From assembly GCA_029209985.1 (NCBI GenBank), contig JARGNZ010000002.1:1-64000 (forward strand): a stretch of DNA of 64,000 bases, given 5' to 3'. The notes beneath the pieces were generated by a model, which saw only the letters and a program-made list of their open reading frames with translations, made no database searches and was not told the DNA's origin. The position numbers were made by a program, and so were the translations under genes. Origin of the DNA: Parvibaculaceae bacterium. GTDB lineage: Bacteria; Pseudomonadota; Alphaproteobacteria; Parvibaculales; Parvibaculaceae. This document shows positions 1 to 64,000 of the stretch, in pieces (the stretch's first letter is position 1; each line of letters starts with the position of its first letter).

Positions 1-31
1 AAAGGCACGCAGCATTCTGTGTGCCTTTTTT
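1..31 (+). terminator. Intrinsic terminator of an upstream gene
   Basis: A 12-base stem (1-12 pairs with 17-28, one G-U wobble at 9/20) closes a 4-base CATT loop and runs into six T's at 26-31. This is a textbook Rho-independent terminator on the plus strand. It must end a gene lying left of the window. Confidence 0.85.
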
Positions 32-60
32 GACTCACTTACACCGCGATGCTGAATTGG

Positions 61-76
61 TTAGCAAAAGGTTAAC
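61..76 (+). promoter_or_regulatory. Possible CtrA binding site upstream of the PAS_5 gene
   Basis: The bases read TTAG, seven bases, TTAAC. This matches the alphaproteobacterial CtrA consensus TTAA-N7-TTAAC with one mismatch. It lies about 100 bases before the PAS_5 start codon, a plausible promoter distance. One short match is weak evidence. Confidence 0.35.
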
Positions 77-174
77 GAAACTCTTGCCAACAATCGAATC
101 GGTGCCGCATAGTCACTTTACGAGGTGATTCGTTTTGAACGAATAGTGATTGAATTTGGTGTAGGGAGAAGGGT

Positions 175-834
175 GTGTCAGTTGAGAAGGGCCAAAGAGA
201 AATAGGCCAGTTTCCGGCGGGCCAGCAACCGAGTAACGGGCCACAGGCATCCGCTGAGCAGGGCCTGACCTCCGGGGATAGACCAAATTCCAGTGGGACG
301 CGAAATTCTATTGAACACGCCGACGCGTTTAAGGCGCAACTTGTGACCGCTGAACAACGCCAACTTTTTGAATATTGGGATGCACGATGTGTTGGGGAGG
401 CGTTGCCGAAGCGCGCCGACATCGATCCCATCGATTTTCCCCGCCTGCTCCCCTCGATTAGCCTATTGGAAGTGGAAAACGCAGGCCAGCCGCAGGCCGA
501 GCACAGAGTAAAGGTGCGTCTGGCCGGAACACGACTGCGCGACATGTATGGCCGCGAAACCACCGGGCTTTACCTTGACGAATTTCTGCCCCCCCAAAGT
601 GATAGCTATTGGACGGCAGCTTTTACCCGCGTGATTTCCCAAGGCAAACCCGCCCAAGGTGTATTATCACTAGAAGACTTGGGACAGCTCGGCACATTTC
701 AGTTTTGGTTGCGCTTGCCGCTAGTCGATGCGGAGGGAAACATTGCAATGGTGCTAGGACTTGATACGCTTCTGGTCTCCGAGAAAGCACGGGTTGCTGT
801 GCGCAATACATCGTTGGAATCTTTGATTGCGTGA
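175..834 (+). CDS. PAS_5 (PF07310) domain protein
   Basis: A 219-aa soluble protein. The first 60 residues are polar and low in complexity. From about residue 60 it matches the alphaproteobacterial PAS_5 family: EYWDA at 66-70, the R-ADIDP motif at 80-85, 'FPRLLPSISLLEVE', then an R-(V/L)-AGT strand and 'YGRETTGLYLDE'. Members are stand-alone sensory PAS folds with no attached output domain, and their ligand is generally unknown. GTG start 175 follows AGGGAGAAGG. A CtrA-like site lies upstream. The function beyond the fold is unknown. Confidence 0.85.
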   Translation: MSVEKGQREIGQFPAGQQPSNGPQASAEQGLTSGDRPNSSGTRNSIEHADAFKAQLVTAEQRQLFEYWDARCVGEALPKRADIDPIDFPRLLPSISLLEVENAGQPQAEHRVKVRLAGTRLRDMYGRETTGLYLDEFLPPQSDSYWTAAFTRVISQGKPAQGVLSLEDLGQLGTFQFWLRLPLVDAEGNIAMVLGLDTLLVSEKARVAVRNTSLESLIA

Positions 835-947
835 TGTGCTGGCGTAAGCGCCTTTCTCAACCGCAGAACATCTATGAGATGAGCGCGGAGCGCGACATGC
901 ACGGTACAGCACGGAGGTGCGCTGTACGAAGGGATGGGAGACTTCTA

Positions 948-1448
948 ATGAAAAACAATAATACCCTGAGAACAAGATCCGAACAGCAGCCCAAATCAAT
1001 CAAAGCACGGATGCAGGGCGCGCTGTTGGCGGGTCTGTTGGCGCTGGTGGGAACGCAATCTGCCCATGCGGTGGAGGCTAAGTTTGTCGGCGGGGACCAA
1101 GAAATTGGCCTGCACGAACGGGCGTCTTTCCCCGTGCAAACCAGCACCAGCCAAACCAGTGAATTTACGGCATGGTGTGAGATATCCTCACTGGGTGGGT
1201 CTGCCACCGTCATGTTTGACGGGGAAGGCTATGTCCCATTGTCTGATCCCAACGTGGGCGACATGATTATGCTAAACGGCGGTGAAACCCGACGGTTTGA
1301 ACTTGCAGGAACTTTTGCAGCGGGCGGGCAAGGCGAAGTGGCCTTCTATTTTGCCAACATTCCAGCAGGTTTCTGTTTCCCTGGGCAGCAATGCGCCAAG
1401 GTTGAGGATGGTGGTGAAAAAGTGCTCGTGAAATGTGGCGCACACTAA
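948..1448 (+). CDS. Small secreted protein, unrecognised family
   Basis: A 166-aa protein from ATG 948, which follows GGGAGA. An in-frame ATG at 831 overlaps the PAS gene stop but would add 39 residues in front of the signal peptide, so I reject it. Residues about 20-43 form a basic then hydrophobic segment ending 'AHA', a typical Sec signal peptide. The mature part is rich in Gly and beta-prone residues and has four Cys (one early, three near the end), probably in disulfides. Its last 16 bases overlap the start of the next gene, so the two are likely translated together. No family recognised. Confidence 0.7.
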   Translation: MKNNNTLRTRSEQQPKSIKARMQGALLAGLLALVGTQSAHAVEAKFVGGDQEIGLHERASFPVQTSTSQTSEFTAWCEISSLGGSATVMFDGEGYVPLSDPNVGDMIMLNGGETRRFELAGTFAAGGQGEVAFYFANIPAGFCFPGQQCAKVEDGGEKVLVKCGAH

Positions 1449-3613
1449 CGGAGCTGTTTAAGGCGCGCTGGGGAGCGCGCAACTCCCACTCCGAGGGCCC
1501 CGCATCAGGTCCGGGTGAGGAGGACGCCAGTACGCAGGGGCGCACACGCTTCTTGAAACAGACATTTGTCTATGCAGGGTTAGCAGGCATCACGCTGGCG
1601 ATTTCAATTGTGTTGATATTGATCGCTGGCTCCTACGTGCCTGCGCTCTCGCCGTATCAATCAACGGCTGTGCAGGGGTTCAGCTCGCCTGCAACTCAAC
1701 GCCTTGACGCAAGGTTAGAAGCAGCTTTGGCAACCGCTGATCAACTGGCGCAGGTGAATAACGAAATCTTGCAATCGTGCGATATATGCCTTGGTGTCTC
1801 TGACACGAGAGTTTATTTGGGCAAAGAAGCCGCAAGGCTGATGAGGCGCATTCGCCGCTTGGAAGGGCGGCTGTTTGAGGAACGCAAGGCAGGGCTCTCC
1901 CGGTCGGGCCGTGACCCCGCCGACTTGCCAGAACAGGTAGTACGGTTGGAAGGGCAATTGGTGTCCGCGCGTAAAGCAGCCGGGCTGGCGATCAGTGGCC
2001 TACGTTTTTTCACGACCGCATCAGAAGACTGCATTGACCAAGGCCTATGCCAAAAAGGGCCCCGGGAAAAAGCAGCCTCTCTCACACAAATAAATTGCGA
2101 ACAAGATGGCCCCAGCCTGCAAGCCGCCGCCGCCCGTTTAATCGCGGTGGGCGATAGCGTGAGTGCCGAAATGGCGACATGCCAAGAGCTTGCCTGTGTG
2201 GAAATGTCGTGCGGGAATGCGGGTAAACTAGATGCCGATTTGCAGGTGGCTGGGCGTGCATTGGATGTTTTGATGAGCAGCGTTGCCGCGCCCAAAACAA
2301 ATCCTCTGGAAGAAATCAGAAATAGAGAACAGCGCGCCGCCTTGGATGCTGTTGCATTACACGCCGCCAATGAATGGCGGGATTTGCTCCCCGTGGTGCT
2401 GAGGCGGGTGGAGGATGTGGATACGTGGCGCATTGTCAGCGGGCGTTTGGCCGTGCTGTCCGATCACTTGCGCACATCAGCGTCTGAAACAGACTTTTCC
2501 GCCAACGCCAACCCAGATTCAGATCGGGAAGAGACGTCTGCAGAGACAGAGGCGCAGGCTGGTGAGGCGGTGCCGCATTGGCGCATGTCCATTTTGGCCA
2601 TGAAGTTGGAGCAAGCCGCTGTTCAGGCCGAATTGATGTCGGTGGGGAAAACAGAGCCGGAACTATTCGTTGCGCAACTGGCCGGACTTGAATTGCATCT
2701 GGCCCGGTTGCGTAAAGGCCTACACCCTCAACCTGATACAGAGAGTGCCCCGTCCAACGCGGACCAACAGGCAGCCCAGCTGTCGAACCAAGGCTCAACG
2801 CTGGCCTGCGGATTAAAGCGTCTTGCCTATGCTCGTATTGTGTTGGAAGAAGCCCGCGTCCGCTTGGAACGATGTAGCACCCGCGCGGCCTGTCCGGCCC
2901 CTGAGGTGATAACGGGGGGCGCATTACGAGCGGTGCAGGCACCCGTCGATGCATATGAGGCATTAAGCCAAGGCTTGCCGTTAACACCCGCACGCTCGCT
3001 GGAGGTGGCAACACGCGAAGCCACAGCTCTGGATTTGAAATTAGGTACCGGCGTATTCCGGGCAGGCGAAGTGATCCAAATTCCAGAAACCATGCAAGGC
3101 AATCGATGCCTGTGGAGCGATGGACAGCTGGCCTTGCGGGGGCCAGATCAACGGGTGCGCAGCTACCAACTAAAGGGACGCCCCACCAGCCCCGTGTTGT
3201 TTGAAGCGCCGACAACCCCGGGCGACTACATGCTGGTCGCCACATCATCGCCCGAAGGCGGCAGTAAAACACTCGCAGAGGTGCCCTTGCATGTGGAGGC
3301 CATGCCAGCGGGATGCACTGGGTTTACAGGACGTTGGAACACAGATGTTGGGGTGTTGCATTTGATGGAGAGGGGCGGGTCGGTTACAGGCACATATCGG
3401 CAAAATGAATATGCCCGCGCCGGATTTTTTATCGGCAAAAAACAAGGGGCGATGGTCGAAGGGATTTGGCTTTCAGAACTTGGGGCGGGAAAAACAAAAC
3501 TGGTGCTTGCCAGAAATGGACGAAGCTTTTCTGGCACATGGTCCGCACATCTCAAAACAAATAGAGGCGGGCAATGGAATGGACGCTGTATTGCCCCGGT
3601 GATTGAGCGTTAA
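1433..3613 (+). CDS. Large membrane-anchored periplasmic protein with cysteine hairpins, unrecognised
   Basis: 726 aa. A short cytoplasmic N-terminus is followed by one transmembrane helix at about 43-66, then a long periplasmic region. That region alternates long amphipathic helices with short cysteine turns: C-D-I-C, C-I-D-Q-G-L-C, C-Q-E-L-A-C with a further S-C, and C-S-T-R-A-A-C. This looks like repeated helical hairpins pinned by disulfides. A middle stretch (about 350-385) is acidic and disordered. The last 110 residues are beta-rich ('FTGRWNTDVGVLHLMERGG'), like a small lipocalin-type barrel. ATG 1433 lies inside the preceding secreted-protein gene, suggesting coupled translation. No family recognised. 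Confidence 0.7.
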   Translation: MWRTLTELFKARWGARNSHSEGPASGPGEEDASTQGRTRFLKQTFVYAGLAGITLAISIVLILIAGSYVPALSPYQSTAVQGFSSPATQRLDARLEAALATADQLAQVNNEILQSCDICLGVSDTRVYLGKEAARLMRRIRRLEGRLFEERKAGLSRSGRDPADLPEQVVRLEGQLVSARKAAGLAISGLRFFTTASEDCIDQGLCQKGPREKAASLTQINCEQDGPSLQAAAARLIAVGDSVSAEMATCQELACVEMSCGNAGKLDADLQVAGRALDVLMSSVAAPKTNPLEEIRNREQRAALDAVALHAANEWRDLLPVVLRRVEDVDTWRIVSGRLAVLSDHLRTSASETDFSANANPDSDREETSAETEAQAGEAVPHWRMSILAMKLEQAAVQAELMSVGKTEPELFVAQLAGLELHLARLRKGLHPQPDTESAPSNADQQAAQLSNQGSTLACGLKRLAYARIVLEEARVRLERCSTRAACPAPEVITGGALRAVQAPVDAYEALSQGLPLTPARSLEVATREATALDLKLGTGVFRAGEVIQIPETMQGNRCLWSDGQLALRGPDQRVRSYQLKGRPTSPVLFEAPTTPGDYMLVATSSPEGGSKTLAEVPLHVEAMPAGCTGFTGRWNTDVGVLHLMERGGSVTGTYRQNEYARAGFFIGKKQGAMVEGIWLSELGAGKTKLVLARNGRSFSGTWSAHLKTNRGGQWNGRCIAPVIER

Positions 3614-3897
3614 GGGCTGGTCTGTTTCAAATCCAACACATATCCACAGGCCCGCCGTCGCAAAACATACCGCTGGGCGCGTAGCATCAAAATGCGTTGA
3701 GGCGTATATAGGCTCGGCATGGTCTTTTTGACAGTCGCCGCCCATGCGATGCGGCGCTCTAAGGTCTCAATGGTTTCTGTGGTTTCTATAACTTTTTCTG
3801 TGTGCCGATAGTGATGTGCAAAGAAAGTCATGCTCTGTTTTGCCTGCCGGAAACAGGCGCGCGCAAAAGCGCGGTCAATGTCGTCATATGCGGTCAT
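3610..3897 (-). CDS. Short basic protein, uncertain
   Basis: A 95-aa reading if translation starts at the ATG at 3897. It is arginine-rich in its C-terminal half, with 'LERRIAWAATVKKTMPSLYTP' and a run of R/K residues near the end. The open frame extends upstream to 4068, overlapping the 3' end of the XRE gene by 80 bases. I see no good Shine-Dalgarno for the 3897 start. The stop overlaps the end of the 726-aa protein gene by 4 bases. It fills an otherwise empty gap, so it may be real, but no family is recognised. Confidence 0.4.
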   Translation of the reverse strand: MTAYDDIDRAFARACFRQAKQSMTFFAHHYRHTEKVIETTETIETLERRIAWAATVKKTMPSLYTPQRILMLRAQRYVLRRRACGYVLDLKQTSP

Positions 3898-3988
3898 TGA
3901 TAGAGGGTAAGAGAGATAATCCGCACGGGTATAATGTGCGCATGAAATGACACCGCCCCTTCGCCATTGCCCAATTTTACGGAAGGGC

Positions 3989-4576
3989 TTACCCCTCATT
4001 GGCCGCGCGGATGCTGAAAACCAAAACGCCGACCCAATCAAAGTGGCTAAACGGAAAGAATGACGCATAGGGGGTGCTATCTTCCAATGTGAGAATTTCG
4101 TCTTTTATGGCGATCAATTTGCGAAGCCATATGGCGCCCGTGGGAGCGCGGAATAAACAATCCTTCCCAATCAAAAGTCTGAGTTGTTCGTAGGGCACAA
4201 GCCGCGCGACGACAAAGTCGTTCGCTTTATAAGGACCAAGGTCCACGGATAATCGAGCACCTAACGTATTTTCAAAAAGCAATTGAAGTGGCGCAAAGGC
4301 GTGAGGCGAGGCGGCATGGTTTTGTACAATGCCTGTGTCATCAAAAACACCCAAATGCGGCACATGAACAATGTGATTGGGCGTTATGAGCAGGTCGCCC
4401 GGCGAGATGCCAAGAGCGTTCCCCAAACGCTCCACCCATCTGGTCGATAGGGTCATATCTGTTGTTTCAAGTCTGGAAATAGTGGCGGCAGTTGATCCAA
4501 CCAAACGCGCTAGCTGGGCTTGTGTCAGCCCTTTGGATTTCCGTACTTGCCGAATTCTATTGTTCAGCTTTGTCAT
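3989..4576 (-). CDS. XRE-family regulator with a degenerate S24-like C-terminal domain
   Basis: 195 aa. Residues about 5-62 are a Cro/C1-type helix-turn-helix ('RIRQVRKSKGLTQAQLARLVG', 'ISRLE'). The C-terminal half has the beta-rich pattern of LexA/C1-like S24 domains ('DFVVARLV', 'LLIGKDCLFRAPTG'). I cannot find the Ser-Lys catalytic pair, so self-cleavage is unlikely and the domain may dimerise or bind a ligand. The start is set by GGGGGAAAAG before ATG 4576. It is divergent from the DnaA-like gene across a 140-base gap that could hold its operator. Confidence 0.8.
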   Translation of the reverse strand: MTKLNNRIRQVRKSKGLTQAQLARLVGSTAATISRLETTDMTLSTRWVERLGNALGISPGDLLITPNHIVHVPHLGVFDDTGIVQNHAASPHAFAPLQLLFENTLGARLSVDLGPYKANDFVVARLVPYEQLRLLIGKDCLFRAPTGAIWLRKLIAIKDEILTLEDSTPYASFFPFSHFDWVGVLVFSIRAANEG

Positions 4577-4716
4577 TTCTTTTCCCCCATCTCATGCCTC
4601 CCTCCAATCAAGTTATCCCCGCAATGTACGGAATATGTAATTTTTGACCTATTAAGTAAACTGCCGGTATCGCCATGGCGAGCAGAGGTAGTGGTCCAAA
4701 TAGATGGGAGTGCTGA

Positions 4717-5139
4717 ATGCTTTTAGAGAAAATGACGATCAGAGGTGATCAAAATCCGTTAGGGCATCTATCAAAATTACCAAGTTCACGGCCCCAGAAT
4801 ATGGAATGGGAAAACATCGCGCGGGTGTCGCGCACCACTGAGGCGGTGGCGCAGGTGTTTGATATTTCGATCTCCGAAATTATGGCATTGACCCGACGCC
4901 GCGCCAACGTCGCTTTTGCACGGCAGAATGCAATGTACTTATGTCATGTCGCATTCGGTATGAGCTTTGCCGATATTGGGCGGTATTTTGGGCGGGATCG
5001 CACAACGGTTTCTCATGCGTGTCGGCTGATTGAGGATGCCCGCGATCTTGCTTCTTTGGATGTGATGCTGGATCGGTTGGAGTTCTCTTTGAAGGCAGAG
5101 TTGGATATCGCAGATATTTGTCGCCGTCCTACACATTAA
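4717..5139 (+). CDS. DnaA C-terminal-domain (Bac_DnaA_C) protein
   Basis: 140 aa. Residues about 35-120 match domain IV of DnaA, the DnaA-box binding helix-turn-helix: 'VAQVFDISISEIMALTRRR', then 'ARQNAMYLCH', and the signature helix 'IGRYFGRDRTTVSHAC'. It lacks the AAA+ ATPase domain, so it is not the initiator itself. It probably binds DnaA boxes as a regulator or competitor. GGGAG sits 6 bases before ATG 4717. The DUF6456 gene follows 11 bases after the stop, and this pairing recurs in Hyphomicrobiales. Confidence 0.88.
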   Translation: MLLEKMTIRGDQNPLGHLSKLPSSRPQNMEWENIARVSRTTEAVAQVFDISISEIMALTRRRANVAFARQNAMYLCHVAFGMSFADIGRYFGRDRTTVSHACRLIEDARDLASLDVMLDRLEFSLKAELDIADICRRPTH

Positions 5140-5150
5140 ATGAGGTGAAC

Positions 5151-5939
5151 GTGAAAATAGCCCACGGAGAACTGACCCGAGAAGCCAAACGAATTTTCCG
5201 ACGACTTGCCGAGCCGGGTACTTATCTATCGCCCCTAGGGGAGAAAAAATATGGTCTGTTTGTCCCTCGCAACCGAGGACGCAAACCGGTGATGAAAGTA
5301 GAAGAAAGTCTGGTTGACGCATTTTGTCAGAAAGATTGGTTGAAGGTTTATTTGCCTACGGATGAATTTCAAGCGCCGCAAGCTGAAAGCTATCAATTAT
5401 CAGAGGTGGGTTTGGCATGGTGGCGCAGGCAGGCGGCTGAAGTTGGTGCGATGCCGTTTCAACGACAGCATCAAGATATCGCAAGCGTGGCAGGAGGAAA
5501 GGGCAGAGTGAACCACGGGGAAAGTCCGCTGGCGTGGTTACATCACCGAAAAGGCAAAGACGGAAAAGCATTTCTAAGTGATGCCGAGTTTGATGCGGGG
5601 GAGCAGTTCCGTATTGATTTTACGAAAGCCCAGTTAGGCCCCTCTCTCACAGCCAATTGGGAGGCCCAAGCAAGGGGGCGGACAAAGCGAGCGTCTGCTG
5701 GAGGTTTAGCATTGGACGCCACTCATACGGCCTTGATGGCGCGTAAGAGATTTGACCAGGCCAAGGACGCAGTAGGGCCGGGGCTACAAGACATTCTGGT
5801 CGATGTGTGTTGTCACTTGCAGAGATTGGAGGGCGTAGAGAAAACCATGTGCTGGCCTCAACGGTCGGGCAAAGTGGTGTTGAAAATCGCTTTAGATCGG
5901 CTGGCCCACCACTACCGAATGACAAGATCAGAAAACTAG
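5151..5939 (+). CDS. DUF6456 domain protein
   Basis: 262 aa from GTG 5151, which has GAGG five bases upstream. An ATG at 5118 lies inside the preceding gene and has no ribosome site. The DUF6456 core is at about residues 120-205: 'ESPLAWLHHRKGKDGKAFLSD', 'FDAGEQFRIDFTKAQLGP', 'ANWEA'. The N-terminal third looks like a winged-helix region ('LTREAKRIFRRLAEPGTYL'). The family has no established function. Its repeated association with a DnaA-like DNA-binding protein suggests a DNA-linked role. The stop shares the tetranucleotide CTAG with the stop of sufE on the other strand. Confidence 0.85.
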   Translation: MKIAHGELTREAKRIFRRLAEPGTYLSPLGEKKYGLFVPRNRGRKPVMKVEESLVDAFCQKDWLKVYLPTDEFQAPQAESYQLSEVGLAWWRRQAAEVGAMPFQRQHQDIASVAGGKGRVNHGESPLAWLHHRKGKDGKAFLSDAEFDAGEQFRIDFTKAQLGPSLTANWEAQARGRTKRASAGGLALDATHTALMARKRFDQAKDAVGPGLQDILVDVCCHLQRLEGVEKTMCWPQRSGKVVLKIALDRLAHHYRMTRSEN

Positions 5940-6358
5940 ACTTGCGCCGCAGCCGCAGCGGCATCTGCTCTAATGCGCCCGACCATAGAAAACAGGCCAT
6001 TGGATCTTTGCGGGCTAAGGTGTTCGTTCAACCCAAACTGAGCAAATATCTCACGAGGTTCGATGGCCAAAATTTCAGATACAGATTTGCCCGAATACAA
6101 CACCAGAAGGATGGCGATTAAGCCACGTACAATATGCGCGTCTGAATCCCCTCGAAACGTGAGGCTCGTTTCTGAATCTGATTTGTCGAGTGCCGTGACA
6201 AGCCAAACCTGACTGGTGCAGCCCAAAACTTTTGTCTCATCGGTACGTTCATCGTCAGTCAATGGATCAAGCTTTTTGCCCAATTCGATGACATAGCGAT
6301 ACCTGTCTTCCCAATCGTCGAGAAAAGAGAAATCTTCAATCAGTTCTTGAATTGACAT
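5936..6358 (-). CDS. sufE: SufE family Fe-S cluster assembly sulfur acceptor
   Basis: 140 aa from ATG 6358; the open frame extends 17 codons further without support. SufE takes persulfide sulfur from the cysteine desulfurase SufS and passes it to the SufBCD scaffold in the cytoplasm. The acceptor cysteine is Cys47 in 'KVLGCTSQVW'. The N-terminal 'FLDDWEDRYRYVIELGKKL' and the 'SEILAIEP' helix are family hallmarks. No suf partner lies nearby; solitary sufE genes are common in Alphaproteobacteria. Confidence 0.93.
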   Translation of the reverse strand: MSIQELIEDFSFLDDWEDRYRYVIELGKKLDPLTDDERTDETKVLGCTSQVWLVTALDKSDSETSLTFRGDSDAHIVRGLIAILLVLYSGKSVSEILAIEPREIFAQFGLNEHLSPQRSNGLFSMVGRIRADAAAAAAQV

Positions 6359-6480
6359 GTACCCAATCCCTTGTCGCCGTAAGTCAGGGAGGGGCGCTGC
6401 ATCCTGCACAGAGCGGTGCGACCCCCGTTATGGGTATGACATAACGGGAGAACGGCGAAAGAACAAGGTCTTGCAGGGCG

Positions 6481-6523
6481 TAAAAATGACGGTCCGCGTA
6501 GTTAAAAGAAGGCGCGGACCGTC
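6481..6523 (-). terminator. Intrinsic terminator of the DUF5330 gene
   Basis: A perfect 11-bp inverted repeat (6488-6498 with 6513-6523, 14-base loop) is followed on the minus strand by ATTTTTA. It lies 41 bases past the stop of the DUF5330 gene at 6564. It separates that gene from sufE, which must therefore have its own promoter between 6359 and 6487. Confidence 0.8.
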
Positions 6524-6563
6524 CCAAGGCGTGCTGTCGTATAACGCCCGGAATGAGGAGGGG

Positions 6564-7010
6564 CTACCCGCGCGCGTTACTGGGGCGCTGCAGGGGAATG
6601 CCGATGTGATCGTTTTGAGCGCGCGAGCTGCTCGGATTGAAGAAAGGTTTGTTTGAAAGGCCGTCTTCGGCATGAGCGCTCTGGTCGGCGAGGTTATTTA
6701 CAGCCCAATCCAACGCAATACCGCCATAATGCACCGTGTTATCTAGCATGTGCGCAAAGCTGGTGGATGCGGTTTTGCAGGTATCTGGATTGCGGCCACA
6801 AAAACCGGCGATATCCTCAGCGGAGGAGAGCGCAGCTGAAAAAAGCGCGCCCGTATCAGGTGCTGGTGCACTTGCATAGTGATCGCTCGAAAGCGGGGAG
6901 CCTGAAGCTTCTTGGTCCGCAATTCTGGAACGACCATCCAGCCCACTCGCAATCTGCGGTAGAACAAATGCGGCCAATACTAGCCAAAATGTAGCTCGGA
7001 TAAGAAACAT
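6564..7010 (-). CDS. DUF5330 domain protein, exported
   Basis: 148 aa. The N-terminus 'MFLIRATFWLVLAAFVLP' is a hydrophobic signal or anchor. The DUF5330 core follows at about 55-105: 'SAAEDIAGFCGRNPDTCKTA' style text, with two Cys seven residues apart, then 'FAHMLDNTVHYG'. The family is restricted to Alphaproteobacteria and its function is unknown. An AT-rich stretch lies upstream and probably contains its promoter. Confidence 0.75.
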   Translation of the reverse strand: MFLIRATFWLVLAAFVLPQIASGLDGRSRIADQEASGSPLSSDHYASAPAPDTGALFSAALSSAEDIAGFCGRNPDTCKTASTSFAHMLDNTVHYGGIALDWAVNNLADQSAHAEDGLSNKPFFNPSSSRAQNDHIGIPLQRPSNARG

Positions 7011-7300
7011 GCGACGCGCCTCGATAGTTTATGCACCCTGACAAGCTAACCGGAGAAGCTCACAGGACGGGAAGGAAGAAGGTCCTTCTTTATGCAAATA
7101 AACATAGAGTTTATCTTTTTACATGCTCCTAAATTTTCATGTAAAAATTTATGTAGTTGGAATATTTCTAAGTATAGAAAAGTATATGTAAAATATATAC
7201 AAATTGTATATGAATTTATTTCAACTAAAATATAAAATTGATACAAATTTGATTTAATTTGAATCTATGAGCCAAGATAATCGGGCAGGCAAACACAGGA
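7011..7300. other. AT-rich intergenic island
   Basis: Between the DUF5330 start (7010) and the terminator at 7301 lies about 290 bases without a credible gene. From roughly 7075 to 7265 the sequence is strikingly AT-rich, with many A/T runs and TATA-like words, unlike the surrounding DNA. The 66-codon minus-strand frame inside it (7046-7246) has the I/Y/F/K/N-rich makeup expected of translated AT-rich noise. It may act as an upstream promoter element or a site for an AT-binding nucleoid protein. Confidence 0.6.
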
Positions 7301-7330
7301 AACAAAAGAGCGCACCAACGGGCGCGCTCT
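7301..7330 (-). terminator. Intrinsic terminator of the 394-aa lipoprotein gene
   Basis: A 10-bp stem (7307-7316 with 7321-7330, one mismatch or wobble) has a 4-base loop. On the minus strand it is followed by TTTGTT. It lies 30 bases beyond the lipoprotein stop at 7360. Confidence 0.8.
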
Positions 7331-7359
7331 ATCGAGTTTCTTCAAAGTCTGCTTGGTCT

Positions 7360-8544
7360 TTACTCAGCAGGCTCTTCGCCGCGCAAATTATGCGGTAAGG
7401 CATCAATCCAACAGACGCGGACATCGTTGAGAGCATGGCGCGAGGTGCACCAAGCGACTTCGGAAGGGAAATGCGCGGCGGCGAGGCATTGATTGAGGTT
7501 GAGCCGCGCCCAACGCAGGCAGCGTGTGCTTTCTACAGGTGGCAGGGCGGCGGCAAGCTTAGTCCCTTGCGCCATTTCTTCGACAACATGTTGCGCGCCC
7601 AAGGTCATGATAGATTTAACCAATGGATGTGTGTAGGACGCCTGTGCGCTGCTAATCGGTGAAAATTCCTGAGAGAGGGTAGCGAAAAACGACTGCCGTT
7701 GTTCTTGCTCAAGCGCAGCAACATCCGTGGTGCTATCCCCAACACTTGGAAGCTGAGCGGGCGACAGTGCGCCCCATTTGTTCTGTTGAAAACTGCGGGA
7801 GGCGGCCATCAAACGCTTGGCTAACGCCGCCATCACTTGATTGTCGGCTGAAATGGCTTTGATGACGTTGGATTGCGCCTTTTTTGCCCCTTTTACTTTT
7901 AGAATATAGCCGCTGTCTGCACGTAAGCGATTGAGGAAGGCGCTTGCGCCAAGGGTGCTTACTTCGTGGCGAACACCGTTTTTGAAGCCGGGATCCTGCG
8001 CGGCGACAAGCGCTCTATGGGCCATCCAGCCTTGCGACAGCTTGCCAGCTTCTCTGTACCGCAAGCCTCTGAGCAAGTTTTTGATTTGGCGCGGGGTTTT
8101 CATTTGGCTGGACACAGCCTTTGTAAGGCCGAGGGCAAACTTTTGGTAGTGGGCCGCAGACTCCACCATTTTATCATCCAACATGCCCAGATCTACCGTT
8201 TGGCCCAGTTCCAATTTTTGCGGAATAGGTATGACGGTTGTTGGTGCAGGAAGGGGTGGACTGAATGCAGTGGCGATTGTCTTTGTGCTCGTCATCGCCC
8301 GAGGGACACTGACGTGACCGCTCAACGGGCGCGGAATAGGGACGAAGTGCCCTTGAGCTGCGAGCGACACATAGACTTCGCTTGGGCTTGGCGGCGCCAT
8401 AACGACAGGCGCAGGCGCAGGTGCGGAAGCAGACAACGTGCCGGCATCCATGCCACACGCTGAAAGGCCAAACGCACTTGCTGTGCATATCAAAGCGATG
8501 CGGAATTTAGGTAGACGATTTGCTAGCATTGGTAGTCGCGACAT
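7360..8544 (-). CDS. Lipoprotein, unrecognised family
   Basis: 394 aa from ATG 8544, which has GAGGG six bases upstream; the longer frame to 8640 lacks such a site. A basic N-terminus and hydrophobic stretch end in the lipobox L-S-A-C with lipidated Cys30, so the protein is membrane-anchored. A Pro/Ala-rich linker (about 35-60) follows, then a mostly helical domain ('LRADSGYILKVKGAKKAQS', 'MAALAKRLMAASRSFQQNKWG'). The last 50 residues hold four Cys ('RCLRW', 'QCLAA', 'WCTS', 'VCWID'). No family recognised. Confidence 0.75.
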   Translation of the reverse strand: MSRLPMLANRLPKFRIALICTASAFGLSACGMDAGTLSASAPAPAPVVMAPPSPSEVYVSLAAQGHFVPIPRPLSGHVSVPRAMTSTKTIATAFSPPLPAPTTVIPIPQKLELGQTVDLGMLDDKMVESAAHYQKFALGLTKAVSSQMKTPRQIKNLLRGLRYREAGKLSQGWMAHRALVAAQDPGFKNGVRHEVSTLGASAFLNRLRADSGYILKVKGAKKAQSNVIKAISADNQVMAALAKRLMAASRSFQQNKWGALSPAQLPSVGDSTTDVAALEQEQRQSFFATLSQEFSPISSAQASYTHPLVKSIMTLGAQHVVEEMAQGTKLAAALPPVESTRCLRWARLNLNQCLAAAHFPSEVAWCTSRHALNDVRVCWIDALPHNLRGEEPAE

Positions 8545-8891
8545 TAAGAACCCTCGTTTGGACCTACCCCCCGGTAAGATACCATGCATCCACAGACACA
8601 GATGCGGGCTCATACTAAGTCTGATGGTCTGGGGGCGCAATCAATATGGCTTGGATAGCAGCAAAATTCAAAAGCTCGGACTCTAAGGTCCTACGGATGA
8701 CGCGTACGGGCCGCTATTCTTGCGTTTTTGCGCCAAAATCAGCGCAAAACTTCGTTAACGATGTTTGGAGGTTTTTCCGTCATACACCTTAGTGTGGGCA
8801 ATTTGGCTAGTGCAAAGGGCCTGACCCAGACAGAACACGGCAGAAACGCGGACAAGACTTCTAGATTAAAGTGCGGGATGAGGAGATCGAT
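8545..8891. promoter_or_regulatory. Divergent promoter region with a hairpin
   Basis: 347 bases separate the minus-strand lipoprotein gene from the plus-strand secreted-protein gene, and the promoters of both should lie here. A perfect 8-bp inverted repeat TTTTGCGC / GCGCAAAA (8726-8733 and 8742-8749, 8-base spacer) could be an operator or hairpin. I see no convincing -35/-10 pair and no gene. Confidence 0.4.
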
Positions 8892-9203
8892 ATGAAGAAC
8901 AAAGCAAACCTATTAGGCGCTGTGATGTTGGTGGTGAGCGTGCTGGCGCTGAGTGTAACCCCGCAGCACGCGACGGCCTATACGGTCAAGCAATTGGGGA
9001 CCTGCGCCGATTGGGTCGGCGGCCCAGACGACAGGTTTTGGATTTTAGGCTTTATCTCTGGCGTCAATTTCGCTCAAGACGCGGATCATGCGCGCGGTGT
9101 GGAGGCAAAAGAAATATACAAGTTTGTAACTAAGTATTGCACAAAGAATCCGAATCATGATTTAGCTGATGCAACTGTGGCCTTTATTTCTATTCATGAA
9201 TGA
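8892..9203 (+). CDS. Small secreted protein, Rap1a/Tai-like fold pattern
   Basis: 103 aa from ATG 8892, which has GAGGAG upstream; an ATG at 8871 is less likely. Residues about 1-28 are a signal peptide ending near 'HATA'. The mature part carries 'FWILGFISGVNF' and, after a spacer, 'IYKFVTKYCTKNP' and 'LADATVAFI'. This is the layout of small periplasmic Rap1a/Tai-like proteins, in which two Cys join a G-(Y/F)-x-S-G helix to the C-terminal helix. Those families include type VI effector immunity proteins, but no effector is nearby, so the role is unknown. Confidence 0.65.
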   Translation: MKNKANLLGAVMLVVSVLALSVTPQHATAYTVKQLGTCADWVGGPDDRFWILGFISGVNFAQDADHARGVEAKEIYKFVTKYCTKNPNHDLADATVAFISIHE

Positions 9204-9326
9204 GTGGATGTAAATTTACTTAAAGGGCGTAATGTTGGGGTGTATTGAGTTGTATTCATAAATTAATACTCTTGCATTGAACAGTTTGACTTGTTTTAAT
9301 TGAGCGTACGAAGTGTTGGGGGCTGT

Positions 9327-9662
9327 GTGGCACCACGGTTAAAATCAGATGTTTGGGTGCAGGCCTTGGTATTGCGTTGCAAAGCAGAAGCTGTGCCCGC
9401 ACTTGTGGCGCAACGGGGCGACAAGATGTCCGGCGCAATTTTGGTACGGGTTAATCGCCTTGATGGCACCTCAGATGTGTATCAAGCCGCACGCAATGGG
9501 CTGGGTGAGCAAATCTGGATACGCGGCACAGGCACCGCCCCTGTGGAAGAGGCGGTAGCAGATAAATTTGTAACGCGCCAAATGGGATTTGATCCCGATG
9601 TGTGGGTTGTGGAGATAGATGACCGCCAAGGCCGTCATTTTTTACAAGAACCCGTAGAATAA
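9327..9662 (+). CDS. DUF1491 family protein
   Basis: 111 aa from GTG 9327, the codon just before the conserved family start 'PRLKSDVWV'. A TTG at 9300 is in frame but has no ribosome site. Family features include 'GAILVRVNRLDGTSDVYQ', an R-Q-x-x-FDPDVWVVEI-(D/E)-D stretch and 'GRHFL' near the end. DUF1491 is a small cytoplasmic alphaproteobacterial protein of unknown function. Confidence 0.85.
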   Translation: MAPRLKSDVWVQALVLRCKAEAVPALVAQRGDKMSGAILVRVNRLDGTSDVYQAARNGLGEQIWIRGTGTAPVEEAVADKFVTRQMGFDPDVWVVEIDDRQGRHFLQEPVE

Positions 9663-9689
9663 CGCCTTTTTCTGCCGAATTGTTTCCAT

Positions 9690-9729
9690 TTATAAAATAG
9701 AAACGCGCGCCCTGTGACAGGACACGCGT
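9690..9729 (-). terminator. Terminator between convergent genes
   Basis: A 13-position inverted repeat centred on 9716 (9703-9729, two mismatches) lies between the convergent DUF1491 and 72-aa genes. Read on the minus strand it is followed by TTTCTATTTTAT, so it should terminate the minus-strand gene. Termination from the plus side is less certain. Confidence 0.6.
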
Positions 9730-9761
9730 TGCACAGGGCCTAGTTTAGGGCCCATAAACAT

Positions 9762-9980
9762 TTAGGGCCGCATAAACATAAAGTCTGCATCTGGGTCGAG
9801 GTTCTCAGCGGCACCTTGAAGCTCCGCAGCAATGTCCTCAATGTCCCGCTCTTCCCGATAGATCGCGATCGCTTTTTCGAGCATGATGCGGGCGACCGCA
9901 TCCCGCGACAGTTTCAGCTCATTGATCTCGTCCATCAGCGCATTAATATGTTTCGTCGCAACCTCTCTGGCAGTGGCCAT
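9762..9980 (-). CDS. Short helical protein, unrecognised
   Basis: 72 aa from ATG 9980, with a strong AAGGAGAT eight bases upstream. The sequence is almost all helix and acidic overall ('HINALMDEINELKLSRDAVARI', 'IYREERDIEDIAAELQG'), ending 'DADFMFMRP'. It is probably a small cytoplasmic dimerising protein. No family recognised. It is monocistronic, with a terminator on its downstream side. Confidence 0.7.
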   Translation of the reverse strand: MATAREVATKHINALMDEINELKLSRDAVARIMLEKAIAIYREERDIEDIAAELQGAAENLDPDADFMFMRP

Positions 9981-10245
9981 AACAGATCTCCTTGCAAGTG
10001 ATATAAAATTCAATATTTCGATAATAGCAGCATAGGGCCTGGCTCGAAAAGAGCCATGCGCTACATCAATTGAACCAAATCATCGGGAATTTAGGCCACG
10101 TTCAAACTTGTTCAATGGTTTTAGCTGATACTGGCCCCCACGCGTATAGAGGGCCAATCAGGCAGGGCGCGTCTCTCTCGGTTTGGGAGGTTTTGGCTGG
10201 AGTTTGCCAAGTTTTGAACGGGATTGGATCGCCACAGGAAGTGGA

Positions 10246-10626
10246 ATGATGGATTTATTTTTATACAACGAGCAGGTCATGCCTTTGACCTCAGCAACGG
10301 ATCCTATTGGAAACACAGCGTTTCCGTTGCCCGCTGAGCAGGCACAAGAGTTGATGCCAGAGCAAATCATCAATTTGCTCACAGAAGCGTTGCAAACAAA
10401 CCCGGCTTATGCCCTGCAACGGCCCGAGCGGTTTTTCATGTTGTGCCACTTACTCTTTCGCAACTTTGGCATCAATGCACTGCGTAAATACATCAAAAGA
10501 GACATCGTTCACCTCACCTATACGACCATTCCCAGTGAAACTTTTTTAGCGCTCACCGCCATTCAAGAAATGGGGGAATTATCGATGGAAGTCATCGATG
10601 AAGCGGTTTGGGATCACGTCACGTAG
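10246..10626 (+). CDS. Hypothetical protein, unrecognised
   Basis: 126 aa from ATG 10246, preceded by AGGAAG at good spacing. Upstream in-frame codons back to 10183 lack a ribosome site. It is mainly helical in the centre ('EQIINLLTEALQTNPAYALQRPERF', 'FRNFGINALRKYIKRD') with a short acidic C-terminus. No signal peptide or membrane segment is visible. It lies 136 bases before prfC in the same direction. Confidence 0.6.
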   Translation: MMDLFLYNEQVMPLTSATDPIGNTAFPLPAEQAQELMPEQIINLLTEALQTNPAYALQRPERFFMLCHLLFRNFGINALRKYIKRDIVHLTYTTIPSETFLALTAIQEMGELSMEVIDEAVWDHVT

Positions 10627-10761
10627 GCTATTTGCTGTTTGTGCGGCAATCGAAGGCATGGCCTCTAGCCGAACGCGGCCCCTTCGGTTAGATTGCGCCG
10701 AATTGACCCCATTTGACGCCACCTCAAGCCTTGTGTCACCGCGTGTGACCGGAGAACCGCC

Positions 10762-12378
10762 GTGAGTGATGCTGTAGACCTTATAAAAGAGCCTCAAACA
10801 GAAGAGGTTCGCCGCCGTAGGACCTACGCAATCATCAGTCACCCTGATGCGGGTAAAACCACATTGACGGAAAACCTATTGCTGATGGGGGGCGCCATTC
10901 ATTTGGCTGGTCAGGTGCGCGCAAAAGGCGAAGCCCGCCGCACCCGTTCTGACTTTATGAAGATCGAGCAAGAACGGGGGATTTCCGTTTCCTCCGCCGT
11001 GATGACCTTTGAATATGAGGGCGTCATTTGTAACCTGCTTGATACGCCGGGTCACCAAGACTTCTCTGAAGATACCTACCGCACCCTGACCGCGGCCGAC
11101 AGCGCGATCATGGTCATTGATGCGGCTAAAGGTATTGAGGCCCAAACACTGAAATTATTTGAAGTCTGCCGCCTGCGCGATGTGCCCATTATTACCTTCA
11201 TCAACAAAGTGGACCGGGAAGGCCAAAGCCCCTTTGAGCTGATGGAAGAAATTGCAGACCGGTTGGCGCTGGATACAGCGCCGATGATGTGGCCGTGCGG
11301 GACGGGCGGTTTGCTGCGTGGTATTTTCAACATGGCAGACAAAACATTCATTCCGTTCACAAAGGACAGTGAGGTTCATCCTGCCCCCATTCCGATGGAC
11401 AGTGATGAAGTGCTCAACTACATGACCGCCGAGGAATTTGAGACCCATAAAGAAGAAGCCGAATTGGCGGTGGAGGCCAACCCAGCTTTTGACATGGAGC
11501 TTTATCGCGCGGGGGCATTAAGCCCGGTGTTCTTTGGATCCGCTTTGCGTAAAATTGGTTTGAAGCAACTATTGGATGCCGTCGCATCGATGGCACCGCC
11601 GCCTTTGCCGCAAAGAACCAATCTACGTGTTGTCGAGCCAGACGATAAAAAAGTGACGGGATTTGTCTTTAAGGTGCAAGCCAATATGGACATCAACCAC
11701 CGTGACCGGATTGCCTTCATGCGTGTTTGTTCGGGAAAATTCAAACGGGGAATGAAACTCAAACAGTCCTCTACCGGCAAGAGCATCGGCATTCACAATC
11801 CCATTTTGTTTTTTGCACAAGACCGGGAAATTGTGGAAGAAGCATGGCCCGGCGATATTATTGGTATTCCCAACCACGGCACCATTCGGGTGGGTGATAC
11901 ACTGACCGAGGGCGAAGATTTAGTCTTCAGTGGCATTCCAAACTTTGCCCCTGAAATGCTGCGCCGTGTCCGCTTGGATGACCCGATGAAGGCAAAACAC
12001 TTGCGCCGTGCGCTAGAAAGCCTAGCCGAAGAAGGGGTGACGCAGGTCTTCAAACCGCAAATCGGGGCGAGCTGGATTGTCGGCGTTGTCGGGCAGTTGC
12101 AACTTGAAGTTTTGGTCGAGCGCATTGAAGTGGAATACGGCATCAAGGTTGGCTTGGAGCCATCTCCTTTTGATACCGCCCGTTGGGTGTCAGCAGAAGA
12201 TGAGGCAGAATTGGAACGCTTCATGGATGGGCACAAGGGCAACATGGCTGAAGATCGAGACGGGGCACCGGTGTTCATGGCCAAGAGCCAGTGGGAACTT
12301 GGATATTCCGAAGAGAAGTTCCCTAAAGTCACGTTCTCCGCAACACGAGAGCGCCATGCGGCACCATCTGGAAAATAA
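10762..12378 (+). CDS. prfC: Peptide chain release factor 3
   Basis: 538 aa, full length for RF3. This translational GTPase recycles RF1/RF2 from the ribosome after termination. The G domain shows the P-loop 'SHPDAGKTT' at about 27-35, switch II 'DTPGHQDF' and the 'NKVD' specificity motif. The effector region reads 'EQERGISVSSAVMTFEY'. Domain II ('VFKVQANMD') and domain III follow in order. GTG start 10762 has GGAGAA upstream. Confidence 0.98.
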   Translation: MSDAVDLIKEPQTEEVRRRRTYAIISHPDAGKTTLTENLLLMGGAIHLAGQVRAKGEARRTRSDFMKIEQERGISVSSAVMTFEYEGVICNLLDTPGHQDFSEDTYRTLTAADSAIMVIDAAKGIEAQTLKLFEVCRLRDVPIITFINKVDREGQSPFELMEEIADRLALDTAPMMWPCGTGGLLRGIFNMADKTFIPFTKDSEVHPAPIPMDSDEVLNYMTAEEFETHKEEAELAVEANPAFDMELYRAGALSPVFFGSALRKIGLKQLLDAVASMAPPPLPQRTNLRVVEPDDKKVTGFVFKVQANMDINHRDRIAFMRVCSGKFKRGMKLKQSSTGKSIGIHNPILFFAQDREIVEEAWPGDIIGIPNHGTIRVGDTLTEGEDLVFSGIPNFAPEMLRRVRLDDPMKAKHLRRALESLAEEGVTQVFKPQIGASWIVGVVGQLQLEVLVERIEVEYGIKVGLEPSPFDTARWVSAEDEAELERFMDGHKGNMAEDRDGAPVFMAKSQWELGYSEEKFPKVTFSATRERHAAPSGK

Positions 12379-12443
12379 AGGTGTCGCCTTTTCGTGAGAC
12401 GCTCTTTATCTGATTGAAAATAATGACACCAAGGAAGTATGCA

Positions 12444-13595
12444 ATGTTTGAAAGTGTACCAACCAGTCTTGCAGAGCTCTGGGATACTGTTCGCGAAGTC
12501 TGGAACACAGGCATTATGGGCTATAGTTTCGGCGATATGATCATCGCCTTCGGCATCTTCCTTGGCTTCTATATTTTGCGTGGTTTGTTTTCGCGTTTTA
12601 TTTTCTCCTACATTGACCGGTGGGTTGCAGACAGCTCAACCAAAGCCGACGACATGTTGCATTCTGCTTTGTCAGAGCCTTTGCGATTTGTCTTCATTAT
12701 TCTTGGGGTGTTCTTCGCGTTTCAATATTTGAACCTTGCTGGAGCGGCGGGCGAAGTGGCGGACAACACCACACGTTCACTCATTGCCATTGCGATTTTC
12801 TGGTGCTTGCGGAATGCGATCACGCCGCTGGGAGTTTTGCTGCAAGAGTTAGAAACCGTTCTGACCAGCGAAATGATCGACTGGCTTATCACCGGCGCTA
12901 AATGGACAATTATTTTTGTCGGTGTCGCAACCATTTTGCAACTCTGGGGCATTCAGGTCGCCCCCATCATTGCAGGCTTTGGACTGTTTGGTGTGGCCGT
13001 CGCCTTGGGCGCTCAAGACCTCTTCAAGAATTTGATCGGGGGGCTTTCTATTTTGGTGGAGAAGCGTTTCTCAAAAGGTGACTGGATTAAGGTGGACGGG
13101 GTTGTGGAAGGCACTGTTGAAGCAATCGGCTTCCGCTCCACGCATATCCGTCGCTTTGATAAAGCGCCTGTATTTGTGCCGAACACAGAATTGTCGAATG
13201 CCGCCATCACAAACTTCTCAGCCATGACTCATCGCCGGATTTACTGGATGATTGGGTTGGAATATCGCAGCTCTGCTGAACAGCTTGCGGCCGTGTGCAA
13301 TGGCATTCAAGACTACATCAGCACTCATGAAGACTTTGCCCAACCGCCTGAGGTTGCACAATTTGTGCGCGTGGACTCCTTTGGCCCCTCATCCATTGAT
13401 GTGATGTTGTACTGCTTTACCAAAACCACAGATTGGGGACAGTGGCTCGAGATCAAAGAGGCCTTGGCCTTCAAAATAAAAGACATCGTGGAAGAAGCTG
13501 GGACCGGTTTTGCATTCCCAAGCCAATCTATTTATGTGGAATCCATGCCTGTTCTCGACGCGCCTGAAAACTTTACCCCACCCGTAAAGGCATAG
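12444..13595 (+). CDS. MscS-family mechanosensitive ion channel
   Basis: 383 aa from ATG 12444, set by AAGGAAG six bases upstream; the open frame reaches back to a TTG at 12414. About four N-terminal transmembrane helices precede the MscS pore helix and beta domain: 'FGVAVALGAQDLFKNLIGGLSILVE', then 'FSKGDWIKVDG', 'GTVEAIGFRSTHIR' and 'VPNTELSN'. Such channels release solutes on osmotic downshock. The final 23 bases overlap, tail to tail, the minus-strand DUF2336 gene. Confidence 0.93.
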   Translation: MFESVPTSLAELWDTVREVWNTGIMGYSFGDMIIAFGIFLGFYILRGLFSRFIFSYIDRWVADSSTKADDMLHSALSEPLRFVFIILGVFFAFQYLNLAGAAGEVADNTTRSLIAIAIFWCLRNAITPLGVLLQELETVLTSEMIDWLITGAKWTIIFVGVATILQLWGIQVAPIIAGFGLFGVAVALGAQDLFKNLIGGLSILVEKRFSKGDWIKVDGVVEGTVEAIGFRSTHIRRFDKAPVFVPNTELSNAAITNFSAMTHRRIYWMIGLEYRSSAEQLAAVCNGIQDYISTHEDFAQPPEVAQFVRVDSFGPSSIDVMLYCFTKTTDWGQWLEIKEALAFKIKDIVEEAGTGFAFPSQSIYVESMPVLDAPENFTPPVKA

Positions 13596-14709
13596 GAGCC
13601 GCCGGAGACTGTAGCTCAGCGGCTTTGTCCATTGTTTGACGTCGGATACGCCAAAACCGCATGGTGCGCTGGGCGACATCCGTGGGCACTTGGTCGTATA
13701 AGGCCAGCAGGTGATAGGTCGTATCCATTGACCGAGACTTATCTGTAGAGCCGAGCAAGACCAAGGTTGAAAACGTTGCCCGGTCGAACCGCGAGGCTTT
13801 GCAGGCAACGGCCAAGCCTTCGCCGCTTTTATCAAACAGAATGCGTTTGGCCGTGCGTTCGTCAAGTTCCGTCAAGCGGGCAAAGGCACACACCAATTCC
13901 GGTAATAAGTTTTCCCGAATAAGCTGCACCAGCAAAGCCTCATTCAGCTCTCGATTTTCAGCTTTGCGGTTGATGAAGCGTTGGGCTTGCGACAGGCGCG
14001 GTTTCTCCGCCTGAACACTCGTCACCACATTGGCTTCAGAGGCGGCCAGCAATTCATCTACAACCGCCGGGTCGAGGTCTTGGGCCTTGGACAATATTCT
14101 CTCACGCAATTGCGAGGAGACATACCAGAACATGTCATGCATCAAATCTGCAGGCATATCCGTCCGATTGAGCAGGGGGGCATGAAGGGCTTCTACCTGT
14201 TCGGCTTTTTCCACCACTTTGCTCATCGTCACGCGATTAATCTGCGCGCCGGTGTTTTGAACCAACGTGGAGAGGGCAGCTTCATCGCCAGACTCTACGA
14301 GCGCATCACTGAGATCTTCTGAGACATCTTGGCGCCCTGCAATGGCCGCGAGATGGGAGGTTTTGTGCTTTGATACAATCGCGGAGAGGTGATCATCCCC
14401 CAACGCAGTGGAGCGCTCTAAAACGGGACGAGCAACTTCAATGTCGTCATTGGCCAAATCGACTAAAAGATTGACCGGAGCATTGGGAACATCTGCCAAA
14501 CGGTGCGCAAGTTCGGCGCGCACTTTGCGCTCCATTTCACCAGCGACTTGCGTCATGATGTGATCAAGGTGAGATTTCTCTTTTGCCTCAAATTGATCCG
14601 GTTCGTCCAAAAAGATATCGGTCACGCCCCGCAATAATTTCCGGCGTTTTTCGCTTGATGGTTCTTTGGCTAATTCTACCAATTCTTGTAGACGTGAAAA
14701 CTCGGTCAT
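13573..14709 (-). CDS. DUF2336 domain protein
   Basis: 378 aa, an all-helical cytoplasmic protein. The family pattern of short alpha-repeats is clear: 'LAHRLADVPNAPVNLLVDLANDDIEVARPVLERS', then 'SHLAAIAGR' and 'DEAALSTLVQNTGAQI'. These HEAT-like modules are widespread in Alphaproteobacteria. Some members in Caulobacter and Rhizobiales act as regulators, but no general function is established. The 3' end overlaps the MscS gene by 23 bases on the opposite strand. Confidence 0.88.
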   Translation of the reverse strand: MTEFSRLQELVELAKEPSSEKRRKLLRGVTDIFLDEPDQFEAKEKSHLDHIMTQVAGEMERKVRAELAHRLADVPNAPVNLLVDLANDDIEVARPVLERSTALGDDHLSAIVSKHKTSHLAAIAGRQDVSEDLSDALVESGDEAALSTLVQNTGAQINRVTMSKVVEKAEQVEALHAPLLNRTDMPADLMHDMFWYVSSQLRERILSKAQDLDPAVVDELLAASEANVVTSVQAEKPRLSQAQRFINRKAENRELNEALLVQLIRENLLPELVCAFARLTELDERTAKRILFDKSGEGLAVACKASRFDRATFSTLVLLGSTDKSRSMDTTYHLLALYDQVPTDVAQRTMRFWRIRRQTMDKAAELQSPAAPMPLRVG

Positions 14710-14996
14710 GCACCCGCTCTATAGTCATCTTTCCGATGGGCTCATGGTGCTCTGGAAGTATTAAGATGGGGTGCCGAGACGCCGTTAATTTTAGGGAAAT
14801 ATATCCTCTGCAAATGCACTTAAAATTATTCTAAGGGGGGAGCAGCCAATGCTAAAATATTGATTACGCAGTATTTGGAATACAATGATCTAGATAATTT
14901 GACTCGTTAACCTACCATTCATCATAAATAGCCGAGACTACAAAGTAGGGAAGCGACAATCAGGTGTGGGACCGAAAGCAAAAATGCGAGGGTCAC
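14710..14996. promoter_or_regulatory. Divergent intergenic region
   Basis: 287 bases between the minus-strand DUF2336 gene and a short plus-strand gene. Two features stand out. One is a strong Shine-Dalgarno-like AAGGGGGGAG followed by a four-codon ORF (ATG near 14850, then a stop). The other is TTAA-N7-TTCA at 14907-14921, a weak CtrA-like match. I can defend no promoter. Confidence 0.25.
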
Positions 14997-15221
14997 ATGG
15001 TACAGATTATAAAGCTCGAGCCTAAAAAGGCCGAAAGAATTATATACCGTCCAACGTCGGCAGATATTTTGCCGTTTCGCCCGAAAGAGGCGAAGCTGGA
15101 AACGTCTGGGCTTGTCACCGCTAAAACATCGTCTGAGGACAAGCTGACACTGGAAACCAAAAACAGCTTGTGCGACTTGATTGAGGAATCTTGGCCAGGG
15201 TGCCGTGATTTGACGGACTAA
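14997..15221 (+). CDS. Short hypothetical protein
   Basis: 74 aa from ATG 14997, with GAGGG about 4-5 bases upstream. It is Lys/Glu-rich, and the N-terminal half ('IIKLEPKKAERIIYRPTSADI') looks weakly structured. There are two Cys near the C-terminus (S-L-C-D, W-P-G-C-R). No family recognised. A 6-bp hairpin followed by ATTTT at 15281-15306 may end its transcript. Confidence 0.5.
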   Translation: MVQIIKLEPKKAERIIYRPTSADILPFRPKEAKLETSGLVTAKTSSEDKLTLETKNSLCDLIEESWPGCRDLTD

Positions 15222-15280
15222 AGGCCGGGTGTGAGATGAAACCCTAAAACCTAGCCTAAGCACCCCGGTCCTAGCTTTTG

Positions 15281-15342
15281 CCGTGCGGGACATCAGCACG
15301 GATTTTGAACTGTCGATGAGTACCTGTTGAGCGCCAACAGGT
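15281..15342 (+). other. Two adjacent hairpins between a short gene and dadA
   Basis: The first inverted repeat CCGTGC/GCACGG (15281-15286 and 15296-15301) is followed by ATTTTG and could be a weak terminator. The second, ACCTGTTG/CAACAGGT (15322-15329 and 15335-15342), is a perfect 8-bp stem with a 5-base loop and no T-run. It could be an operator of dadA. Confidence 0.4.
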
Positions 15343-15484
15343 GACAAATGGTCCAGAATGGCTCCCCCGCGCGTTCTTCCCCTCGAAAACTTTCCCCAAA
15401 GCCTTACATTAGAAGCATCCCCTCTTTGAGTCGTTTGAGCGATAGGGTTAAGAGGGCCTATGAGCGATGACTAAGGAACACAAA

Positions 15485-16786
15485 ATGCGAGCCGTTGTTA
15501 TTGGTGCAGGCGTGGTGGGTGTAACAACCGCGTGGCGTTTGCGAGAAGAAGGCCATGACGTGACCGTCATCGATGCCAGTTCAGCCGCCGCATCTTTGAC
15601 CAGCCACGCAAACGGGGGGCAATTGGGGGCCAGCGAAGTGACCCCATGGGCCGGCCCCGGTTTGATCCTGCAAGCTTTGAAGTGGATGGGCCAATATGAC
15701 GCCCCTTTTCGCCTGCGTCTCACTGGCAGCGTGCGCCAGCTTCGATGGTTATGGAAGTTTTCAAAACGCTGTACCCAAGAAGCCCGAATAGAACGCATTT
15801 CCCCCAATCTAAAGTTGGCGTTGCGGTCGCAATCGGAAATGCACCGGCTTTTGGCGCAGTTTGAAGCGGAAGGCAGCCCCATCGAGTTTGCCCATAAGCG
15901 GGCGGGGATTTTACGCATTTTTCCAACAACCAAAGCGCTGACGGAGGCCATGGAAACCATGCCGCTGATGGAAGCGGAGGGTGTGGAACAACAACGGCTT
16001 TCATCCGCCGAGTGTGCGGTGCTGGAGCCTGCTTTGGGCGCAGCCCACCAAAAAGGCGAAATCGCGGGGGGGCTTTTTGCCCCCGGTGACGAAAGCGGAG
16101 ACGCATTTTTGTTTACGCGCACCTTAGCCGCGCACGCAGCCGCTCAGGGTGTGGCATTCCAATTTGATGAAAAGGTGACACGGCTGGAAACGAAAGCCGG
16201 ACGGATCGTCAAAGTCCATACGGATCGAACAATCTATGAGCCAGATGTTGTGGTGCTGGCTGCCGGTGTCGCCAGTCCAAACTTAGGTAAAGTGATTGGG
16301 AAGTGGCTGCCCGTTTGGCCGGTCAAAGGGTATTCGGTGACATTGGAGGCAAACCCAGCTGCACTTGGTATTCCCAATGTGTCCATCACCGATGAAGCTC
16401 GCCGAATTGTGGTGTCACGCTTCGGCACAACTTTGCGTGCCGCCGGACAAGCCGAAGTGGGGGGGTATGATTTGACCCTCGACGAGAAGCGCGGCGAAGG
16501 TGTGCTGGACGCCCTGACCGCCACGTTTCCCGCAGCGGGCACCTTAGGTAAGCCAGAGTATTGGTGCGGCCTGCGCCCCATGACACCCGATGGCAGCCCG
16601 ATATTGGGCAGCGTGCCAAAAATTGAAAACCTCTATCTGAATACAGGCCACGGTACGCTGGGGTGGACACTTGCCTTAGGCTCGGCAGATCTTATTGCGC
16701 GCGAAATCAGTGCCGACAAAAATGTGACCATGTTGAGCGCGCAGGAGCGTGCGGAGCTTGCAGAGTTTTCCCTGAACCGGTTTTAG
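15485..16786 (+). CDS. dadA: D-amino acid dehydrogenase (FAD-dependent, DadA-like)
   Basis: 433 aa from ATG 15485, with AAGGA upstream and the usual family start M-R-A-V-V-I. An in-frame ATG at 15467 is an alternative. The Rossmann FAD motif GAGVVGV is at 7-13. 'SHANGGQLGASEVTPWAGPG' and the C-terminal 'GLRPMTPDGSPILG' and 'NTGHGTLGWTLALGSA' are DadA hallmarks. The enzyme oxidises D-amino acids to 2-oxo acids and passes electrons to the respiratory chain at the inner membrane. No racemase or Lrp-type regulator is adjacent. Confidence 0.9.
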   Translation: MRAVVIGAGVVGVTTAWRLREEGHDVTVIDASSAAASLTSHANGGQLGASEVTPWAGPGLILQALKWMGQYDAPFRLRLTGSVRQLRWLWKFSKRCTQEARIERISPNLKLALRSQSEMHRLLAQFEAEGSPIEFAHKRAGILRIFPTTKALTEAMETMPLMEAEGVEQQRLSSAECAVLEPALGAAHQKGEIAGGLFAPGDESGDAFLFTRTLAAHAAAQGVAFQFDEKVTRLETKAGRIVKVHTDRTIYEPDVVVLAAGVASPNLGKVIGKWLPVWPVKGYSVTLEANPAALGIPNVSITDEARRIVVSRFGTTLRAAGQAEVGGYDLTLDEKRGEGVLDALTATFPAAGTLGKPEYWCGLRPMTPDGSPILGSVPKIENLYLNTGHGTLGWTLALGSADLIAREISADKNVTMLSAQERAELAEFSLNRF

Positions 16787-16793
16787 GGAAAAT

Positions 16794-17297
16794 TTAGAGC
16801 AAAGGCTTCAATCGGCGGCGCACCATGGAAGTGCCCAAAGCAGAGAGCAGGACACCGGCGGCAAACAACGCCACCCCTTGGTGAATGTCGGCACTTGAAA
16901 TGATTTGCCCATTGAGCACCAACACCATCAACGCGAACACGAACACATCGGTCATGGACCATTTTCCTAGCCAAATAAGGCCGGTTAACAGCCTTTCTGT
17001 GCCTACTTTTCCCGGTTGGGCCACAAGCAAGGCCGCCAGACTGATGAGAATTTTTAGAATGGGAAAGACAACCGAAACGGCAAGCACGAGCAAGCCAAGG
17101 GCCACTTGCCCTTGATTAAAAAAGCTCTGAATACCTTGGAAAATAGAAATTTGGGTGTCGTAAACCCAAAAAGCGCTCACAGTTAAAGCCGGCTGGGTAA
17201 GCCCCAGCGCCACAAGCACAAGAGAAGCACACAGAACAAAAGCGGGCAGCTTTCTGCCGCGCATGGGTCGAATTGTCTGCTCTACAACCTGTGTCAT
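16794..17297 (-). CDS. PqiA-family inner membrane protein
   Basis: 167 aa from ATG 17297, with AAAGGAGG upstream. There are four transmembrane helices, at about 17-36, 60-85, 105-125 and 135-155. The PqiA-like core is seen in 'PALTVSAFWVYDTQISIFQGI' and 'LVLAVSVVFPILKILISL'. It is a single-module protein without the zinc-ribbon Cys of full-length PqiA. PqiA proteins are linked to lipid transport with MCE-domain PqiB, but none is nearby. Confidence 0.75.
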   Translation of the reverse strand: MTQVVEQTIRPMRGRKLPAFVLCASLVLVALGLTQPALTVSAFWVYDTQISIFQGIQSFFNQGQVALGLLVLAVSVVFPILKILISLAALLVAQPGKVGTERLLTGLIWLGKWSMTDVFVFALMVLVLNGQIISSADIHQGVALFAAGVLLSALGTSMVRRRLKPLL

Positions 17298-17468
17298 GTT
17301 CCCTCCTTTTAAGCTGGGAGGCAATCTATCGCTCAATTGGGGCAAAAATTCTACGGTTAATCATGTTCTAAGTGTTGCTGCGTAAAATGAACCCCGGTGG
17401 GATAGGGCCGGGATGTAGAAACCCGCGTTTCCCCGACCGTGGCGTGTGTTGGCAAAAGGCGTTCAGTG

Positions 17469-18344
17469 ATGACGGCAGTGCGATTTGGGTGGCGACAAAC
17501 AAGCCTCATGATGGTGGGGGCGTTGGCTCTGTCGGGGTGCGTGCAACAAGCAGACCTTGGCCGGGCGACAACCGGCGGATTTGGCGACACAGTGGTGAGC
17601 CTTGTCGAACATTTGCCGTTTGATATGCTCAGCCCAAAAAAGAACTCCCGTTTGCCCCTGAGCAATGACGAAATTCAACAGCGTGCGATGGCCGAGCAAC
17701 TGGTGCGTCCCAAAAGAACCAGCGACGAAGAAGAAGTGCTCGTTGCTTTGAACTTGCTGATATCTGACGGGGTAGATGAACCGCAGGAAAAACATATCGC
17801 AGGTGAAGAAAAAGAATATTACGAGAATATGCGCCAAATGCACAATGACAGCCCAACAGGCCTGCTCATCGCAATGCACACTCATATTCGCGAAGACTTA
17901 TTGCTGATGGATAACTTTATGCCCATCAACATGCGCATCACCGGTGCAGACCTCTACCGACTAGAAGTGATGGGCCGCTTGGCACGGAGCAAAGCATTGG
18001 AGCGCAGCGATAAGGTGGCTGAAGCAGTCGAGCTAATGTTGCGCATAGATGAAAATGCGACGGTGATGGACAGCACATTGCAGGAAATGGTTTTCCGTGT
18101 GAGCGCTTACCAACATGCATTGGTGATGGCAACCGCAACAGTGGCCCAACCGGCAAAATTGCTAAACGTCGAACAAACTCTTAAAGATCTCGCAGGCCGG
18201 GTGACACATCTCGCGGGACAACGTCAGCGCCATAGCACCATGCTAACAAATGCTGTAGGCGGAGCAATTCCGCACGGGCTGCAAGGACCAAAGCTGGCCC
18301 CCGGCATTGAAACGCTCAGCCCAGACCCCGCACTTGGGGCGTAG
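17469..18344 (+). CDS. Lipoprotein, unrecognised
   Basis: 291 aa from ATG 17469. A basic start and hydrophobic stretch lead to the lipobox L-S-G-C at about residue 24. The mature protein is helical and charged, including 'DEEEVLVALNLLISDGVDEPQEKHI' and 'LEVMGRLARSKALERSDKVAEAVELMLRI', and has no further Cys. A periplasmic helical-bundle fold is likely. No family recognised. It is divergent from the PqiA-like gene and convergent with the PAN-domain gene. Confidence 0.65.
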   Translation: MTAVRFGWRQTSLMMVGALALSGCVQQADLGRATTGGFGDTVVSLVEHLPFDMLSPKKNSRLPLSNDEIQQRAMAEQLVRPKRTSDEEEVLVALNLLISDGVDEPQEKHIAGEEKEYYENMRQMHNDSPTGLLIAMHTHIREDLLLMDNFMPINMRITGADLYRLEVMGRLARSKALERSDKVAEAVELMLRIDENATVMDSTLQEMVFRVSAYQHALVMATATVAQPAKLLNVEQTLKDLAGRVTHLAGQRQRHSTMLTNAVGGAIPHGLQGPKLAPGIETLSPDPALGA

Positions 18345-18363
18345 GCATGGGCTGGCGTGTGGT

Positions 18364-18744
18364 TTAGTAGCCAGTACGGCGACCTGGTGCACTTGAGCCA
18401 AGGCTGACACCAGAAATGCAGCAAGGGCTTTCAGAACGAAATGGGACGGTTACTTTAAGCCGACACTTTGCCTCTGGGCCTTCAACGCCCGGTTTGACAA
18501 AGGACCACGCTTGGCATTGGCTATCTGCTTCACACATACGCAGGCAACTGTTTGGCCCTTGTTTGTCGAGTGAGATAACTTTGTAGTCTCCCCCATGGCG
18601 CGCAGTGTTATGCTCCATAAACCCCTTGGCATCGACGGAACCTGTTAGCCCGGTCACAGATAAAACAAGCAATAGACCCGCGCTAACTTGTGCGATGGAC
18701 CCTTTGTGTTTTGGACGTACTCTTGCTCTCATCATCATACTCAT
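18364..18744 (-). CDS. Secreted PAN/Apple domain protein
   Basis: 126 aa. A signal peptide spans about residues 1-39 (basic start, then 'VSAGLLLVLSVTGLTGSVDA'). The mature part has one PAN-type domain: 'NSCLRMCEADSQCQAWSFV' followed by 'AKCRLK' and 'PCCISG', giving the C-x3-C-x5-C-x-(A/S)-W arrangement. PAN domains bind proteins or carbohydrates. At this size it is a lone PAN module in the periplasm or outside the cell. Confidence 0.8.
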   Translation of the reverse strand: MSMMMRARVRPKHKGSIAQVSAGLLLVLSVTGLTGSVDAKGFMEHNTARHGGDYKVISLDKQGPNSCLRMCEADSQCQAWSFVKPGVEGPEAKCRLKVTVPFRSESPCCISGVSLGSSAPGRRTGY

Positions 18745-18859
18745 TTCACTAACCCCTTAGCTGTCAGATGACACAATAAGGGCGGGTATGTTTGGAAAGC
18801 CTGAAATAGATAGTGCAGATTTTAACAGTTCTGTATTTTTCTTGAAATCGCAGGAATAT

Positions 18860-18893
18860 AGCCAAAAACCGGACTGCATAGGCAGCCCGGTTT
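18860..18893 (-). terminator. Intrinsic terminator of the sulfite reductase operon
   Basis: A 12-bp stem with one mismatch (18866-18877 and 18882-18893, four-base loop) is followed on the minus strand by TTTTT. It lies 33 bases past the DUF934 stop. It ends the DUF2849-cysI-DUF934 transcript. Confidence 0.85.
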
Positions 18894-18925
18894 GAAGGTT
18901 GTCTTTTATGGAAGGCTTGAAAGCG

Positions 18926-19414
18926 CTATTTGTGGCGTGCATTCATAACCGTATCTTTGGTCACGCCTGTCGGTTGATACGCAATCGAAAGCTCTCCGAT
19001 GGACTCCGCAAAAACTTCCGGGGTGATCGATTGGTTGACGTGAAAGGCATCAAACCCACAGCGCCACATCAAAGAAAGCTGATCCCGCAACACATTGCCA
19101 ACAGCCCGCAGCTCGCCGGTATATCCAAACCGCTCCCGCAGGAGGCGAGCGTAGGAATATCCACGGCCATCCTTGAAGGCGGGGAAGTCGACGGTGATGA
19201 GGTCAAAAGACCCAACCACATCGGCAATCGCTTCTGGCGGCTCACTCGCTTCAAGACGTACACCAAGCTTGCCTGCCCGCGCGGTGAGGGCGGCGGCGTT
19301 TTCTTGATAGCGGGTCAGAGAGACGAGGACATCGCCTTCTACCGGCAGGTCTGTTTCATCGTCTACGGAGATCCACTCGTCGGAGACCCATTCGCCTTTT
19401 TTAATTATCGGCAT
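18926..19414 (-). CDS. DUF934 protein (sulfite reductase-associated)
   Basis: 162 aa from ATG 19414, with AAGGAG upstream. Features include 'MPIIKKGEWVSDEW' at the start, 'FDLITVDFPAFKDGRGYSYARLLRERFGYTGELRAVG' split across strands, and 'RDQLSLMWRCGFDAFHV'. DUF934 proteins are encoded next to assimilatory sulfite reductase in proteobacteria and are presumed accessory to sulfite reduction. The start overlaps the end of cysI by 14 bases. In related genomes cysH often follows, but here a terminator follows. Confidence 0.92.
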   Translation of the reverse strand: MPIIKKGEWVSDEWISVDDETDLPVEGDVLVSLTRYQENAAALTARAGKLGVRLEASEPPEAIADVVGSFDLITVDFPAFKDGRGYSYARLLRERFGYTGELRAVGNVLRDQLSLMWRCGFDAFHVNQSITPEVFAESIGELSIAYQPTGVTKDTVMNARHK

Positions 19415-21062
19415 ATAATTTCTCCTTGAATGGGGCAATCCCTACGCGGCGATAGGCATCGAGGAAACGCTCGTCAGGGCTTTCGCGCAGGTCGAGATAA
19501 ACCTCAACAATCGTCTCGATCGCATCTACGATTTCATGTTCGGTAAAGGCGCGGCCAACAATTTTACCAACAGATGTGATTTCATCCGCAGAGCCGCCCA
19601 GAGTGACTTGATAGTATTCGGTGCCTTTTTTATCGACACCCAAAATCCCAATGTGGCCCACATGGTGGTGGCCACAGGCATTAATGCACCCAGAGATTTT
19701 CAGCTTCAGCTCGCCAATGTTGTGTTGGCGGTCCAAGTCGGCAAACCGTTCGGTGATTTCCTGACCGATGGGAATGGAGCGCGCATTGGCAAGTGCACAA
19801 TAGTCCAAGCCAGGGCAGACGATTTGGTCTGTAATCAATCCTAGATTTGGTGTGCCCATGCCGTTTGCTTCCAAGGTTTCCCAAAGAGCAAGCAAGTCTG
19901 ATTTTTTAACGTGTGCAAGCACCAAGTTTTGCTCGTGTGTGACACGAATTTCTGAGAAAGAATATTTCTCGGCCACATCCGCCACAACATGCATCTGCGC
20001 GTCGCTGGCATCACCCGCTACCCCGCCGATGGGTTTGAGCGAGATATTGGCAATGGTGTAACCTGCTTGCTTGTGCTGCGCTGTATTGGTGTTGACCCAT
20101 GCTGCAAAGCGTTTATTGGACGCCATTGCGGCGTCGAGTTCAGGGCACTCAGCATCAAGAGTTTCAAAGTCCGGTGCCGCAAAATAGGCACGAATGCGGT
20201 CAACCTCTTCTTGCGGAAGTTGCAGCACCCCTTGCTTTTTAACGAGGGCAAACTCTTCTTCAACCAGACGTTTCATTTCTTCTGCGCCAATGTCGTGTAC
20301 CAAAATTTTGATGCGTGACTTGTAAAGATGATCGCGACGGCCAGACATATTGTAGACGCGCAAGGTGGCTTCAAGATAAGCCAGCAAATCTTCGCGCGAA
20401 ATGGCTTCGCCAATCAGCTTGGCAATCATAGGGGTGCGGCCTTGGCCACCGCCCACGTGAATGTCGAAGGCAACGTCGCCGTCTTTCCCGCGTACAAGCT
20501 CAATCCCAATGTCATGGACACGGATGGCGGCGCGGTCGTTTGAACAGCCGGTGACAGCAAACTTAAATTTGCGTGGCAGGAAGGTAAATTCCGGGTGGAA
20601 CGTAGACCATTGACGAATGATTTCAGACCAAATCCGAGGATCGTCGATCTCATCTGCGGCCGCCCCTGCATATTGATCAGCGGTGACATTGCGAATGCAG
20701 TTGCCTGAGGTTTGAATGGCATGCATTTCGACTTCGGCCAATTCATCGAGAATTTTCGGCAGGTCTTCAAGCGCAGGCCAATTATATTGCAAGTTCTGGC
20801 GCGTGGTGAAGTGGCCATAGCCTTTGTCATACTTCGTTGCGATGTCGGCAAGCTTATGCATTTGTACCGACGACAGCGTGCCGTAAGGCACCGCAACGCG
20901 CAGCATATAGGCATGTAGCTGGAGATAAACGCCATTCATCAACCGGAGCGGCTTAAACTCATCTTCGGTCATTTCTCCGCTCATGCGGCGGGACACTTGT
21001 CCACGGAATTGGTTTACGCGTTCCGTAACAAGTTTATGGTCAAATTGGTCGTAACGATACAT
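19401..21062 (-). CDS. cysI: Nitrite/sulfite reductase hemoprotein (CysI-like)
   Basis: 553 aa from ATG 21062; a GTG at 21074 is also in frame. It reduces sulfite to sulfide (or nitrite to ammonia) using siroheme and a 4Fe-4S cluster. The cluster ligands are visible as 'CPGLDYC' near residue 415 and 'CINACGHHH' near 460. N-terminal ferrite-like repeats include 'HFTTRQNLQYNW' and 'TSGNCIRNVTAD'. Flanking DUF2849 and DUF934 genes favour an assimilatory sulfite role. The electron donor is not encoded nearby. Confidence 0.92.
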   Translation of the reverse strand: MYRYDQFDHKLVTERVNQFRGQVSRRMSGEMTEDEFKPLRLMNGVYLQLHAYMLRVAVPYGTLSSVQMHKLADIATKYDKGYGHFTTRQNLQYNWPALEDLPKILDELAEVEMHAIQTSGNCIRNVTADQYAGAAADEIDDPRIWSEIIRQWSTFHPEFTFLPRKFKFAVTGCSNDRAAIRVHDIGIELVRGKDGDVAFDIHVGGGQGRTPMIAKLIGEAISREDLLAYLEATLRVYNMSGRRDHLYKSRIKILVHDIGAEEMKRLVEEEFALVKKQGVLQLPQEEVDRIRAYFAAPDFETLDAECPELDAAMASNKRFAAWVNTNTAQHKQAGYTIANISLKPIGGVAGDASDAQMHVVADVAEKYSFSEIRVTHEQNLVLAHVKKSDLLALWETLEANGMGTPNLGLITDQIVCPGLDYCALANARSIPIGQEITERFADLDRQHNIGELKLKISGCINACGHHHVGHIGILGVDKKGTEYYQVTLGGSADEITSVGKIVGRAFTEHEIVDAIETIVEVYLDLRESPDERFLDAYRRVGIAPFKEKLYADN

Positions 21063-21114
21063 GTCGGTATCCACTCATTTCATTGAGTATGTGCATTCAA
21101 ACGGGGCGCGAAGT

Positions 21115-21441
21115 TTAAGACCGCACCGCTGCTTGTTTGCCAAGGTCCAAACGAATAGTCGGTCCTGCCATACGAATTTTCTCACGCACGCTTTTGGGAA
21201 CCATTTTGCCGTCTTCTTGATCGACTTCAAAAAGGTAGGGATCCACAATATGGCGTGTTTCTACGGACGGGAGAGCTTTTGCAAGCAAGGCATCCGCTTC
21301 TTCTTTGCCGTCGGCCAGAACTACATCATCCACCCAGTCAGACCATTGGCCTTCTGCGGTGAAATACACCACATGCCCATCCAAAAGGCGGTTGGCCGTG
21401 ACAGCCTGAATTTTCGCTAATTTATTACTGTGCTGTGCCAA
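21115..21441 (-). CDS. DUF2849 protein
   Basis: 108 aa. The first codon is TTG 21441, preceded by GGAGGATG, a strong ribosome site. The family core reads 'AVTANRLLDGHVVYFTAEGQWSDWVDDVVLADGKEEADALLA'. DUF2849 is the usual small first gene of alphaproteobacterial sulfite reductase operons, and its function is unknown. The gap to cysI is 52 bases. The usual upstream partner cysG (siroheme synthase) is absent here. Confidence 0.9.
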   Translation of the reverse strand: MAQHSNKLAKIQAVTANRLLDGHVVYFTAEGQWSDWVDDVVLADGKEEADALLAKALPSVETRHIVDPYLFEVDQEDGKMVPKSVREKIRMAGPTIRLDLGKQAAVRS

Positions 21442-21609
21442 TGCAGCATCCTCCAGTACAGCTGTTCAGTGATTTTGGGACTTCTATACCGAAAGCTGGT
21501 GAATGTCCCGCATATGCTGCAGAAGATGGTGTTTTTTATATTGCACGTCAATGGCTGTGTGAAAATAAATATATCACATCAAAATATTGTTATTATGAGG
21601 TTTTTGGCT

Positions 21610-22419
21610 CTAACCCTCACGAATGACCGCACTTTCGTGCCAACGTCGCAATAAAACCCGCTCAAGCATCGAAAGGGCAAAGAAAATGACGATGCCAGTG
21701 AGGGAGAGCAAAACCAATGCGGCAAACATTTTGGGGATTTGCAGTCGATTCCCCGCTTCAATGATGCGCCACGCCAGCCCAGACGAAGTGCCAGACCCGG
21801 CGACGAACTCGGCCACAATGGCGCCAATGAGCGCCAGCCCGCCTGAAACCTTCATGCCAGATAAGATGTGCGGCAGGGCAGCAGGCAGCAATAGGTGGCG
21901 TAAGGTCTGCCAACGGCTGGCGTGATAGAGCTGAAATAGGTCGCGTAAATTGTGATCCGCAGAGCGAAGCCCCAACACAGTGTTTGAGAGGATCGGGAAG
22001 AAGGCAATGATCCACGCCAGAATGAGAAGGGCCAATTGCGCCCGGTCAAAACCCACCCAAATCAAGACCAGCGGCGCGATGGCCACAACGGGGGTCACTT
22101 GCAAAATGACGGCATAAGGAAAAAGGGCCATCTCCAACGTACGACTTTGAGAAAAGAGCACGGCTAAACCCACACCGCCAACAAGGGCGAGGAAGAAAGC
22201 CGCAAGGGTGATTTTTAAGGTCACCCCAAGCGAGCCGAGCAGAGAGGGACCATCTTCGAGCAAGCTAGCCCCAATGCGCGTGGGGGAGGGAAGGACAAAC
22301 TCAGGCACGTCATTGATATGCACGAGAAACTCCCACAGGCCCAGAACGCACCCACCGACCAACATTGGAATGAGAAGCGTATCGATCGAATAGATGCGGA
22401 ACGCGCTGCGGTTGCTCAT
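21610..22419 (-). CDS. ABC transporter permease (NMT1-type import system)
   Basis: 269 aa with about six transmembrane helices. The BPD_transp_1 cytoplasmic EAA-like loop is visible in 'ALGL-(R)-SADHNLRDLFQLYHASRWQTLRHLLLPAALPHILSGMKVS'. This is the SsuC/TauC/ThiX class of permeases. The start overlaps the upstream ATPase stop by four bases. It forms a three-gene unit with the ATPase and binding protein. Confidence 0.92.
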   Translation of the reverse strand: MSNRSAFRIYSIDTLLIPMLVGGCVLGLWEFLVHINDVPEFVLPSPTRIGASLLEDGPSLLGSLGVTLKITLAAFFLALVGGVGLAVLFSQSRTLEMALFPYAVILQVTPVVAIAPLVLIWVGFDRAQLALLILAWIIAFFPILSNTVLGLRSADHNLRDLFQLYHASRWQTLRHLLLPAALPHILSGMKVSGGLALIGAIVAEFVAGSGTSSGLAWRIIEAGNRLQIPKMFAALVLLSLTGIVIFFALSMLERVLLRRWHESAVIREG

Positions 22420-23195
22420 GATGAAACCTCTGCCGAAGGCGCGGGCATCCGCATGGCAGTGCTCACCGCACGGCAGGCATCGAAATAAGCGGCGCTTTCA
22501 CGAAAAGCTTGGTCGCGTGGATAGGGCGCATCGACCACGACATCGCCAATAAGGCGTCCCGGCGTCTGGCTTAAAACCATGACACGTTGCGAAAGATAGA
22601 CAGATTCATAAATAGAATGGGTCACAAAAAGCACCGTCCACTTTTGTGCATGCCATAAAGCCAGTAGGTCATCGTCCAGTTTCTCGCGGGTAAATTCATC
22701 TAAGGCGGCAAAGGGTTCGTCCATGAGGAGGACCTTGGGCTCTGTAATGAGGGCGCGGGCAATAGAGACCCGCATTTTCATACCGCCGGAGAGTTCGCGC
22801 GGAAAAGCATGGGCCCGGTCTGCCAACCCCACCCGTTCTAAAGACGCCATAACCTTGTCTTCAACCGTTGCGCGGGCGGCACCTGCCAACTTGAATGGGA
22901 GGTACACATTGTCAAAAACACTGGCCCACGGCATCAACGTCGCATCTTGAAAAACATAAGATAGGTCGTCAGAGGCGTGCAGGGACACGCTGCCCGATGA
23001 GGGCGTAAGCAACCCAGCAATAAGTTTAAGGGCAGTGGATTTGCCGCACCCAGACGGACCAACAAGAGAGACAAAGCTTCCCTGCTCAATAGCGCCCGTG
23101 AGTGGCCCCAACGCAATCTGAGAGCGGTTACCTGTTGCCGGATAGGATTTACAAAGTTGATCAAAAGAAATTGCAGGCGTGGGAACTGACGACAT
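22416..23195 (-). CDS. ABC transporter ATP-binding protein
   Basis: 259 aa. Walker A 'GPSGCGKST' is at about 43-51, the signature 'LSGGMKMRVSIARAL' near 140, and Walker B 'VLLMDEPFAALDEFTR' just after. The H-loop is 'LFVTHSIYES'. This is the SsuB/TauB/ThiZ subclass that powers import of small organics such as sulfonates, nitrate or thiamine precursors. The stop and start overlap both neighbours by 1-4 bases. Confidence 0.95.
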   Translation of the reverse strand: MSSVPTPAISFDQLCKSYPATGNRSQIALGPLTGAIEQGSFVSLVGPSGCGKSTALKLIAGLLTPSSGSVSLHASDDLSYVFQDATLMPWASVFDNVYLPFKLAGAARATVEDKVMASLERVGLADRAHAFPRELSGGMKMRVSIARALITEPKVLLMDEPFAALDEFTREKLDDDLLALWHAQKWTVLFVTHSIYESVYLSQRVMVLSQTPGRLIGDVVVDAPYPRDQAFRESAAYFDACRAVSTAMRMPAPSAEVSS

Positions 23196-24283
23196 TATTT
23201 TTCCAACAATTCCTGCTTTAACGTCATGCCTGTTTTTTTGTTTACGAATTGAAGCGTATAGGCCTTCGTAAACTCAACATCGTGTTCCCAAACACCTTCA
23301 CCCGCCATTACCGTATAGAAGCGTGACCATTGTGCATGGTTCATGGCACCAATGCCGTGGTCCAAGGCATCCCCGCTGTCTGCAAGGCCGTAGGATTTCA
23401 TCTTAGCAATGGCTTGCGAGATCGTATCATCATCCACTTCCGGATTGTCGCGCTTGATGAGTGCATTACCCGGTGTCGGGTCGCCGTAAAGATAATCATA
23501 CCAACCGCGAATGGTCGCATCGACAAAGGCTTGCACAACCTCAGGTTCGCTCAAAATCATTTCATTGCGGGCCAGCACCATAGTGGCATAGGAGGGATAT
23601 CCGGCATCTGACATCAAGAAGACAGTAGGGTCAAAGCCACCTTCTTTTTTAATCAAAAAGGGTTCGGCAGACAGATATCCTTGCTGGATTGCATTTGGAT
23701 CTACAATGAAGGGCGCCAAATTATAATTGTATTTGCGAATTTGCGTGTCTTCAAAGTCAAACTCTGCACGTAGCCACACCCAGAAGGACGTGATGGCGGA
23801 GTCTGAAATCATGATGGGGTGACCCTTCATGTCTGCGATGTTTTTGATGTCTGCACGCGGATGGGTGATGAGAACTTGCGGATCTTTTTGAAAAACCGCC
23901 ATCACCGCTTTACCTGGCGCTCCGGCTTCAACCATGTTGATGGGAATGAAACTGTTGGAGCCAATCCCAAAATCGATCGTATCTGTGACGAGCAGCTGAG
24001 GCACATTTATCCCCGGCCCCCCTTGAAGCAGGGTGACGTTCAGACCAACGTCTGCATAAAAACCTTTGGCAAGGGCTTGGTAAAAGCCACCATGCTCTGC
24101 TTGAGCTTTCCAATCTGTTGCAAAGGAAACATCGCGCAATGCAGTCTGGCCAGACCGTTTAGCCCCATCAGGGCCTTGAGCCTGTTGCCCTTTTTGTGTG
24201 CCTGTCATCAGGGAAAACAGGCTTCCCAGAATGACCAGAACGAAAAGTGCAATCGAGATGCGTATGAGTGTTTGCCGAGACAT
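23195..24283 (-). CDS. NMT1/THI5-like ABC substrate-binding protein
   Basis: 362 aa. Residues 7-27 form one hydrophobic helix with no lipobox, so the protein is either cleaved or stays anchored in the inner membrane. The NMT1-like core begins 'VSFATDWKAQAEHGGFYQALAKGFY', then 'VTLLQGGPGINVPQLL' and 'DFGIGSNSF'. Substrates of this family include pyrimidine precursors of thiamine, taurine and aromatic compounds. 'ATDWKAQAEHGGFYQA' resembles the HMP/THI5 group most, but this is not decisive. It is the first gene of the unit. Confidence 0.85.
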   Translation of the reverse strand: MSRQTLIRISIALFVLVILGSLFSLMTGTQKGQQAQGPDGAKRSGQTALRDVSFATDWKAQAEHGGFYQALAKGFYADVGLNVTLLQGGPGINVPQLLVTDTIDFGIGSNSFIPINMVEAGAPGKAVMAVFQKDPQVLITHPRADIKNIADMKGHPIMISDSAITSFWVWLRAEFDFEDTQIRKYNYNLAPFIVDPNAIQQGYLSAEPFLIKKEGGFDPTVFLMSDAGYPSYATMVLARNEMILSEPEVVQAFVDATIRGWYDYLYGDPTPGNALIKRDNPEVDDDTISQAIAKMKSYGLADSGDALDHGIGAMNHAQWSRFYTVMAGEGVWEHDVEFTKAYTLQFVNKKTGMTLKQELLEK

Positions 24284-24396
24284 AAGCGACCCTTTGAGCA
24301 GAGAATTGTTTTGGCAAGTGTATCAGCGGCACCCGCACGCGCAAGTCTGGCTATGAACCCCTCATGGGTTTAAGCCGGAAACCTTGAGCTTTGGCC

Positions 24397-24921
24397 TCAA
24401 AGCGGTGCGCAGGTCGCCTGTTGGCGTATCTGGTTGAGGGCCTCAAACTGATCTTCTGATTGGATCAGGGTGCGGAAAAGCACAACCCCCGTGTCGCTTG
24501 GGCTTAAAATAACAGGGGCCCCTCCTAGGGTGGGCGCTTGATAGCCATCGCGGGCCAACACAAATTCAACATGGTCGGTAGAAATTTGCCGGTCGTTGAC
24601 CACGAAGAAATTATTGGTGTTGTCATCGAAGGCAGACAGGGACCAATAGGTATCAGCCGGTACCGGCGCGGACAGTGCGAGAGGCCCCTCGCTCAAGTCG
24701 AAGACACACATCGAATAAACGAGGTCTGGGCTGGGGCGCACGATTTGGCGCGAGGTGGCATCCGCGCGTTTCCCATGGGCGATCGTGTTGACCCCACCAA
24801 CGTCCCCCGCGCGAGAGATCAATGTGCCCATAATGACATTAGGGACGGCAAAAATGCCGATGATGTGAATGATGACAGCTAAGGTGAGGATAGCGGCGGA
24901 CCATACAAAAGTTTGTCTCAT
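24397..24921 (-). CDS. DUF1254 domain protein
   Basis: 174 aa. An N-terminal membrane helix at about 7-30 is followed by the DUF1254 core: 'RPSPDLVYSMCVFDLSEGPLALSAPVPADTYWSLSAFDDNTNNFFVVND'. Full-length homologues fuse DUF1254 and DUF1214; here they are separate genes overlapping by four bases. The function is unknown. The protein probably faces the periplasm. Confidence 0.88.
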   Translation of the reverse strand: MRQTFVWSAAILTLAVIIHIIGIFAVPNVIMGTLISRAGDVGGVNTIAHGKRADATSRQIVRPSPDLVYSMCVFDLSEGPLALSAPVPADTYWSLSAFDDNTNNFFVVNDRQISTDHVEFVLARDGYQAPTLGGAPVILSPSDTGVVLFRTLIQSEDQFEALNQIRQQATCAPL

Positions 24922-25511
24922 TGGCAGTCACCTTTCTCAATTGAAGGCAACACCAAGGCGGATAAATCTTCCGCCGCGTTTTCTTCCAAATTATACAAGC
25001 GCAAGGTCAGCGAGAACCGCTCACCTTCGCCGTCGCTATAGCCCGTCGGAATACCGTTCGGCCCTTCGGGTGCGCTGGCGACTTGAATGACATAACCCTG
25101 GTCGGCATTGCGCGTGACTGTGTTCTTAGCCTGGGAAAAAATACCTTGAGGATTGTCGACGAGATAATGATCCGCACCATAAAGGGTGATGGACCACCAG
25201 CCAGTTGGAATCGGTTTGCCCGTTACCGTGTAGCGACAGTTAGAGACAAGCGGCGTGCCAGAGCTATCGGCCTCCGCATTGAAATAAACCGTTTCTCGTT
25301 TATTCAAGGCAAGAAGGCCCCGGCGGGCAACAATGGCGCGGGTATAGGGGGCCGCGTCAACATCGCCGATTTTTTCATTGGTTGTCCATGGCCCAACAGC
25401 AATGCCGCCAGTGCCGGAAAGGTCACTTTTTTCGACAAACCAATAGACCGATCCCAATCCAAGAAAAACTGAAACGAGAAAAGCCGCTCCAAGTTTAAGC
25501 GCGAGTTTCAT
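24918..25511 (-). CDS. DUF1214 domain protein
   Basis: 197 aa from ATG 25511, with GGGG six bases upstream; an in-frame TTG lies at 25523. It has an N-terminal transmembrane or signal helix, then the DUF1214 core 'YTRAIVARRGLLALNKRETVYFNA', 'GWWSITLYGADHYLVDNPQGIFS' and 'ASAPEGPNGIP'. It is the partner of the overlapping DUF1254 gene. No enzymatic role is established. Confidence 0.88.
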   Translation of the reverse strand: MKLALKLGAAFLVSVFLGLGSVYWFVEKSDLSGTGGIAVGPWTTNEKIGDVDAAPYTRAIVARRGLLALNKRETVYFNAEADSSGTPLVSNCRYTVTGKPIPTGWWSITLYGADHYLVDNPQGIFSQAKNTVTRNADQGYVIQVASAPEGPNGIPTGYSDGEGERFSLTLRLYNLEENAAEDLSALVLPSIEKGDCQ

Positions 25512-25630
25512 TAAATACCCCAACGTGCGTAGTCACCTTTGAGGGGACTATAAAGATGATTGGAAGGAACGCCAAAAAAGTTTCAAAGAACTCGTTAATG
25601 CCAACAGAAAGCGCAGAAAAGTGGGGGATG

Positions 25631-27670
25631 TTAAGGGCGTTCATAAGATGTGCCTCCCCGACGAACCAATCCTGTATTTGGGCGCTCTGGCCGCAAGGGG
25701 CGTGTGGTGTGGAAAAGGTCCGACAAGCGGGCATAAAATTGTTGGGCTTTAGACTTGTCCCGGACCGCCGCACGGGCTTTCCAAGCCCCCGTAAGGGAGG
25801 TGAGGCGTTTGCCTTTGTAGGCGTCCTTCATGACGTGCGCCCAGCTGCTTGCTGCAATGTTGCCCCCATAGGCTTTTTCCATCGGGGTCTCATCATCATT
25901 GCCGTACCAAATGCCCGTCACATAGTCTTGCGTGTACCCGACAAACCAAACGTCACGATGGTTTTGGGTGGTGCCTGTTTTGCCTGCACCGGCACGCGAA
26001 CCAATGGAGGCGCGTTTACCCGTGCCAGAGGCAACAACTTGATAAAGCATATATGTCATACGCCGTGCCGTTGATCGCTTAATCACCCGTACAGGGGTGT
26101 CGTCATGTTCATAAAGAATACGGCCCTCAGAATCGGTGATCTGTGTGATGCCATGTGCTTGAGGCAGGAACCCCTCCGCCTGAAACGGAATATAGGCGCG
26201 GGTTAAATCAAGCAAGGTGACTTCCGCCGTGCCCAGCCCAATGGAAGCATGGGCCGGAATGGGGGTGGAGAATCCAAACTTACGCGCGGTTCTGGCCACA
26301 CGGCCTTGCCCAAGCTTTCGGGTCAGACGGACCGTTGCGGTATTGATGGAGTATTTGAGAGCATCGCCAATGGACACTTGTCCCCGATATTTTTTGTTGG
26401 CGTTTTTGGGGCTCCAATCCCCGATCGTAATGGGCGCGTCGGAAATATAGTTTTCACGGCGCAAACCTTTTTCAAGCGCTGCAACATAGACAAACGGCTT
26501 AAACGCAGAACCCGGCTGGCGCTTGGCTTGGGTCGCGCGGTTGAATTGACTGGAGAGATAGCGTGCCCCGCCGACCATGGCCCGAACGGCCCCATCTCTT
26601 TCTAGCGTGACCATGGCCCCTTGAGTGACCGAATATTCCTCACCTTGTTCTTTAAGAGTGGTGTGGATTTCTTCTTCTGCAATTTTTTGCAGGTCTGGGT
26701 CTAGTGTTGTGGTGACAAAAATAGCCCCGTTAAAATTGGGCACGAGGTCATCGACTTGAGAGGCGACCCAGTCTGTAAAATATTGAGATTCAGGCACCGG
26801 AATTTGCACCCGTGCCAGAGCTGGGTTGGCAATGGATTGACGAATGATGCGTTGGTCATACCGATTGGAGGCAGCCATGACAGTTAGGACTTCACGGGCC
26901 CGCGCATGGGCGCGCTCTAAACTGCTGGTTGGCGCATAATCGCTGGGTGCTTTCGTAAGACCCGCCAGAAGGGCCGCTTCTGCCAAGGAGACAGCGCGGA
27001 TGTCTTTGTTGAAATAGAACTCGGAAGCGGCCTGCATACCGTAGTTTCCAGCCCCCATATACATCCGGTTGATGTAGAGCGTCAAAATTTCATCTTTGGA
27101 AAAATGCGATTCCAGCCAGAAAGTGTAAAGCAGCTCTTTGAGCTTGCGCGAGAAAGTACGTTCATTAGAGAGGTAAAGGTTTTTGGCCAACTGCTGGGTA
27201 ATTGTGGAGCCACCTTGAAGCACTCTACCCGCTGACACATTGGTATAAAGCGCCCGGGTGATGGCGATCACATCAACACCCCAATGAGAATAAAAGCGTT
27301 TGTCTTCAATTTGAAGCACAGCATCTATCAAGTAGGGGGGAAGGTCCTGCAATGGCACAATCGGCGCATATCGTCCCCCGCGTGCGCCAAGTTCACGCCC
27401 GTTTCGGTCCAACACGCGGATCGACGGTGTGTTGAGCATCGCCGGGTGCATGAGGTCATCTTCTAAGCTTGGCAGCACAATAGAGCCAAAATAGGCCCCG
27501 CCAATGACAGAGAGGAGGATAAGTAGACTGGAAAGGGACAGCGTAAACCGCCAGAAGAGGGACGGGCGGTTGCGGCCCTCGTCCGTGCGCACATACTCAT
27601 TTTCCCCAGCAATTGCTGGAAAATATGGTTGTTCTTCGTGCCCCCCGGCCTGTGTTGGCCCATTACGCAT
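25631..27670 (-). CDS. Class A penicillin-binding protein (PBP1-type)
   Basis: 679 aa. It polymerises and cross-links peptidoglycan in the periplasm. A cytoplasmic tail is followed by a transmembrane helix at about 41-63. The GT51 glycosyltransferase domain has catalytic Glu122 in 'IEDKRFYSHWG' and 'GGSTITQQLAKNLYL' at 153-167. The transpeptidase domain has nucleophile Ser388 in 'GSAFK', 'SIN' and 'KTGTT'. It is shorter than most PBP1a proteins, with no room for a large OB insert between domains. RBS AGGGGA precedes ATG 27670. Divergent from the YcgN gene. Confidence 0.93.
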   Translation of the reverse strand: MRNGPTQAGGHEEQPYFPAIAGENEYVRTDEGRNRPSLFWRFTLSLSSLLILLSVIGGAYFGSIVLPSLEDDLMHPAMLNTPSIRVLDRNGRELGARGGRYAPIVPLQDLPPYLIDAVLQIEDKRFYSHWGVDVIAITRALYTNVSAGRVLQGGSTITQQLAKNLYLSNERTFSRKLKELLYTFWLESHFSKDEILTLYINRMYMGAGNYGMQAASEFYFNKDIRAVSLAEAALLAGLTKAPSDYAPTSSLERAHARAREVLTVMAASNRYDQRIIRQSIANPALARVQIPVPESQYFTDWVASQVDDLVPNFNGAIFVTTTLDPDLQKIAEEEIHTTLKEQGEEYSVTQGAMVTLERDGAVRAMVGGARYLSSQFNRATQAKRQPGSAFKPFVYVAALEKGLRRENYISDAPITIGDWSPKNANKKYRGQVSIGDALKYSINTATVRLTRKLGQGRVARTARKFGFSTPIPAHASIGLGTAEVTLLDLTRAYIPFQAEGFLPQAHGITQITDSEGRILYEHDDTPVRVIKRSTARRMTYMLYQVVASGTGKRASIGSRAGAGKTGTTQNHRDVWFVGYTQDYVTGIWYGNDDETPMEKAYGGNIAASSWAHVMKDAYKGKRLTSLTGAWKARAAVRDKSKAQQFYARLSDLFHTTRPLRPERPNTGLVRRGGTSYERP

Positions 27671-27874
27671 ACAAATTCGTCCCCTTTTGAGACAATGCCT
27701 CGAAAAATTGGTCTTGTCATGCCCTCATCAGCAATATGTGTGCCGATGGTAAACGGCCAAAAAGGGCTAACCCCAAGCTTTTGAGTCGTAACCTTGCCCG
27801 CGCGAGGGAAAGCTACCCTTGCGCTGGTCCTCATTTCGGCTTATCGACGGGGACCGACGAAGAGAGTGCGACAA

Positions 27875-28387
27875 ATGACCGACGATTTACCTTTCTGGAA
27901 AACCAAGTCCATGCAGGAGATGACCCGCAAAGAGTGGGAATCCCTTTGTGATGGGTGTGCCAAATGCTGTTTGGTGAAACTAGAAGACGAAGAAAGCGGC
28001 GCGCTCGCCTTCACAGATATCGCATGTGACTTACTCGATTGCGAGACATGCGCCTGCGGGGATTATCCCAATCGTTCTGTCCGCGTGCCAGACTGCGTAA
28101 CGCTTACACCTGAAAATGTGGACCAACTTTATTGGATGCCCGCAACCTGTGCGTACAAATTGATTGCCGAAGGCGAAGACTTGCCGTGGTGGCATCCGTT
28201 GGTGTCTGGTGAGCAAGAGAGCGTTCACCAAGCAGGCATCTCAGCCCGTGGGCGTGTTGTGCATGAAAGCACCGTGCCTATGGAAGAGTGGGAAAGCCGC
28301 ATCGTGCATTGGCCAGCAGTTGGTTTTGAAGGGTACTATGAACCGGGTGAGGGAATTAATCCCGATACAGATGAAAAGAGCGATTAG
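27875..28387 (+). CDS. YcgN family cysteine-cluster protein (UPF0260)
   Basis: 170 aa from ATG 27875; the longer frame from 27794 lacks a ribosome site. The N-terminal half carries the family Cys pattern: '[14 protein letters not shown]', then '[14 protein letters not shown]' and '[12 protein letters not shown]', and '[12 protein letters not shown]'. This probably coordinates a metal or Fe-S cluster. The 'WWHPLVSG' motif follows. The cytoplasmic role is unknown. It is the last gene before the GTA cluster. Confidence 0.93.
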
Positions 28388-28571
28388 GCATCCTCTAAAA
28401 AATATTTAGCGCGCCCTCTTGTATCCGAACGCTGCAATCCCAATTCATTGTATATCAGATAATGTGTCTGGTAGAGCGCACCCCGCGTTCAACTTTCCAA
28501 ACATCATATAGATTTATCCTCCTGCGCAGGTGGGGTGATACCTTATGCATTCATTCTGGGAGTGATCTGCA

Positions 28572-29231
28572 TTGAAGCCTTCTGATGCCGAAGCTTCAGC
28601 CGTGCAACCTGTGGCTGGCGTTCAAAAAACACAGTCCCCACCTGAGCGGGCACAAGCTAAACGTACAATCGGACAAATGCAGTGGGATGAAATAGAGCGC
28701 GCCTATCTGGAAACGACTGAACCCTTGGCGGATTTGGCGAGACGGTTTGGGATTAGTTTTCAACGCATTGTTGCGCATGCCAAAAAACAGGGATGGCCCG
28801 CCCGCCGAATTTCACGGGCCGCGAAAGGGGAGCACTACGGGACGCCAGAAATACTGCCGTCGCACATGAGCGCCCAAGACAAAGCGGAAACAAAAGACGG
28901 TCTGCATACACGGCTGCATAATTTACTCGCTCACCATATTGCCGATGCCGAAGAGAGGCTGGCAAGCATTGGGAGCGGTGTTGAACAAAGCACAGCGGCC
29001 GATAGAGAACGCGATGCCCGCACACTGTCCTCGCTCATACGCACTTTGGAAAAATTGATTGAGCTGGACGACCGCCGGGTTGCCGACGCGAAGAACGCCG
29101 TTGCTGAACAAAAGTTAGAACAGCTTGCACTGACCGAGGGAGAAATGGGTGACGCAGAAGACATGCGAACAGAATTGGACCGCCGCTTCCGTCGCCTTGC
29201 AAAGCTCCATCGCCCGACAGAAATGGATTGA
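28572..29231 (+). CDS. GTA g1, putative small terminase subunit
   Basis: 219 aa from TTG 28572, with GGGAG upstream; an internal ATG at 28677 has no ribosome site. A helix-turn-helix lies at about 43-75 ('IERAYLETTEPLADLARRFGISFQRI'). A long coiled region follows, with 'LSSLIRTLEKLIELDDRRVADAKN', as expected for an oligomeric TerS. Its place just before the large terminase, overlapping it by 83 bases, fits RcGTA g1. In GTAs this subunit has lost sequence-specific pac recognition, allowing near-random packaging. The assignment rests mainly on context. Confidence 0.7.
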   Translation: MKPSDAEASAVQPVAGVQKTQSPPERAQAKRTIGQMQWDEIERAYLETTEPLADLARRFGISFQRIVAHAKKQGWPARRISRAAKGEHYGTPEILPSHMSAQDKAETKDGLHTRLHNLLAHHIADAEERLASIGSGVEQSTAADRERDARTLSSLIRTLEKLIELDDRRVADAKNAVAEQKLEQLALTEGEMGDAEDMRTELDRRFRRLAKLHRPTEMD

Positions 29232-30459
29232 AAGTTTAAGTGCCCAAGAGGCATCTTTTTTATGTCACGACTGGCCATTTTGGGCCCGCGCAGACCAATT
29301 AGCCCCTAAGAAAGATTGGACATCTTGGTTGATACTTGGTGGGCGCGGCGCAGGAAAAACGCGCGCGGGCGCAGAATGGGTGCGGGCCCAAAAGGAACAC
29401 TGCCAGCACATTGCCTTGGTCGGAGAAACTTACGGAGATGCGCGGTCGGTCATGGTGGAAGGCCCATCGGGATTGTTGGCCATTGCCCCGCCAAATGATC
29501 GGCCACATTTTGAACCTTCCCGCCATCGTTTGGTCTGGGGGAATGGGGCGGTGGCTACTTTGTATTCAGCCAGCGACCCCGAAAGCCTACGCGGTCCGCA
29601 ATTTGATGCTGCTTGGTGTGATGAGTTGGCAAAATGGCGATACGGCCAAGCGTGTTGGGACATGTTGCAATTTGGCTTGAGGTTGGGAGAGCGCCCGCGC
29701 CAAGTGGTGACGACAACACCGCGTCCGGTGCCGCTGTTGAAAAAGTTGATGGCGGACCCGCATACGGTGATCAGCAGGGCAAGTACCTATGCAAACCGTG
29801 CAAATTTAGCACAGGCATTTTTCGACAGCGTGGTGACGGCCTATGAGGGCACGCGGCTGGGACGGCAAGAATTGAACGCAGAATTGTTGGAAGACAATCC
29901 AGATGCTCTATGGACCAGAGATATTATTGAGGCGGGGCGCCAATTAACAGCACCAGCATGCATACGGATTGTAGTTGCCATTGATCCGCCGGTAACAAGT
30001 GGTCCTGATGCCGACGAATGCGGCATTGTTGCCGTGGGCTTGGATGCACAAGGGGGCTTTTATGTTTTGGAGGACCTCTCCAAAGGCGGATTAAAACCGG
30101 CTGAATGGGCCAGCCGCGCCATTGGCGTGTTTGACCGTTTGAAGGCAGACCGAGTGGTCGCTGAGGTCAATCAAGGTGGAGAGATGGTGGAGGCAGTTTT
30201 GCGCCAAATCGCCCCGCATGTTTCTTTTAGAGCGGTGCGGGCAACCAAAGGCAAGGCCATACGCGCAGAACCTGTTGCAGCCTTGTACGAACAAGGCCGG
30301 GTGCATCACTTGGGACAATTGGCCAGACTAGAAGACCAGCTGTGTGAATTTGTGCCGGGTGTGACCCGCAAAAGCCCTGACCGAATGGATGCGCTCGTTT
30401 GGGGCATCACCGATTTGATGGGAGCTGGGGCCGGGCGCCCCCGTGTTCGAAACCTCTAA
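29149..30459 (+). CDS. GTA g2, large terminase (DNA packaging ATPase-nuclease)
   Basis: 436 aa from GTG 29149, with GAGGGA upstream. It is the motor that pumps DNA into the head and cuts it. Walker A GGRGAGKT is at 64-71. 'FDAAWCDELAKW' near 152-163 holds the Walker B acidic residues. The nuclease domain begins 'VVAIDPPVTSGPDADECGIV', with further Asp in 'DRVVAEVNQGGEMVE'. The N-terminal 'SWLILGGRGAGKTRAGAEWVR' is diagnostic for the alphaproteobacterial GTA/HK97-like TerL. Confidence 0.95.
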   Translation: MTQKTCEQNWTAASVALQSSIARQKWIESLSAQEASFLCHDWPFWARADQLAPKKDWTSWLILGGRGAGKTRAGAEWVRAQKEHCQHIALVGETYGDARSVMVEGPSGLLAIAPPNDRPHFEPSRHRLVWGNGAVATLYSASDPESLRGPQFDAAWCDELAKWRYGQACWDMLQFGLRLGERPRQVVTTTPRPVPLLKKLMADPHTVISRASTYANRANLAQAFFDSVVTAYEGTRLGRQELNAELLEDNPDALWTRDIIEAGRQLTAPACIRIVVAIDPPVTSGPDADECGIVAVGLDAQGGFYVLEDLSKGGLKPAEWASRAIGVFDRLKADRVVAEVNQGGEMVEAVLRQIAPHVSFRAVRATKGKAIRAEPVAALYEQGRVHHLGQLARLEDQLCEFVPGVTRKSPDRMDALVWGITDLMGAGAGRPRVRNL

Positions 30460-30478
30460 TTGACACAAAGGAGACATC

Positions 30479-31696
30479 ATGGGGACCACGACTAAGGGAG
30501 CAACCGCTACTGGTTTGCTGTCGCGTGCACTGCAACGGGTTAAGCCTGCCAAATCGGCCAGCCCGAGTGAGGTGAAGGCCAGCAGAACCGGTCCATTGGT
30601 GGCCATGCAAATGATGGGGCGTCCCGTGTGGTCGGGCCGAGACTATATCTCTTTTGCCCATGAAGGGTTTGAGCGCAATCCCGTCGTGCATCGGTGTGTA
30701 CGAGTGATTGCGGAAGCAGCGGCGTCTGTACCTTGGGTGCTTCACGAGGGCCGCCAAGAGCTGGATGCACATCCCTTGTTAGATGTTCTGACGCGGCCCA
30801 ACCCGGCTCAAGGAGGCGGGGATTTATTGGAAAATTGGTACGGACATTTGTTGGTGGCCGGGAATGCTTATCTTGAGGTTGTAGAAATTTCGGGTGCACC
30901 GAAGGAACTACATGTTTTACGCCCAGACCGCATGAAAGTTGTGCCCGGAATGCAAGGGTGGCCTGCCCGGTATGAATACACAGTGGCAGGGCGCACGATT
31001 TCATTTGATCAAACCGACGCCCCAGCCATTTTGCACATGCGGATGTTTCACCCAACGGACGATCACTATGGCTTGTCGCCGATGGAGGCCGCAGCTTATG
31101 CAGTTGATATTCACAATGCCGCCGCCGGGTGGAACAAGGCTTTGATTGACAATTCGGCACGCCCGTCGGGGGCTCTGGTTTATCAAGGAGCGGATGGAAA
31201 TCGCTTTTTGTCTGAAGAGCAATTTGAGCGCCTTAAAGGGGAGCTGGAGAACAACCACCAGGGAGGCGGTAATGCAGGGCGGCCTTTGCTTTTAGAAGGG
31301 GGACTGGATTGGAAGCAAATGAGTCTATCTCCCAAGGAAATGGATTTTGCGGAAGCCCGCAACGGCGCGGCCCGTGACATTGCCTTGGCTTTCGGCGTGC
31401 CACCGATGTTGCTTGGCATCCCCGGGGATAACACCTACGCCAATTACCGTGAGGCCAATGTTGCGCTATGGCGTCAAACCGTTCTGCCACTGGTGGCGCG
31501 TGCCTCCCGCGCATTGGGGAACTGGCTTGCCCCGCGCTATGAAGGGCGGCTGAAGCTGTCTTATAACTTGGACAATATTCCCGCGTTGAATGCCGAGCGA
31601 GATGCCCTATGGGACCGCCTCAACCAAGCAAGCTTTCTGGATGACGCAGAAAAACGCCAAGCCGTTGGCTACGGGGAAAGGCAGGGGGGAGAATGA
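30479..31696 (+). CDS. GTA g3, phage portal protein
   Basis: 405 aa, HK97-type portal, the dodecameric ring at the head vertex through which DNA passes. Typical pieces are 'NPVVHRCVRVIAEAAASVPWVL', 'NAYLEVVEISGAPKELHVLRPDRM', 'LSPMEAAAYAVDIHNAA' and 'GVPPMLLGIPGDNTYANYREA'. ATG 30479 has AAAGGAGA upstream. The ATGA overlap at the end couples it to g3.5. Confidence 0.96.
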   Translation: MGTTTKGATATGLLSRALQRVKPAKSASPSEVKASRTGPLVAMQMMGRPVWSGRDYISFAHEGFERNPVVHRCVRVIAEAAASVPWVLHEGRQELDAHPLLDVLTRPNPAQGGGDLLENWYGHLLVAGNAYLEVVEISGAPKELHVLRPDRMKVVPGMQGWPARYEYTVAGRTISFDQTDAPAILHMRMFHPTDDHYGLSPMEAAAYAVDIHNAAAGWNKALIDNSARPSGALVYQGADGNRFLSEEQFERLKGELENNHQGGGNAGRPLLLEGGLDWKQMSLSPKEMDFAEARNGAARDIALAFGVPPMLLGIPGDNTYANYREANVALWRQTVLPLVARASRALGNWLAPRYEGRLKLSYNLDNIPALNAERDALWDRLNQASFLDDAEKRQAVGYGERQGGE

Positions 31697-31962
31697 GTAC
31701 ATCCCCAAATGAAGCGGGCAGATGGCATTTGGATAAGCGGGTGCCGATTGCCTTGATCGTTGTCATTCTCATGCAAACAGCGGGGGCATTAAGTTGGGCG
31801 GGCGCAGCCACGCAACGCCTCGCGCAAGTGGAACGGCTTACACAAGCACAATCGGGTTGGGCGGAACGAACAGCCCGGCTAGAGGAGCAATCTCATCATC
31901 TGCGCACCTCGTTGCAGCGCATCGAAGAAAAATTGGATGACTTGGCGAAAGCCCAGCGTTGA
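31693..31962 (+). CDS. GTA g3.5-like small membrane protein
   Basis: 89 aa. A transmembrane helix at about 18-38 ('IALIVVILMQTAGALSWAG') is followed by a coiled coil to the end ('LAQVERLTQAQSGWAERTARLEEQ'). RcGTA has a small ORF, g3.5, in this position between portal and protease. Its role is not established. The membrane-plus-coil layout could suit a holin- or spanin-like role, but nothing here shows that. It overlaps g3 by four bases. Confidence 0.75.
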   Translation: MSTSPNEAGRWHLDKRVPIALIVVILMQTAGALSWAGAATQRLAQVERLTQAQSGWAERTARLEEQSHHLRTSLQRIEEKLDDLAKAQR

Positions 31963-32000
31963 ACAGCGACTGCGGTTCATTTTATGATTTCAGGAGTGCC

Positions 32001-32687
32001 ATGACCAGATCTCTCGCAAAAAATTCTCTGGAGCAAAAACGCGCAGCATTTGAATGCCGTAAGCTGAGCGATACCGGACAGTTCGAAGGTTATGCCAGCC
32101 TCTTTGGTGCAGAAGACTTAGGCCGTGATGTGGTGCGCAAAGGGGCTTTTAGCAAGTCGCTTTCGCAACGAGGAGCAGGCGGAGTCAAATTGCTTTTTCA
32201 ACATGATCCCGCTGAACCCATTGGCGTGTGGGACCGTATTCAGGAAGACCAAAACGGTCTGTATGTGCAAGGGCGGCTATTGATGGAAGTGGCCCGCGCC
32301 CGCGAAGTCCATGCATTGATGAAAGCAGGGGCGCTAGATGGTTTGTCCATAGGGTTTCATACCAAACGCGCACAAACCGACCGAAAAACGGGGCAGCGAC
32401 ATTTGCTGGAAGTTGATCTTTGGGAAATTTCAATTGTGACGTTTCCCATGCACCCTGATGCGCGGATCCGCTCTGTCAAACGCATGGGCGGTGAGGCACG
32501 GATGCCGACCCCGCGCGAAATTGAACACTCCCTCCGGCGGGATGCCGGACTGAGCCGTAACCAAGCCCGCGCGCTGATTGCGGGCGGTTACAAAACCCTC
32601 CGACCACTGCGCGACGCAGGCCCAGAGGGATGGACGAGCGTGCTTGGCACGCTGGAAGCTGCCCGTGAACGGATAGCTTTAACCTAG
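32001..32687 (+). CDS. GTA g4, HK97 family prohead protease
   Basis: 228 aa from ATG 32001, with CAGGAG upstream; the frame opens at 31959 without a site. It cleaves the delta domain of the capsid protein during head maturation. The catalytic His is in 'LLFQHDPAEPIG' and the Ser in 'GLSIGFHT'. The last 60 residues ('REIEHSLRRDAGLSRNQARALIAGG') form the scaffold-like tail typical of these enzymes. Confidence 0.95.
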   Translation: MTRSLAKNSLEQKRAAFECRKLSDTGQFEGYASLFGAEDLGRDVVRKGAFSKSLSQRGAGGVKLLFQHDPAEPIGVWDRIQEDQNGLYVQGRLLMEVARAREVHALMKAGALDGLSIGFHTKRAQTDRKTGQRHLLEVDLWEISIVTFPMHPDARIRSVKRMGGEARMPTPREIEHSLRRDAGLSRNQARALIAGGYKTLRPLRDAGPEGWTSVLGTLEAARERIALT

Positions 32688-32711
32688 AACCCAAACAGAA
32701 CTGGAAACACG

Positions 32712-34028
32712 ATGTCAACGATCCGCATGAAAAACGGAAGCGGTGGTCTTACGCGTCTTTTTGCAGATGGCCAACCTGCCCAAATGGAAACAAAAAGTCA
32801 TTCTTTCTCAGACCCCGCCCCGCACGAAGTCCGCGACGCAGTGGATGAATTTATGTCAGCTTTTGACGAATTCAAAAGCGCAAACGATGATCGTCTTGCT
32901 CAGTTGGAACGCAAGCTGTCAGCAGATGTGGTCACCGAAGAAAAAGTCAACCGTCTCAACTCTGCCCTCGACCTCCAACAAAAAACGGTTGAAGGCCTAA
33001 CACTCTCCATGCGCCGCACCCCGCTGGGGAGCAATGGCGGCCCCGTTGACCCCGCCACACAGGAACACAAGGCCGCATGGGAAGCCTATGTGCGCAATGG
33101 CCAAGCTGCGACATTGCGGCCTCTGGAAGCCAAAGCCTTATCTGCGGGGAGCGACACAGACGGGGGCTATTTGGTACCCACCGAAACTGAAACCATGATT
33201 GACCGAGCCGTGGCGCAAGCTTCACCCATTCGGGCAATTTCGGGTGTGCGCCAAATTGGGGGCAGCAGTTACCGCAAACCATTTGCTACCTCGGGGCCAG
33301 AAACAGGCTGGGTGGGTGAGACCGCAGGTCGCCCAGAAACCGATACGCCGGTTCTCTCAGAGCTGGAATTTCCAGCGATGGAAATTTATGCGATGCCAGC
33401 GGCCACTCAAAGTCTACTGGACGACAGTGCTGTCAATATTGAGCAATGGTTGGCGGAAGAAGTGCAACTGGCATTTGCCGAGCAAGAAAGTACCGCCTTT
33501 GTGACCGGCGACGGCACTGCCAAACCCAAAGGCTTTTTAGCTTATACGCAGGTGGACAACGACAGCTGGACGTGGGGAAAGTTGGGCGTGTTGGGAACCG
33601 GCGTGGCGGGGGGCTTTCCAACGTCTGATCCAGCAGACAAATTGATCGATCTGATTTATTCGGTGAAGTCTGGATACCGAGCCAATGGCCACTTTGTGAT
33701 GAACGGTCAAACACTCAGCCAAATTCGTAAATTCAAAGACGCTGATGGGAATTACATTTGGCAACCCTCGTTGACACCGGGCGAGCTGTCGCGTGTGTTG
33801 AATGTGCCTGTCGCTGAATCTGAGGATATGCCGTCCATTGCGACTGATACGTGTGCCATTGCTTACGGTGATTTTAAGCGGGGTTACCTTGTGGTCGACC
33901 GGGTGGGGGTGCGCGTGTTGCGCGATCCATATTCGGCCAAGCCCTATGTGCTGTTCTACACAACCAAACGTGTAGGCGGCGGTGTCCAAAACTTCGAGGC
34001 GATTAAGCTCTTGAAGTTCTCATCATAA
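32712..34028 (+). CDS. GTA g5, HK97-fold major capsid protein
   Basis: 438 aa. Residues 1-110 form a coiled-coil delta domain ('AVDEFMSAFDEFKSANDDRLAQLERKL') to be removed by g4. The HK97 shell domain follows: 'SAGSDTDGGYLVPTETETMIDRAVAQASPIRAI', 'TPVLSELEFPAMEIYAMPAATQSLLDDSAVNIE', 'AFVTGDGTAKPKGFL' and 'YGDFKRGYLVVDRVGVRVLRDPY'. It assembles the GTA head. A perfect 12-bp hairpin lies 12 bases after the stop. Confidence 0.97.
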   Translation: MSTIRMKNGSGGLTRLFADGQPAQMETKSHSFSDPAPHEVRDAVDEFMSAFDEFKSANDDRLAQLERKLSADVVTEEKVNRLNSALDLQQKTVEGLTLSMRRTPLGSNGGPVDPATQEHKAAWEAYVRNGQAATLRPLEAKALSAGSDTDGGYLVPTETETMIDRAVAQASPIRAISGVRQIGGSSYRKPFATSGPETGWVGETAGRPETDTPVLSELEFPAMEIYAMPAATQSLLDDSAVNIEQWLAEEVQLAFAEQESTAFVTGDGTAKPKGFLAYTQVDNDSWTWGKLGVLGTGVAGGFPTSDPADKLIDLIYSVKSGYRANGHFVMNGQTLSQIRKFKDADGNYIWQPSLTPGELSRVLNVPVAESEDMPSIATDTCAIAYGDFKRGYLVVDRVGVRVLRDPYSAKPYVLFYTTKRVGGGVQNFEAIKLLKFSS

Positions 34029-34040
34029 CAACGTTGAGCG

Positions 34041-34073
34041 CGCCCCGGTTTGTCGCAGGAGCAAACCGGGGCG
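34041..34073 (+). other. Perfect 12-bp hairpin after the capsid gene
   Basis: CGCCCCGGTTTG at 34041-34052 is exactly complementary to 34062-34073, with a 9-base loop. There is no T-run after it, so it is not a standard intrinsic terminator. It could stabilise the capsid mRNA or mark a processing point that makes capsid more abundant than the downstream proteins. Confidence 0.8.
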
Positions 34074-34109
34074 GCGACAATAAGGGCCGACAACTGGGGA
34101 AGGATGCCA

Positions 34110-34553
34110 ATGACAGAGATGATAACACGAGATGACGGACGCCCACCGGTGCTCTCCAATGGACGCTTGTTGCAAACTTTGCCGCCCGCATTGAGTGACA
34201 CCGATAGATTTGGCCTGCCTGTTGACGCTCTTGATGCACAATGGGTTGCTCATGTCGTGCAGATCGGAACATGCCAAAATAAATTGAATGAAGCCCGGCA
34301 CATAAACCTGTCGTTAGAGCAGTCTCAGTGCGGCGCTGTATGGATGCCTGTTCCGGTGTCGGTCGGGCCAACAATCACGTCAAACCATTTCGCCTGTATA
34401 GACGATCAATCACTTGATGGGCACGCTTATGGAAAAGTGTATGTGCCGGGCACCCGTTTTAGCCGAGTGCGCATCGACTTTGTCGGCGTGTGTGAAGAGC
34501 CTGTGCCCATGTCTGCGCTGGCATTGGTTGGTCCTCTCAAAGTGACCTCGTGA
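34110..34553 (+). CDS. Unrecognised protein inserted between GTA capsid and connector genes
   Basis: 147 aa from ATG 34110, with GGAAGG six bases upstream; a TTG at 34050 sits inside the hairpin and is rejected. There is no signal peptide or transmembrane helix. After a polar N-terminus the sequence is beta-rich: 'QWVAHVVQIGTC', 'NLSLEQSQCGAVWMPVPVSV', 'AYGKVYVPGTRFSRVRIDFVGVC', with four Cys. The RcGTA order goes directly from g5 to g6, so this gene is extra. Its position fits a head protein such as a decoration, vertex or stability factor. That is inference only. Confidence 0.75.
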   Translation: MTEMITRDDGRPPVLSNGRLLQTLPPALSDTDRFGLPVDALDAQWVAHVVQIGTCQNKLNEARHINLSLEQSQCGAVWMPVPVSVGPTITSNHFACIDDQSLDGHAYGKVYVPGTRFSRVRIDFVGVCEEPVPMSALALVGPLKVTS

Positions 34554-34613
34554 TCGAGTAACTCCAGTAACTCTTGCCACACGTTCATTTCATTCCTAAC
34601 GAAGGAGGCTTTC

Positions 34614-35189
34614 ATGACGCTTGTCTTGAAGAGCGGCCCTGCGCTTGAGCCGATTACGCTTACGACCGCAAAGTCACATGTGCGGGTGACGCATGAGGCA
34701 GATGATACGCTCATTGGTGGATTGATTACCTCTGCACGTCTCACCGTGGAGGCCATTACTCGGTCTGCGTTGATCACACAATCGTGGTCTCTCATTGTAG
34801 ATGACTGGGGGGCGCGTCGCAGCCTCAACCTGCCGCTGGCTCCGGTCATGTCTCTTGATCGCATTAGCTTGTGGGACGAGGCGGGCACAAAGAGCGATGT
34901 GGGAACCGAGTTTTGTCATTTAGGACTGGGTGCCCAAGCAAAACTGACACTCAACCGAAACGCATGCTGGCCAACCCCTCTGCGTGAGGCCAGCGGTATA
35001 TGCATCGATTTTACAGCTGGTTATGGAGATACGGTTGAGGATGTACCTGCCCCCCTGCGCCAAGCCACATTGCACCTCATCGCCCATTGGTATGAGCACC
35101 GGGGAGAGGCATCCCTTTCCGATCTGACAATGCCTGTGCCGGCAAGCGTTGGGGAGCTGGTGCGTCCATACCGCCAGATGCACCTATGA
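34614..35189 (+). CDS. GTA g6, head-tail connector protein
   Basis: 191 aa with a strong GAAGGAGG before ATG 34614. Phage_connect_1-type features include 'LEPITLTTAKSHVRVTHEADDTLIGGLITSARLTVEAITRSALITQSW' (shown in parts) and 'PAPLRQATLHLIAHWYEHRGE'. It forms the adaptor ring under the portal. The stop overlaps the next start as ATGA. Confidence 0.93.
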   Translation: MTLVLKSGPALEPITLTTAKSHVRVTHEADDTLIGGLITSARLTVEAITRSALITQSWSLIVDDWGARRSLNLPLAPVMSLDRISLWDEAGTKSDVGTEFCHLGLGAQAKLTLNRNACWPTPLREASGICIDFTAGYGDTVEDVPAPLRQATLHLIAHWYEHRGEASLSDLTMPVPASVGELVRPYRQMHL

Positions 35190-35506
35190 TTGGTCGGTTG
35201 CGCCATAGGTTAATCCTCGAAGCCTTATCAACCAGCGCAGATGGGGGCGGCGGTGTCGCCGATGCATGGCAGGAGGTCGCAACCATTTGGGCCGCCCTGA
35301 CCCCCGCGCGTAGTTTTGCGGAAAGCCGTGGAGGCAAACCGGAAGCTCAAATGGGCCATAAGGTTTTGATGCGTTACAGGCCAGACCTTACGGCAACAAT
35401 GCGCTTTCGTGCAGGCCAACGCATTTTCCTCATCCAAGCCATTCGTAACGTAGAAGAGCGCGGCGTTTATCAAGAGGTTCTTTGTATCGAAAGGAGCGTC
35501 TCATGA
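35186..35506 (+). CDS. GTA g7, head closure (head-tail adaptor) protein
   Basis: 106 aa, matching the SPP1 gp16-type head closure family. It begins 'MIGRLRHRLILEALS', then 'WQEVATIWAALTPARSFAESRGGKPEAQMGHKVLMRYRPDL' (in parts) and 'RAGQRIFLIQAIRNVEERG'. It sits between g6 and g8 with ATGA overlaps on both sides. Confidence 0.93.
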   Translation: MIGRLRHRLILEALSTSADGGGGVADAWQEVATIWAALTPARSFAESRGGKPEAQMGHKVLMRYRPDLTATMRFRAGQRIFLIQAIRNVEERGVYQEVLCIERSVS

Positions 35507-35913
35507 GTATGGTCTCGCTTTGGCCCTTACAAAAAGCCCTATACGCCCATTTGGTCGCTGATCCCGATGTCTCTATCAGCTTGGGCGGGGCGCGGCTTTA
35601 TGACGAAGTGCCAACGGCAGCGCTTTACCCCTATGTCACCTTTGGTGCGGCGACCTCAAGCCCCTTAGGCGAGGATAGCAATGCAAGTGCGGCCCATAGA
35701 GTGACACTTAATGTGTGGTCGCAGCGGCGTGGCAGCGGACAAGCAAAGCAAGTTCTTTCCGCATTGGCAGCAGCCCTTGAAGAAACCACCCTCACCGTGT
35801 CGGGGGCTGTGTTGGTGAGTTTGCAGGTGACTGAGCTTGAGTGTGACTGGGACCAAGAAGATTTGTTGACCAAGGGCAGCTTGACCTTACGTGCGGTGAC
35901 ACATAGCGCATAG
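35503..35913 (+). CDS. GTA g8, DUF3168 tail terminator-like protein
   Basis: 136 aa from ATG 35503, with AAAGGAG upstream. DUF3168 features: 'LQKALYAHLVADPDVS', 'VPTAALYPYVTFGAATSSPLGEDS', 'AHRVTLNVWSQRRGSGQAKQVLSAL'. In RcGTA this is the tail terminator that closes the tail tube to the head. Confidence 0.94.
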   Translation: MSMVSLWPLQKALYAHLVADPDVSISLGGARLYDEVPTAALYPYVTFGAATSSPLGEDSNASAAHRVTLNVWSQRRGSGQAKQVLSALAAALEETTLTVSGAVLVSLQVTELECDWDQEDLLTKGSLTLRAVTHSA

Positions 35914-35942
35914 CCGTTTCATTTATAAGACAGGAAAGCATT

Positions 35943-36359
35943 ATGACAATTCAACGGGGCAAAGACCTCCTCCTCAAACTCGATAGCACAGGATCAAGTG
36001 CATTTGTCACCATTGCCGGGCTACGCGCGCGGTCCATTTCGTTAAATGCAGGGACCGTCGATGTCACGCATTCAGAATCCGAAGGAGAATGGCGTGAGCT
36101 GTTAGCCGGGGCGGGTGTGCGCAGTGCGAGCTTGTCGGGGGCGGGGTTGTTTACCGATGGGGCAGCTGATGCGGCAATACGGCAGGTCTTTTTTTCCGGC
36201 GTTCTGCGGGCATGGCAAGTCATTCTGCCGGACTTCGGCACACTTGAAGGGTTGTTCCAGATTTCAGCCTTGGAATTTAGCGGGCAGCATGACCGGGAAT
36301 TGACGTTTGAAATATCGATGGAGTCGGCAGGTACGTTGACGTTCACGGAGGCCTCATAA
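35943..36359 (+). CDS. GTA g9, major tail tube protein
   Basis: 138 aa of the TP901-1-type major tail protein family: 'GKDLLLKLDSTGSSAFVTIAGLRARSISLNAGTVDVTHSES', then 'WRELLAGAGVRSASLSGAGLF' and 'LEFSGQHDRELTFEISMESAG' (strands given in parts). It polymerises into the tail tube. AGGAAAG lies upstream. The stop and next start overlap as TAATG. Confidence 0.95.
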   Translation: MTIQRGKDLLLKLDSTGSSAFVTIAGLRARSISLNAGTVDVTHSESEGEWRELLAGAGVRSASLSGAGLFTDGAADAAIRQVFFSGVLRAWQVILPDFGTLEGLFQISALEFSGQHDRELTFEISMESAGTLTFTEAS

Positions 36360-36745
36360 TGGTAAATCGACACAGAGGTGAAATGAGCATCCAGATGAAT
36401 GGCACCCCGCAGAAGCTCTGTCTTACGTTGGGGGCCTTGGCAGACTTGGAAGACCGATACGGAGGGAAAAATATTCTCGCATTGGTCGATACATTTGCCG
36501 CAAAAGGTTTGAGTGCAAACGATGTGACCAATGTCTTGCGGGCAGGACTGCAAGGCGGTGGGGCAGAACTCCAAGATGAGGCCCTCATGGCGGCCCAATT
36601 TGACGGGGGCTTTGCAGGGGCAGTCCGTGCGGCCACGATGTTGCTCAAAATTTCTTTTGGGCTGGACGATACACAGGTCCCCGCCGCAGACCCAGCCCCC
36701 CGCGAGGTTGTTGATGAACCAGCCCCTTTCCCTGGCGTGGTTTGA
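36359..36745 (+). CDS. GTA g10, tail assembly chaperone family protein
   Basis: 128 aa. The N-terminus 'MVNRHRGEMSIQMNGTPQKLCLTLGALADLEDRYG' (in parts) is the hallmark of the GTA g10 family. The C-terminus is Pro/Asp-rich. It probably chaperones the tape measure together with g10.1, like phage G/GT proteins. The stop TGA overlaps the TTG start of g10.1. Confidence 0.93.
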   Translation: MVNRHRGEMSIQMNGTPQKLCLTLGALADLEDRYGGKNILALVDTFAAKGLSANDVTNVLRAGLQGGGAELQDEALMAAQFDGGFAGAVRAATMLLKISFGLDDTQVPAADPAPREVVDEPAPFPGVV

Positions 36746-36918
36746 TACGTGCATGTGCGGGGCATCTCAAAATTTCTCCGGATGAATTTTGGCAGCTGCG
36801 GGTGGCGGATCTTTCAATGTTGCTGGGGGGAGAGGCCACTTCTGGGCATGTGGACCGCCGCACACTTGATGACCTGCAGAAGGCATACCCGGACAACAGC
36901 AGCATAGTGGAGAGATAA
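36742..36918 (+). CDS. GTA g10.1, small tail assembly chaperone
   Basis: 58 aa, found by reading the gap between g10 and g11. TTG 36742 overlaps the g10 stop in the form TTGA, giving translational coupling. The family motif is clear: 'LKISPDEFWQLRVADLSMLLGG', then 'VDRRTLDDLQKAYPD'. This matches the short TIGR02216 / rcc01693-type proteins (S-P-x-E-F-W and L-x-x-L-x-x-x-(Y/F)-P-D). The downstream g11 starts four bases after its stop. Confidence 0.88.
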   Translation: MIRACAGHLKISPDEFWQLRVADLSMLLGGEATSGHVDRRTLDDLQKAYPDNSSIVER

Positions 36919-36922
36919 CCCA

Positions 36923-37567
36923 ATGGCTTTGGAAGATCAAAAGGCCCTAGATGATTTGAGAAAAAACCTTCAACTTTTCAGAGTTGAACTGGATATGGCC
37001 AACAAGGATACAGCCCGGTTCTCCTCGCAAAGCCGGAATTCTATTGGAGCGGTGTCGCGGGAAGCGAGTGCGCTCAGTGTAGAAAGCAAGCGCATGGGCA
37101 CTGCGCTAAGTTCTGCTTTTTCTGACATTATCTTAAAAGGGAAAGATGTTGGCGATGTTCTGAGCGACCTTGCCTTAAAACTTGCAGATGTTGCGCTCGA
37201 TCAAATCTTCTCCCAAGGAGGTGGCTCTGGTGGTCTCGACAGCCTATGGAAAAACCTCATACCCAGTGCCAAGGGGAATGTATTTTCTAACGGTTCTCTA
37301 GAGCCTTTCGCCAACGGTGGCGTGGTGTCCAGTCCCACACTTTTTCCATTGCAAAATGGAACGGGCTTAGCGGGAGAAGCAGGGGCCGAGGCAATCCTGC
37401 CCTTGGCGCGGGGCCGTGATGGCCGTTTGGGGGTCCGTACCCAAGGGGGTGCCGGGCAAGTGACCTTGAACATTTCCACACCTAATGCGGACAGTTTTCT
37501 AAAAGCTGAAGGGCAAGTCGCGGCCATGGTGGCTCGCGTGACCGCACGCGCCTCTCGCAACCAATAG
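36923..37567 (+). CDS. GTA g11, tail tape measure protein
   Basis: 214 aa, a normal length for a GTA, whose tails are short compared with phages. The N-terminal half is coiled coil ('ALDDLRKNLQLFRVELDMANK'). A hydrophobic segment follows ('GDVLSDLALKLADVALDQIF'), then Gly-rich 'QGGGSGGLDSL'. The conserved tail reads 'FANGGVVSSPTLFPLQNGTGLAGEAGAEAILPLARGRDGRLGV' (in parts). It sets tail length and likely passes through the tube during DNA delivery. Confidence 0.94.
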   Translation: MALEDQKALDDLRKNLQLFRVELDMANKDTARFSSQSRNSIGAVSREASALSVESKRMGTALSSAFSDIILKGKDVGDVLSDLALKLADVALDQIFSQGGGSGGLDSLWKNLIPSAKGNVFSNGSLEPFANGGVVSSPTLFPLQNGTGLAGEAGAEAILPLARGRDGRLGVRTQGGAGQVTLNISTPNADSFLKAEGQVAAMVARVTARASRNQ

Positions 37568-37591
37568 CTACGTTCGTGAAAGGAGGTCTAC

Positions 37592-38227
37592 ATGAGTTTT
37601 CATGACATTCAATTTCCTACCGACATTTCCTTACATTCTGTTGGAGGGCCGGAGCGCAGAACGCAAATCGTGACACTTGCCTCTGGGCATGAAGAACGAA
37701 ATAGTCCGTGGGCGCATTCGCGTCGGCGGTATGAGGCAGGCTATGGCATTAAGACCCTTGATGAGTTGCATGTGGCCATTGCCTTTTTCGAGGCCCGCTT
37801 TGGGAAGCTGTACGGTTTTCGATGGCATGATCCAATTGATTACAAGTCTTGCCTTCCCACGCATACCATTGCCCCAGACGATCAATTTTTAGGAACGGGC
37901 GATGGCACGCGACGGGCATTTCAGTTGCAAAAAACATATGCCTCAGGGGAGGAAAGCTATACGCGGCCCATTACAAAACCCATTGGGGAAAGTGTTATTG
38001 TCGCCTCCAATAACATGGTTGTAGATAGTGAAAGTTATCATTGCGACGCGGCAACGGGCATCATCACCTTTGATAGCTTTTCTACGCCAGCACCGGGAGA
38101 TGTGATCACCGCAGGTTATGAATTTGATGTGCCCGTGCGGTTTGACACCGATGCGCTCAAAATTGACCTTGCTGCATTTGCTGCTGGGGAAATCCCAAAC
38201 TTGCCAGTGATCGAGGTGAAAAGCTAA
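37592..38227 (+). CDS. GTA g12, DUF2460 distal tail protein
   Basis: 211 aa with AAAGGAGG before ATG 37592. Family (TIGR02217) features: 'FHDIQFPTDISLHSVGGPERRTQIV', 'RRRYEAGYGIKTLDELHVAIAFFEARFGKLYGFRWHDP' and 'VRFDTDALKIDLAAFAAGEIP' (in parts). It forms the distal tail ring at the baseplate. It ends TAATG with g13. Confidence 0.96.
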   Translation: MSFHDIQFPTDISLHSVGGPERRTQIVTLASGHEERNSPWAHSRRRYEAGYGIKTLDELHVAIAFFEARFGKLYGFRWHDPIDYKSCLPTHTIAPDDQFLGTGDGTRRAFQLQKTYASGEESYTRPITKPIGESVIVASNNMVVDSESYHCDAATGIITFDSFSTPAPGDVITAGYEFDVPVRFDTDALKIDLAAFAAGEIPNLPVIEVKS

Positions 38228-39123
38228 TGCTCGACCTTCATCCAGATCTCAAGAGCCACCTACTGACAGGCACAACAACACTTTGCAACTGTTGGAAACT
38301 AACTCCCAGAGGCAAGTTGCCATTGGGCTTTACTGATCATGATGTCACGCTTTCCTTTGAAGGCGTGGTCTATGAAGCCGCCGCCGGGTTTACCGCAAGC
38401 GCCATTGAGGCCCAGTCGGGGCTTGCTGTTGACAATCTTGATGTCATTGGCGCGCTTGAATCTGACAAGCTGAATGATGCTGATTTGGCGGTCGGGGTTT
38501 TTGATGATGCGGAGATTGAAATTTGGCGCGTGAATTGGCAACAGCCAGAAGCTCGTGTGTTACTGCGCAAGGGTAACATCGGTGAAGTGTCGCGCGGCAC
38601 GCTCGGCTTTCGAGCGGAGGTGCGCGGGCTTGCACATCGCTTGAATCAAGCCTCTGGCCGGTTGTTTCAATATGCGTGTGATACTGAACTGGGGTCATCC
38701 CGGTGCGGCATCAATCTGACGGATGCTTTGTATCAAACCACAGCAACAGTGACATCGATTGTGGGGGAGCGAGAGTTCACTTTAGCTGGCGCCAGCTCTT
38801 ACGCTGACCAATGGTTTACGCGAGGCGTGGTTGACGTGAACACCGGCGAAAACTCTGGACGCCAAGGAGAAATCAAAGAGCATCAAAAGAATGCAGAGAC
38901 TGTGCGTATTCTTCTTTGGCACCCAATGCCTAAGCCCATCGTGATTGGGGATGAGATGGTTTTAACCGCGGGATGCGACAAAAATTTTAGCACGTGTAAA
39001 TCCAAATTCAGCAATGGCGCACGGTTTCAAGGCTTTCCCCATATGCCGGGAAATGACTATGTGGTGTCGTATCCATCGAAGGGAGGCGCCTATGATGGTG
39101 GATCACGCAATGGTGGCGCCTAA
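38227..39123 (+). CDS. GTA g13, DUF2163 baseplate hub protein
   Basis: 298 aa of the TIGR02218 family: 'LLTGTTTLCNCWKLTPRGKLPLGFTDHDVTLSFEGVVYEA' (in parts), 'LLRKGNIGEVSRGTLGFRAEVRGLAHRLNQ', and a Cys cluster 'YACDTELGSSRCGINL' with C-terminal 'TAGCDKNFSTCKSKFSN'. The RcGTA homologue carries an Fe-S cluster in the baseplate hub, and these four Cys would be the ligands. The last 32 bases overlap g14. Confidence 0.95.
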   Translation: MLDLHPDLKSHLLTGTTTLCNCWKLTPRGKLPLGFTDHDVTLSFEGVVYEAAAGFTASAIEAQSGLAVDNLDVIGALESDKLNDADLAVGVFDDAEIEIWRVNWQQPEARVLLRKGNIGEVSRGTLGFRAEVRGLAHRLNQASGRLFQYACDTELGSSRCGINLTDALYQTTATVTSIVGEREFTLAGASSYADQWFTRGVVDVNTGENSGRQGEIKEHQKNAETVRILLWHPMPKPIVIGDEMVLTAGCDKNFSTCKSKFSNGARFQGFPHMPGNDYVVSYPSKGGAYDGGSRNGGA

Positions 39124-39583
39124 CTTTATGGACGGTGCGACGGTCGTGGAAAATGCCCGCGCATGGATTGGTACACCGTACCGCCATCAAGCAAGTTGCA
39201 AGGGCGCGGGAACGGATTGTTTGGGGCTGATACGTGGGCTTTACCGAGAGCTATATGGGCGCGAACCTGAAATGCTGCCCCCCTATAGTGCCGCATGGGC
39301 TGAAACATCCCCCCACGCACCCCGCGAGATGATGTTTCAGGCTGCACGTCGCCACCTCATTGAAATAGATACCGCAGACGCCCGCCCGGGGGATGTGTTG
39401 TTGTTTCGCATGAGACAAGAACAGCCGATGAAACATGCGGCCATTCAAAGCAGGGCGTCATGCATGATACACGCTTACGCCCGCCACTGCGTCGCAGAGA
39501 CATCTATCGGCCCCTGGTGGCAAGCCCGGTTGGCTGCTGCATTTCGGTATCCGTCAAAAGCGGTTCTTCACGCCTTGCCATAG
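39092..39583 (+). CDS. GTA g14, NlpC/P60 cell wall peptidase
   Basis: 163 aa from ATG 39092, with GGGAGG upstream; a frame opening at 39014 is rejected. The catalytic Cys is in 'GAGTDCLGLIRGLYRELYG', His in 'MKHAAI' and a third polar residue in 'HAYARHCV'. It hydrolyses peptidoglycan cross-bridges during tail penetration of the recipient. It overlaps g13 by 32 bases. Confidence 0.95.
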   Translation: MMVDHAMVAPNFMDGATVVENARAWIGTPYRHQASCKGAGTDCLGLIRGLYRELYGREPEMLPPYSAAWAETSPHAPREMMFQAARRHLIEIDTADARPGDVLLFRMRQEQPMKHAAIQSRASCMIHAYARHCVAETSIGPWWQARLAAAFRYPSKAVLHALP

Positions 39584-39595
39584 AAAGAGAATGTC

Positions 39596-42500
39596 ATGTC
39601 ATCAATGGTCTTATCCTCCGTGGGCAGCTCCCTCGGCACAACACTGCTGCCAGAAGGCATCAACCTGCTGGGCATGAACATTGCGGGAGATGCGCTTGGA
39701 CAGGCGATTGGAGCATCCTTGGGCGCGGTGATTGATCAAGCTCTTTTTGGGAGCAATGTTGTCAATCACGAAGGCCCGCGCTTATCTGACTTATCCGTGC
39801 AAGCCAGTACAGAAGGCGCGGCCATTCCACGTCTTTATGGACGTGCTCGATTGGGCGGGCAGCTTATTTGGGCGACAAATTTTCTGGAACACAAAAGCAG
39901 TCAAGATACGGGGGGCAAGGGAGGCGGTGGATCGGTGACGTCCTATAGCTATAGTGCCTCTTTTGCCGTGGGCTTATGCGAAGGCGAGGTGGCACGCTTA
40001 GGACGCGTATGGGCAGATGGTGAGGAATGGGATTTAGCAGATACGACGTATCGGTTTTATCGAGGCACGAGCGGTCAATCCCCCGATCCCCTGATAGAGG
40101 CAAAAGAAGGGATGGGAAACGTGCCGTCTTATAACGGCTTGAGCTATATTGTATTTGAAGATCTACCTCTTAAAGAATTTGGCAACCGTATCCCGCAGCT
40201 AAATTTTGAGATTTTCCGTCCCCTGAGCTCGTTGGAAGATCAGGTCACGGCTGTCACCATTATTCCCGGCGCGACGGAGTATGGCTATGATACGCAGGTG
40301 CAGCGGCAGGTGTTTTTTGACGGGGTTACCACAGCCGAAAACGCGCATTCCTCTGAAACGGGAAGCGACTGGACCGTCTCGCTCAATCAACTGCAAGACA
40401 CATGTACGAACTGCACACGCGCCGCTCTTGTGGTCAGTTGGTTCGGGGATAACTTGGCGGCAAATCACTGCACTGTCCGCCCCAAAGTTGAAAACCACCT
40501 GAAACTTATTACGCCTGATCCATGGGGCGTTGCGGGGCTGAGCCAAGGGGAGGCAACGCAAGTCAGCATATTGGACGGATACCCCGCCTATGGGGGAACG
40601 CCTTCTGACAGCGCCGTTAAACGCGCCATTCAAGACATGAAAGAGCGCGGCCTTGAGGTGATGTTCTATCCCTTTATTCTGATGGACATTCCCCCTGATA
40701 ACACATTGGCAAACCCGTATGGTGGTGCGCCGGGGCAACCATCACATCCATGGCGCGGGCGCATCACCCTATCGACGGCACCCGGAGAAGTGGGCTCTCC
40801 TGACGGGAGTGCGGAGGCAGAAAGCGAAGTAGGGGCCTTCTTCGGTAGCAGCGTTCCCGGCGGCTCAGAATGGTCGTATCGGCGGATGGTGCTTCACTAT
40901 GCACATTTGTGTGCGCAGGTTGGAGGTGTGGAAAGTTTTTTGCTGGGCTCTGAGCTTAAAGGCCTTACGGGCATTCGCGGTGTGGGCGGCAACTATCCGG
41001 CGGTGACGGCATTGGAAACTTTAGCCGCTGACGTGCGCGCTATTTTAGGGCCTGACACGAAAATTTCATACGCGGCCGATTGGTCAGAGTATGGCGCCTA
41101 TGCGCCGCCAGATGCGAGTGGCACAGTGGACTTTCCGCTCGACAGTCTCTGGGCCCATGCAGATATCGATTTTATCGGCATTGATAATTATATGCCGTTG
41201 TCAGACTGGCGTGATGGCAGTACGCATTTAGACATTGAAGACGGATGGGACGGGCCGCATCAAAAGGAATATCTTCAGCATAATATAACCGCAGGAGAGG
41301 GCTTTGAGTGGTACTATGCCAGCCCTGCTGACCGGGAAAGCCAAACACGCACACCGATTACAGATGGCGCGTATCACAAGCCGTGGGTTTGGCGTTTTAA
41401 GGACCTGCGCAGCTGGTGGGAAAATGCACATGTGCCTCGGGTGGGCGGTGTGGAGCTGGCGTCTGCAACAAATTGGGTGCCGGAGAGCAAGCAAATTTAT
41501 TTTACCGAGCTTGGGTTTCCAGCCGTAGACAAGGGCACCAACCAACCCAACAGTTTTATAGATGGAAAGTCGAGCGAAAGCGCATTGCCCTATTTTTCCG
41601 ATGGCCGTCGGGATGACTTTCTGCAGCGCCAAGCCCTACAAGCTGTGCTCGACTATTGGGACCGTTCCCTGCATCCAATGCCTGATAGTGCCAATCCGCT
41701 CTCGTCCGTCAATGGCGCGCCAATGGTCGCTCATGATAGAATTTATTTATGGACATGGGACGCGCGCCCCTATCCTGCGTTTCCACAACTAGCAGACGTT
41801 TGGTCTGATGGGGTAAATTGGCAGCTGGGTCATTGGCTCAATGGGCGGTTGGGGGCAGCGCCACTTGCAGACTTAGTAAGAGAAATTCTGACGGATGTCG
41901 GGTTCCACAATTTTGATGCGGCGCAATTGTTAGGACAGGTTGAAGGGTACATCATCAACCGAACCATCTCTCCACGTGCCGCGATTGAACCTTTGATGCT
42001 TAGTTACTTTTTCTCAGTTGCAGAGAGTGAGGGGATGTTAAACTTTCAGCATCTCAATAAAACTGTGGGAAATGAGTTTCATTGGCAGGGCTTTTCTGTG
42101 CCTGCACAAGAAACAAGCAGTGCCTATACCATCACACGCAAACAAGAAACCGAATTACCCAAAACCGCAAAGATGACGTTCATCGATGCTGATGGGGGGT
42201 ACCGCCAAGCTGTTGTGGAAGGGCGCAAGGGGCATGTAACGAGTGAGCACACAGCCACAGCGGACTTGCCGATAATCTTGCGGGCAGCTGAGGCGCAATC
42301 AACAGTTGATAAATGGATTCAAAATGCTTGGGTGGAACGGGAGGCCGTGGCTTTTCGGGTACCGCCGTCTGCGTTGCATTTAGGCGTTGGCGATGTGGTG
42401 GAGCTGAACTTAGAGGGGCGCTCTGGCACATTCCGTATTACAAAAATAACAGATGAGCTGGACCGACAGGTGGAGGCCAAAGCAACTGAGTTGAGCGTAT

Positions 42501-43495
42501 TCTCAGAAATAGCGGCGAGTGAGCGGGTTTACGCGTTGCCGCAACCAACCGTTTATGGACCTGCCGACCTCATCTTTCTTGACCTGCCCCTTATCCAGGG
42601 AACAGAAGTTCCCCATCAACCCCATGTCGCTCTCTATGCTGATCCGTGGCCGGGGAGCGTTTCCTTGTTGCGCAGCGCAAGTGGTGAAAACTTTACGCTA
42701 GATCAAATGCTGACCTCTCTTTCGGTCATGGGACGGTTGGAAAGTGTGTTAGCGACAGGACCGGAAAGCCGGTGGGACAGGGGCAATAAGGTGCGTGTGA
42801 CCCTTTCATCAGGCGTTTTAGAAAACGTGTCCACATTGAGCCTATTGGAAGGCCATAACCGATGTGCGATCCAATCGGCCACCGGCGTGTGGGAGGTGGT
42901 GCAATTTAGAGATGCTGAGTTGGTGGCTACCAATCAGTTTGAATTGTCCATGCTGTTGCGCGGGCAATTTGGTTCTGAAAAAGCGATGTATGTGGGGCAC
43001 CCCGTCGGCAGTCGGTTTGTGCTCTTAGAGGGGAGCATGGCGCAAGCGGGCGTAACCCTAGCCGAGCGGGAGTTGGAACTTAATTGGTTGTATGGACCCA
43101 CCGACAAAGCCATCTCTGATGATGTCTATTTGACCCAACACATGACACCCCACGCAGTGGGCCTGAAGCCGCTCAGCCCAGTACATGTGAGGGGGCACCG
43201 TTTGGAAAATGGTGACGTAGCGGTCACTTGGGTGAGGCGCTCGCGTATAGACGCGGACAATTGGAGCAGTTTGAGCGTGCCGGTTGGTGAAGAGCTTGAA
43301 ATGTATGAGGTGGAAGTCATGCACGGCGCAGAAGTCGCCCGCGTGCTGTCAGCATATAGCCCCGCCGTCATTTACACCGCCGCCGACCAAACGACAGACT
43401 TTGGCAGCCCCGTTGCCGAAGTGACTTTACGTATTTATCAACTCAGCCAAACGGTTGGAGCTGGGACAAAAAGAGAGGCCATTCTTCATGTCTGA
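39596..43495 (+). CDS. GTA g15, baseplate multidomain 'megatron' hub protein
   Basis: 1299 aa. The N-terminal hub begins 'VLSSVGSSLGTTLLPEG'. The GTA TIM-barrel-like domain lies at about 300-720, with 'RGLEVMFYPFILMDIP', 'FIGIDNYMPLSDWRDG' and 'YFTELGFPAVDKGTNQPN'. A Phage-tail_3-type domain follows ('PRAAIEPLMLSYFF', 'VEREAVAFRVPPSALHL'), then the receptor-proximal C-terminal region ('EFELSMLLRGQFGSE' type strand). The barrel resembles glycosidases, but GTA versions may not be active enzymes. It is the tail tip hub contacting the recipient cell. The stop overlaps the DUF2793 start. Confidence 0.96.
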   Translation: MSSMVLSSVGSSLGTTLLPEGINLLGMNIAGDALGQAIGASLGAVIDQALFGSNVVNHEGPRLSDLSVQASTEGAAIPRLYGRARLGGQLIWATNFLEHKSSQDTGGKGGGGSVTSYSYSASFAVGLCEGEVARLGRVWADGEEWDLADTTYRFYRGTSGQSPDPLIEAKEGMGNVPSYNGLSYIVFEDLPLKEFGNRIPQLNFEIFRPLSSLEDQVTAVTIIPGATEYGYDTQVQRQVFFDGVTTAENAHSSETGSDWTVSLNQLQDTCTNCTRAALVVSWFGDNLAANHCTVRPKVENHLKLITPDPWGVAGLSQGEATQVSILDGYPAYGGTPSDSAVKRAIQDMKERGLEVMFYPFILMDIPPDNTLANPYGGAPGQPSHPWRGRITLSTAPGEVGSPDGSAEAESEVGAFFGSSVPGGSEWSYRRMVLHYAHLCAQVGGVESFLLGSELKGLTGIRGVGGNYPAVTALETLAADVRAILGPDTKISYAADWSEYGAYAPPDASGTVDFPLDSLWAHADIDFIGIDNYMPLSDWRDGSTHLDIEDGWDGPHQKEYLQHNITAGEGFEWYYASPADRESQTRTPITDGAYHKPWVWRFKDLRSWWENAHVPRVGGVELASATNWVPESKQIYFTELGFPAVDKGTNQPNSFIDGKSSESALPYFSDGRRDDFLQRQALQAVLDYWDRSLHPMPDSANPLSSVNGAPMVAHDRIYLWTWDARPYPAFPQLADVWSDGVNWQLGHWLNGRLGAAPLADLVREILTDVGFHNFDAAQLLGQVEGYIINRTISPRAAIEPLMLSYFFSVAESEGMLNFQHLNKTVGNEFHWQGFSVPAQETSSAYTITRKQETELPKTAKMTFIDADGGYRQAVVEGRKGHVTSEHTATADLPIILRAAEAQSTVDKWIQNAWVEREAVAFRVPPSALHLGVGDVVELNLEGRSGTFRITKITDELDRQVEAKATELSVFSEIAASERVYALPQPTVYGPADLIFLDLPLIQGTEVPHQPHVALYADPWPGSVSLLRSASGENFTLDQMLTSLSVMGRLESVLATGPESRWDRGNKVRVTLSSGVLENVSTLSLLEGHNRCAIQSATGVWEVVQFRDAELVATNQFELSMLLRGQFGSEKAMYVGHPVGSRFVLLEGSMAQAGVTLAERELELNWLYGPTDKAISDDVYLTQHMTPHAVGLKPLSPVHVRGHRLENGDVAVTWVRRSRIDADNWSSLSVPVGEELEMYEVEVMHGAEVARVLSAYSPAVIYTAADQTTDFGSPVAEVTLRIYQLSQTVGAGTKREAILHV

Positions 43496-44198
43496 ATCTC
43501 ATCACCTATCGCTTCCCTATGTGCAAGCCTCGCAAGCTCAAAAACACGTGACGGTCAATGAGGCGTTGCAAAAGCTAGATGCGCTTGTGCAATTAAGTGC
43601 GCTCTCGCAAACGCTAAGCGTACCACCTGTAAGCCCGGCAGAAGGGGCGCGCTATATTGTGGCCCCCGCAGCAACGGGGGGCTGGCTTGGATGGGAGGGA
43701 AGCCTTGCCCACTGGGAAGAGGGCGCGTGGGTGAAATACACCCCGGCGAACGGTTGGCAATGCTGGGTGGAGGACGAAGCCTCCTTGGTGACATATATTG
43801 GGGGAGCATGGCGTGAAGGCGGTGACAAAACAATTTTGGGACAAACACCTTCTGGGGCACAAGCAGTTATTCATAGCATTGAAACCGAACATGTGATTTC
43901 TGCTGGTCTCAGCAACGAGACAAGTCTTCTCATCCCCAACAAAGCAATGGTGTTCGGGTTAACCGGCACCGTGACAACCGAGATTGTGGGGCCGTCTGAT
44001 TGGGCTTTAGGTGTTGGCGCGGATCATTTTCGATATGGCAATGGTCTGGGCATTGCCGAAGCAAGCACGGTTATTGGCATCAGCAGTACGCCCCTGACTT
44101 ATTGGTCTGACACGCCGATTGTGGTGCGCGCCAATGGAGGTTACTTTGTCAGCGGGGCGCTCCGCCTAAGTTTAAGTTACCTAGCCTTGACGGCCTGA
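43488..44198 (+). CDS. DUF2793 protein coupled to GTA g15
   Basis: 236 aa from ATG 43488, overlapping the g15 stop by eight bases. The DUF2793 core is near the N-terminus: 'LSLPYVQASQAQKHVTVNEALQKLDALVQL', 'PAEGARYIVAPAATGGWLGWEGSLAHWEEGAWVKYTP' and 'GWQCWVEDE' (in parts). The C-terminal half is beta-rich and Gly/Thr-rich. DUF2793 proteins recur in GTA and prophage loci and are thought to be adsorption or fibre parts. The coupling here supports a structural role. Confidence 0.85.
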   Translation: MSESHHLSLPYVQASQAQKHVTVNEALQKLDALVQLSALSQTLSVPPVSPAEGARYIVAPAATGGWLGWEGSLAHWEEGAWVKYTPANGWQCWVEDEASLVTYIGGAWREGGDKTILGQTPSGAQAVIHSIETEHVISAGLSNETSLLIPNKAMVFGLTGTVTTEIVGPSDWALGVGADHFRYGNGLGIAEASTVIGISSTPLTYWSDTPIVVRANGGYFVSGALRLSLSYLALTA

Positions 44199-44227
44199 CC
44201 GCCGCTGCCAGATTTGTCTGAAGGCAA

Positions 44228-44247
44228 GCCCTCTGATAAAAGAGGGC
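44228..44247 (+). other. Short hairpin between the GTA cluster and the SDR gene
   Basis: GCCCTCT at 44228-44234 pairs exactly with 44241-44247 across GATAAA. No T-run follows, and the SDR ribosome site AGGAGG begins four bases later. It may weaken read-through or stabilise the GTA mRNA 3' end. I see no true terminator between the two units. Confidence 0.5.
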
Positions 44248-44261
44248 AACAGGAGGCGTCG

Positions 44262-45065
44262 ATGGATCTTAAATTAAACTCAAAAACCGCATTTGTTTCT
44301 GGCTCGTACCGGGGCACTGGCCGGGCAATCGCACAAACTTTGGCACGTGAAGGTGTGAACGTATTGATACACGGTTTTGAGGCAGGCCAAGCAGAGCCTG
44401 TCGCCCAAGAGTTGTGTGAGGCGGGTTTGAGTGCCGCAGCGGTGACAGGAGACTTACTGTCCGACGCGGGGGCAGACAGCCTCATGGCGCAAGCGCAAGC
44501 AGCCTTTGGTGGGGTGGATATTCTCATCAATAATTATGGAACCGCAGACGCAGGCTCATGGAAAAAAAGCGCGGCATCAGACTGGATAGCCGCCTACGAA
44601 AAAAACGTGCTTTCAGCGGTAAGGCTCTCCCAACGCGCTGTGCCGTATATGAAAGAAAAAGGCTGGGGCCGTATCATCCACTTAGGCACAATTGGCTCTA
44701 CGCAGCCAGCCGCACGCATGCCGCACTACTATTCGGCCAAAGGGGCGCTGGCGACCATGAACGTCAGCCTTGCCAAAGAGCTGGCCAATACAGGAATCAC
44801 AGTGAACCTTGTGAGCCCCGGATTGATCCGCACAGCTGAGGTTGAAGCCAATTTTAGAGCTTTGGCAGAAAAAAAAGGCTGGGGCGATGAGTGGTCTGAA
44901 ATTGCCCGTAAAGGCATGGAGAAATTTGGGAGCAGCTTGACGGGCAGCATGCCTGACCCGCAAGAAATCGCCGATGCCGTTGCGTTTTTGGCAAGCCCTC
45001 TGGCGGCTAATATTACGGCCACGAACATGCGCATTGATGGAGGGGCCACAGCCCTTGTGAGTTAA
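44262..45065 (+). CDS. Short-chain dehydrogenase/reductase
   Basis: 267 aa from ATG 44262, with AGGAGG five bases upstream; a frame from 44214 runs through the hairpin. The NAD(P)-binding glycine motif reads SGSYRGTG in place of the usual TGxxxGxG. Catalytic residues are Ser near 'LGTIGS' and Y-Y-S-A-K, with 'INNYG' as the NNAG-like motif. The C-terminus 'ITATNMRIDGGAT' is typical. It is the likely first gene of an acyl-CoA catabolic operon. Its substrate is unknown. Confidence 0.9.
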   Translation: MDLKLNSKTAFVSGSYRGTGRAIAQTLAREGVNVLIHGFEAGQAEPVAQELCEAGLSAAAVTGDLLSDAGADSLMAQAQAAFGGVDILINNYGTADAGSWKKSAASDWIAAYEKNVLSAVRLSQRAVPYMKEKGWGRIIHLGTIGSTQPAARMPHYYSAKGALATMNVSLAKELANTGITVNLVSPGLIRTAEVEANFRALAEKKGWGDEWSEIARKGMEKFGSSLTGSMPDPQEIADAVAFLASPLAANITATNMRIDGGATALVS

Positions 45066-45189
45066 AGCAGCCAGTGCAGGGACCACGCCTGATCTCTTCC
45101 CTTGAACCGCAGCCCGGCATGGGCAAGAATCCCTACAAGGACATGCCACCACAAGAATGGTCAGGATAAGGCCAAGAGCAGGACGGGAA

Positions 45190-46338
45190 ATGCAATCATT
45201 TCGCTTCGATTTATGCGAACTGCCAGAAGAGACAAAGGGATTGCGCCAAGAAGTGCGTGCGTTTCTTGCAGAGGAATTGAAAGACATTCCCTTGACCACA
45301 CGGGCGCAGACGTGGATGAGCTTTGATGGTGAGTTTTCCAAGAAGGTAGGGGCCAAGGGTTGGATTGGTCTGACGTGGCCAAAAAAATATGGGGGTCATG
45401 AGCGCACCGCTTTTGACCGCTATGTCGTGCTGGAAGAAATGCTTGCCGCCGGTGCGCCTGTGGGTGCCCACTGGATTGCAGACCGCCAAAGCGGGCCGTT
45501 GCTTCTTAAATTCGGGACGGAAGAGCAACGCCAAACCTTTCTTGAGCCCGTGACAAAGGGCGAGTCGTACTTCTGCATTGGTATGAGCGAGCCGGACTCT
45601 GGGTCTGACCTTGCTGCCACCCGAACCCGCGCGGTGAAAGCCGACGGGGGATGGATTGTGAACGGGACGAAGCTGTGGACCTCTGGCGCTCAACATGCCC
45701 ACGTCATGATTGCGTTGTTTCGCACAGAGCAAAATCCAGAAAATAGGCATGGGGGGTTAACGCAGTTTTTGGTTGATCTCAAAACGCCCGGCATCAGCAT
45801 TCGCCCCATTACAGACCTGTATGGCTCTCAGCACTTCAATGAAGTTGTTTTTGAAGATGTCTTTGTGCCCGACAACCGGTTGGTTGGAACAGAAGGGGGC
45901 GGATGGGCGCAGGTGACAGCGGAACTTTCCTACGAGCGCAGTGGCCCTGAACGCTATCTTTCAAGCTATTTGCTTTTGGTGGAATTGATTAGAGAACTGC
46001 AAGCCCAAAACAAGCCGGGCGCAGAAGAAGAAATTGGACGCCTTTTTGCCCATATGATGACGTTACGCCAAATGTCTCTCTCTGTGGCAGGCATGTTGGA
46101 GGCGGGCGAAAACCCAACATTAGAAGCCTCTGTGGTGAAAGATTTGGGGGCCGTATTTGAACAAGATATGCCCGTTATTGCCCATAAGCTGGCGGGAGCG
46201 CCACCCACCTTGTCAGGCGGTTCAGACTTTCAACAGGTTTTAGGGGTGCTCACTCAGGTCGCACCATCGTTCTCTTTGCGAGGGGGAACGAAAGAAATTC
46301 TGCGGGGGATTATCGCCCGTGGCTTAGGTCTGAGGTAG
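45190..46338 (+). CDS. Acyl-CoA dehydrogenase, first of a pair
   Basis: 382 aa from ATG 45190, with GGACGGGA upstream. The FAD/acyl-CoA fold is complete: 'GWIGLTWPKKYGG', 'YFCIGMSEPDSGSDLAATRTRA', 'GWIVNGTKLWTSGAQHA', and C-terminal 'SLRGGTKEILRGIIARGLGL'. It oxidises an acyl-CoA to its enoyl-CoA. It lies 9 bases before a second, shorter family member. Such adjacent pairs form mixed tetramers in steroid and other cyclic-acid degraders. That comparison is inference. Confidence 0.93.
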   Translation: MQSFRFDLCELPEETKGLRQEVRAFLAEELKDIPLTTRAQTWMSFDGEFSKKVGAKGWIGLTWPKKYGGHERTAFDRYVVLEEMLAAGAPVGAHWIADRQSGPLLLKFGTEEQRQTFLEPVTKGESYFCIGMSEPDSGSDLAATRTRAVKADGGWIVNGTKLWTSGAQHAHVMIALFRTEQNPENRHGGLTQFLVDLKTPGISIRPITDLYGSQHFNEVVFEDVFVPDNRLVGTEGGGWAQVTAELSYERSGPERYLSSYLLLVELIRELQAQNKPGAEEEIGRLFAHMMTLRQMSLSVAGMLEAGENPTLEASVVKDLGAVFEQDMPVIAHKLAGAPPTLSGGSDFQQVLGVLTQVAPSFSLRGGTKEILRGIIARGLGLR

Positions 46339-46347
46339 GGGATAAAG

Positions 46348-47400
46348 ATGAACGAATTTCAAATAATCCTGAGCGAAACCATACAACGCTTGTTGAGTGA
46401 CCATGTTTCCCGCGACCTTATTGTGGCCAGCGAGCAGGGGAAATGGGCGCATGATCTTTGGACAGCACTAGAAGAAAACGGTCTGACCAAAGTGTTGGTC
46501 AGTGAAGCAGGCGGCGGGGCTGGCGCACAGTGGAGCGACGCTGCACTTCTTATTAAGGCGGCGGGTGAGCACGGCGCACCTGTGCCCTTTGGGGAAACAA
46601 TCGTGGCGGCTTGGCTGTTAGACCAAGCTGGCCTACCTGTGCCAGACGGTGCGATGACCTTGCTGGAGGGGGGCAATCTATCATTGACCACGCAGGGCGA
46701 TGGTTTTGTTCTGGATGGACAGATGGCGGGCGTGCCGTGGGCCAGCTCTTCCAAGCATGGGATTGCAATGGCACAGGGGCCGGATGGTGACATGCGGCTC
46801 TGCTGTATCAGCTTGTCCGATGTCCAGCTTATCCCCGGTATGAATGTGGCACGCGAAGCGCGTGATCGCTTGATATTGGAGAAAACACACGTCATTGCGA
46901 GTGCCCCGTGCGGGCCGTCGGTGTTGGGAACGACTTTACGTCATTGGGGGGCACTCATTCGGGCCTTGCAAATGGGCGGTGCGCTTCAGCGTTTGTTGGA
47001 GCAATCGGTTGCATATGCCAATGAACGGACACAATTTGGCAAACCAATTGGAAAGTTCCAAGCCATCCAACAACAATTATCAGTGTTAGCAACCCAAGCA
47101 GCGGCCACCGGCGTGGCGACAAATTATGCGGCACAGGCTGTCGAAAAAGGGCGTTTGAGCCATGAAATAGCCGTAGCCAAAGTGCGAGCAGATGAGGCCG
47201 CGAATATTGCGACCAGCATTGCGCACCAAGTTCATGGTGCAATCGGCTTTACGTATGAACACACGCTCCACTTTGCGACGCGGCGGCTGTGGTCGTGGCG
47301 GGCGGAATATGGTGCCGGGTGCGACTGGGCCGCCGAATTGGGCGCGCAGGTTATGCAGAATGAACCTGAGGCGCTTTGGCCGCTCGTAACACAAAAATAA
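46348..47400 (+). CDS. Acyl-CoA dehydrogenase, second of a pair
   Basis: 350 aa, with GGGGAT before ATG 46348. It is a divergent family member: 'LWTALEENGLTKVLVSEAGGGAGAQWSDAALLIKAAGEHGAPVPF' (in parts) in the N-terminal helical domain. The C-terminal domain has 'RTQFGKPIGKFQAIQQQLSVL', 'IAHQVHGAIGFTYEHTLHFATRRLWSW' as in FadE-type small subunits. The middle beta domain is poorly conserved, suggesting it may need the first subunit for full activity. Confidence 0.9.
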   Translation: MNEFQIILSETIQRLLSDHVSRDLIVASEQGKWAHDLWTALEENGLTKVLVSEAGGGAGAQWSDAALLIKAAGEHGAPVPFGETIVAAWLLDQAGLPVPDGAMTLLEGGNLSLTTQGDGFVLDGQMAGVPWASSSKHGIAMAQGPDGDMRLCCISLSDVQLIPGMNVAREARDRLILEKTHVIASAPCGPSVLGTTLRHWGALIRALQMGGALQRLLEQSVAYANERTQFGKPIGKFQAIQQQLSVLATQAAATGVATNYAAQAVEKGRLSHEIAVAKVRADEAANIATSIAHQVHGAIGFTYEHTLHFATRRLWSWRAEYGAGCDWAAELGAQVMQNEPEALWPLVTQK

Positions 47401-47450
47401 ACCCTCCCTCTTTGAGTCTCTGTTGCAGAGGCGCGTGTAAGGAAAAAAAC

Positions 47451-48116
47451 ATGGATGTATCTCAAGCGGTTGACAGTCGGATCAGTTGTCGCGCCTTTCA
47501 AGACAAACAAGTGCCGCGCGCGGTGATTAAAGAGCTGTTAGAGAAAGCGAAACGCTCTCCATCTGGCGGAAACTTACAGCCATGGCATGTGTGGGTGATG
47601 GACGGTGAACGCCTTGCAACTTTTAAGACAGACATTGCAGCCAAGCTGGCAGATAACCCTTTTGGGGAGGGGACGGAATACGATATCTATCCCAAAGGTC
47701 TGGTGAACCCTTACCGCGCCCGCCGGGGTAAGTGCGGCGAAGATATGTATAAAAGCATCAACGTCGCACGTGACGATAAAGTGGGACGGTTAACGCAATT
47801 CGCGCGGAATTTTGAATTATTTGGCGCCCCGACAGCATTGTTCTTTGCGATAGATCGCCGCATGGGCATGGGTCAATGGTCTGACCTTGGCATGTTCATC
47901 CAAACCTTTATGTTGCTGGCACGGGAAGCGGGATTGCACAGTTGTGCGCAAGAAGCATGGGCTATTTGGCACAAAACCATCAGCGAAACGGTGAATATGC
48001 CAGATGATTTGATGTTATTTTGTGGCATGGGCGTGGGCTATATGGATGAAACAGCACCCATCAATTCTTTGCGGACAGACCGCGCACCTACAGAGGAAAT
48101 TATCACCTTTCTTTAA
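47451..48116 (+). CDS. Nitroreductase family flavoprotein
   Basis: 221 aa from ATG 47451; the frame from 47376 overlaps the preceding gene. The FMN-binding start 'VDSRISCRAFQDKQVPRAVIKELLEKAKRSPSGGNLQPWHVWV' (in parts) is canonical. The C-terminal 'EETINF'-like tail is followed by the usual 'GMGVGYMDETAPIN'. It transfers electrons from NAD(P)H to nitro, quinone or enone groups. It is the last gene of the SDR/dehydrogenase operon, 50 bases after the previous stop. Confidence 0.92.
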   Translation: MDVSQAVDSRISCRAFQDKQVPRAVIKELLEKAKRSPSGGNLQPWHVWVMDGERLATFKTDIAAKLADNPFGEGTEYDIYPKGLVNPYRARRGKCGEDMYKSINVARDDKVGRLTQFARNFELFGAPTALFFAIDRRMGMGQWSDLGMFIQTFMLLAREAGLHSCAQEAWAIWHKTISETVNMPDDLMLFCGMGVGYMDETAPINSLRTDRAPTEEIITFL

Positions 48117-48215
48117 CTATCAGCAATTTGCCCCCGCGACATCCGAGCGAATTCATTTATAGTGACAGTCGCTTTGTTCATTCCGGGTTCAGTCCGATAG
48201 GTCTAGTTTGAGTTC

Positions 48216-48608
48216 ATGAATAGATTCTCAGTGTTCATAGCGGCAATCGCCGTAGCCTTTTTAGGGGCCTCTTCTCTTCCTGTGTCAGCAGACCATCATA
48301 CGGGAGCATTTTCGCGTGCTGCCATGGTCGATGGCTTTGGACTGAAAGGTCAATTGCAAGTAGGACCACAGGCCCCTAGTTCTCCAGACCAATTTGCACC
48401 GACCGCTCCGTCTCAGGCGAAAATTGTTGTCGCCGCGGGTGGACGCAAAGTGCCTTTGGGAACAGTGCTCAAGGATTTGCGCCGGAGATACAAAGGGAAA
48501 CATTTGAGTGCCGTTGAAAAAAGAGGCCAATACCGCATTAAATGGAAAACGCCAGATGGTCGGGTCCGGTTGATTGTGGTGGATGCTCAAACAGGGCGGG
48601 AGCTGTAG
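48216..48608 (+). CDS. Secreted PepSY-like small protein
   Basis: 130 aa. A signal peptide spans about 1-25 ('FIAAIAVAFLGASSLPVSA'). A low-complexity Pro/Ala linker leads to a PepSY-like C-terminal strand-helix module, 'VPLGTVLKDLRRRYKGKHLSAVEKRGQYRIKWKTPDGRVRLIVVDAQTGREL' (in parts). The 'VDAQTG' end is characteristic. It lies 65 bases before a response regulator gene, a common arrangement in which the small protein is part of the sensed stimulus. The role is inferred. Confidence 0.75.
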   Translation: MNRFSVFIAAIAVAFLGASSLPVSADHHTGAFSRAAMVDGFGLKGQLQVGPQAPSSPDQFAPTAPSQAKIVVAAGGRKVPLGTVLKDLRRRYKGKHLSAVEKRGQYRIKWKTPDGRVRLIVVDAQTGREL

Positions 48609-48673
48609 GGGAATGACCTCCGACAGCTTCTGAGGGGACAGCCAAATAGACGGCTGCCTCGTAGGAGAAACAA

Positions 48674-49348
48674 ATGCGCTTACTCGTGGTTGAAGACGAT
48701 AAAGATCTAAATCGCCAAATCAAATCGACTTTGGAAGATGCTGGCTATGCAGTGGATGTCGCCTTTGACGGCGAAGAAGGCCACTTCTTGGGCGATACGG
48801 AACCCTATGACGCCGTGATACTCGATTTGGGCTTGCCAGAGCAGGACGGCATTACCGTTCTTGAAAAGTGGCGCCGTGAAGGCCGCAATTTCCCCGTGCT
48901 CATTTTGACAGCCCGTGATCGTTGGAGCGAAAAGGTGGCAGGCTTTGACGCTGGTGCAGACGACTACGTCACCAAACCTTTCGTGACCGAAGAAGTGCTG
49001 GCCCGCATCCGTGCCCTGCTGCGGCGTGCTGCCGGGCACGCATCAAGCGAATTGGAATGTGGGGCGCTACGGGTGGATACACGATCCGCGCGGGTGACAT
49101 ATAATGGCGAGCCTATCAAGCTCACTTCCCTTGAATACCGGTTGCTGACCTATCTTATACATCACCGTGAAAAAGTGATTTCGCGTACGGAGCTGGTTGA
49201 GCATCTATACGATCAAGATTTTGATCGGGATTCCAACACAATTGAAGTTTTTGTCGGGCGCTTGCGTCGTAAAATAGGCAAAGACGTGATCGAAACGGTA
49301 CGTGGTCTTGGCTATAGATTGGCATCGGGTGAAAAATCAGAAAGTTAA
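48674..49348 (+). CDS. OmpR/PhoP-type response regulator
   Basis: 224 aa, with GTAGGAGAAA before ATG 48674. The receiver domain has acidic Asp8-Asp9, phospho-acceptor Asp51 in 'VILDLGLPEQDG', Thr in 'ILTARDRW' and Lys in 'DDYVTKPF'. The winged-helix DNA-binding domain follows ('LTSLEYRLLTYLIHHREKVISRTELVEHLYDQDFDRDSNTIEVFVGRLRRKIG', in parts). Its gene overlaps the sensor kinase gene, so they form a pair. Confidence 0.96.
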   Translation: MRLLVVEDDKDLNRQIKSTLEDAGYAVDVAFDGEEGHFLGDTEPYDAVILDLGLPEQDGITVLEKWRREGRNFPVLILTARDRWSEKVAGFDAGADDYVTKPFVTEEVLARIRALLRRAAGHASSELECGALRVDTRSARVTYNGEPIKLTSLEYRLLTYLIHHREKVISRTELVEHLYDQDFDRDSNTIEVFVGRLRRKIGKDVIETVRGLGYRLASGEKSES

Positions 49349-50756
49349 GCCTGACAGCTTAGCCTTTCGCTTGACGGCTGCGGCCGCGCTTTGGATTGGC
49401 GTGGTGTTGCTGGCGGCTGCTTTCGGCTTGACCTCGCTTTTTCGCAATGCGGTGGAAGCAAGTTTTGATACAAATCTTGATGTTGTCCTCGACAGCCTTA
49501 TTGCCTCCGCAGAGGTGGTCGAAGGCAATGAGTTGGTGATGATCCGTTCCTTGGGAGAGGCCCGTTTTCAGCGGGCTTATTCTGGTTGGTATTGGCAGAT
49601 TACCGCGCTGGACGACAGAGGCACGCCACTCGAAAAAGCCGCCACTCCGTATCGCTCTCCGTCACTGTGGGACAGTTTGCTGTCCTCGCCCGTGGATGCA
49701 GGCACGCCGTTCGATAGCATCAACCTGTCTCGCGCAGACATGTTAGGCCCTGTTGACCGCACCATTCGGGTGTTGGAGCGACGCCTTATTTTGCCTGAAA
49801 CCAATCAATACTATTCGTTTATTGTCGCGGGTGAGCGTTCCCAGATTGACGAAGAAGTCGGAAATTTCCAAGGAACCGTCTTAATCGGCTTGTTGGTTCT
49901 AGGCATTGGTGTTTTGATCGCGTTGCTTATCCAAGTTCGCTTTGGTTTGCGCCCACTTGAATCTGTCCGCGAAGCCTTGGCCGATATTCGCGAAGGCCGA
50001 GAAGACAAACTGCGTGGCGAATTTCCATCTGAAATTAGACCGTTGGCTGAAGAGCTGAATTCGCTTCTCGACTATACGACTGACATGCTGGAACGCTCGC
50101 GGACCCACGTTGGCAATCTCGCGCATGGACTAAAAACACCTCTTTCAGTTTTGGCAAATGAAAGCCGGGGAGCAGACAGCCAGCTAGCTGATATTGTGTC
50201 GCGCGAAACCGCCAATATGAAAGAGCAAGTGGCGCATCATTTGGCGCGTGCGCGGATGGCGGCAAGTGTGCGGGTGCTGGGCGCAACAACTGAAGTGCAG
50301 CCCGTGTTGGAGCGTTTGACCCACGCACTGGATAAAATTTTCAGCGACCGTGCTTTAGACATTGATTTGGATTGTGACGATGGGTTGGTGTTTCGTGGGG
50401 AAGGGCAAGACCTTGAAGAGCTGGTCGGCAACCTATTAGAAAATGCCTGTAAATGGGGCCGTTCCGAAGTGCGCATTCGGGCGTCAGCATATGCCGGAGC
50501 GACCGGCGGGGCCGCTTTATTTGAGCTGACGGTGGAAGATGATGGGCCGGGGCTGCCTGAAAATGAGCGAGAGCGGGCCCTGAAAAGAGGGGAGCGGTTA
50601 GACGAAGCCGTTCCTGGAACCGGGCTGGGCCTCTCAATTGTGAACGATTTAACCCGACTATATCGGGGGGAAATCATCTTGAGCACCTCTGATCTAGGGG
50701 GCTTGAAAGTTATTCTACGTTTGCCGCGTGTCGTTGTGTCGCAGCGCAAAGTTTAG
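49329..50756 (+). CDS. Two-component sensor histidine kinase
   Basis: 475 aa from GTG 49329, overlapping the regulator by 20 bases; a further in-frame ATG lies at 49302. Two transmembrane helices (about 17-40 and 175-197) flank a periplasmic sensor region. Then come HAMP-like residues and the H-box 'LAHGLKTPLSVLANESRG' with His266. The ATPase domain has the N box 'LLENACKWG', 'VEDDGPGLP' and 'PGTGLGLSIVNDL'. The PhoQ-like H-box (G-L-K-T-P) matches kinases that pair with PhoP-type regulators and PepSY-like proteins. Confidence 0.93.
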   Translation: MKNQKVKPDSLAFRLTAAAALWIGVVLLAAAFGLTSLFRNAVEASFDTNLDVVLDSLIASAEVVEGNELVMIRSLGEARFQRAYSGWYWQITALDDRGTPLEKAATPYRSPSLWDSLLSSPVDAGTPFDSINLSRADMLGPVDRTIRVLERRLILPETNQYYSFIVAGERSQIDEEVGNFQGTVLIGLLVLGIGVLIALLIQVRFGLRPLESVREALADIREGREDKLRGEFPSEIRPLAEELNSLLDYTTDMLERSRTHVGNLAHGLKTPLSVLANESRGADSQLADIVSRETANMKEQVAHHLARARMAASVRVLGATTEVQPVLERLTHALDKIFSDRALDIDLDCDDGLVFRGEGQDLEELVGNLLENACKWGRSEVRIRASAYAGATGGAALFELTVEDDGPGLPENERERALKRGERLDEAVPGTGLGLSIVNDLTRLYRGEIILSTSDLGGLKVILRLPRVVVSQRKV

Positions 50757-51059
50757 TTTTTCAATATAAGACGTGTCCAGATTATATTCATTGCTAAGCT
50801 TTGAATGATGCACGGTTGGGTATCGCCGTGTGCACCACAGAATTGACACCCCAATTTAGCATGGGAAAGACTTTAAGGTGTGCCTTAGGGCGCGCTTAGA
50901 GGGTTTATTGGCTCGTCGCCAGTCCACGCGCTTCGGGTGTCATGCGAATGATCTGGATTTCCTCCGATTGCGACCCCCTTCGACAATCGTTTCCAGATCA
51001 GACTAAGGCCGCTCGCTTCCCCATGGCGAGCGGCCCCTGGTTTGCCTGATGTAGAACTT
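50757..51059. other. Structured convergent intergenic region
   Basis: 303 bases between the kinase stop and the YihY stop, with no credible gene. 50950-50999 folds into a long hairpin. Its outer 8-bp stem is GATCTGGA/TCCAGATC and its inner stem CGATTGCGA pairs with 50980-50989 with one bulge. 51007-51016 pairs exactly with 51026-51035 (10 bp, 9-base loop). No T-run follows either on the plus strand. They may end both convergent transcripts or belong to a small RNA. Confidence 0.5.
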
Positions 51060-52400
51060 TTACTTTTCTTCCGTCTCAAGAAGGTCCGCAATCGTTTTAT
51101 CTCCAAAGAGACTTTCGGTGGTTTGATCAATCTCTTGATATAAAGTTTCAATCGGTTCGTAAGGCACTGCCTTTGAAATAGACAAGCTATCTTTCCCCAC
51201 ATGGGCGCGAATGAGGTGAACCACCTGTTTCAAAGGCATAAGCTCCGCCGTGCGCGCGGGCAGAAGTGTTCGTTTTGTCCCCGCACCCTCCATGACATAT
51301 TTCCCCGCATAGAGCGGCACTAAAATATCTGTCAAAATTTCTTCTGGAATGCGCAATCTATTCGTCAGTTGTTTGAAAGTAAGCGCATTTCCTCCTTGGC
51401 GGAATGCTGTTTGTAGGAGCACTAAGAGATGCAAGGCCGTTTGCTCCATTTGTAGCAATGTCAGATTGACGACACCTGATTTGGGTGAGAGATGCTGTCT
51501 GTTCTGGAAATAATAGGCGACAGAACAGCCTGTCAGCACGATAAGCCATGCGACATACATCCAAATAATGAAGAAGATGAGGCTCGCAAACGCCGAATAA
51601 ATTGCAGCATAACGTGCGCTGGTGACGACAAAATTGGCGAAGGTCCAGCCCGAAGCAACCCATAAAAGCCCTGCAACAGTGCCCCCAATCAAGGCCGCCC
51701 CGACGCTGACTTTGGTGTTTGGGACAACTAGGTACATGGCCGAAAACATGCCGATCATGACCATATAGGGAACAAGGCGTGTGGCTTGGTTTGAGATGTC
51801 TTGGATAAGAGGGTAATCGCTCATGCCCCCTAAAGCGTCAGACCCTAAGGCGGTTGCAAGCACGCCTAGCACCATGAAAATAGCAAGGGGACCGAGCAAG
51901 CCGATCGATAGAAACTCGGTGAGGCGTTTACTGATCGAGCGCCCGGTTTGAACGCGCCAAATATCATTAAAGGCACCTTCTACTTTTTGCATGGTTGATA
52001 TCAATGTGTAGATCAAAAATGCAAGGCCGACCGAACTCAAAACCCCAACATTAACTTGCTCTACAAAGCCCAATGTTTGCTCGGTAATTTTCTGCCCTTG
52101 CTCCCCAAGCGGCGCCAGAAATTCAAGCATCAGCCCTTCGGCTTTCTCGTGCACTCCGAACGCTTTGAGCAAAGCAAAGACGATGGCTAAAACAGGCACC
52201 AATGAGAGAAGCGTTGTATAAACCAAACTCATGGCTTGTAAATTGTAGCGCCCCAGAACAAGGTCGCGTGCGGTAACCCACATGATTTGCCCAATGTGCG
52301 CGCCCGACCTCTCCAGTAATCCCATGTTTTTCAATGGTTTATGCCAAAGCCATTGGTAGGCCGTGTCAATATGGGGGCGGAGCTGCATGAGCTTTTGCAT
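51060..52400 (-). CDS. YihY/BrkB family inner membrane protein
   Basis: 446 aa. Six transmembrane helices lie in the first 320 residues ('LQAMSLVYTTLLSLVPVLAIVFALL', 'GVLSSVGLAFLIYTLISTMQKVEGAFNDIWRVQ' and so on, in parts), the usual UPF0761 topology. The last 130 residues are cytoplasmic, with a winged-helix-like 'LTFKQLTNRLRIPEEILTDILVPLYAG'. The family is often annotated ribonuclease BN in error; its role is unknown. Hairpins lie just beyond its stop. Confidence 0.92.
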   Translation of the reverse strand: MQKLMQLRPHIDTAYQWLWHKPLKNMGLLERSGAHIGQIMWVTARDLVLGRYNLQAMSLVYTTLLSLVPVLAIVFALLKAFGVHEKAEGLMLEFLAPLGEQGQKITEQTLGFVEQVNVGVLSSVGLAFLIYTLISTMQKVEGAFNDIWRVQTGRSISKRLTEFLSIGLLGPLAIFMVLGVLATALGSDALGGMSDYPLIQDISNQATRLVPYMVMIGMFSAMYLVVPNTKVSVGAALIGGTVAGLLWVASGWTFANFVVTSARYAAIYSAFASLIFFIIWMYVAWLIVLTGCSVAYYFQNRQHLSPKSGVVNLTLLQMEQTALHLLVLLQTAFRQGGNALTFKQLTNRLRIPEEILTDILVPLYAGKYVMEGAGTKRTLLPARTAELMPLKQVVHLIRAHVGKDSLSISKAVPYEPIETLYQEIDQTTESLFGDKTIADLLETEEK

Positions 52401-52590
52401 GGGGAACCTCGTAAGCGCGTTTAACTAAGCATGGGTGCTAACATGATTTTAGGTCGTTGGAACGTTATATTAGCAGCTTGAAATATTAATGAACCAATGA
52501 AACGAAGCCTTAAACAAGGCGGGCGTATGCTTTTAGATCAGTAAGCGGCAACTCTCATGCAATCAAATTGACGGGCGATAGGCGTTTTCA

Positions 52591-54024
52591 ATGTCGAATG
52601 AGATCGAAAACATTAAGAATGCTGGCGAGTTGGAGGCATTCCTCGCAACGCTGCCCTCTGGCGCGGCTCTTAAATTGCTTGCCGGAATTGAGCGCCAATT
52701 AGTCCGAGGGCAAGATACTGGTTTACCGATCAGCTTAATCCGTCGAGGCATCCGCCCATTATTGCGGGAGATCAAGGGCGCACGTCCAGGTTTGCCAACA
52801 CCGCTGCGGTTGTTTTGTCAGCCGTTTGAAGATTTGCTGGTGAATGAAGAAGAGCCGGAAAAGAAGTCCGGCGTTCTGGAACGTCGATCCATTTTCCCTA
52901 TCTGGGCATGGTTGACGGAAGATCTGCTGCCCGATCTTTTGCCAGATCTTTGCGAACGCATGGCTGGCTATATCATCAAACAAGACCATGAAGCACTGAA
53001 TGCCGCTGTCGAAGTCATGTATGAAAGCTGTAGCACGGCTTTATTGTCGACCATCAAAGACCTGGAAAAGGGAAGCGCCGCGCGGGCATCAAGTGCAGCA
53101 TCCTTGGGGCAGGATAGATTTATTGAAGACGCCAAAGATATGGGCCACGCCTTATCCATCGCCAACCAAATGCTGGAATTGCAGACAAGCTTACCAAATC
53201 CAATTAATACATTTAGTGCGGCTCAAGTGCGAGAGTGCAGGGCGGTGTATGACGATGTTTATGAAACAACCCCAGAACATGCCATTTATATTGCTTATGC
53301 AACCATGGGGCGCCTCAAGCATCCATGGGAAATTTTGCGGCTGGCAAAAGATATCGCCAATCAACATGATGACGTGCTGATTTCGAAAACTGATTTTGCC
53401 GTTTTGGGAGATCGATTGCTTTTGCAAGTGGAGCAGGCCGCTCAGAACATCGCAGATATTCGACCCGGCCCCCGCAACCCGATTGCATTGGAAGAGGATG
53501 TCTATCAGTTCGCCGCGATCTCCAAAGGCATGACGGCTGAAATGGACATATTGCGCATCAGTGAATGGGGAATGCGCTTGATGGAAGCCCGCCAGATCGT
53601 GAGCACAGCCGTTGAAGATTTACTGGGGCGGTTGCCGACGCATCTCAGCGCCGCCTTGCCACTTCAACGCATTGGGGCTTTTGGACGCAGTGGGCCCCGA
53701 CGACCGGATTTATCCACACCGCCCAAAAGCGACAAAATAGACCGACTGCTGGCCAGCATTATGTTTTTAGCTCACACAGAGCCATTTGCCGAAGCGGTGT
53801 GCTCTAAAAATGCCTACGCGGAAAGCCGTGCGGAACTTGAAGAATACCTTCTGCATTACGAAGAGGGGCTGATCGAAGAAATTCGCTTGAGTGAGGGCGA
53901 GGCGCGTGCCCATGCCATGGATTTGTTAGAAGCAACCGCTGAAATGGAAGAGGTTGCGATGGGGGCGTCAGCCGCTGAGATGTTACGGCGTCGGGGACGC
54001 GTGGCGGCACAAGCCGACGCCTAA
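52591..54024 (+). CDS. Large helical protein, unrecognised
   Basis: 477 aa, without signal peptide or transmembrane segment. It is mainly alpha-helical and acidic. Notable stretches are 'GAALKLLAGIERQLVRGQDTG', 'LPDLLPDLCERMAGYIIKQ', 'YETTPEHAIYIAYATMGRLKHPWEILRLAKDIA' and 'LEEYLLHYEEGLIEEIRL' (in parts). A Gly/Pro/Ser linker near 355-380 divides it. It resembles a scaffold or regulatory bundle, but I recognise no family. It is divergent from yihY across 190 bases. Confidence 0.75.
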   Translation: MSNEIENIKNAGELEAFLATLPSGAALKLLAGIERQLVRGQDTGLPISLIRRGIRPLLREIKGARPGLPTPLRLFCQPFEDLLVNEEEPEKKSGVLERRSIFPIWAWLTEDLLPDLLPDLCERMAGYIIKQDHEALNAAVEVMYESCSTALLSTIKDLEKGSAARASSAASLGQDRFIEDAKDMGHALSIANQMLELQTSLPNPINTFSAAQVRECRAVYDDVYETTPEHAIYIAYATMGRLKHPWEILRLAKDIANQHDDVLISKTDFAVLGDRLLLQVEQAAQNIADIRPGPRNPIALEEDVYQFAAISKGMTAEMDILRISEWGMRLMEARQIVSTAVEDLLGRLPTHLSAALPLQRIGAFGRSGPRRPDLSTPPKSDKIDRLLASIMFLAHTEPFAEAVCSKNAYAESRAELEEYLLHYEEGLIEEIRLSEGEARAHAMDLLEATAEMEEVAMGASAAEMLRRRGRVAAQADA

Positions 54025-54057
54025 CCTCATGAATGTGCTGGCGAGGGTTTAGTGAGC

Positions 54058-55083
54058 TTATGCCGACAGAGCATCAACATAGGCAAACAGACCCGGATAA
54101 CCACCAGTGTGCAAAAACAAAACCGTTTCATCTGCATCTATTTGCCCGTTGGCGATTAACCCCAGCAGACCCGCCATGGCTTTGCCTGTGTAAACGGGGT
54201 CTAATAAAATTCCTTCCGTCTGAGCCAACAACTCCACAGCCGCGCGCATCTCTTCAGTGGGCACCCCGTATCCGTCGCCCAAAAACCCACCAAGCAATTC
54301 AGCCGTGTGGTGAGAGGGAACTGGAATATTCAAATGCGTGGCCAATTCTGCAATGTGAGTGTCCAGCTCGGCAACAACCTTGGGGGTGTGAGGCTTATAG
54401 ACATTGATGCCCGTCATTTTTGTATCGGATGAGAGAAGGTGGCCACCCACAGTTAGACCTGCCTGTGTGCCAAAGCTAGATGATCCGTGTACGATGCGAT
54501 CAAACGTCAGCCCCATCGCGGTTTTCTGTTGTGCGATTTCTTCAAAAGCCGCGACATACCCTAAACTCCCGATAGGGTTAGAGCCGCCAACAGGCACGAC
54601 ATAGGGCGTATGCCCCGCCTCGGAAAGTTCAGTGAGTGTTAAGCCAAAGAACTCGGCGGCGTCTATGCCTTCAGGGGCAACCCGCACATCCGCACCTAAA
54701 AGGTGATCGAGCAATAGATTGCCTGACTGGCGATACGCAGGTTCTTTGTGCGGGACTGTATCAAACAATAGCAGTGTACATTTTAGACCAGCATGCGCTG
54801 CCGCTGCCGCAGTTTGTCGCGCATGGTTAGATTGCAACGCCCCTGCAGTGACAATCGTGTCCGCCCCGCGTGCCAGCGCATCGCCAATAAGAAACTCCAG
54901 CTTGCGGGTTTTATTGCCGCCGCCAGCCAGTCCGGTCATGTCGTCTCGTTTGATATAGAGCTGGGGACAATGACCAATTTTTTCTCGGATAGCATTTTCA
55001 AACCGAGGGAGAGCGTGGAGGGGCGTGGCACCAAAAAGTAGGCTGTGGCGCGGGAAGGGGGAAAGTGAAGCAGCAAGTGTCAT
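54058..55083 (-). CDS. dcyD: D-cysteine desulfhydrase (PLP fold type II)
   Basis: 341 aa, with GGAAG before ATG 55083. It cleaves D-cysteine to pyruvate, ammonia and H2S, though close relatives are ACC deaminases. The PLP lysine sits in 'GLAGGGNKTRKLEFLIGDAL'. Further PLP contacts are 'TAGALQSNHARQTAAAAA' and 'YVVPVGGSNPIGSLGYV', with 'LDPVYTGKAMAGLL' near the C-terminus. The annotation as desulfhydrase rather than deaminase follows the family pattern and is not certain. Downstream of a CaiB gene by 19 bases on the same strand. Confidence 0.85.
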   Translation of the reverse strand: MTLAASLSPFPRHSLLFGATPLHALPRFENAIREKIGHCPQLYIKRDDMTGLAGGGNKTRKLEFLIGDALARGADTIVTAGALQSNHARQTAAAAAHAGLKCTLLLFDTVPHKEPAYRQSGNLLLDHLLGADVRVAPEGIDAAEFFGLTLTELSEAGHTPYVVPVGGSNPIGSLGYVAAFEEIAQQKTAMGLTFDRIVHGSSSFGTQAGLTVGGHLLSSDTKMTGINVYKPHTPKVVAELDTHIAELATHLNIPVPSHHTAELLGGFLGDGYGVPTEEMRAAVELLAQTEGILLDPVYTGKAMAGLLGLIANGQIDADETVLFLHTGGYPGLFAYVDALSA

Positions 55084-55102
55084 GACAAGTCTTCCAATTT
55101 AA

Positions 55103-56308
55103 TTAGATAATGCCGCGCGTACGCAGTGTGTCAATTTCAGTGGGGGGGAAACCAATTTCCGTCATGATTTCATCTGTATGTTCGCCCAGCAACGGCGCGC
55201 GGTGCACAATTCCCCCCGGTGTGTGAGAAAGCTTAACAGGCGTATCCATGACCGGGGCCGCCCCCTCGATGCCGGGAAAGGTCATGGACTTGAGATAGTC
55301 CATTGCTTGCACATGAGGGTCATCTAAAACTTGTTGCGGGGAATAAACAGGCCCCGCAGGTATGCGTGCCTGAGCAAGGGCGCTCAAAGCTTCTTGCGAG
55401 GTGAGGTCCCGTGCCCATTGCTGCGTGCGCTCAGTTAATACTGTGCCATTGTCACCGCGTGAAAGGTCGTCAGAAAATCGAGGGTCTGCTAACCATTTGT
55501 CTTCTTCTCCCATCAGCCTTGCCCATCGCTTAAACAATGGTTGCCCCATACATTGAACGAGAATCCAGCCATCTTTTGTCTCGATCATATCAGCAGGCCC
55601 CGCGTAAGGGCTTCGGCTGCCAATGGCCTCGCGGTTGTTACCGCGCAACGCTTGTTCCATAAGATGAATGTTGAAGAAGTTGAGCGCCGTTGGGAGAAGG
55701 GCGCTTTCGACCATTTGGCCTTTGCCGGTTTGTTGCTTGGACATTAAAGCGGCCAGCGTACCAAACGCGGAAAAAAGGGCCGTGCCAAAATCTACCCAAG
55801 GCGCATAACTTTTTACAGGCACTTCTGGGGTGCCTGTCATATGCGCAGCGCCACTCATGGCTTGGAGGACACCGTCAAATCCCACCCGGTCACTGTAAGG
55901 TCCACCAGCGCCAAAGGCAGAGGAAGTGGTCAAGATGATATCTGGTTTGATGGCGCGAAGCGTGTCGTAGTCCAATCCCATAGAGGCAAGGGTGGCAGGT
56001 GGCAAGTTGGCGACAACAACGTCTGCCGAAGAAACAAGACGGCGTGTGATTTCGCGTCCTTCTTCGGTCATGGGGTCGAGGGTCATCCCACGCTTATTCC
56101 GGTTCATTTGCAGGTGCATGGTGCCTTCACCGCCCTGTCCAGCTTCTGCTCCTGGTGAAGCTGGCTGTATGAACCGATCTTCGCTGCCTTCGCATTTTTC
56201 GACGCGGATGACGTCGGCGCCAAAATCGGCAAGCAGCGCCGCACAATAAGGACCTGCAATATACCTTCCGAAATCAAGCACGCGTACACCAGACAAAACA
56301 CCCGTCAT
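55103..56308 (-). CDS. CaiB/BaiF-type CoA-transferase
   Basis: 401 aa. Family III CoA-transferase features: 'VRVLDFGRYIAGPYCAALLADFGADVIRVEKCEG' at the N-terminus (in parts), 'MHLQMNRNKRGMTLD', 'AWVDFGTALFSAFGTLAAL' near the catalytic Asp, and 'RSPYAGPADMIETKDGWILVQ'. It moves CoA between carboxylic acids. The two-gene unit with the PLP enzyme suggests amino-acid-derived acid metabolism, which is inference. Confidence 0.92.
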   Translation of the reverse strand: MTGVLSGVRVLDFGRYIAGPYCAALLADFGADVIRVEKCEGSEDRFIQPASPGAEAGQGGEGTMHLQMNRNKRGMTLDPMTEEGREITRRLVSSADVVVANLPPATLASMGLDYDTLRAIKPDIILTTSSAFGAGGPYSDRVGFDGVLQAMSGAAHMTGTPEVPVKSYAPWVDFGTALFSAFGTLAALMSKQQTGKGQMVESALLPTALNFFNIHLMEQALRGNNREAIGSRSPYAGPADMIETKDGWILVQCMGQPLFKRWARLMGEEDKWLADPRFSDDLSRGDNGTVLTERTQQWARDLTSQEALSALAQARIPAGPVYSPQQVLDDPHVQAMDYLKSMTFPGIEGAAPVMDTPVKLSHTPGGIVHRAPLLGEHTDEIMTEIGFPPTEIDTLRTRGII

Positions 56309-56452
56309 TTTTTCTCTTTAATCTTTTGTTGACTTTATTCGCAATGAAAATCGTTTCCATATAGGGAAAATACCCTTTTTGGATAGGACTTACCAGATTT
56401 TCATATCTTTGAGTTTTCATCAGTACCAGTAGAATCGTTGGGGGATATCTAA

Positions 56453-58309
56453 GTGGGACTGGATATGGGGGACGGGAGTGCGAGCAGCGAGAGCCGTGCA
56501 TCTTTATTGATGCGTGACCAAGGGCGCTATACGCGATTTGGTGAATTTGTTGATCCTGAGTTAGAAACAAAATTTGTCTCACAAGCTTGGCCGGAAGTTC
56601 AAGCGCGTGCGCGGGCGGCCCTTTTGGCGTCTTTCACAATCCCTGCATCGACTATTCTTGATTTTATGGCCTTAGGGGCATCGGAGCTCTATTTTGAGCT
56701 TCTCGCCGCTCGAATTGTTGCGATACTTTTATGTTGCCTTGCAGTTTTAGTGTTCGCGCAGAAAAAACTCTACACCGCTTTTTGCTACACGCTTGCCATA
56801 GCAGAGGCATACATCTTTGCTGTCGTGCTCTTTGCTCTCGGTGTGGACGGGTTTGATCCTAGCATGTTGATGGCAACGGTCTGTGTGATTTTGGTGTGTT
56901 TCTTTTTTGGGGCGCCAAATAGAGTTCACCTTCTCTTAGCAGTGGGCCTTGCGAGTTCTTTGGGCTTTATCGCTTACGCGTCTCTCTATCTAGCCTTGCC
57001 GTCGGATACGGTGGCTTTGATGGCGATTTTATTGGCGGCGCTAAATATTCTCGGTGTCTATTCGTTACAGATAAACAATAAGATGCGCCGCTCTGAATTT
57101 TTGACAACCAATGAAAACAAAGCAGTGATGGAGCGTTTGCGACGCGAAATTACGGACCGCTGGCAAGCTGAAGGTGAAGCCCGTTCAAACGCGCTCTGGT
57201 TTCAAAGCGTGTTCCGTGCCGCTCCGTTGCCGTTGGTGTTAGTGCGCCCGTCGGATAGCAAGGTTCTGCAAGCCAATAAAGCGGCTATGGAGCTATTTGG
57301 ATTGACTGCGATCAACGCAGATGGTTTCGACCTCAAAGGGTATTTTGCAGACGGGGAGCAATCCTTAGAGGCAATTGGACGTTCCTTGGAGGATAAAAGT
57401 GAAGTCGAAATGAAACTTTCAACCCGCGAGGGCCGTGACATTTGGGCGAATGTGTCGGGGGCTGCCATTCGGTACAAAGGGGCATCGGCCATTTTGTTGG
57501 GCATTCAAGACATTACAGAACGAAGACAAGAGGCCGAAGCATTGCGGGCGGCACGTGACCATGCAGATGCCGTCAACAGGTCTAAAACTGAATTTCTGGC
57601 CAACATGAGCCATGAGCTACGTACGCCACTGAATGCTATTATTGGTTTTTCTGAAACCATTAACCGAGGGCTATTTGGGCCGATTGGCAATGAACGCTAC
57701 CGAGAGTATGCGCAAGACATCCATCACAGTGGTGTGCATTTGCTAAACGTCATCAATGACATTCTCGATCTTTCCAAAATTGAAGCAGGACACTTTGATC
57801 TTTTTGAAGAAGAAGTTGATCTGGATGATGTGTTCGGTTCAACCGCAATCATTCTGAAACCTCGCGCCGAGCAAGCCGGTGTAGCGCTTACCTATAATGC
57901 AGAGGTGAATGGTGAGTTTGAAATCTATGCGGATGGACGTGCGATCAAACAAGTGTTGATCAATCTCATTTCCAATGCGGTCAAATTTTCAGATGAAGGT
58001 GATACGGTTCATATTGGGGCCAGCATTCATCAAGATACGTTCCGTATCTATGTCCGAGACGAAGGCGTTGGAATGGCACCGGAAGATATTCCAAAAGCAT
58101 TGGCACCTTTCACACAGGTAGACGGGTCCTTGTCGCGTTCCCACGAAGGAACCGGCCTTGGCTTGCCGCTTGCCATGCGGTTGGTGGAGCTGCATGACGG
58201 TGAATTGATTATCGAAAGCACCCGTGGAGAGGGAACCACAGTTTACATAGAGCTTCCTCTCTCACGGCTCTTGTTCAATCAGGGTGCATGCCAAGAAGCC
58301 TTGTTCTAA
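56453..58309 (+). CDS. PAS-domain sensor histidine kinase, PleC/DivJ-like
   Basis: 618 aa. GTG 56453 follows GGGGGAT. Five or six transmembrane helices lie at about 45-205, then a PAS domain at about 240-365. The H-box is 'FLANMSHELRTPLNAIIGFSETI' (in parts), with His387. The ATPase has the N box 'NLISNAVKFS', G1 'DEGVGMAPEDI' and 'GTGLGLPLAMRLVELH'. The 'RTPLNAIIGFSE' type is that of PleC/DivJ kinases controlling CtrA in Alphaproteobacteria. No cognate regulator is adjacent. The stop lies two bases from the convergent acylase stop. Confidence 0.9.
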   Translation: MGLDMGDGSASSESRASLLMRDQGRYTRFGEFVDPELETKFVSQAWPEVQARARAALLASFTIPASTILDFMALGASELYFELLAARIVAILLCCLAVLVFAQKKLYTAFCYTLAIAEAYIFAVVLFALGVDGFDPSMLMATVCVILVCFFFGAPNRVHLLLAVGLASSLGFIAYASLYLALPSDTVALMAILLAALNILGVYSLQINNKMRRSEFLTTNENKAVMERLRREITDRWQAEGEARSNALWFQSVFRAAPLPLVLVRPSDSKVLQANKAAMELFGLTAINADGFDLKGYFADGEQSLEAIGRSLEDKSEVEMKLSTREGRDIWANVSGAAIRYKGASAILLGIQDITERRQEAEALRAARDHADAVNRSKTEFLANMSHELRTPLNAIIGFSETINRGLFGPIGNERYREYAQDIHHSGVHLLNVINDILDLSKIEAGHFDLFEEEVDLDDVFGSTAIILKPRAEQAGVALTYNAEVNGEFEIYADGRAIKQVLINLISNAVKFSDEGDTVHIGASIHQDTFRIYVRDEGVGMAPEDIPKALAPFTQVDGSLSRSHEGTGLGLPLAMRLVELHDGELIIESTRGEGTTVYIELPLSRLLFNQGACQEALF

Positions 58310-58311
58310 AG

Positions 58312-60474
58312 CTACAACATGCCCGGGCGGTAGCGAGCAGATAGGTGCTTCTCTAGTTCGAGTTTGTCCATGTAAATGGGTTTCATTTCTTTGCGTGCAA
58401 AGAGAGGGGCCTGATCGTCGTAATGGACCGACTCCTCGTCTAATGTGGCTGAACCAAACTGATGCACTGTTTCAATCTTTTGGTTGCCCTCCTCATCCCA
58501 ACTGACAAACATAAAGAAGGTGTCCCCTGCAACGGCAGTTAGGCGACCATCTTCTCCGGGTGCACCATAAATGGCCCGTAGCATGTCTGGTGCGCCGTCG
58601 AGAGGCATATCCACAGACCCTCGAATCATGCGATTAACGTCACCCCACTCTGGGTCTATGCGTCCAAAGTTTTCTCTCAACGTTGTCACAGCTTCTTTGA
58701 AACTGTCGAGAAGGTCTGGCGCTGGGTTGCCTCGCAGTTGAGCAATAATGAAGGGTTGTGTCGTCAAGACAGCAAGGGCTGCCTGCCGGTTGCCTTGGTC
58801 GGTTTTCAGGTCCCACTGTGCCAACACTTCTTGTGCGGCAAGCAACGCAGGGTCAGACGATAAGTCCGTGTTGAGAACTTCGTCAATGAGCGCTTTGGTT
58901 TCCGACCGGGTGCTATAGGCTAAATCATATTTATAGCGTTTGAAGTCGGCTTCTGAGATTGCGCTATCGGCGCTGAGTAGTTCTTCTGCGCGCAACCCTC
59001 GGTTTGTCATCCGCGTTTCAATACCCATCGTTTCTGGGTAGGATGCCGGGTCTACATTGTCGGCCTCTGCTGTGGCCCGAAAGGGCGTGTTGTTGGCATT
59101 GAACACAAAGCCTGAGCTTGGGTTGATGATGAAAGGCATCTCTTCTAAATCGTAGAACTCATGCCAGATGAGATCAGAACGATCGCCGGGCAGATAGCCA
59201 GACCAATCCCAACCGGATAGACGCTTGGGACTTTGCGCATTGTAGAGATACGCAATATTGCCTTTTTCATCCGCATAAATGTAGTTGATGGAAGGAAGCA
59301 AATGCATGTTCATGGCCGCGCGCCATTCGGCAAAGTTGGTTGCTTTGTTCAGGGCGTAATATTGCGCGGCTTGGTTTGTTTCTCCCATGCCAGCATAACG
59401 CACCCCATAAGTGCCATGGTCCGTTCGCATCACAGGCCCATGCACAGAACGCAGCACTTCCCGGTTGACTGTCCAAAAGAAAGGGCCCCACAACTTGACG
59501 CGAATGGCAACCTCGTGGCTTTCAAGTGAAAGCCATTTCCCATCCATGCGATAGAGCATTTTGTCTTCTGGGTGCATGTCAAGAACGAAGACATCGGCAA
59601 GGTCTGGTTTGTTGACCGTATTGGCCCACCCCAAATGGCGCGTGGCACCGTGCAGCATGAAGGGGGCGCCGGGAAAAGTGCCACCAGCTGCGTCCCAACC
59701 TTCATCGCTTTTGAGACGCACCTCGTACCAAGCAACCGGACCGGTGAAAGGCTGGTGTGAATTGACAAGCAGGCGCGTGGTTTCATCAGACGAGCGGTGG
59801 GGGGCAATCGCCCATCCGTTGGATCCTTTGAGATAGTGCAGCGGATCGGTAAGCACTTTGATCGTACTTTGCTTAAGAAGCGGATCTTGCGCTACCGCAT
59901 GTGCACGGGTGGGGCCAAAAAGCCCTTTGAGGGTTTGGTCAAGCCCGTAGAAAAACGGGGTGCGAAAAACAAAACCAGCAGCAACGTCCTTGCCTGTCAG
60001 AGGAGTAAAGCCGGACCGTCTCTGCTCAGGGTGCAGGGCTGCAAAGAGGTTCACACCGTCTGCATAGGCTTCCATGACACGGCGCAGCTCAGGGTCAAAG
60101 GAGCTATAGTCCCGCTCAATCCCTTCCCATACCCCAAAAAAGTGGCTGAGGTAATCGGTCACGGCAGCGTCCGCGCCCTCATAGGCCGCAAGTTCCCCTC
60201 GCACCATCAAAGCGGTTGATTCAATCGTTTCAAAATCATCTTCAGAATGAGCAAAGCCAAGCCCGTAGGCCACATCTTCATCGCGCGGACCGTAAATATA
60301 GGGAACACCGTAAGTGTCGCGCAAAATTTCGACATCATATTGCCGAGCGGTTTCTAGGAAATTTGCCGTATCCCAAGGAGCCGGTTTTTCTATTTGATGA
60401 CGAACGAGGATGCCGCCAGTGACAAACAAGGCAAGCGTGAGCAGTCCGAAAAGACCGATTTTGAGATAGCGCAT
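58312..60474 (-). CDS. Penicillin/AHL acylase family amidohydrolase
   Basis: 720 aa, with GGGGGGA before ATG 60474. An N-terminal membrane or signal helix at about 5-25 is followed by the alpha chain ('ILRDTYGVPYIYGPRDEDVAYGLGFAHSEDD', in parts). The precursor is expected to self-cleave before Ser218 in 'LKGSNGWAIAP', making Ser218 the N-terminal nucleophile of the beta chain. Substrates in this family include penicillins, acyl-homoserine lactones and aculeacin; 'NTVNKPDLADVFVL' is a conserved beta-chain piece. Quorum quenching is possible but unproven. Confidence 0.93.
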   Translation of the reverse strand: MRYLKIGLFGLLTLALFVTGGILVRHQIEKPAPWDTANFLETARQYDVEILRDTYGVPYIYGPRDEDVAYGLGFAHSEDDFETIESTALMVRGELAAYEGADAAVTDYLSHFFGVWEGIERDYSSFDPELRRVMEAYADGVNLFAALHPEQRRSGFTPLTGKDVAAGFVFRTPFFYGLDQTLKGLFGPTRAHAVAQDPLLKQSTIKVLTDPLHYLKGSNGWAIAPHRSSDETTRLLVNSHQPFTGPVAWYEVRLKSDEGWDAAGGTFPGAPFMLHGATRHLGWANTVNKPDLADVFVLDMHPEDKMLYRMDGKWLSLESHEVAIRVKLWGPFFWTVNREVLRSVHGPVMRTDHGTYGVRYAGMGETNQAAQYYALNKATNFAEWRAAMNMHLLPSINYIYADEKGNIAYLYNAQSPKRLSGWDWSGYLPGDRSDLIWHEFYDLEEMPFIINPSSGFVFNANNTPFRATAEADNVDPASYPETMGIETRMTNRGLRAEELLSADSAISEADFKRYKYDLAYSTRSETKALIDEVLNTDLSSDPALLAAQEVLAQWDLKTDQGNRQAALAVLTTQPFIIAQLRGNPAPDLLDSFKEAVTTLRENFGRIDPEWGDVNRMIRGSVDMPLDGAPDMLRAIYGAPGEDGRLTAVAGDTFFMFVSWDEEGNQKIETVHQFGSATLDEESVHYDDQAPLFARKEMKPIYMDKLELEKHLSARYRPGML

Positions 60475-60618
60475 GATATTCCCCCCAAGTTGAGTTTAGA
60501 CCTTAGCGACCGCACGCCGCAGTGAAAAGGGCGATTGGGGCATTTCCCCCAACCGATTTGCCCGCTACACTGGTCCAAGTGGTGCCCATAGGGCCAAAAA
60601 TTCAAAAGGATCAAACGC

Positions 60619-61500
60619 TTGTCACTTGCTCTCTGGTTGATTTTTGCTGCATTGACAGCCGTCGCCCTTTTTGTCGTGCTCCGGCCTCTTTTGCCTTCAT
60701 CGGATACGCAAGAGGGCGCACAAAGTGCGGGTGGCGCGATTTACCGTGACCAATTACGCGAAGTGGACCGCGACCTTGAACGCAATGTGATTGAGCCTGC
60801 AGAGGCAGAGGCCCTACGGGCTGATATTGGCCGCAGACTGCTGAGCGAAGAAGCACGGCGCGTAGCGGAGGGCGCACATGCGTCTCCTGTTCGTAATATT
60901 CGTGCTTGGGCCATTGGTTTAATCGTTTTTGTGCCAGTCTTTTCCATCAGCTTTTACGTTTGGCAGGGAGAGCCCAATTTGCCAGATCAACCGATGGCGC
61001 AGCGCTTGGCCAAGCCCGTTGAGGAGTTGCCATTTTCTGAAATTATGGCACGCATCGAGCAACGCCTAAAAGAAGAGCCAGAGGATGTGCAGGGCTGGAC
61101 ATTAATTGCGCCGCTTTACATGCAAACGGGGCGCTATCAGGAGGCAATCACAGCTTACGGCACCGTGATGCAGCTAGACGGTCGCAATGCAAATTCTTTG
61201 GCGGGGATTGCAGAGGCATTGACGCTGGCATCCGGGGGGCAAGTGTTGCCCGGTGCGCGCCAAGCTCTCAATGCGGCGCTGGCGCTCGAACCAAACAACC
61301 ATCGCGCTCGGTTTTATTTAGCCCTTGGGGATGCACAAGAAGGAAAGCTGGAAAGCGCCTTATCGCAGTGGCAAACCTTGCGATCCGAGCTAGAGAATAA
61401 TTCCCGCTTCTTATCCCCTGTGGATGCACAAATCACAAAGGTTGAGCAGATATTGAAGCAGGACACGTCAGCTGGACCTGCCCCCAAAGAAGTCCAGTAG
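60619..61500 (+). CDS. ccmI: Cytochrome c biogenesis protein CcmI
   Basis: 293 aa; TTG 60619 is the best start, right before 'SLALWLIFAALTAVALFVVLRP', the first transmembrane helix. A second helix lies at about 92-113. Between them is the cytoplasmic CcmI motif 'YRDQLREVDRDLERNVIEPAEAEALRADIGRRLL' (in parts). The periplasmic C-terminal TPR domain begins near 125 ('PEDVQGWTLIAPLYMQTGRYQEAITAYG'). It chaperones apocytochrome c to the haem lyase. It begins a locus of ccm genes. Confidence 0.92.
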   Translation: MSLALWLIFAALTAVALFVVLRPLLPSSDTQEGAQSAGGAIYRDQLREVDRDLERNVIEPAEAEALRADIGRRLLSEEARRVAEGAHASPVRNIRAWAIGLIVFVPVFSISFYVWQGEPNLPDQPMAQRLAKPVEELPFSEIMARIEQRLKEEPEDVQGWTLIAPLYMQTGRYQEAITAYGTVMQLDGRNANSLAGIAEALTLASGGQVLPGARQALNAALALEPNNHRARFYLALGDAQEGKLESALSQWQTLRSELENNSRFLSPVDAQITKVEQILKQDTSAGPAPKEVQ

Positions 61501-61555
61501 GTTAAGGCCCCAGAAGGCGCGATGCTCTTCGTTGCGGTTATACCCGCAGGATTTT

Positions 61556-61586
61556 CCTCTTTCATACTCGACGGGAATGAAAGAGG
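61556..61586. other. Inverted repeat after ccmI
   Basis: CCTCTTTCAT (61556-61565) is exactly complementary to 61577-61586 across an 11-base spacer. No T-run follows on the plus strand; ATTTT precedes it, so a minus-strand terminator is possible but no minus gene needs one. It may separate ccmI from the GH46 gene or act as an operator. Confidence 0.5.
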
Positions 61587-61628
61587 GTTGCACTATGCCC
61601 TAACCTGAGACACCAAAAGGAACGGGAA

Positions 61629-62561
61629 ATGGTAACGCAGACACAAAAGCAAGTTGCCCAAGCCATCGTCAACGTATTTGAGACAAGCAGACTGGTGGGC
61701 GATTATGACCGTGTGACGTTATTGGCGGGTGATAACGGTCACCTCACCTATGGCCGTTCACAGACAACCTTAGCCAGTGGGAATTTGTTTCTTCTCATCA
61801 AAGAGTATGTCGAAGCCGACAATGCGTTATTTGCCTCAGAGCTGACAGCTTATCTCGACCGATTAAGAGACACCGACTTTTCGTTGGACGAGGATCACAG
61901 CTTCCGGTTTTGGCTCGCTCAAGCAGGGCAAGACCCGGTGATGGAAGCGGTTCAAGATGCATTCTTTGACCGTATTTATTGGGAACCGGCATGTACCAGT
62001 GCGCAGGCGCTTGGCCTAGAAAGCGCACTGGCCTTGGCGGTGGTCTATGACAGCCGTATCCATGGATCGTGGCACTTTATTCGTGATCAAGTTTTAGAAC
62101 GTCACGGCACCCCAGAAGAGATCGGCGAAGAAGGCTGGATAACCCGGTATGTCATGAGCCGGCGAGACTGGTTGGCGGGCCACGACAATGAATTACTTCA
62201 CAAAACGATTTATCGCATGGAAGCCTTCCTAAGCTTGATCGGTGACGGGCGGTGGTCGCTGGCCTTGCCGTTTACGCTGCGCGGGGTACGGTTTGAGGAA
62301 GGGGCATTGCAATTAACATCTGGCCCCATTGCATCGGCCGAACCGCAAAACGCCCGCCTTCTGATGCTGACATCCCCGCCTCTTGTGGGAGAGGATATTC
62401 GCGCACTTCAGAACGCGCTCGTGGGGGAGGGGTACATAATGAACGTAGACGGCATTTTTGATGAGGCGTTGGCGCGGATGGTGAAAATGTTTCAGCAAGA
62501 AAAGGGACTTGTCTCGGACGGTATTGTGGGCGCGGCAACTTGGTCTGCTCTGAACCAGTAA
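61629..62561 (+). CDS. GH46 chitosanase-like protein with peptidoglycan-binding domain
   Basis: 310 aa, with AAAGGAACGGGAAA before ATG 61629. The N-terminal 220 residues match GH46 chitosanase: Glu18 in 'IVNVFETSRLVGDYD' and Asp35 in 'LLAGDNGHLTYGRSQTTL' correspond in spacing to the catalytic pair (Glu22/Asp40 in the Streptomyces enzyme). The C-terminal 60 residues are a PG_binding_1 domain ('VGEDIRALQNALVGEGY', 'FDEALARMVKMFQQEKGL', 'VGAATWSAL'). No signal peptide is visible, so how it meets its substrate is unclear. It splits the ccmI-ccmE gene order. Confidence 0.85.
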   Translation: MVTQTQKQVAQAIVNVFETSRLVGDYDRVTLLAGDNGHLTYGRSQTTLASGNLFLLIKEYVEADNALFASELTAYLDRLRDTDFSLDEDHSFRFWLAQAGQDPVMEAVQDAFFDRIYWEPACTSAQALGLESALALAVVYDSRIHGSWHFIRDQVLERHGTPEEIGEEGWITRYVMSRRDWLAGHDNELLHKTIYRMEAFLSLIGDGRWSLALPFTLRGVRFEEGALQLTSGPIASAEPQNARLLMLTSPPLVGEDIRALQNALVGEGYIMNVDGIFDEALARMVKMFQQEKGLVSDGIVGAATWSALNQ

Positions 62562-62747
62562 GATAACCAAGCAAAGCCCCCATTTTGGGGTTTGGGCGTG
62601 GGGGTTGTCAGAAGAAATCTTGTGAAAACGGCCATTTGGCGCGTCGTTTTGCGCTTTGCGCCCTCGTCCCAACAGTTCTATACAAGAAGCAATTGTCTGA
62701 CCGACCGGTCGATTGTTCTACAGCCATAGTTTGGGAATATTCTGACG

Positions 62748-63236
62748 ATGACAAAAAAGCAAAAGCGTACAAGCTACATTTTGGGAGGGCTCTTACTATT
62801 AGGAGCCATCGTGAGCCTCATGCTTTTTGCGTTGAGTGAGAATATCGCCTATTTCAACAGCCCTTCCGATATTGTGGAAAAGGGCGCGGTTCCCGGTGAG
62901 CGCATCCGATTGGGCGGGATGGTGGCTGAAGACTCCGTCAAGCGCGGCGAAGATGCCTTGATTACATTCGATGTAACTGATTTTGCAGAAACAGTTTCCG
63001 TTACCTATCGTGGACTGGTGCCTGACCTGTTTCGCGAGGGGCAAGGGGTGATTGTTGAGGGCGCTTTTAATAACAGCAATCTCTTTATTGCCGATACAGT
63101 GCTCGCCAAACACGATGAAAATTACACGCCGCCAGAAGTGACCGACGCGCTGAAACGCGCAGGCGATTGGCAGGGCGAAGGAGACGCCAAAGGGGTGTCG
63201 CATGACAAAAAATATGGAGAGGGCTCCTATCCGTGA
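62748..63236 (+). CDS. ccmE: Cytochrome c maturation protein CcmE (haem chaperone)
   Basis: 162 aa. A transmembrane helix lies at about 11-29. The periplasmic OB-fold domain follows: 'VEKGAVPGERIRLGGMVAEDSV', 'FDVTDFAETVSVTYRGLVPDLFREGQGVIVEG' (in parts). The covalent haem attachment site His122 and Tyr126 are in 'LAKHDENY'. The C-terminus is acidic and disordered. It passes haem from CcmABCD to CcmF. The TGA stop overlaps the GTG start of ccmF. Confidence 0.96.
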   Translation: MTKKQKRTSYILGGLLLLGAIVSLMLFALSENIAYFNSPSDIVEKGAVPGERIRLGGMVAEDSVKRGEDALITFDVTDFAETVSVTYRGLVPDLFREGQGVIVEGAFNNSNLFIADTVLAKHDENYTPPEVTDALKRAGDWQGEGDAKGVSHDKKYGEGSYP

Positions 63237-64000
63237 TTGCTGAAACCGGCCACTTTGCCCTGATCCTCGCGCTTGCGCTTGCATTCATCCAAACCGTTTT
63301 GCCTTTTCTGGGCGCACAATGGAATGACCCTCGGCTTATGGCGACAGGACGACCGGCAGCACAGGGACAGTTCGTTCTTGTTCTGATTTCGTTTCTGGCC
63401 TTGGGCGCGGCCTTTGTGACATCTGATTTTTCTGTGGCCACCGTCGCCGCAAACTCCCACACAGACAAGCCGATGATCTTCAAAATTGCCGGGGTGTGGG
63501 GCAATCATGAAGGCTCAATGCTGCTGTGGGTTTTGATTTTATCCCTCTTCGGTGCGGCCGTTGCTACCTTCGGCAGAAATTTACCGGATACGCTAAAGGC
63601 GCGGGTGTTGTCGGTCCAAGGATCAATCAGCATCGCCTTTCTGCTCTTTATGCTGTTGTCGTCAAATCCATTCACCCGTCTCTTTCCGGCACCGTTTGAT
63701 GGGAATGGCCTCAACCCAATTCTACAAGACCCTGCTTTGGCGTTTCATCCGCCATTTTTATATGCCGGGTATGTGGGTTTTTCGATGGCCTTTTCATTTG
63801 CTGTTGCAGCCCTTTTAGAAGGGCGTGTTGATCCTGCATGGGCGCGCTGGGTGCGCCCTTGGACGCTCGCGGCGTGGTGCTCCCTCACTCTTGGCATTGC
63901 GATGGGCTCGTGGTGGGCTTATTACGAATTAGGTTGGGGCGGTTGGTGGTTCTGGGACCCGGTTGAGAATGCGTCCTTCATGCCGTGGCTACTGGGGACA
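63233..64000 (+). CDS. ccmF: Haem lyase CcmF, N-terminal part (cut by window end)
   Basis: 256 codons from GTG 63233 to the window edge with no stop. Seven or so transmembrane helices begin at once ('GHFALILALALAFIQTVLPF'). 'MIFKIAGVWGNHEGSMLLW' and 'PALAFHPPFLYAGYVGFSM' contain conserved His ligands. The tryptophan-rich WWD motif 'GWGGWWFWDPVEN' is at 234-246. CcmF attaches haem to apocytochrome CXXCH motifs. The full gene would be about 650 codons, with ccmH and ccmL expected after it. Confidence 0.95.
   Translation, partial: MIAETGHFALILALALAFIQTVLPFLGAQWNDPRLMATGRPAAQGQFVLVLISFLALGAAFVTSDFSVATVAANSHTDKPMIFKIAGVWGNHEGSMLLWVLILSLFGAAVATFGRNLPDTLKARVLSVQGSISIAFLLFMLLSSNPFTRLFPAPFDGNGLNPILQDPALAFHPPFLYAGYVGFSMAFSFAVAALLEGRVDPAWARWVRPWTLAAWCSLTLGIAMGSWWAYYELGWGGWWFWDPVENASFMPWLLGT

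Follow-up and report, generated by a model that had tools for sequence, protein, structure and literature searches.

A probable RcGTA-type gene transfer agent cluster in a Parvibaculaceae bacterium, with a putative capsid cement gene and linked candidate control genes

Introduction

Among the closest described systems to the locus presented here is RcGTA, the gene transfer agent (GTA) of Rhodobacter capsulatus (Rhodogtaviriformidae), which shares its head-tail genes and their order and provides the closest solved structures for g3, g5, g13 and g15. The RcGTA head-tail block has no counterpart of the gene we call X, which our locus carries between g5 and g6. Its tail fibre gene, rcc00171 (DUF2793 family), is found at another locus, whereas the fibre gene described here adjoins g15, and its activator is the fused GafA, whereas our locus is preceded by separate gafY-like and gafZ-like genes about 23 kb upstream. 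CcGTA of Caulobacter crescentus, like our locus, has separate gafY and gafZ activator genes (PMC9632790, PMC11150451), whose products act under repression by RogA (PMC9632790). In Caulobacterales the repressor gene rogA lies beside lysS (PMC13420450), whereas in our locus an XRE-type gene is divergent from gafY.

Among phages, the siphophages MW202777 and OP947159 (the latter a Desulfofustis phage) resemble our locus in having X after the capsid gene and a megatron gene followed, with an 8-base overlap, by a gene in the DUF2793 position. Unlike our locus, they carry a long tape measure gene and a helicase gene, and they are records of complete phages. The marine siphophage R4C combines an RcGTA-like tail with an undecorated capsid (PMC10276861).

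GTA-Hunter predicted RcGTA-like clusters in 2 of 5 Parvibaculales genomes, and the searched text of that paper does not describe X (PMC6821227). Since GTAs of Parvibaculales are thus already known, the cluster reported here extends a known kind, bringing a well-documented GTA type, with its full gene content, to another lineage. What is new is X as a jellyroll protein associated by prediction with the capsid, the presence of X in the nearest phages, and a set of linked control genes.

Gene content and order of the cluster

We analysed a stretch of 64,000 nucleotides from a Parvibaculaceae bacterium (assembly GCA_029209985.1, contig JARGNZ010000002.1, positions 1 to 64,000), hereafter the window. 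A previous sequence-only reading of this DNA had described genes g1 to g15 together with g3.5 and g10.1, all in order on one strand, and Pfam, PHROGs and NCBIfam searches, aided by relatives in the cases of g1 and g3.5, bear this out. Homologues of all RcGTA head-tail genes lie in RcGTA order on the forward strand within 28572-44198, where the RcGTA-order block itself spans 28572-43495 (+) and the DUF2793 gene then extends to 44198. Chance is far from enough to explain the whole ordered gene set.

The putative small terminase gene g1 (28572..29231), with an uncertain TTG start, has a weak family match to the phrog_1206 small terminase (E 8.8e-6), and g3.5 (31693..31962) matches only an unnamed PHROG (phrog_19911, E 3.7e-6); both were recovered at the equivalent places in relatives. 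The large terminase gene g2 (29149..30459, start at 29149 or 29197) matches PF03237 and PF17289 (Terminase_6). It is followed by the portal gene g3 (30479..31696; PF04860, best PDB match RcGTA 6tba, E 1.8e-135), the S78 prohead protease gene g4 (31959..32687; PF04586, TIGR01543) and the HK97-type major capsid protein gene g5 (32712..34028; PF05065, best PDB match RcGTA Rcc01687, E 5.5e-91). Beyond X (34104..34553) lie the connector genes, namely the head-tail adaptor g6 (34614..35189; PF05135, phrog_442), the head closure g7 (35186..35506; PF05521) and the tail terminator g8 (35482..35913, start at 35482, 35503 or 35509; PF11367).

The tail genes comprise the tail tube g9 (35943..36359; PF06199), g10 (36359..36745; PF11836, GTA-gp10), the tail assembly chaperone g10.1 (36742..36918; PF09550, TAC_6, E 2.6e-12), the short tape measure g11 (36923..37567; phrog_1716, E 2.4e-18), the distal tail protein g12 (37592..38227; PF09343, TIGR02217 Rcc01695 family) and the baseplate hub g13 (38227..39123; PF09931 and PF09356, RcGTA 6tba chain at E 3.1e-69). 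The NlpC/P60 peptidase gene g14 (39014..39583; TIGR02219) probably has its real start near 39092-39113, as judged from start codons; the genes with ambiguous ORF starts are g1/g2, X, g8 and g14. The most diagnostic gene is g15, encoding the megatron baseplate protein (39596..43495), which scores 1717.6 bits against GTA_megatron NF048004 (cut-off 800) and matches RcGTA 6tba at E 0. RcGTA chains are the top PDB sequence matches for the portal, capsid, hub and megatron proteins, with R4C second-best for the hub and the megatron. The genes had been described as joined by overlaps of 1-4 bases, which holds for about half of the junctions; the others are gaps of 4-75 bases, and g15 and the DUF2793 gene overlap by 8.

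The host genome (3.09 Mb, 99.8% complete) has a single copy each of the capsid protein, the GTA TIM-barrel protein and the DUF2793 protein, and the nearest reference-genome relatives of the capsid protein are mostly named Parvibaculaceae, Parvibaculum or 'Rhodobiaceae'. Housekeeping genes flank the cluster on both sides, with a penicillin-binding protein, an ABC transporter, sulfite reductase and release factor RF3 upstream and acyl-CoA dehydrogenases, a nitroreductase and a two-component system downstream. No tRNA genes were found in the window.

Relationship to gene transfer agents and phages

We consider the locus very probably to be a vertically inherited RcGTA-type (type I alphaproteobacterial) GTA head-tail cluster of a Parvibaculaceae bacterium, and the cluster probably builds virus-like particles that ferry the host's own DNA to neighbours. 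Phage homologues exist for every gene of the cluster, and the true phages MW202777 and OP947159 share an almost identical structural gene order, including X and the fibre, which would fit a degraded or cryptic prophage with a mere resemblance to a GTA. Such an origin appears highly improbable in light of the capsid tree, the conservation of the cluster in the family and its surroundings. In the capsid tree (62 rows), the gene on which the phylogenetic placement of the cluster is based, a branch with support 99/98 parts 48 GTA rows from 14 phage or prophage rows, and the window capsid groups with the GTAs, in a 15-row Parvibaculaceae GTA clade (support 100/96), and not with the phages, the nearest true phages being MW202777 and OP947159. 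The tape measure is 214 aa long in the window versus about 700 aa in these two phages. The same cluster is present in 25 of the 27 near-complete Parvibaculaceae genomes, as followed by the GTA TIM domain (GTA_TIM). In comparison with the sole genome from the same genus, g15 shows 81% identity (dN 0.12, dS about 2.9, omega 0.04) and the DUF2793 gene 73% (dN 0.20, dS about 2.3, omega 0.08), ratios that are rough because dS is near saturation. For the genes tested, the family-wide presence and low omega values support an inherited GTA under purifying selection.

No integrase, repressor or replication module was found inside the element, and a scan of the cluster and of the main ORFs in its flanks revealed no integrase or replication gene. 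Together with the capsid tree, the matches to RcGTA structures, the short tape measure, the housekeeping flanks and the gafYZ-like pair described below, this upholds the sequence-only reading in its preference for a GTA over a prophage. That reading had also listed integrase, repressor, replication and lysis genes as absent; this stands for integrase, replication and lysis genes in the cluster and scanned flanks, but the window does contain an XRE-type regulator and an activator pair. No GTA lysis cassette was identified, with the caveat that the search for a GH108 endolysin was run without a positive control. The only GTA_holin match, on contig C36, was rejected as a GTA lysis gene, as it sits among P2-like prophage genes. 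The region concerned (L088, 5249-9825 of G000:C36), elsewhere in the host genome, is a P2-like prophage with a GTA_holin_3TM homologue, and as such is a pitfall when counting GTA lysis genes.

We would also like to note that two records filed as phages, MW091529.1 and MW462191.1 (L202 and L203), look like bacterial GTA clusters. Their chromosomal flanks contain efflux genes, cytochrome c biogenesis genes and LysE, their capsids group among Hyphomicrobiales GTAs, and the record of MW091529.1 bears a note on antibiotic efflux.

The DUF2793 tail fibre gene

The gene at 43488..44198 (+) encodes a protein with a DUF2793 domain (PF10983) that also matches a baseplate chain of phage R4C (8gtc_S, E 1.3e-24), and we annotate it as a tail fibre gene. 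DUF2793 has been listed as the tail fibre of RcGTA, with 225 of 293 GTA genomes having it (PMC10883770). The window gene and the end of g15 share 8 bases, from the ATG of the former to the stop of the latter (43488-43495, ATGTCTGA), and an overlap of equal length was found in five other loci (L006, L029, L186, L199 and L218) and in OP947159, while in MW202777 a DUF2793-domain gene follows the megatron gene, by annotation, with an 8-base overlap. The ATGTCTGA overlap between megatron and fibre genes, with variants in distant GTAs and in the Desulfofustis phage, suggests translational coupling. Given a known GTA fibre and a recurring overlap, the DUF2793 gene is a normal component in a phage-like place and no addition.

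The DUF2793 gene and X had been presented as two additions to the RcGTA block, a description that we revise, neither being peculiar to this genome: the former is a known GTA fibre and the latter occurs in most of the family (below). GTA-like phages carry both 'extra' genes at the equivalent positions. This suggests that GTA-like phages keep one piece that RcGTA is without (X) and one that RcGTA has moved (the fibre), and their retention in such phages would help to order the steps from phage to GTA.

Gene X, a putative capsid cement protein

The gene between g5 and g6, previously left as an unrecognised gene after the capsid gene, is predicted to encode a jellyroll capsid cement or decoration protein (34104..34553 (+), start at 34104, 34110 or 34119). 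Sequence searches of Pfam, NCBIfam and the PDB gave nothing reliable for X. Fifteen of 17 X members are matched by phrog_5707, of unknown function, one member weakly matches the Bbp16 Pfam family (E 0.21), and profile searches retrieved no cement protein from the PDB.

X is present in 32 of 40 Parvibaculaceae genomes (24 of the 27 near-complete ones), and each of the 18 family loci covering the site has it between g5 and g6. Of the near-complete genomes, G011 and G038 have neither the GTA TIM domain nor X; in G018, whose assembly is fragmented, the TIM domain is present and X was not found. Four other families have homologues of X in GTA-like clusters (L189, L199/L218, L215/L216 and L217), and homologues are also present in prophages and phages, directly 3' of the capsid gene in those examined. 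A first-round profile search placed X after the capsid gene of both MW202777 (E 1.4e-6) and OP947159 (E 5.5e-8), and the OP947159 counterpart is annotated as 'capsid protein'. Among other capsid loci, X was found in the gap between g5 and g6 in L051 only; the ORFs in this gap of other alphaproteobacterial GTAs were considered as distant homologues of X and rejected, L051 being the sole match.

In relatives, X is under purifying selection, with a median omega of 0.19 and a maximum of 0.38 over 30 pairs. This estimate replaces an earlier ungapped one, in which a loose identity limit gave inflated values. The window copy is the most divergent member of the family, with a branch of 1.73 in the X tree, and is at most 42% identical to its relatives versus 69% for the window capsid; it also carries an N-terminal extension. 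As the window copy is fast-evolving, the function of X there could be relaxed, which is a reason for caution. In the same tree, where the rows L138 and L140 labelled 'phage' actually derive from GTA-like clusters, the X of L199 groups with the phages L204 and L205, apart from the Parvibaculaceae sequences. This gives no clean support for one ancestral origin of X across all GTAs, and separate gains or exchange with phages may have occurred.

AlphaFold2 yielded jellyroll models both for the window X (pLDDT 77.5) and for a family member (pLDDT 88.8). In fold comparisons these models match two prophage proteins best, YomS and XepA (Z 10.9 and 10.4), neither of which is known as a capsid protein. 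The cement protein of phage BPP-1 (3j4u chain H), a jellyroll like X with which we detected no sequence-level homology, matches at Z 9.6-9.8 over 110-112 residues (rmsd 2.8-2.9, 14-16% identity), followed by a Carin1 capsid chain (Z 8.0-8.3) and the KHP40 cement protein (Z 7.2-7.9). X is thus modelled as a jellyroll close to cement proteins, a fold that is common and on its own not specific.

Taken together, position after the capsid gene and modelled fold point to capsid cement or decoration as the likeliest role of X, which we favour with modest confidence. The RcGTA head-spike base is likewise a jellyroll; this protein, Rcc01079, is bound to the capsid as a pentamer on the five-fold vertices (PMC7296036), and X might instead be its functional counterpart, a spike or fibre base on the head that would bind the capsule rather than cement the capsid. 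Carbohydrate-binding jellyrolls are indeed present in the X fold lists, but no fibre partner gene adjoins X in the window, and a PDB search with the X profile hit none of the RcGTA chains. Several phage capsid jellyrolls are among the best scores and Rcc01079 itself is not listed, which does not amount to its exclusion; overall, we regard a spike base as rather unlikely.

The leading fold matches to YomS and XepA, and the fast evolution of the window copy, would fit a helper outside the virion (a chaperone or lysis-related protein like those two) or a gene decaying in the window genome. This we consider unlikely, as X immediately follows the capsid gene in all GTA, prophage and phage cases that we inspected closely, its relatives evolve under purifying selection, and the annotation of the OP947159 counterpart points to the capsid. 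Retaining the cement reading, we infer that X is a decoration protein of phage origin that was kept by the Parvibaculaceae lineage and is missing from most of the other GTA loci examined. It seems somewhat more probable than its opposite that the GTAs of Parvibaculaceae, along with a few others, have a jellyroll cement protein passed down from the phage stage, with RcGTA and most other GTAs examined being without it. Our literature search found no paper describing a GTA cement protein. If a cement protein of the phage stage has indeed been retained, domesticated GTAs would differ in how their capsids are reinforced, and perhaps also in how much DNA they carry or how stable the particles are; in any case, X becomes a testable capsid component.

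Regulatory genes and putative mode of action

The window also contains likely control genes that the sequence-only reading had missed, a gafY-gafZ-like pair and a divergent XRE-type regulator. The gafY-like activator gene (4717..5139 (+); DnaA_C helix-turn-helix, PF08299, E 2.1e-19; at least 44% identical in family loci) overlaps the gafZ-like gene (5118..5939 (+); DUF6456, PF20057, E 5.9e-49), and the pair lies 22-24 kb upstream of the GTA cluster. In this PF20057 and DnaA_C pair the genome has an activator of the GafYZ type. In all 21 family genomes with both genes on one contig, gafZ is upstream of X on the same strand; the distance is 24-36 kb in 20 genomes and 71 kb in the remaining one. 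The XRE-type gene (3989..4576 (-); PF01381/PF13560) is divergent from gafY, and a divergent homologue stands beside gafY in 28 of 30 family gaf loci, the window's included. By analogy with Caulobacter RogA, which represses GafY and GafZ, the divergent XRE protein is a candidate GTA repressor. The linked gafYZ pair, divergent regulator and GTA cluster would make up a compact control system in a group that has been unused for GTA work.

Under the mechanism we propose, stress or growth phase would lift the repression of gafYZ, and GafY and GafZ would then turn on the g1 promoter. Short-tailed particles would pack random host DNA and be freed through cell lysis. X may act as a jellyroll cement (decoration) protein bound to the outer face of the capsid lattice. 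The DUF2793 fibre may sit on the megatron baseplate and bind the recipient.

A putative promoter-like element, CTTG-N6-GAACGCT, precedes g1 at 28418..28433 (+). Similar elements precede g1 in 8 of 28 loci, some of which are close relatives or come from the same genome, versus 0.07 in mononucleotide shuffles. No full CtrA sites were found upstream of g1 or gafY, and no RogA-type GGAA-N4-TTCC repeats between the XRE gene and gafY. Several gafY genes are preceded by TTATCCCC, a DnaA-box-like motif, and this resemblance would suit a GafY of the DnaA_C type. Allowing one mismatch, TTATCCCC also occurs upstream of g1 in 17 of 29 cases versus 5.6 (maximum 12) in mononucleotide shuffles; its positions there are inconsistent, and we did not accept it as a shared GafY site, treating it as a mere hint.

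Between the XRE gene and gafY, positions 4613-4645 contain TTATCCCC followed by a TGTACGAAATATGTAATTT-like stretch, an arrangement also seen in several relatives. Finally, the two near-complete genomes in which the TIM domain and X are absent, G011 (L117) and G038 (L098), have kept gafY, gafZ and the XRE gene, which would mean that these control genes persist after loss of the GTA or have some other role.
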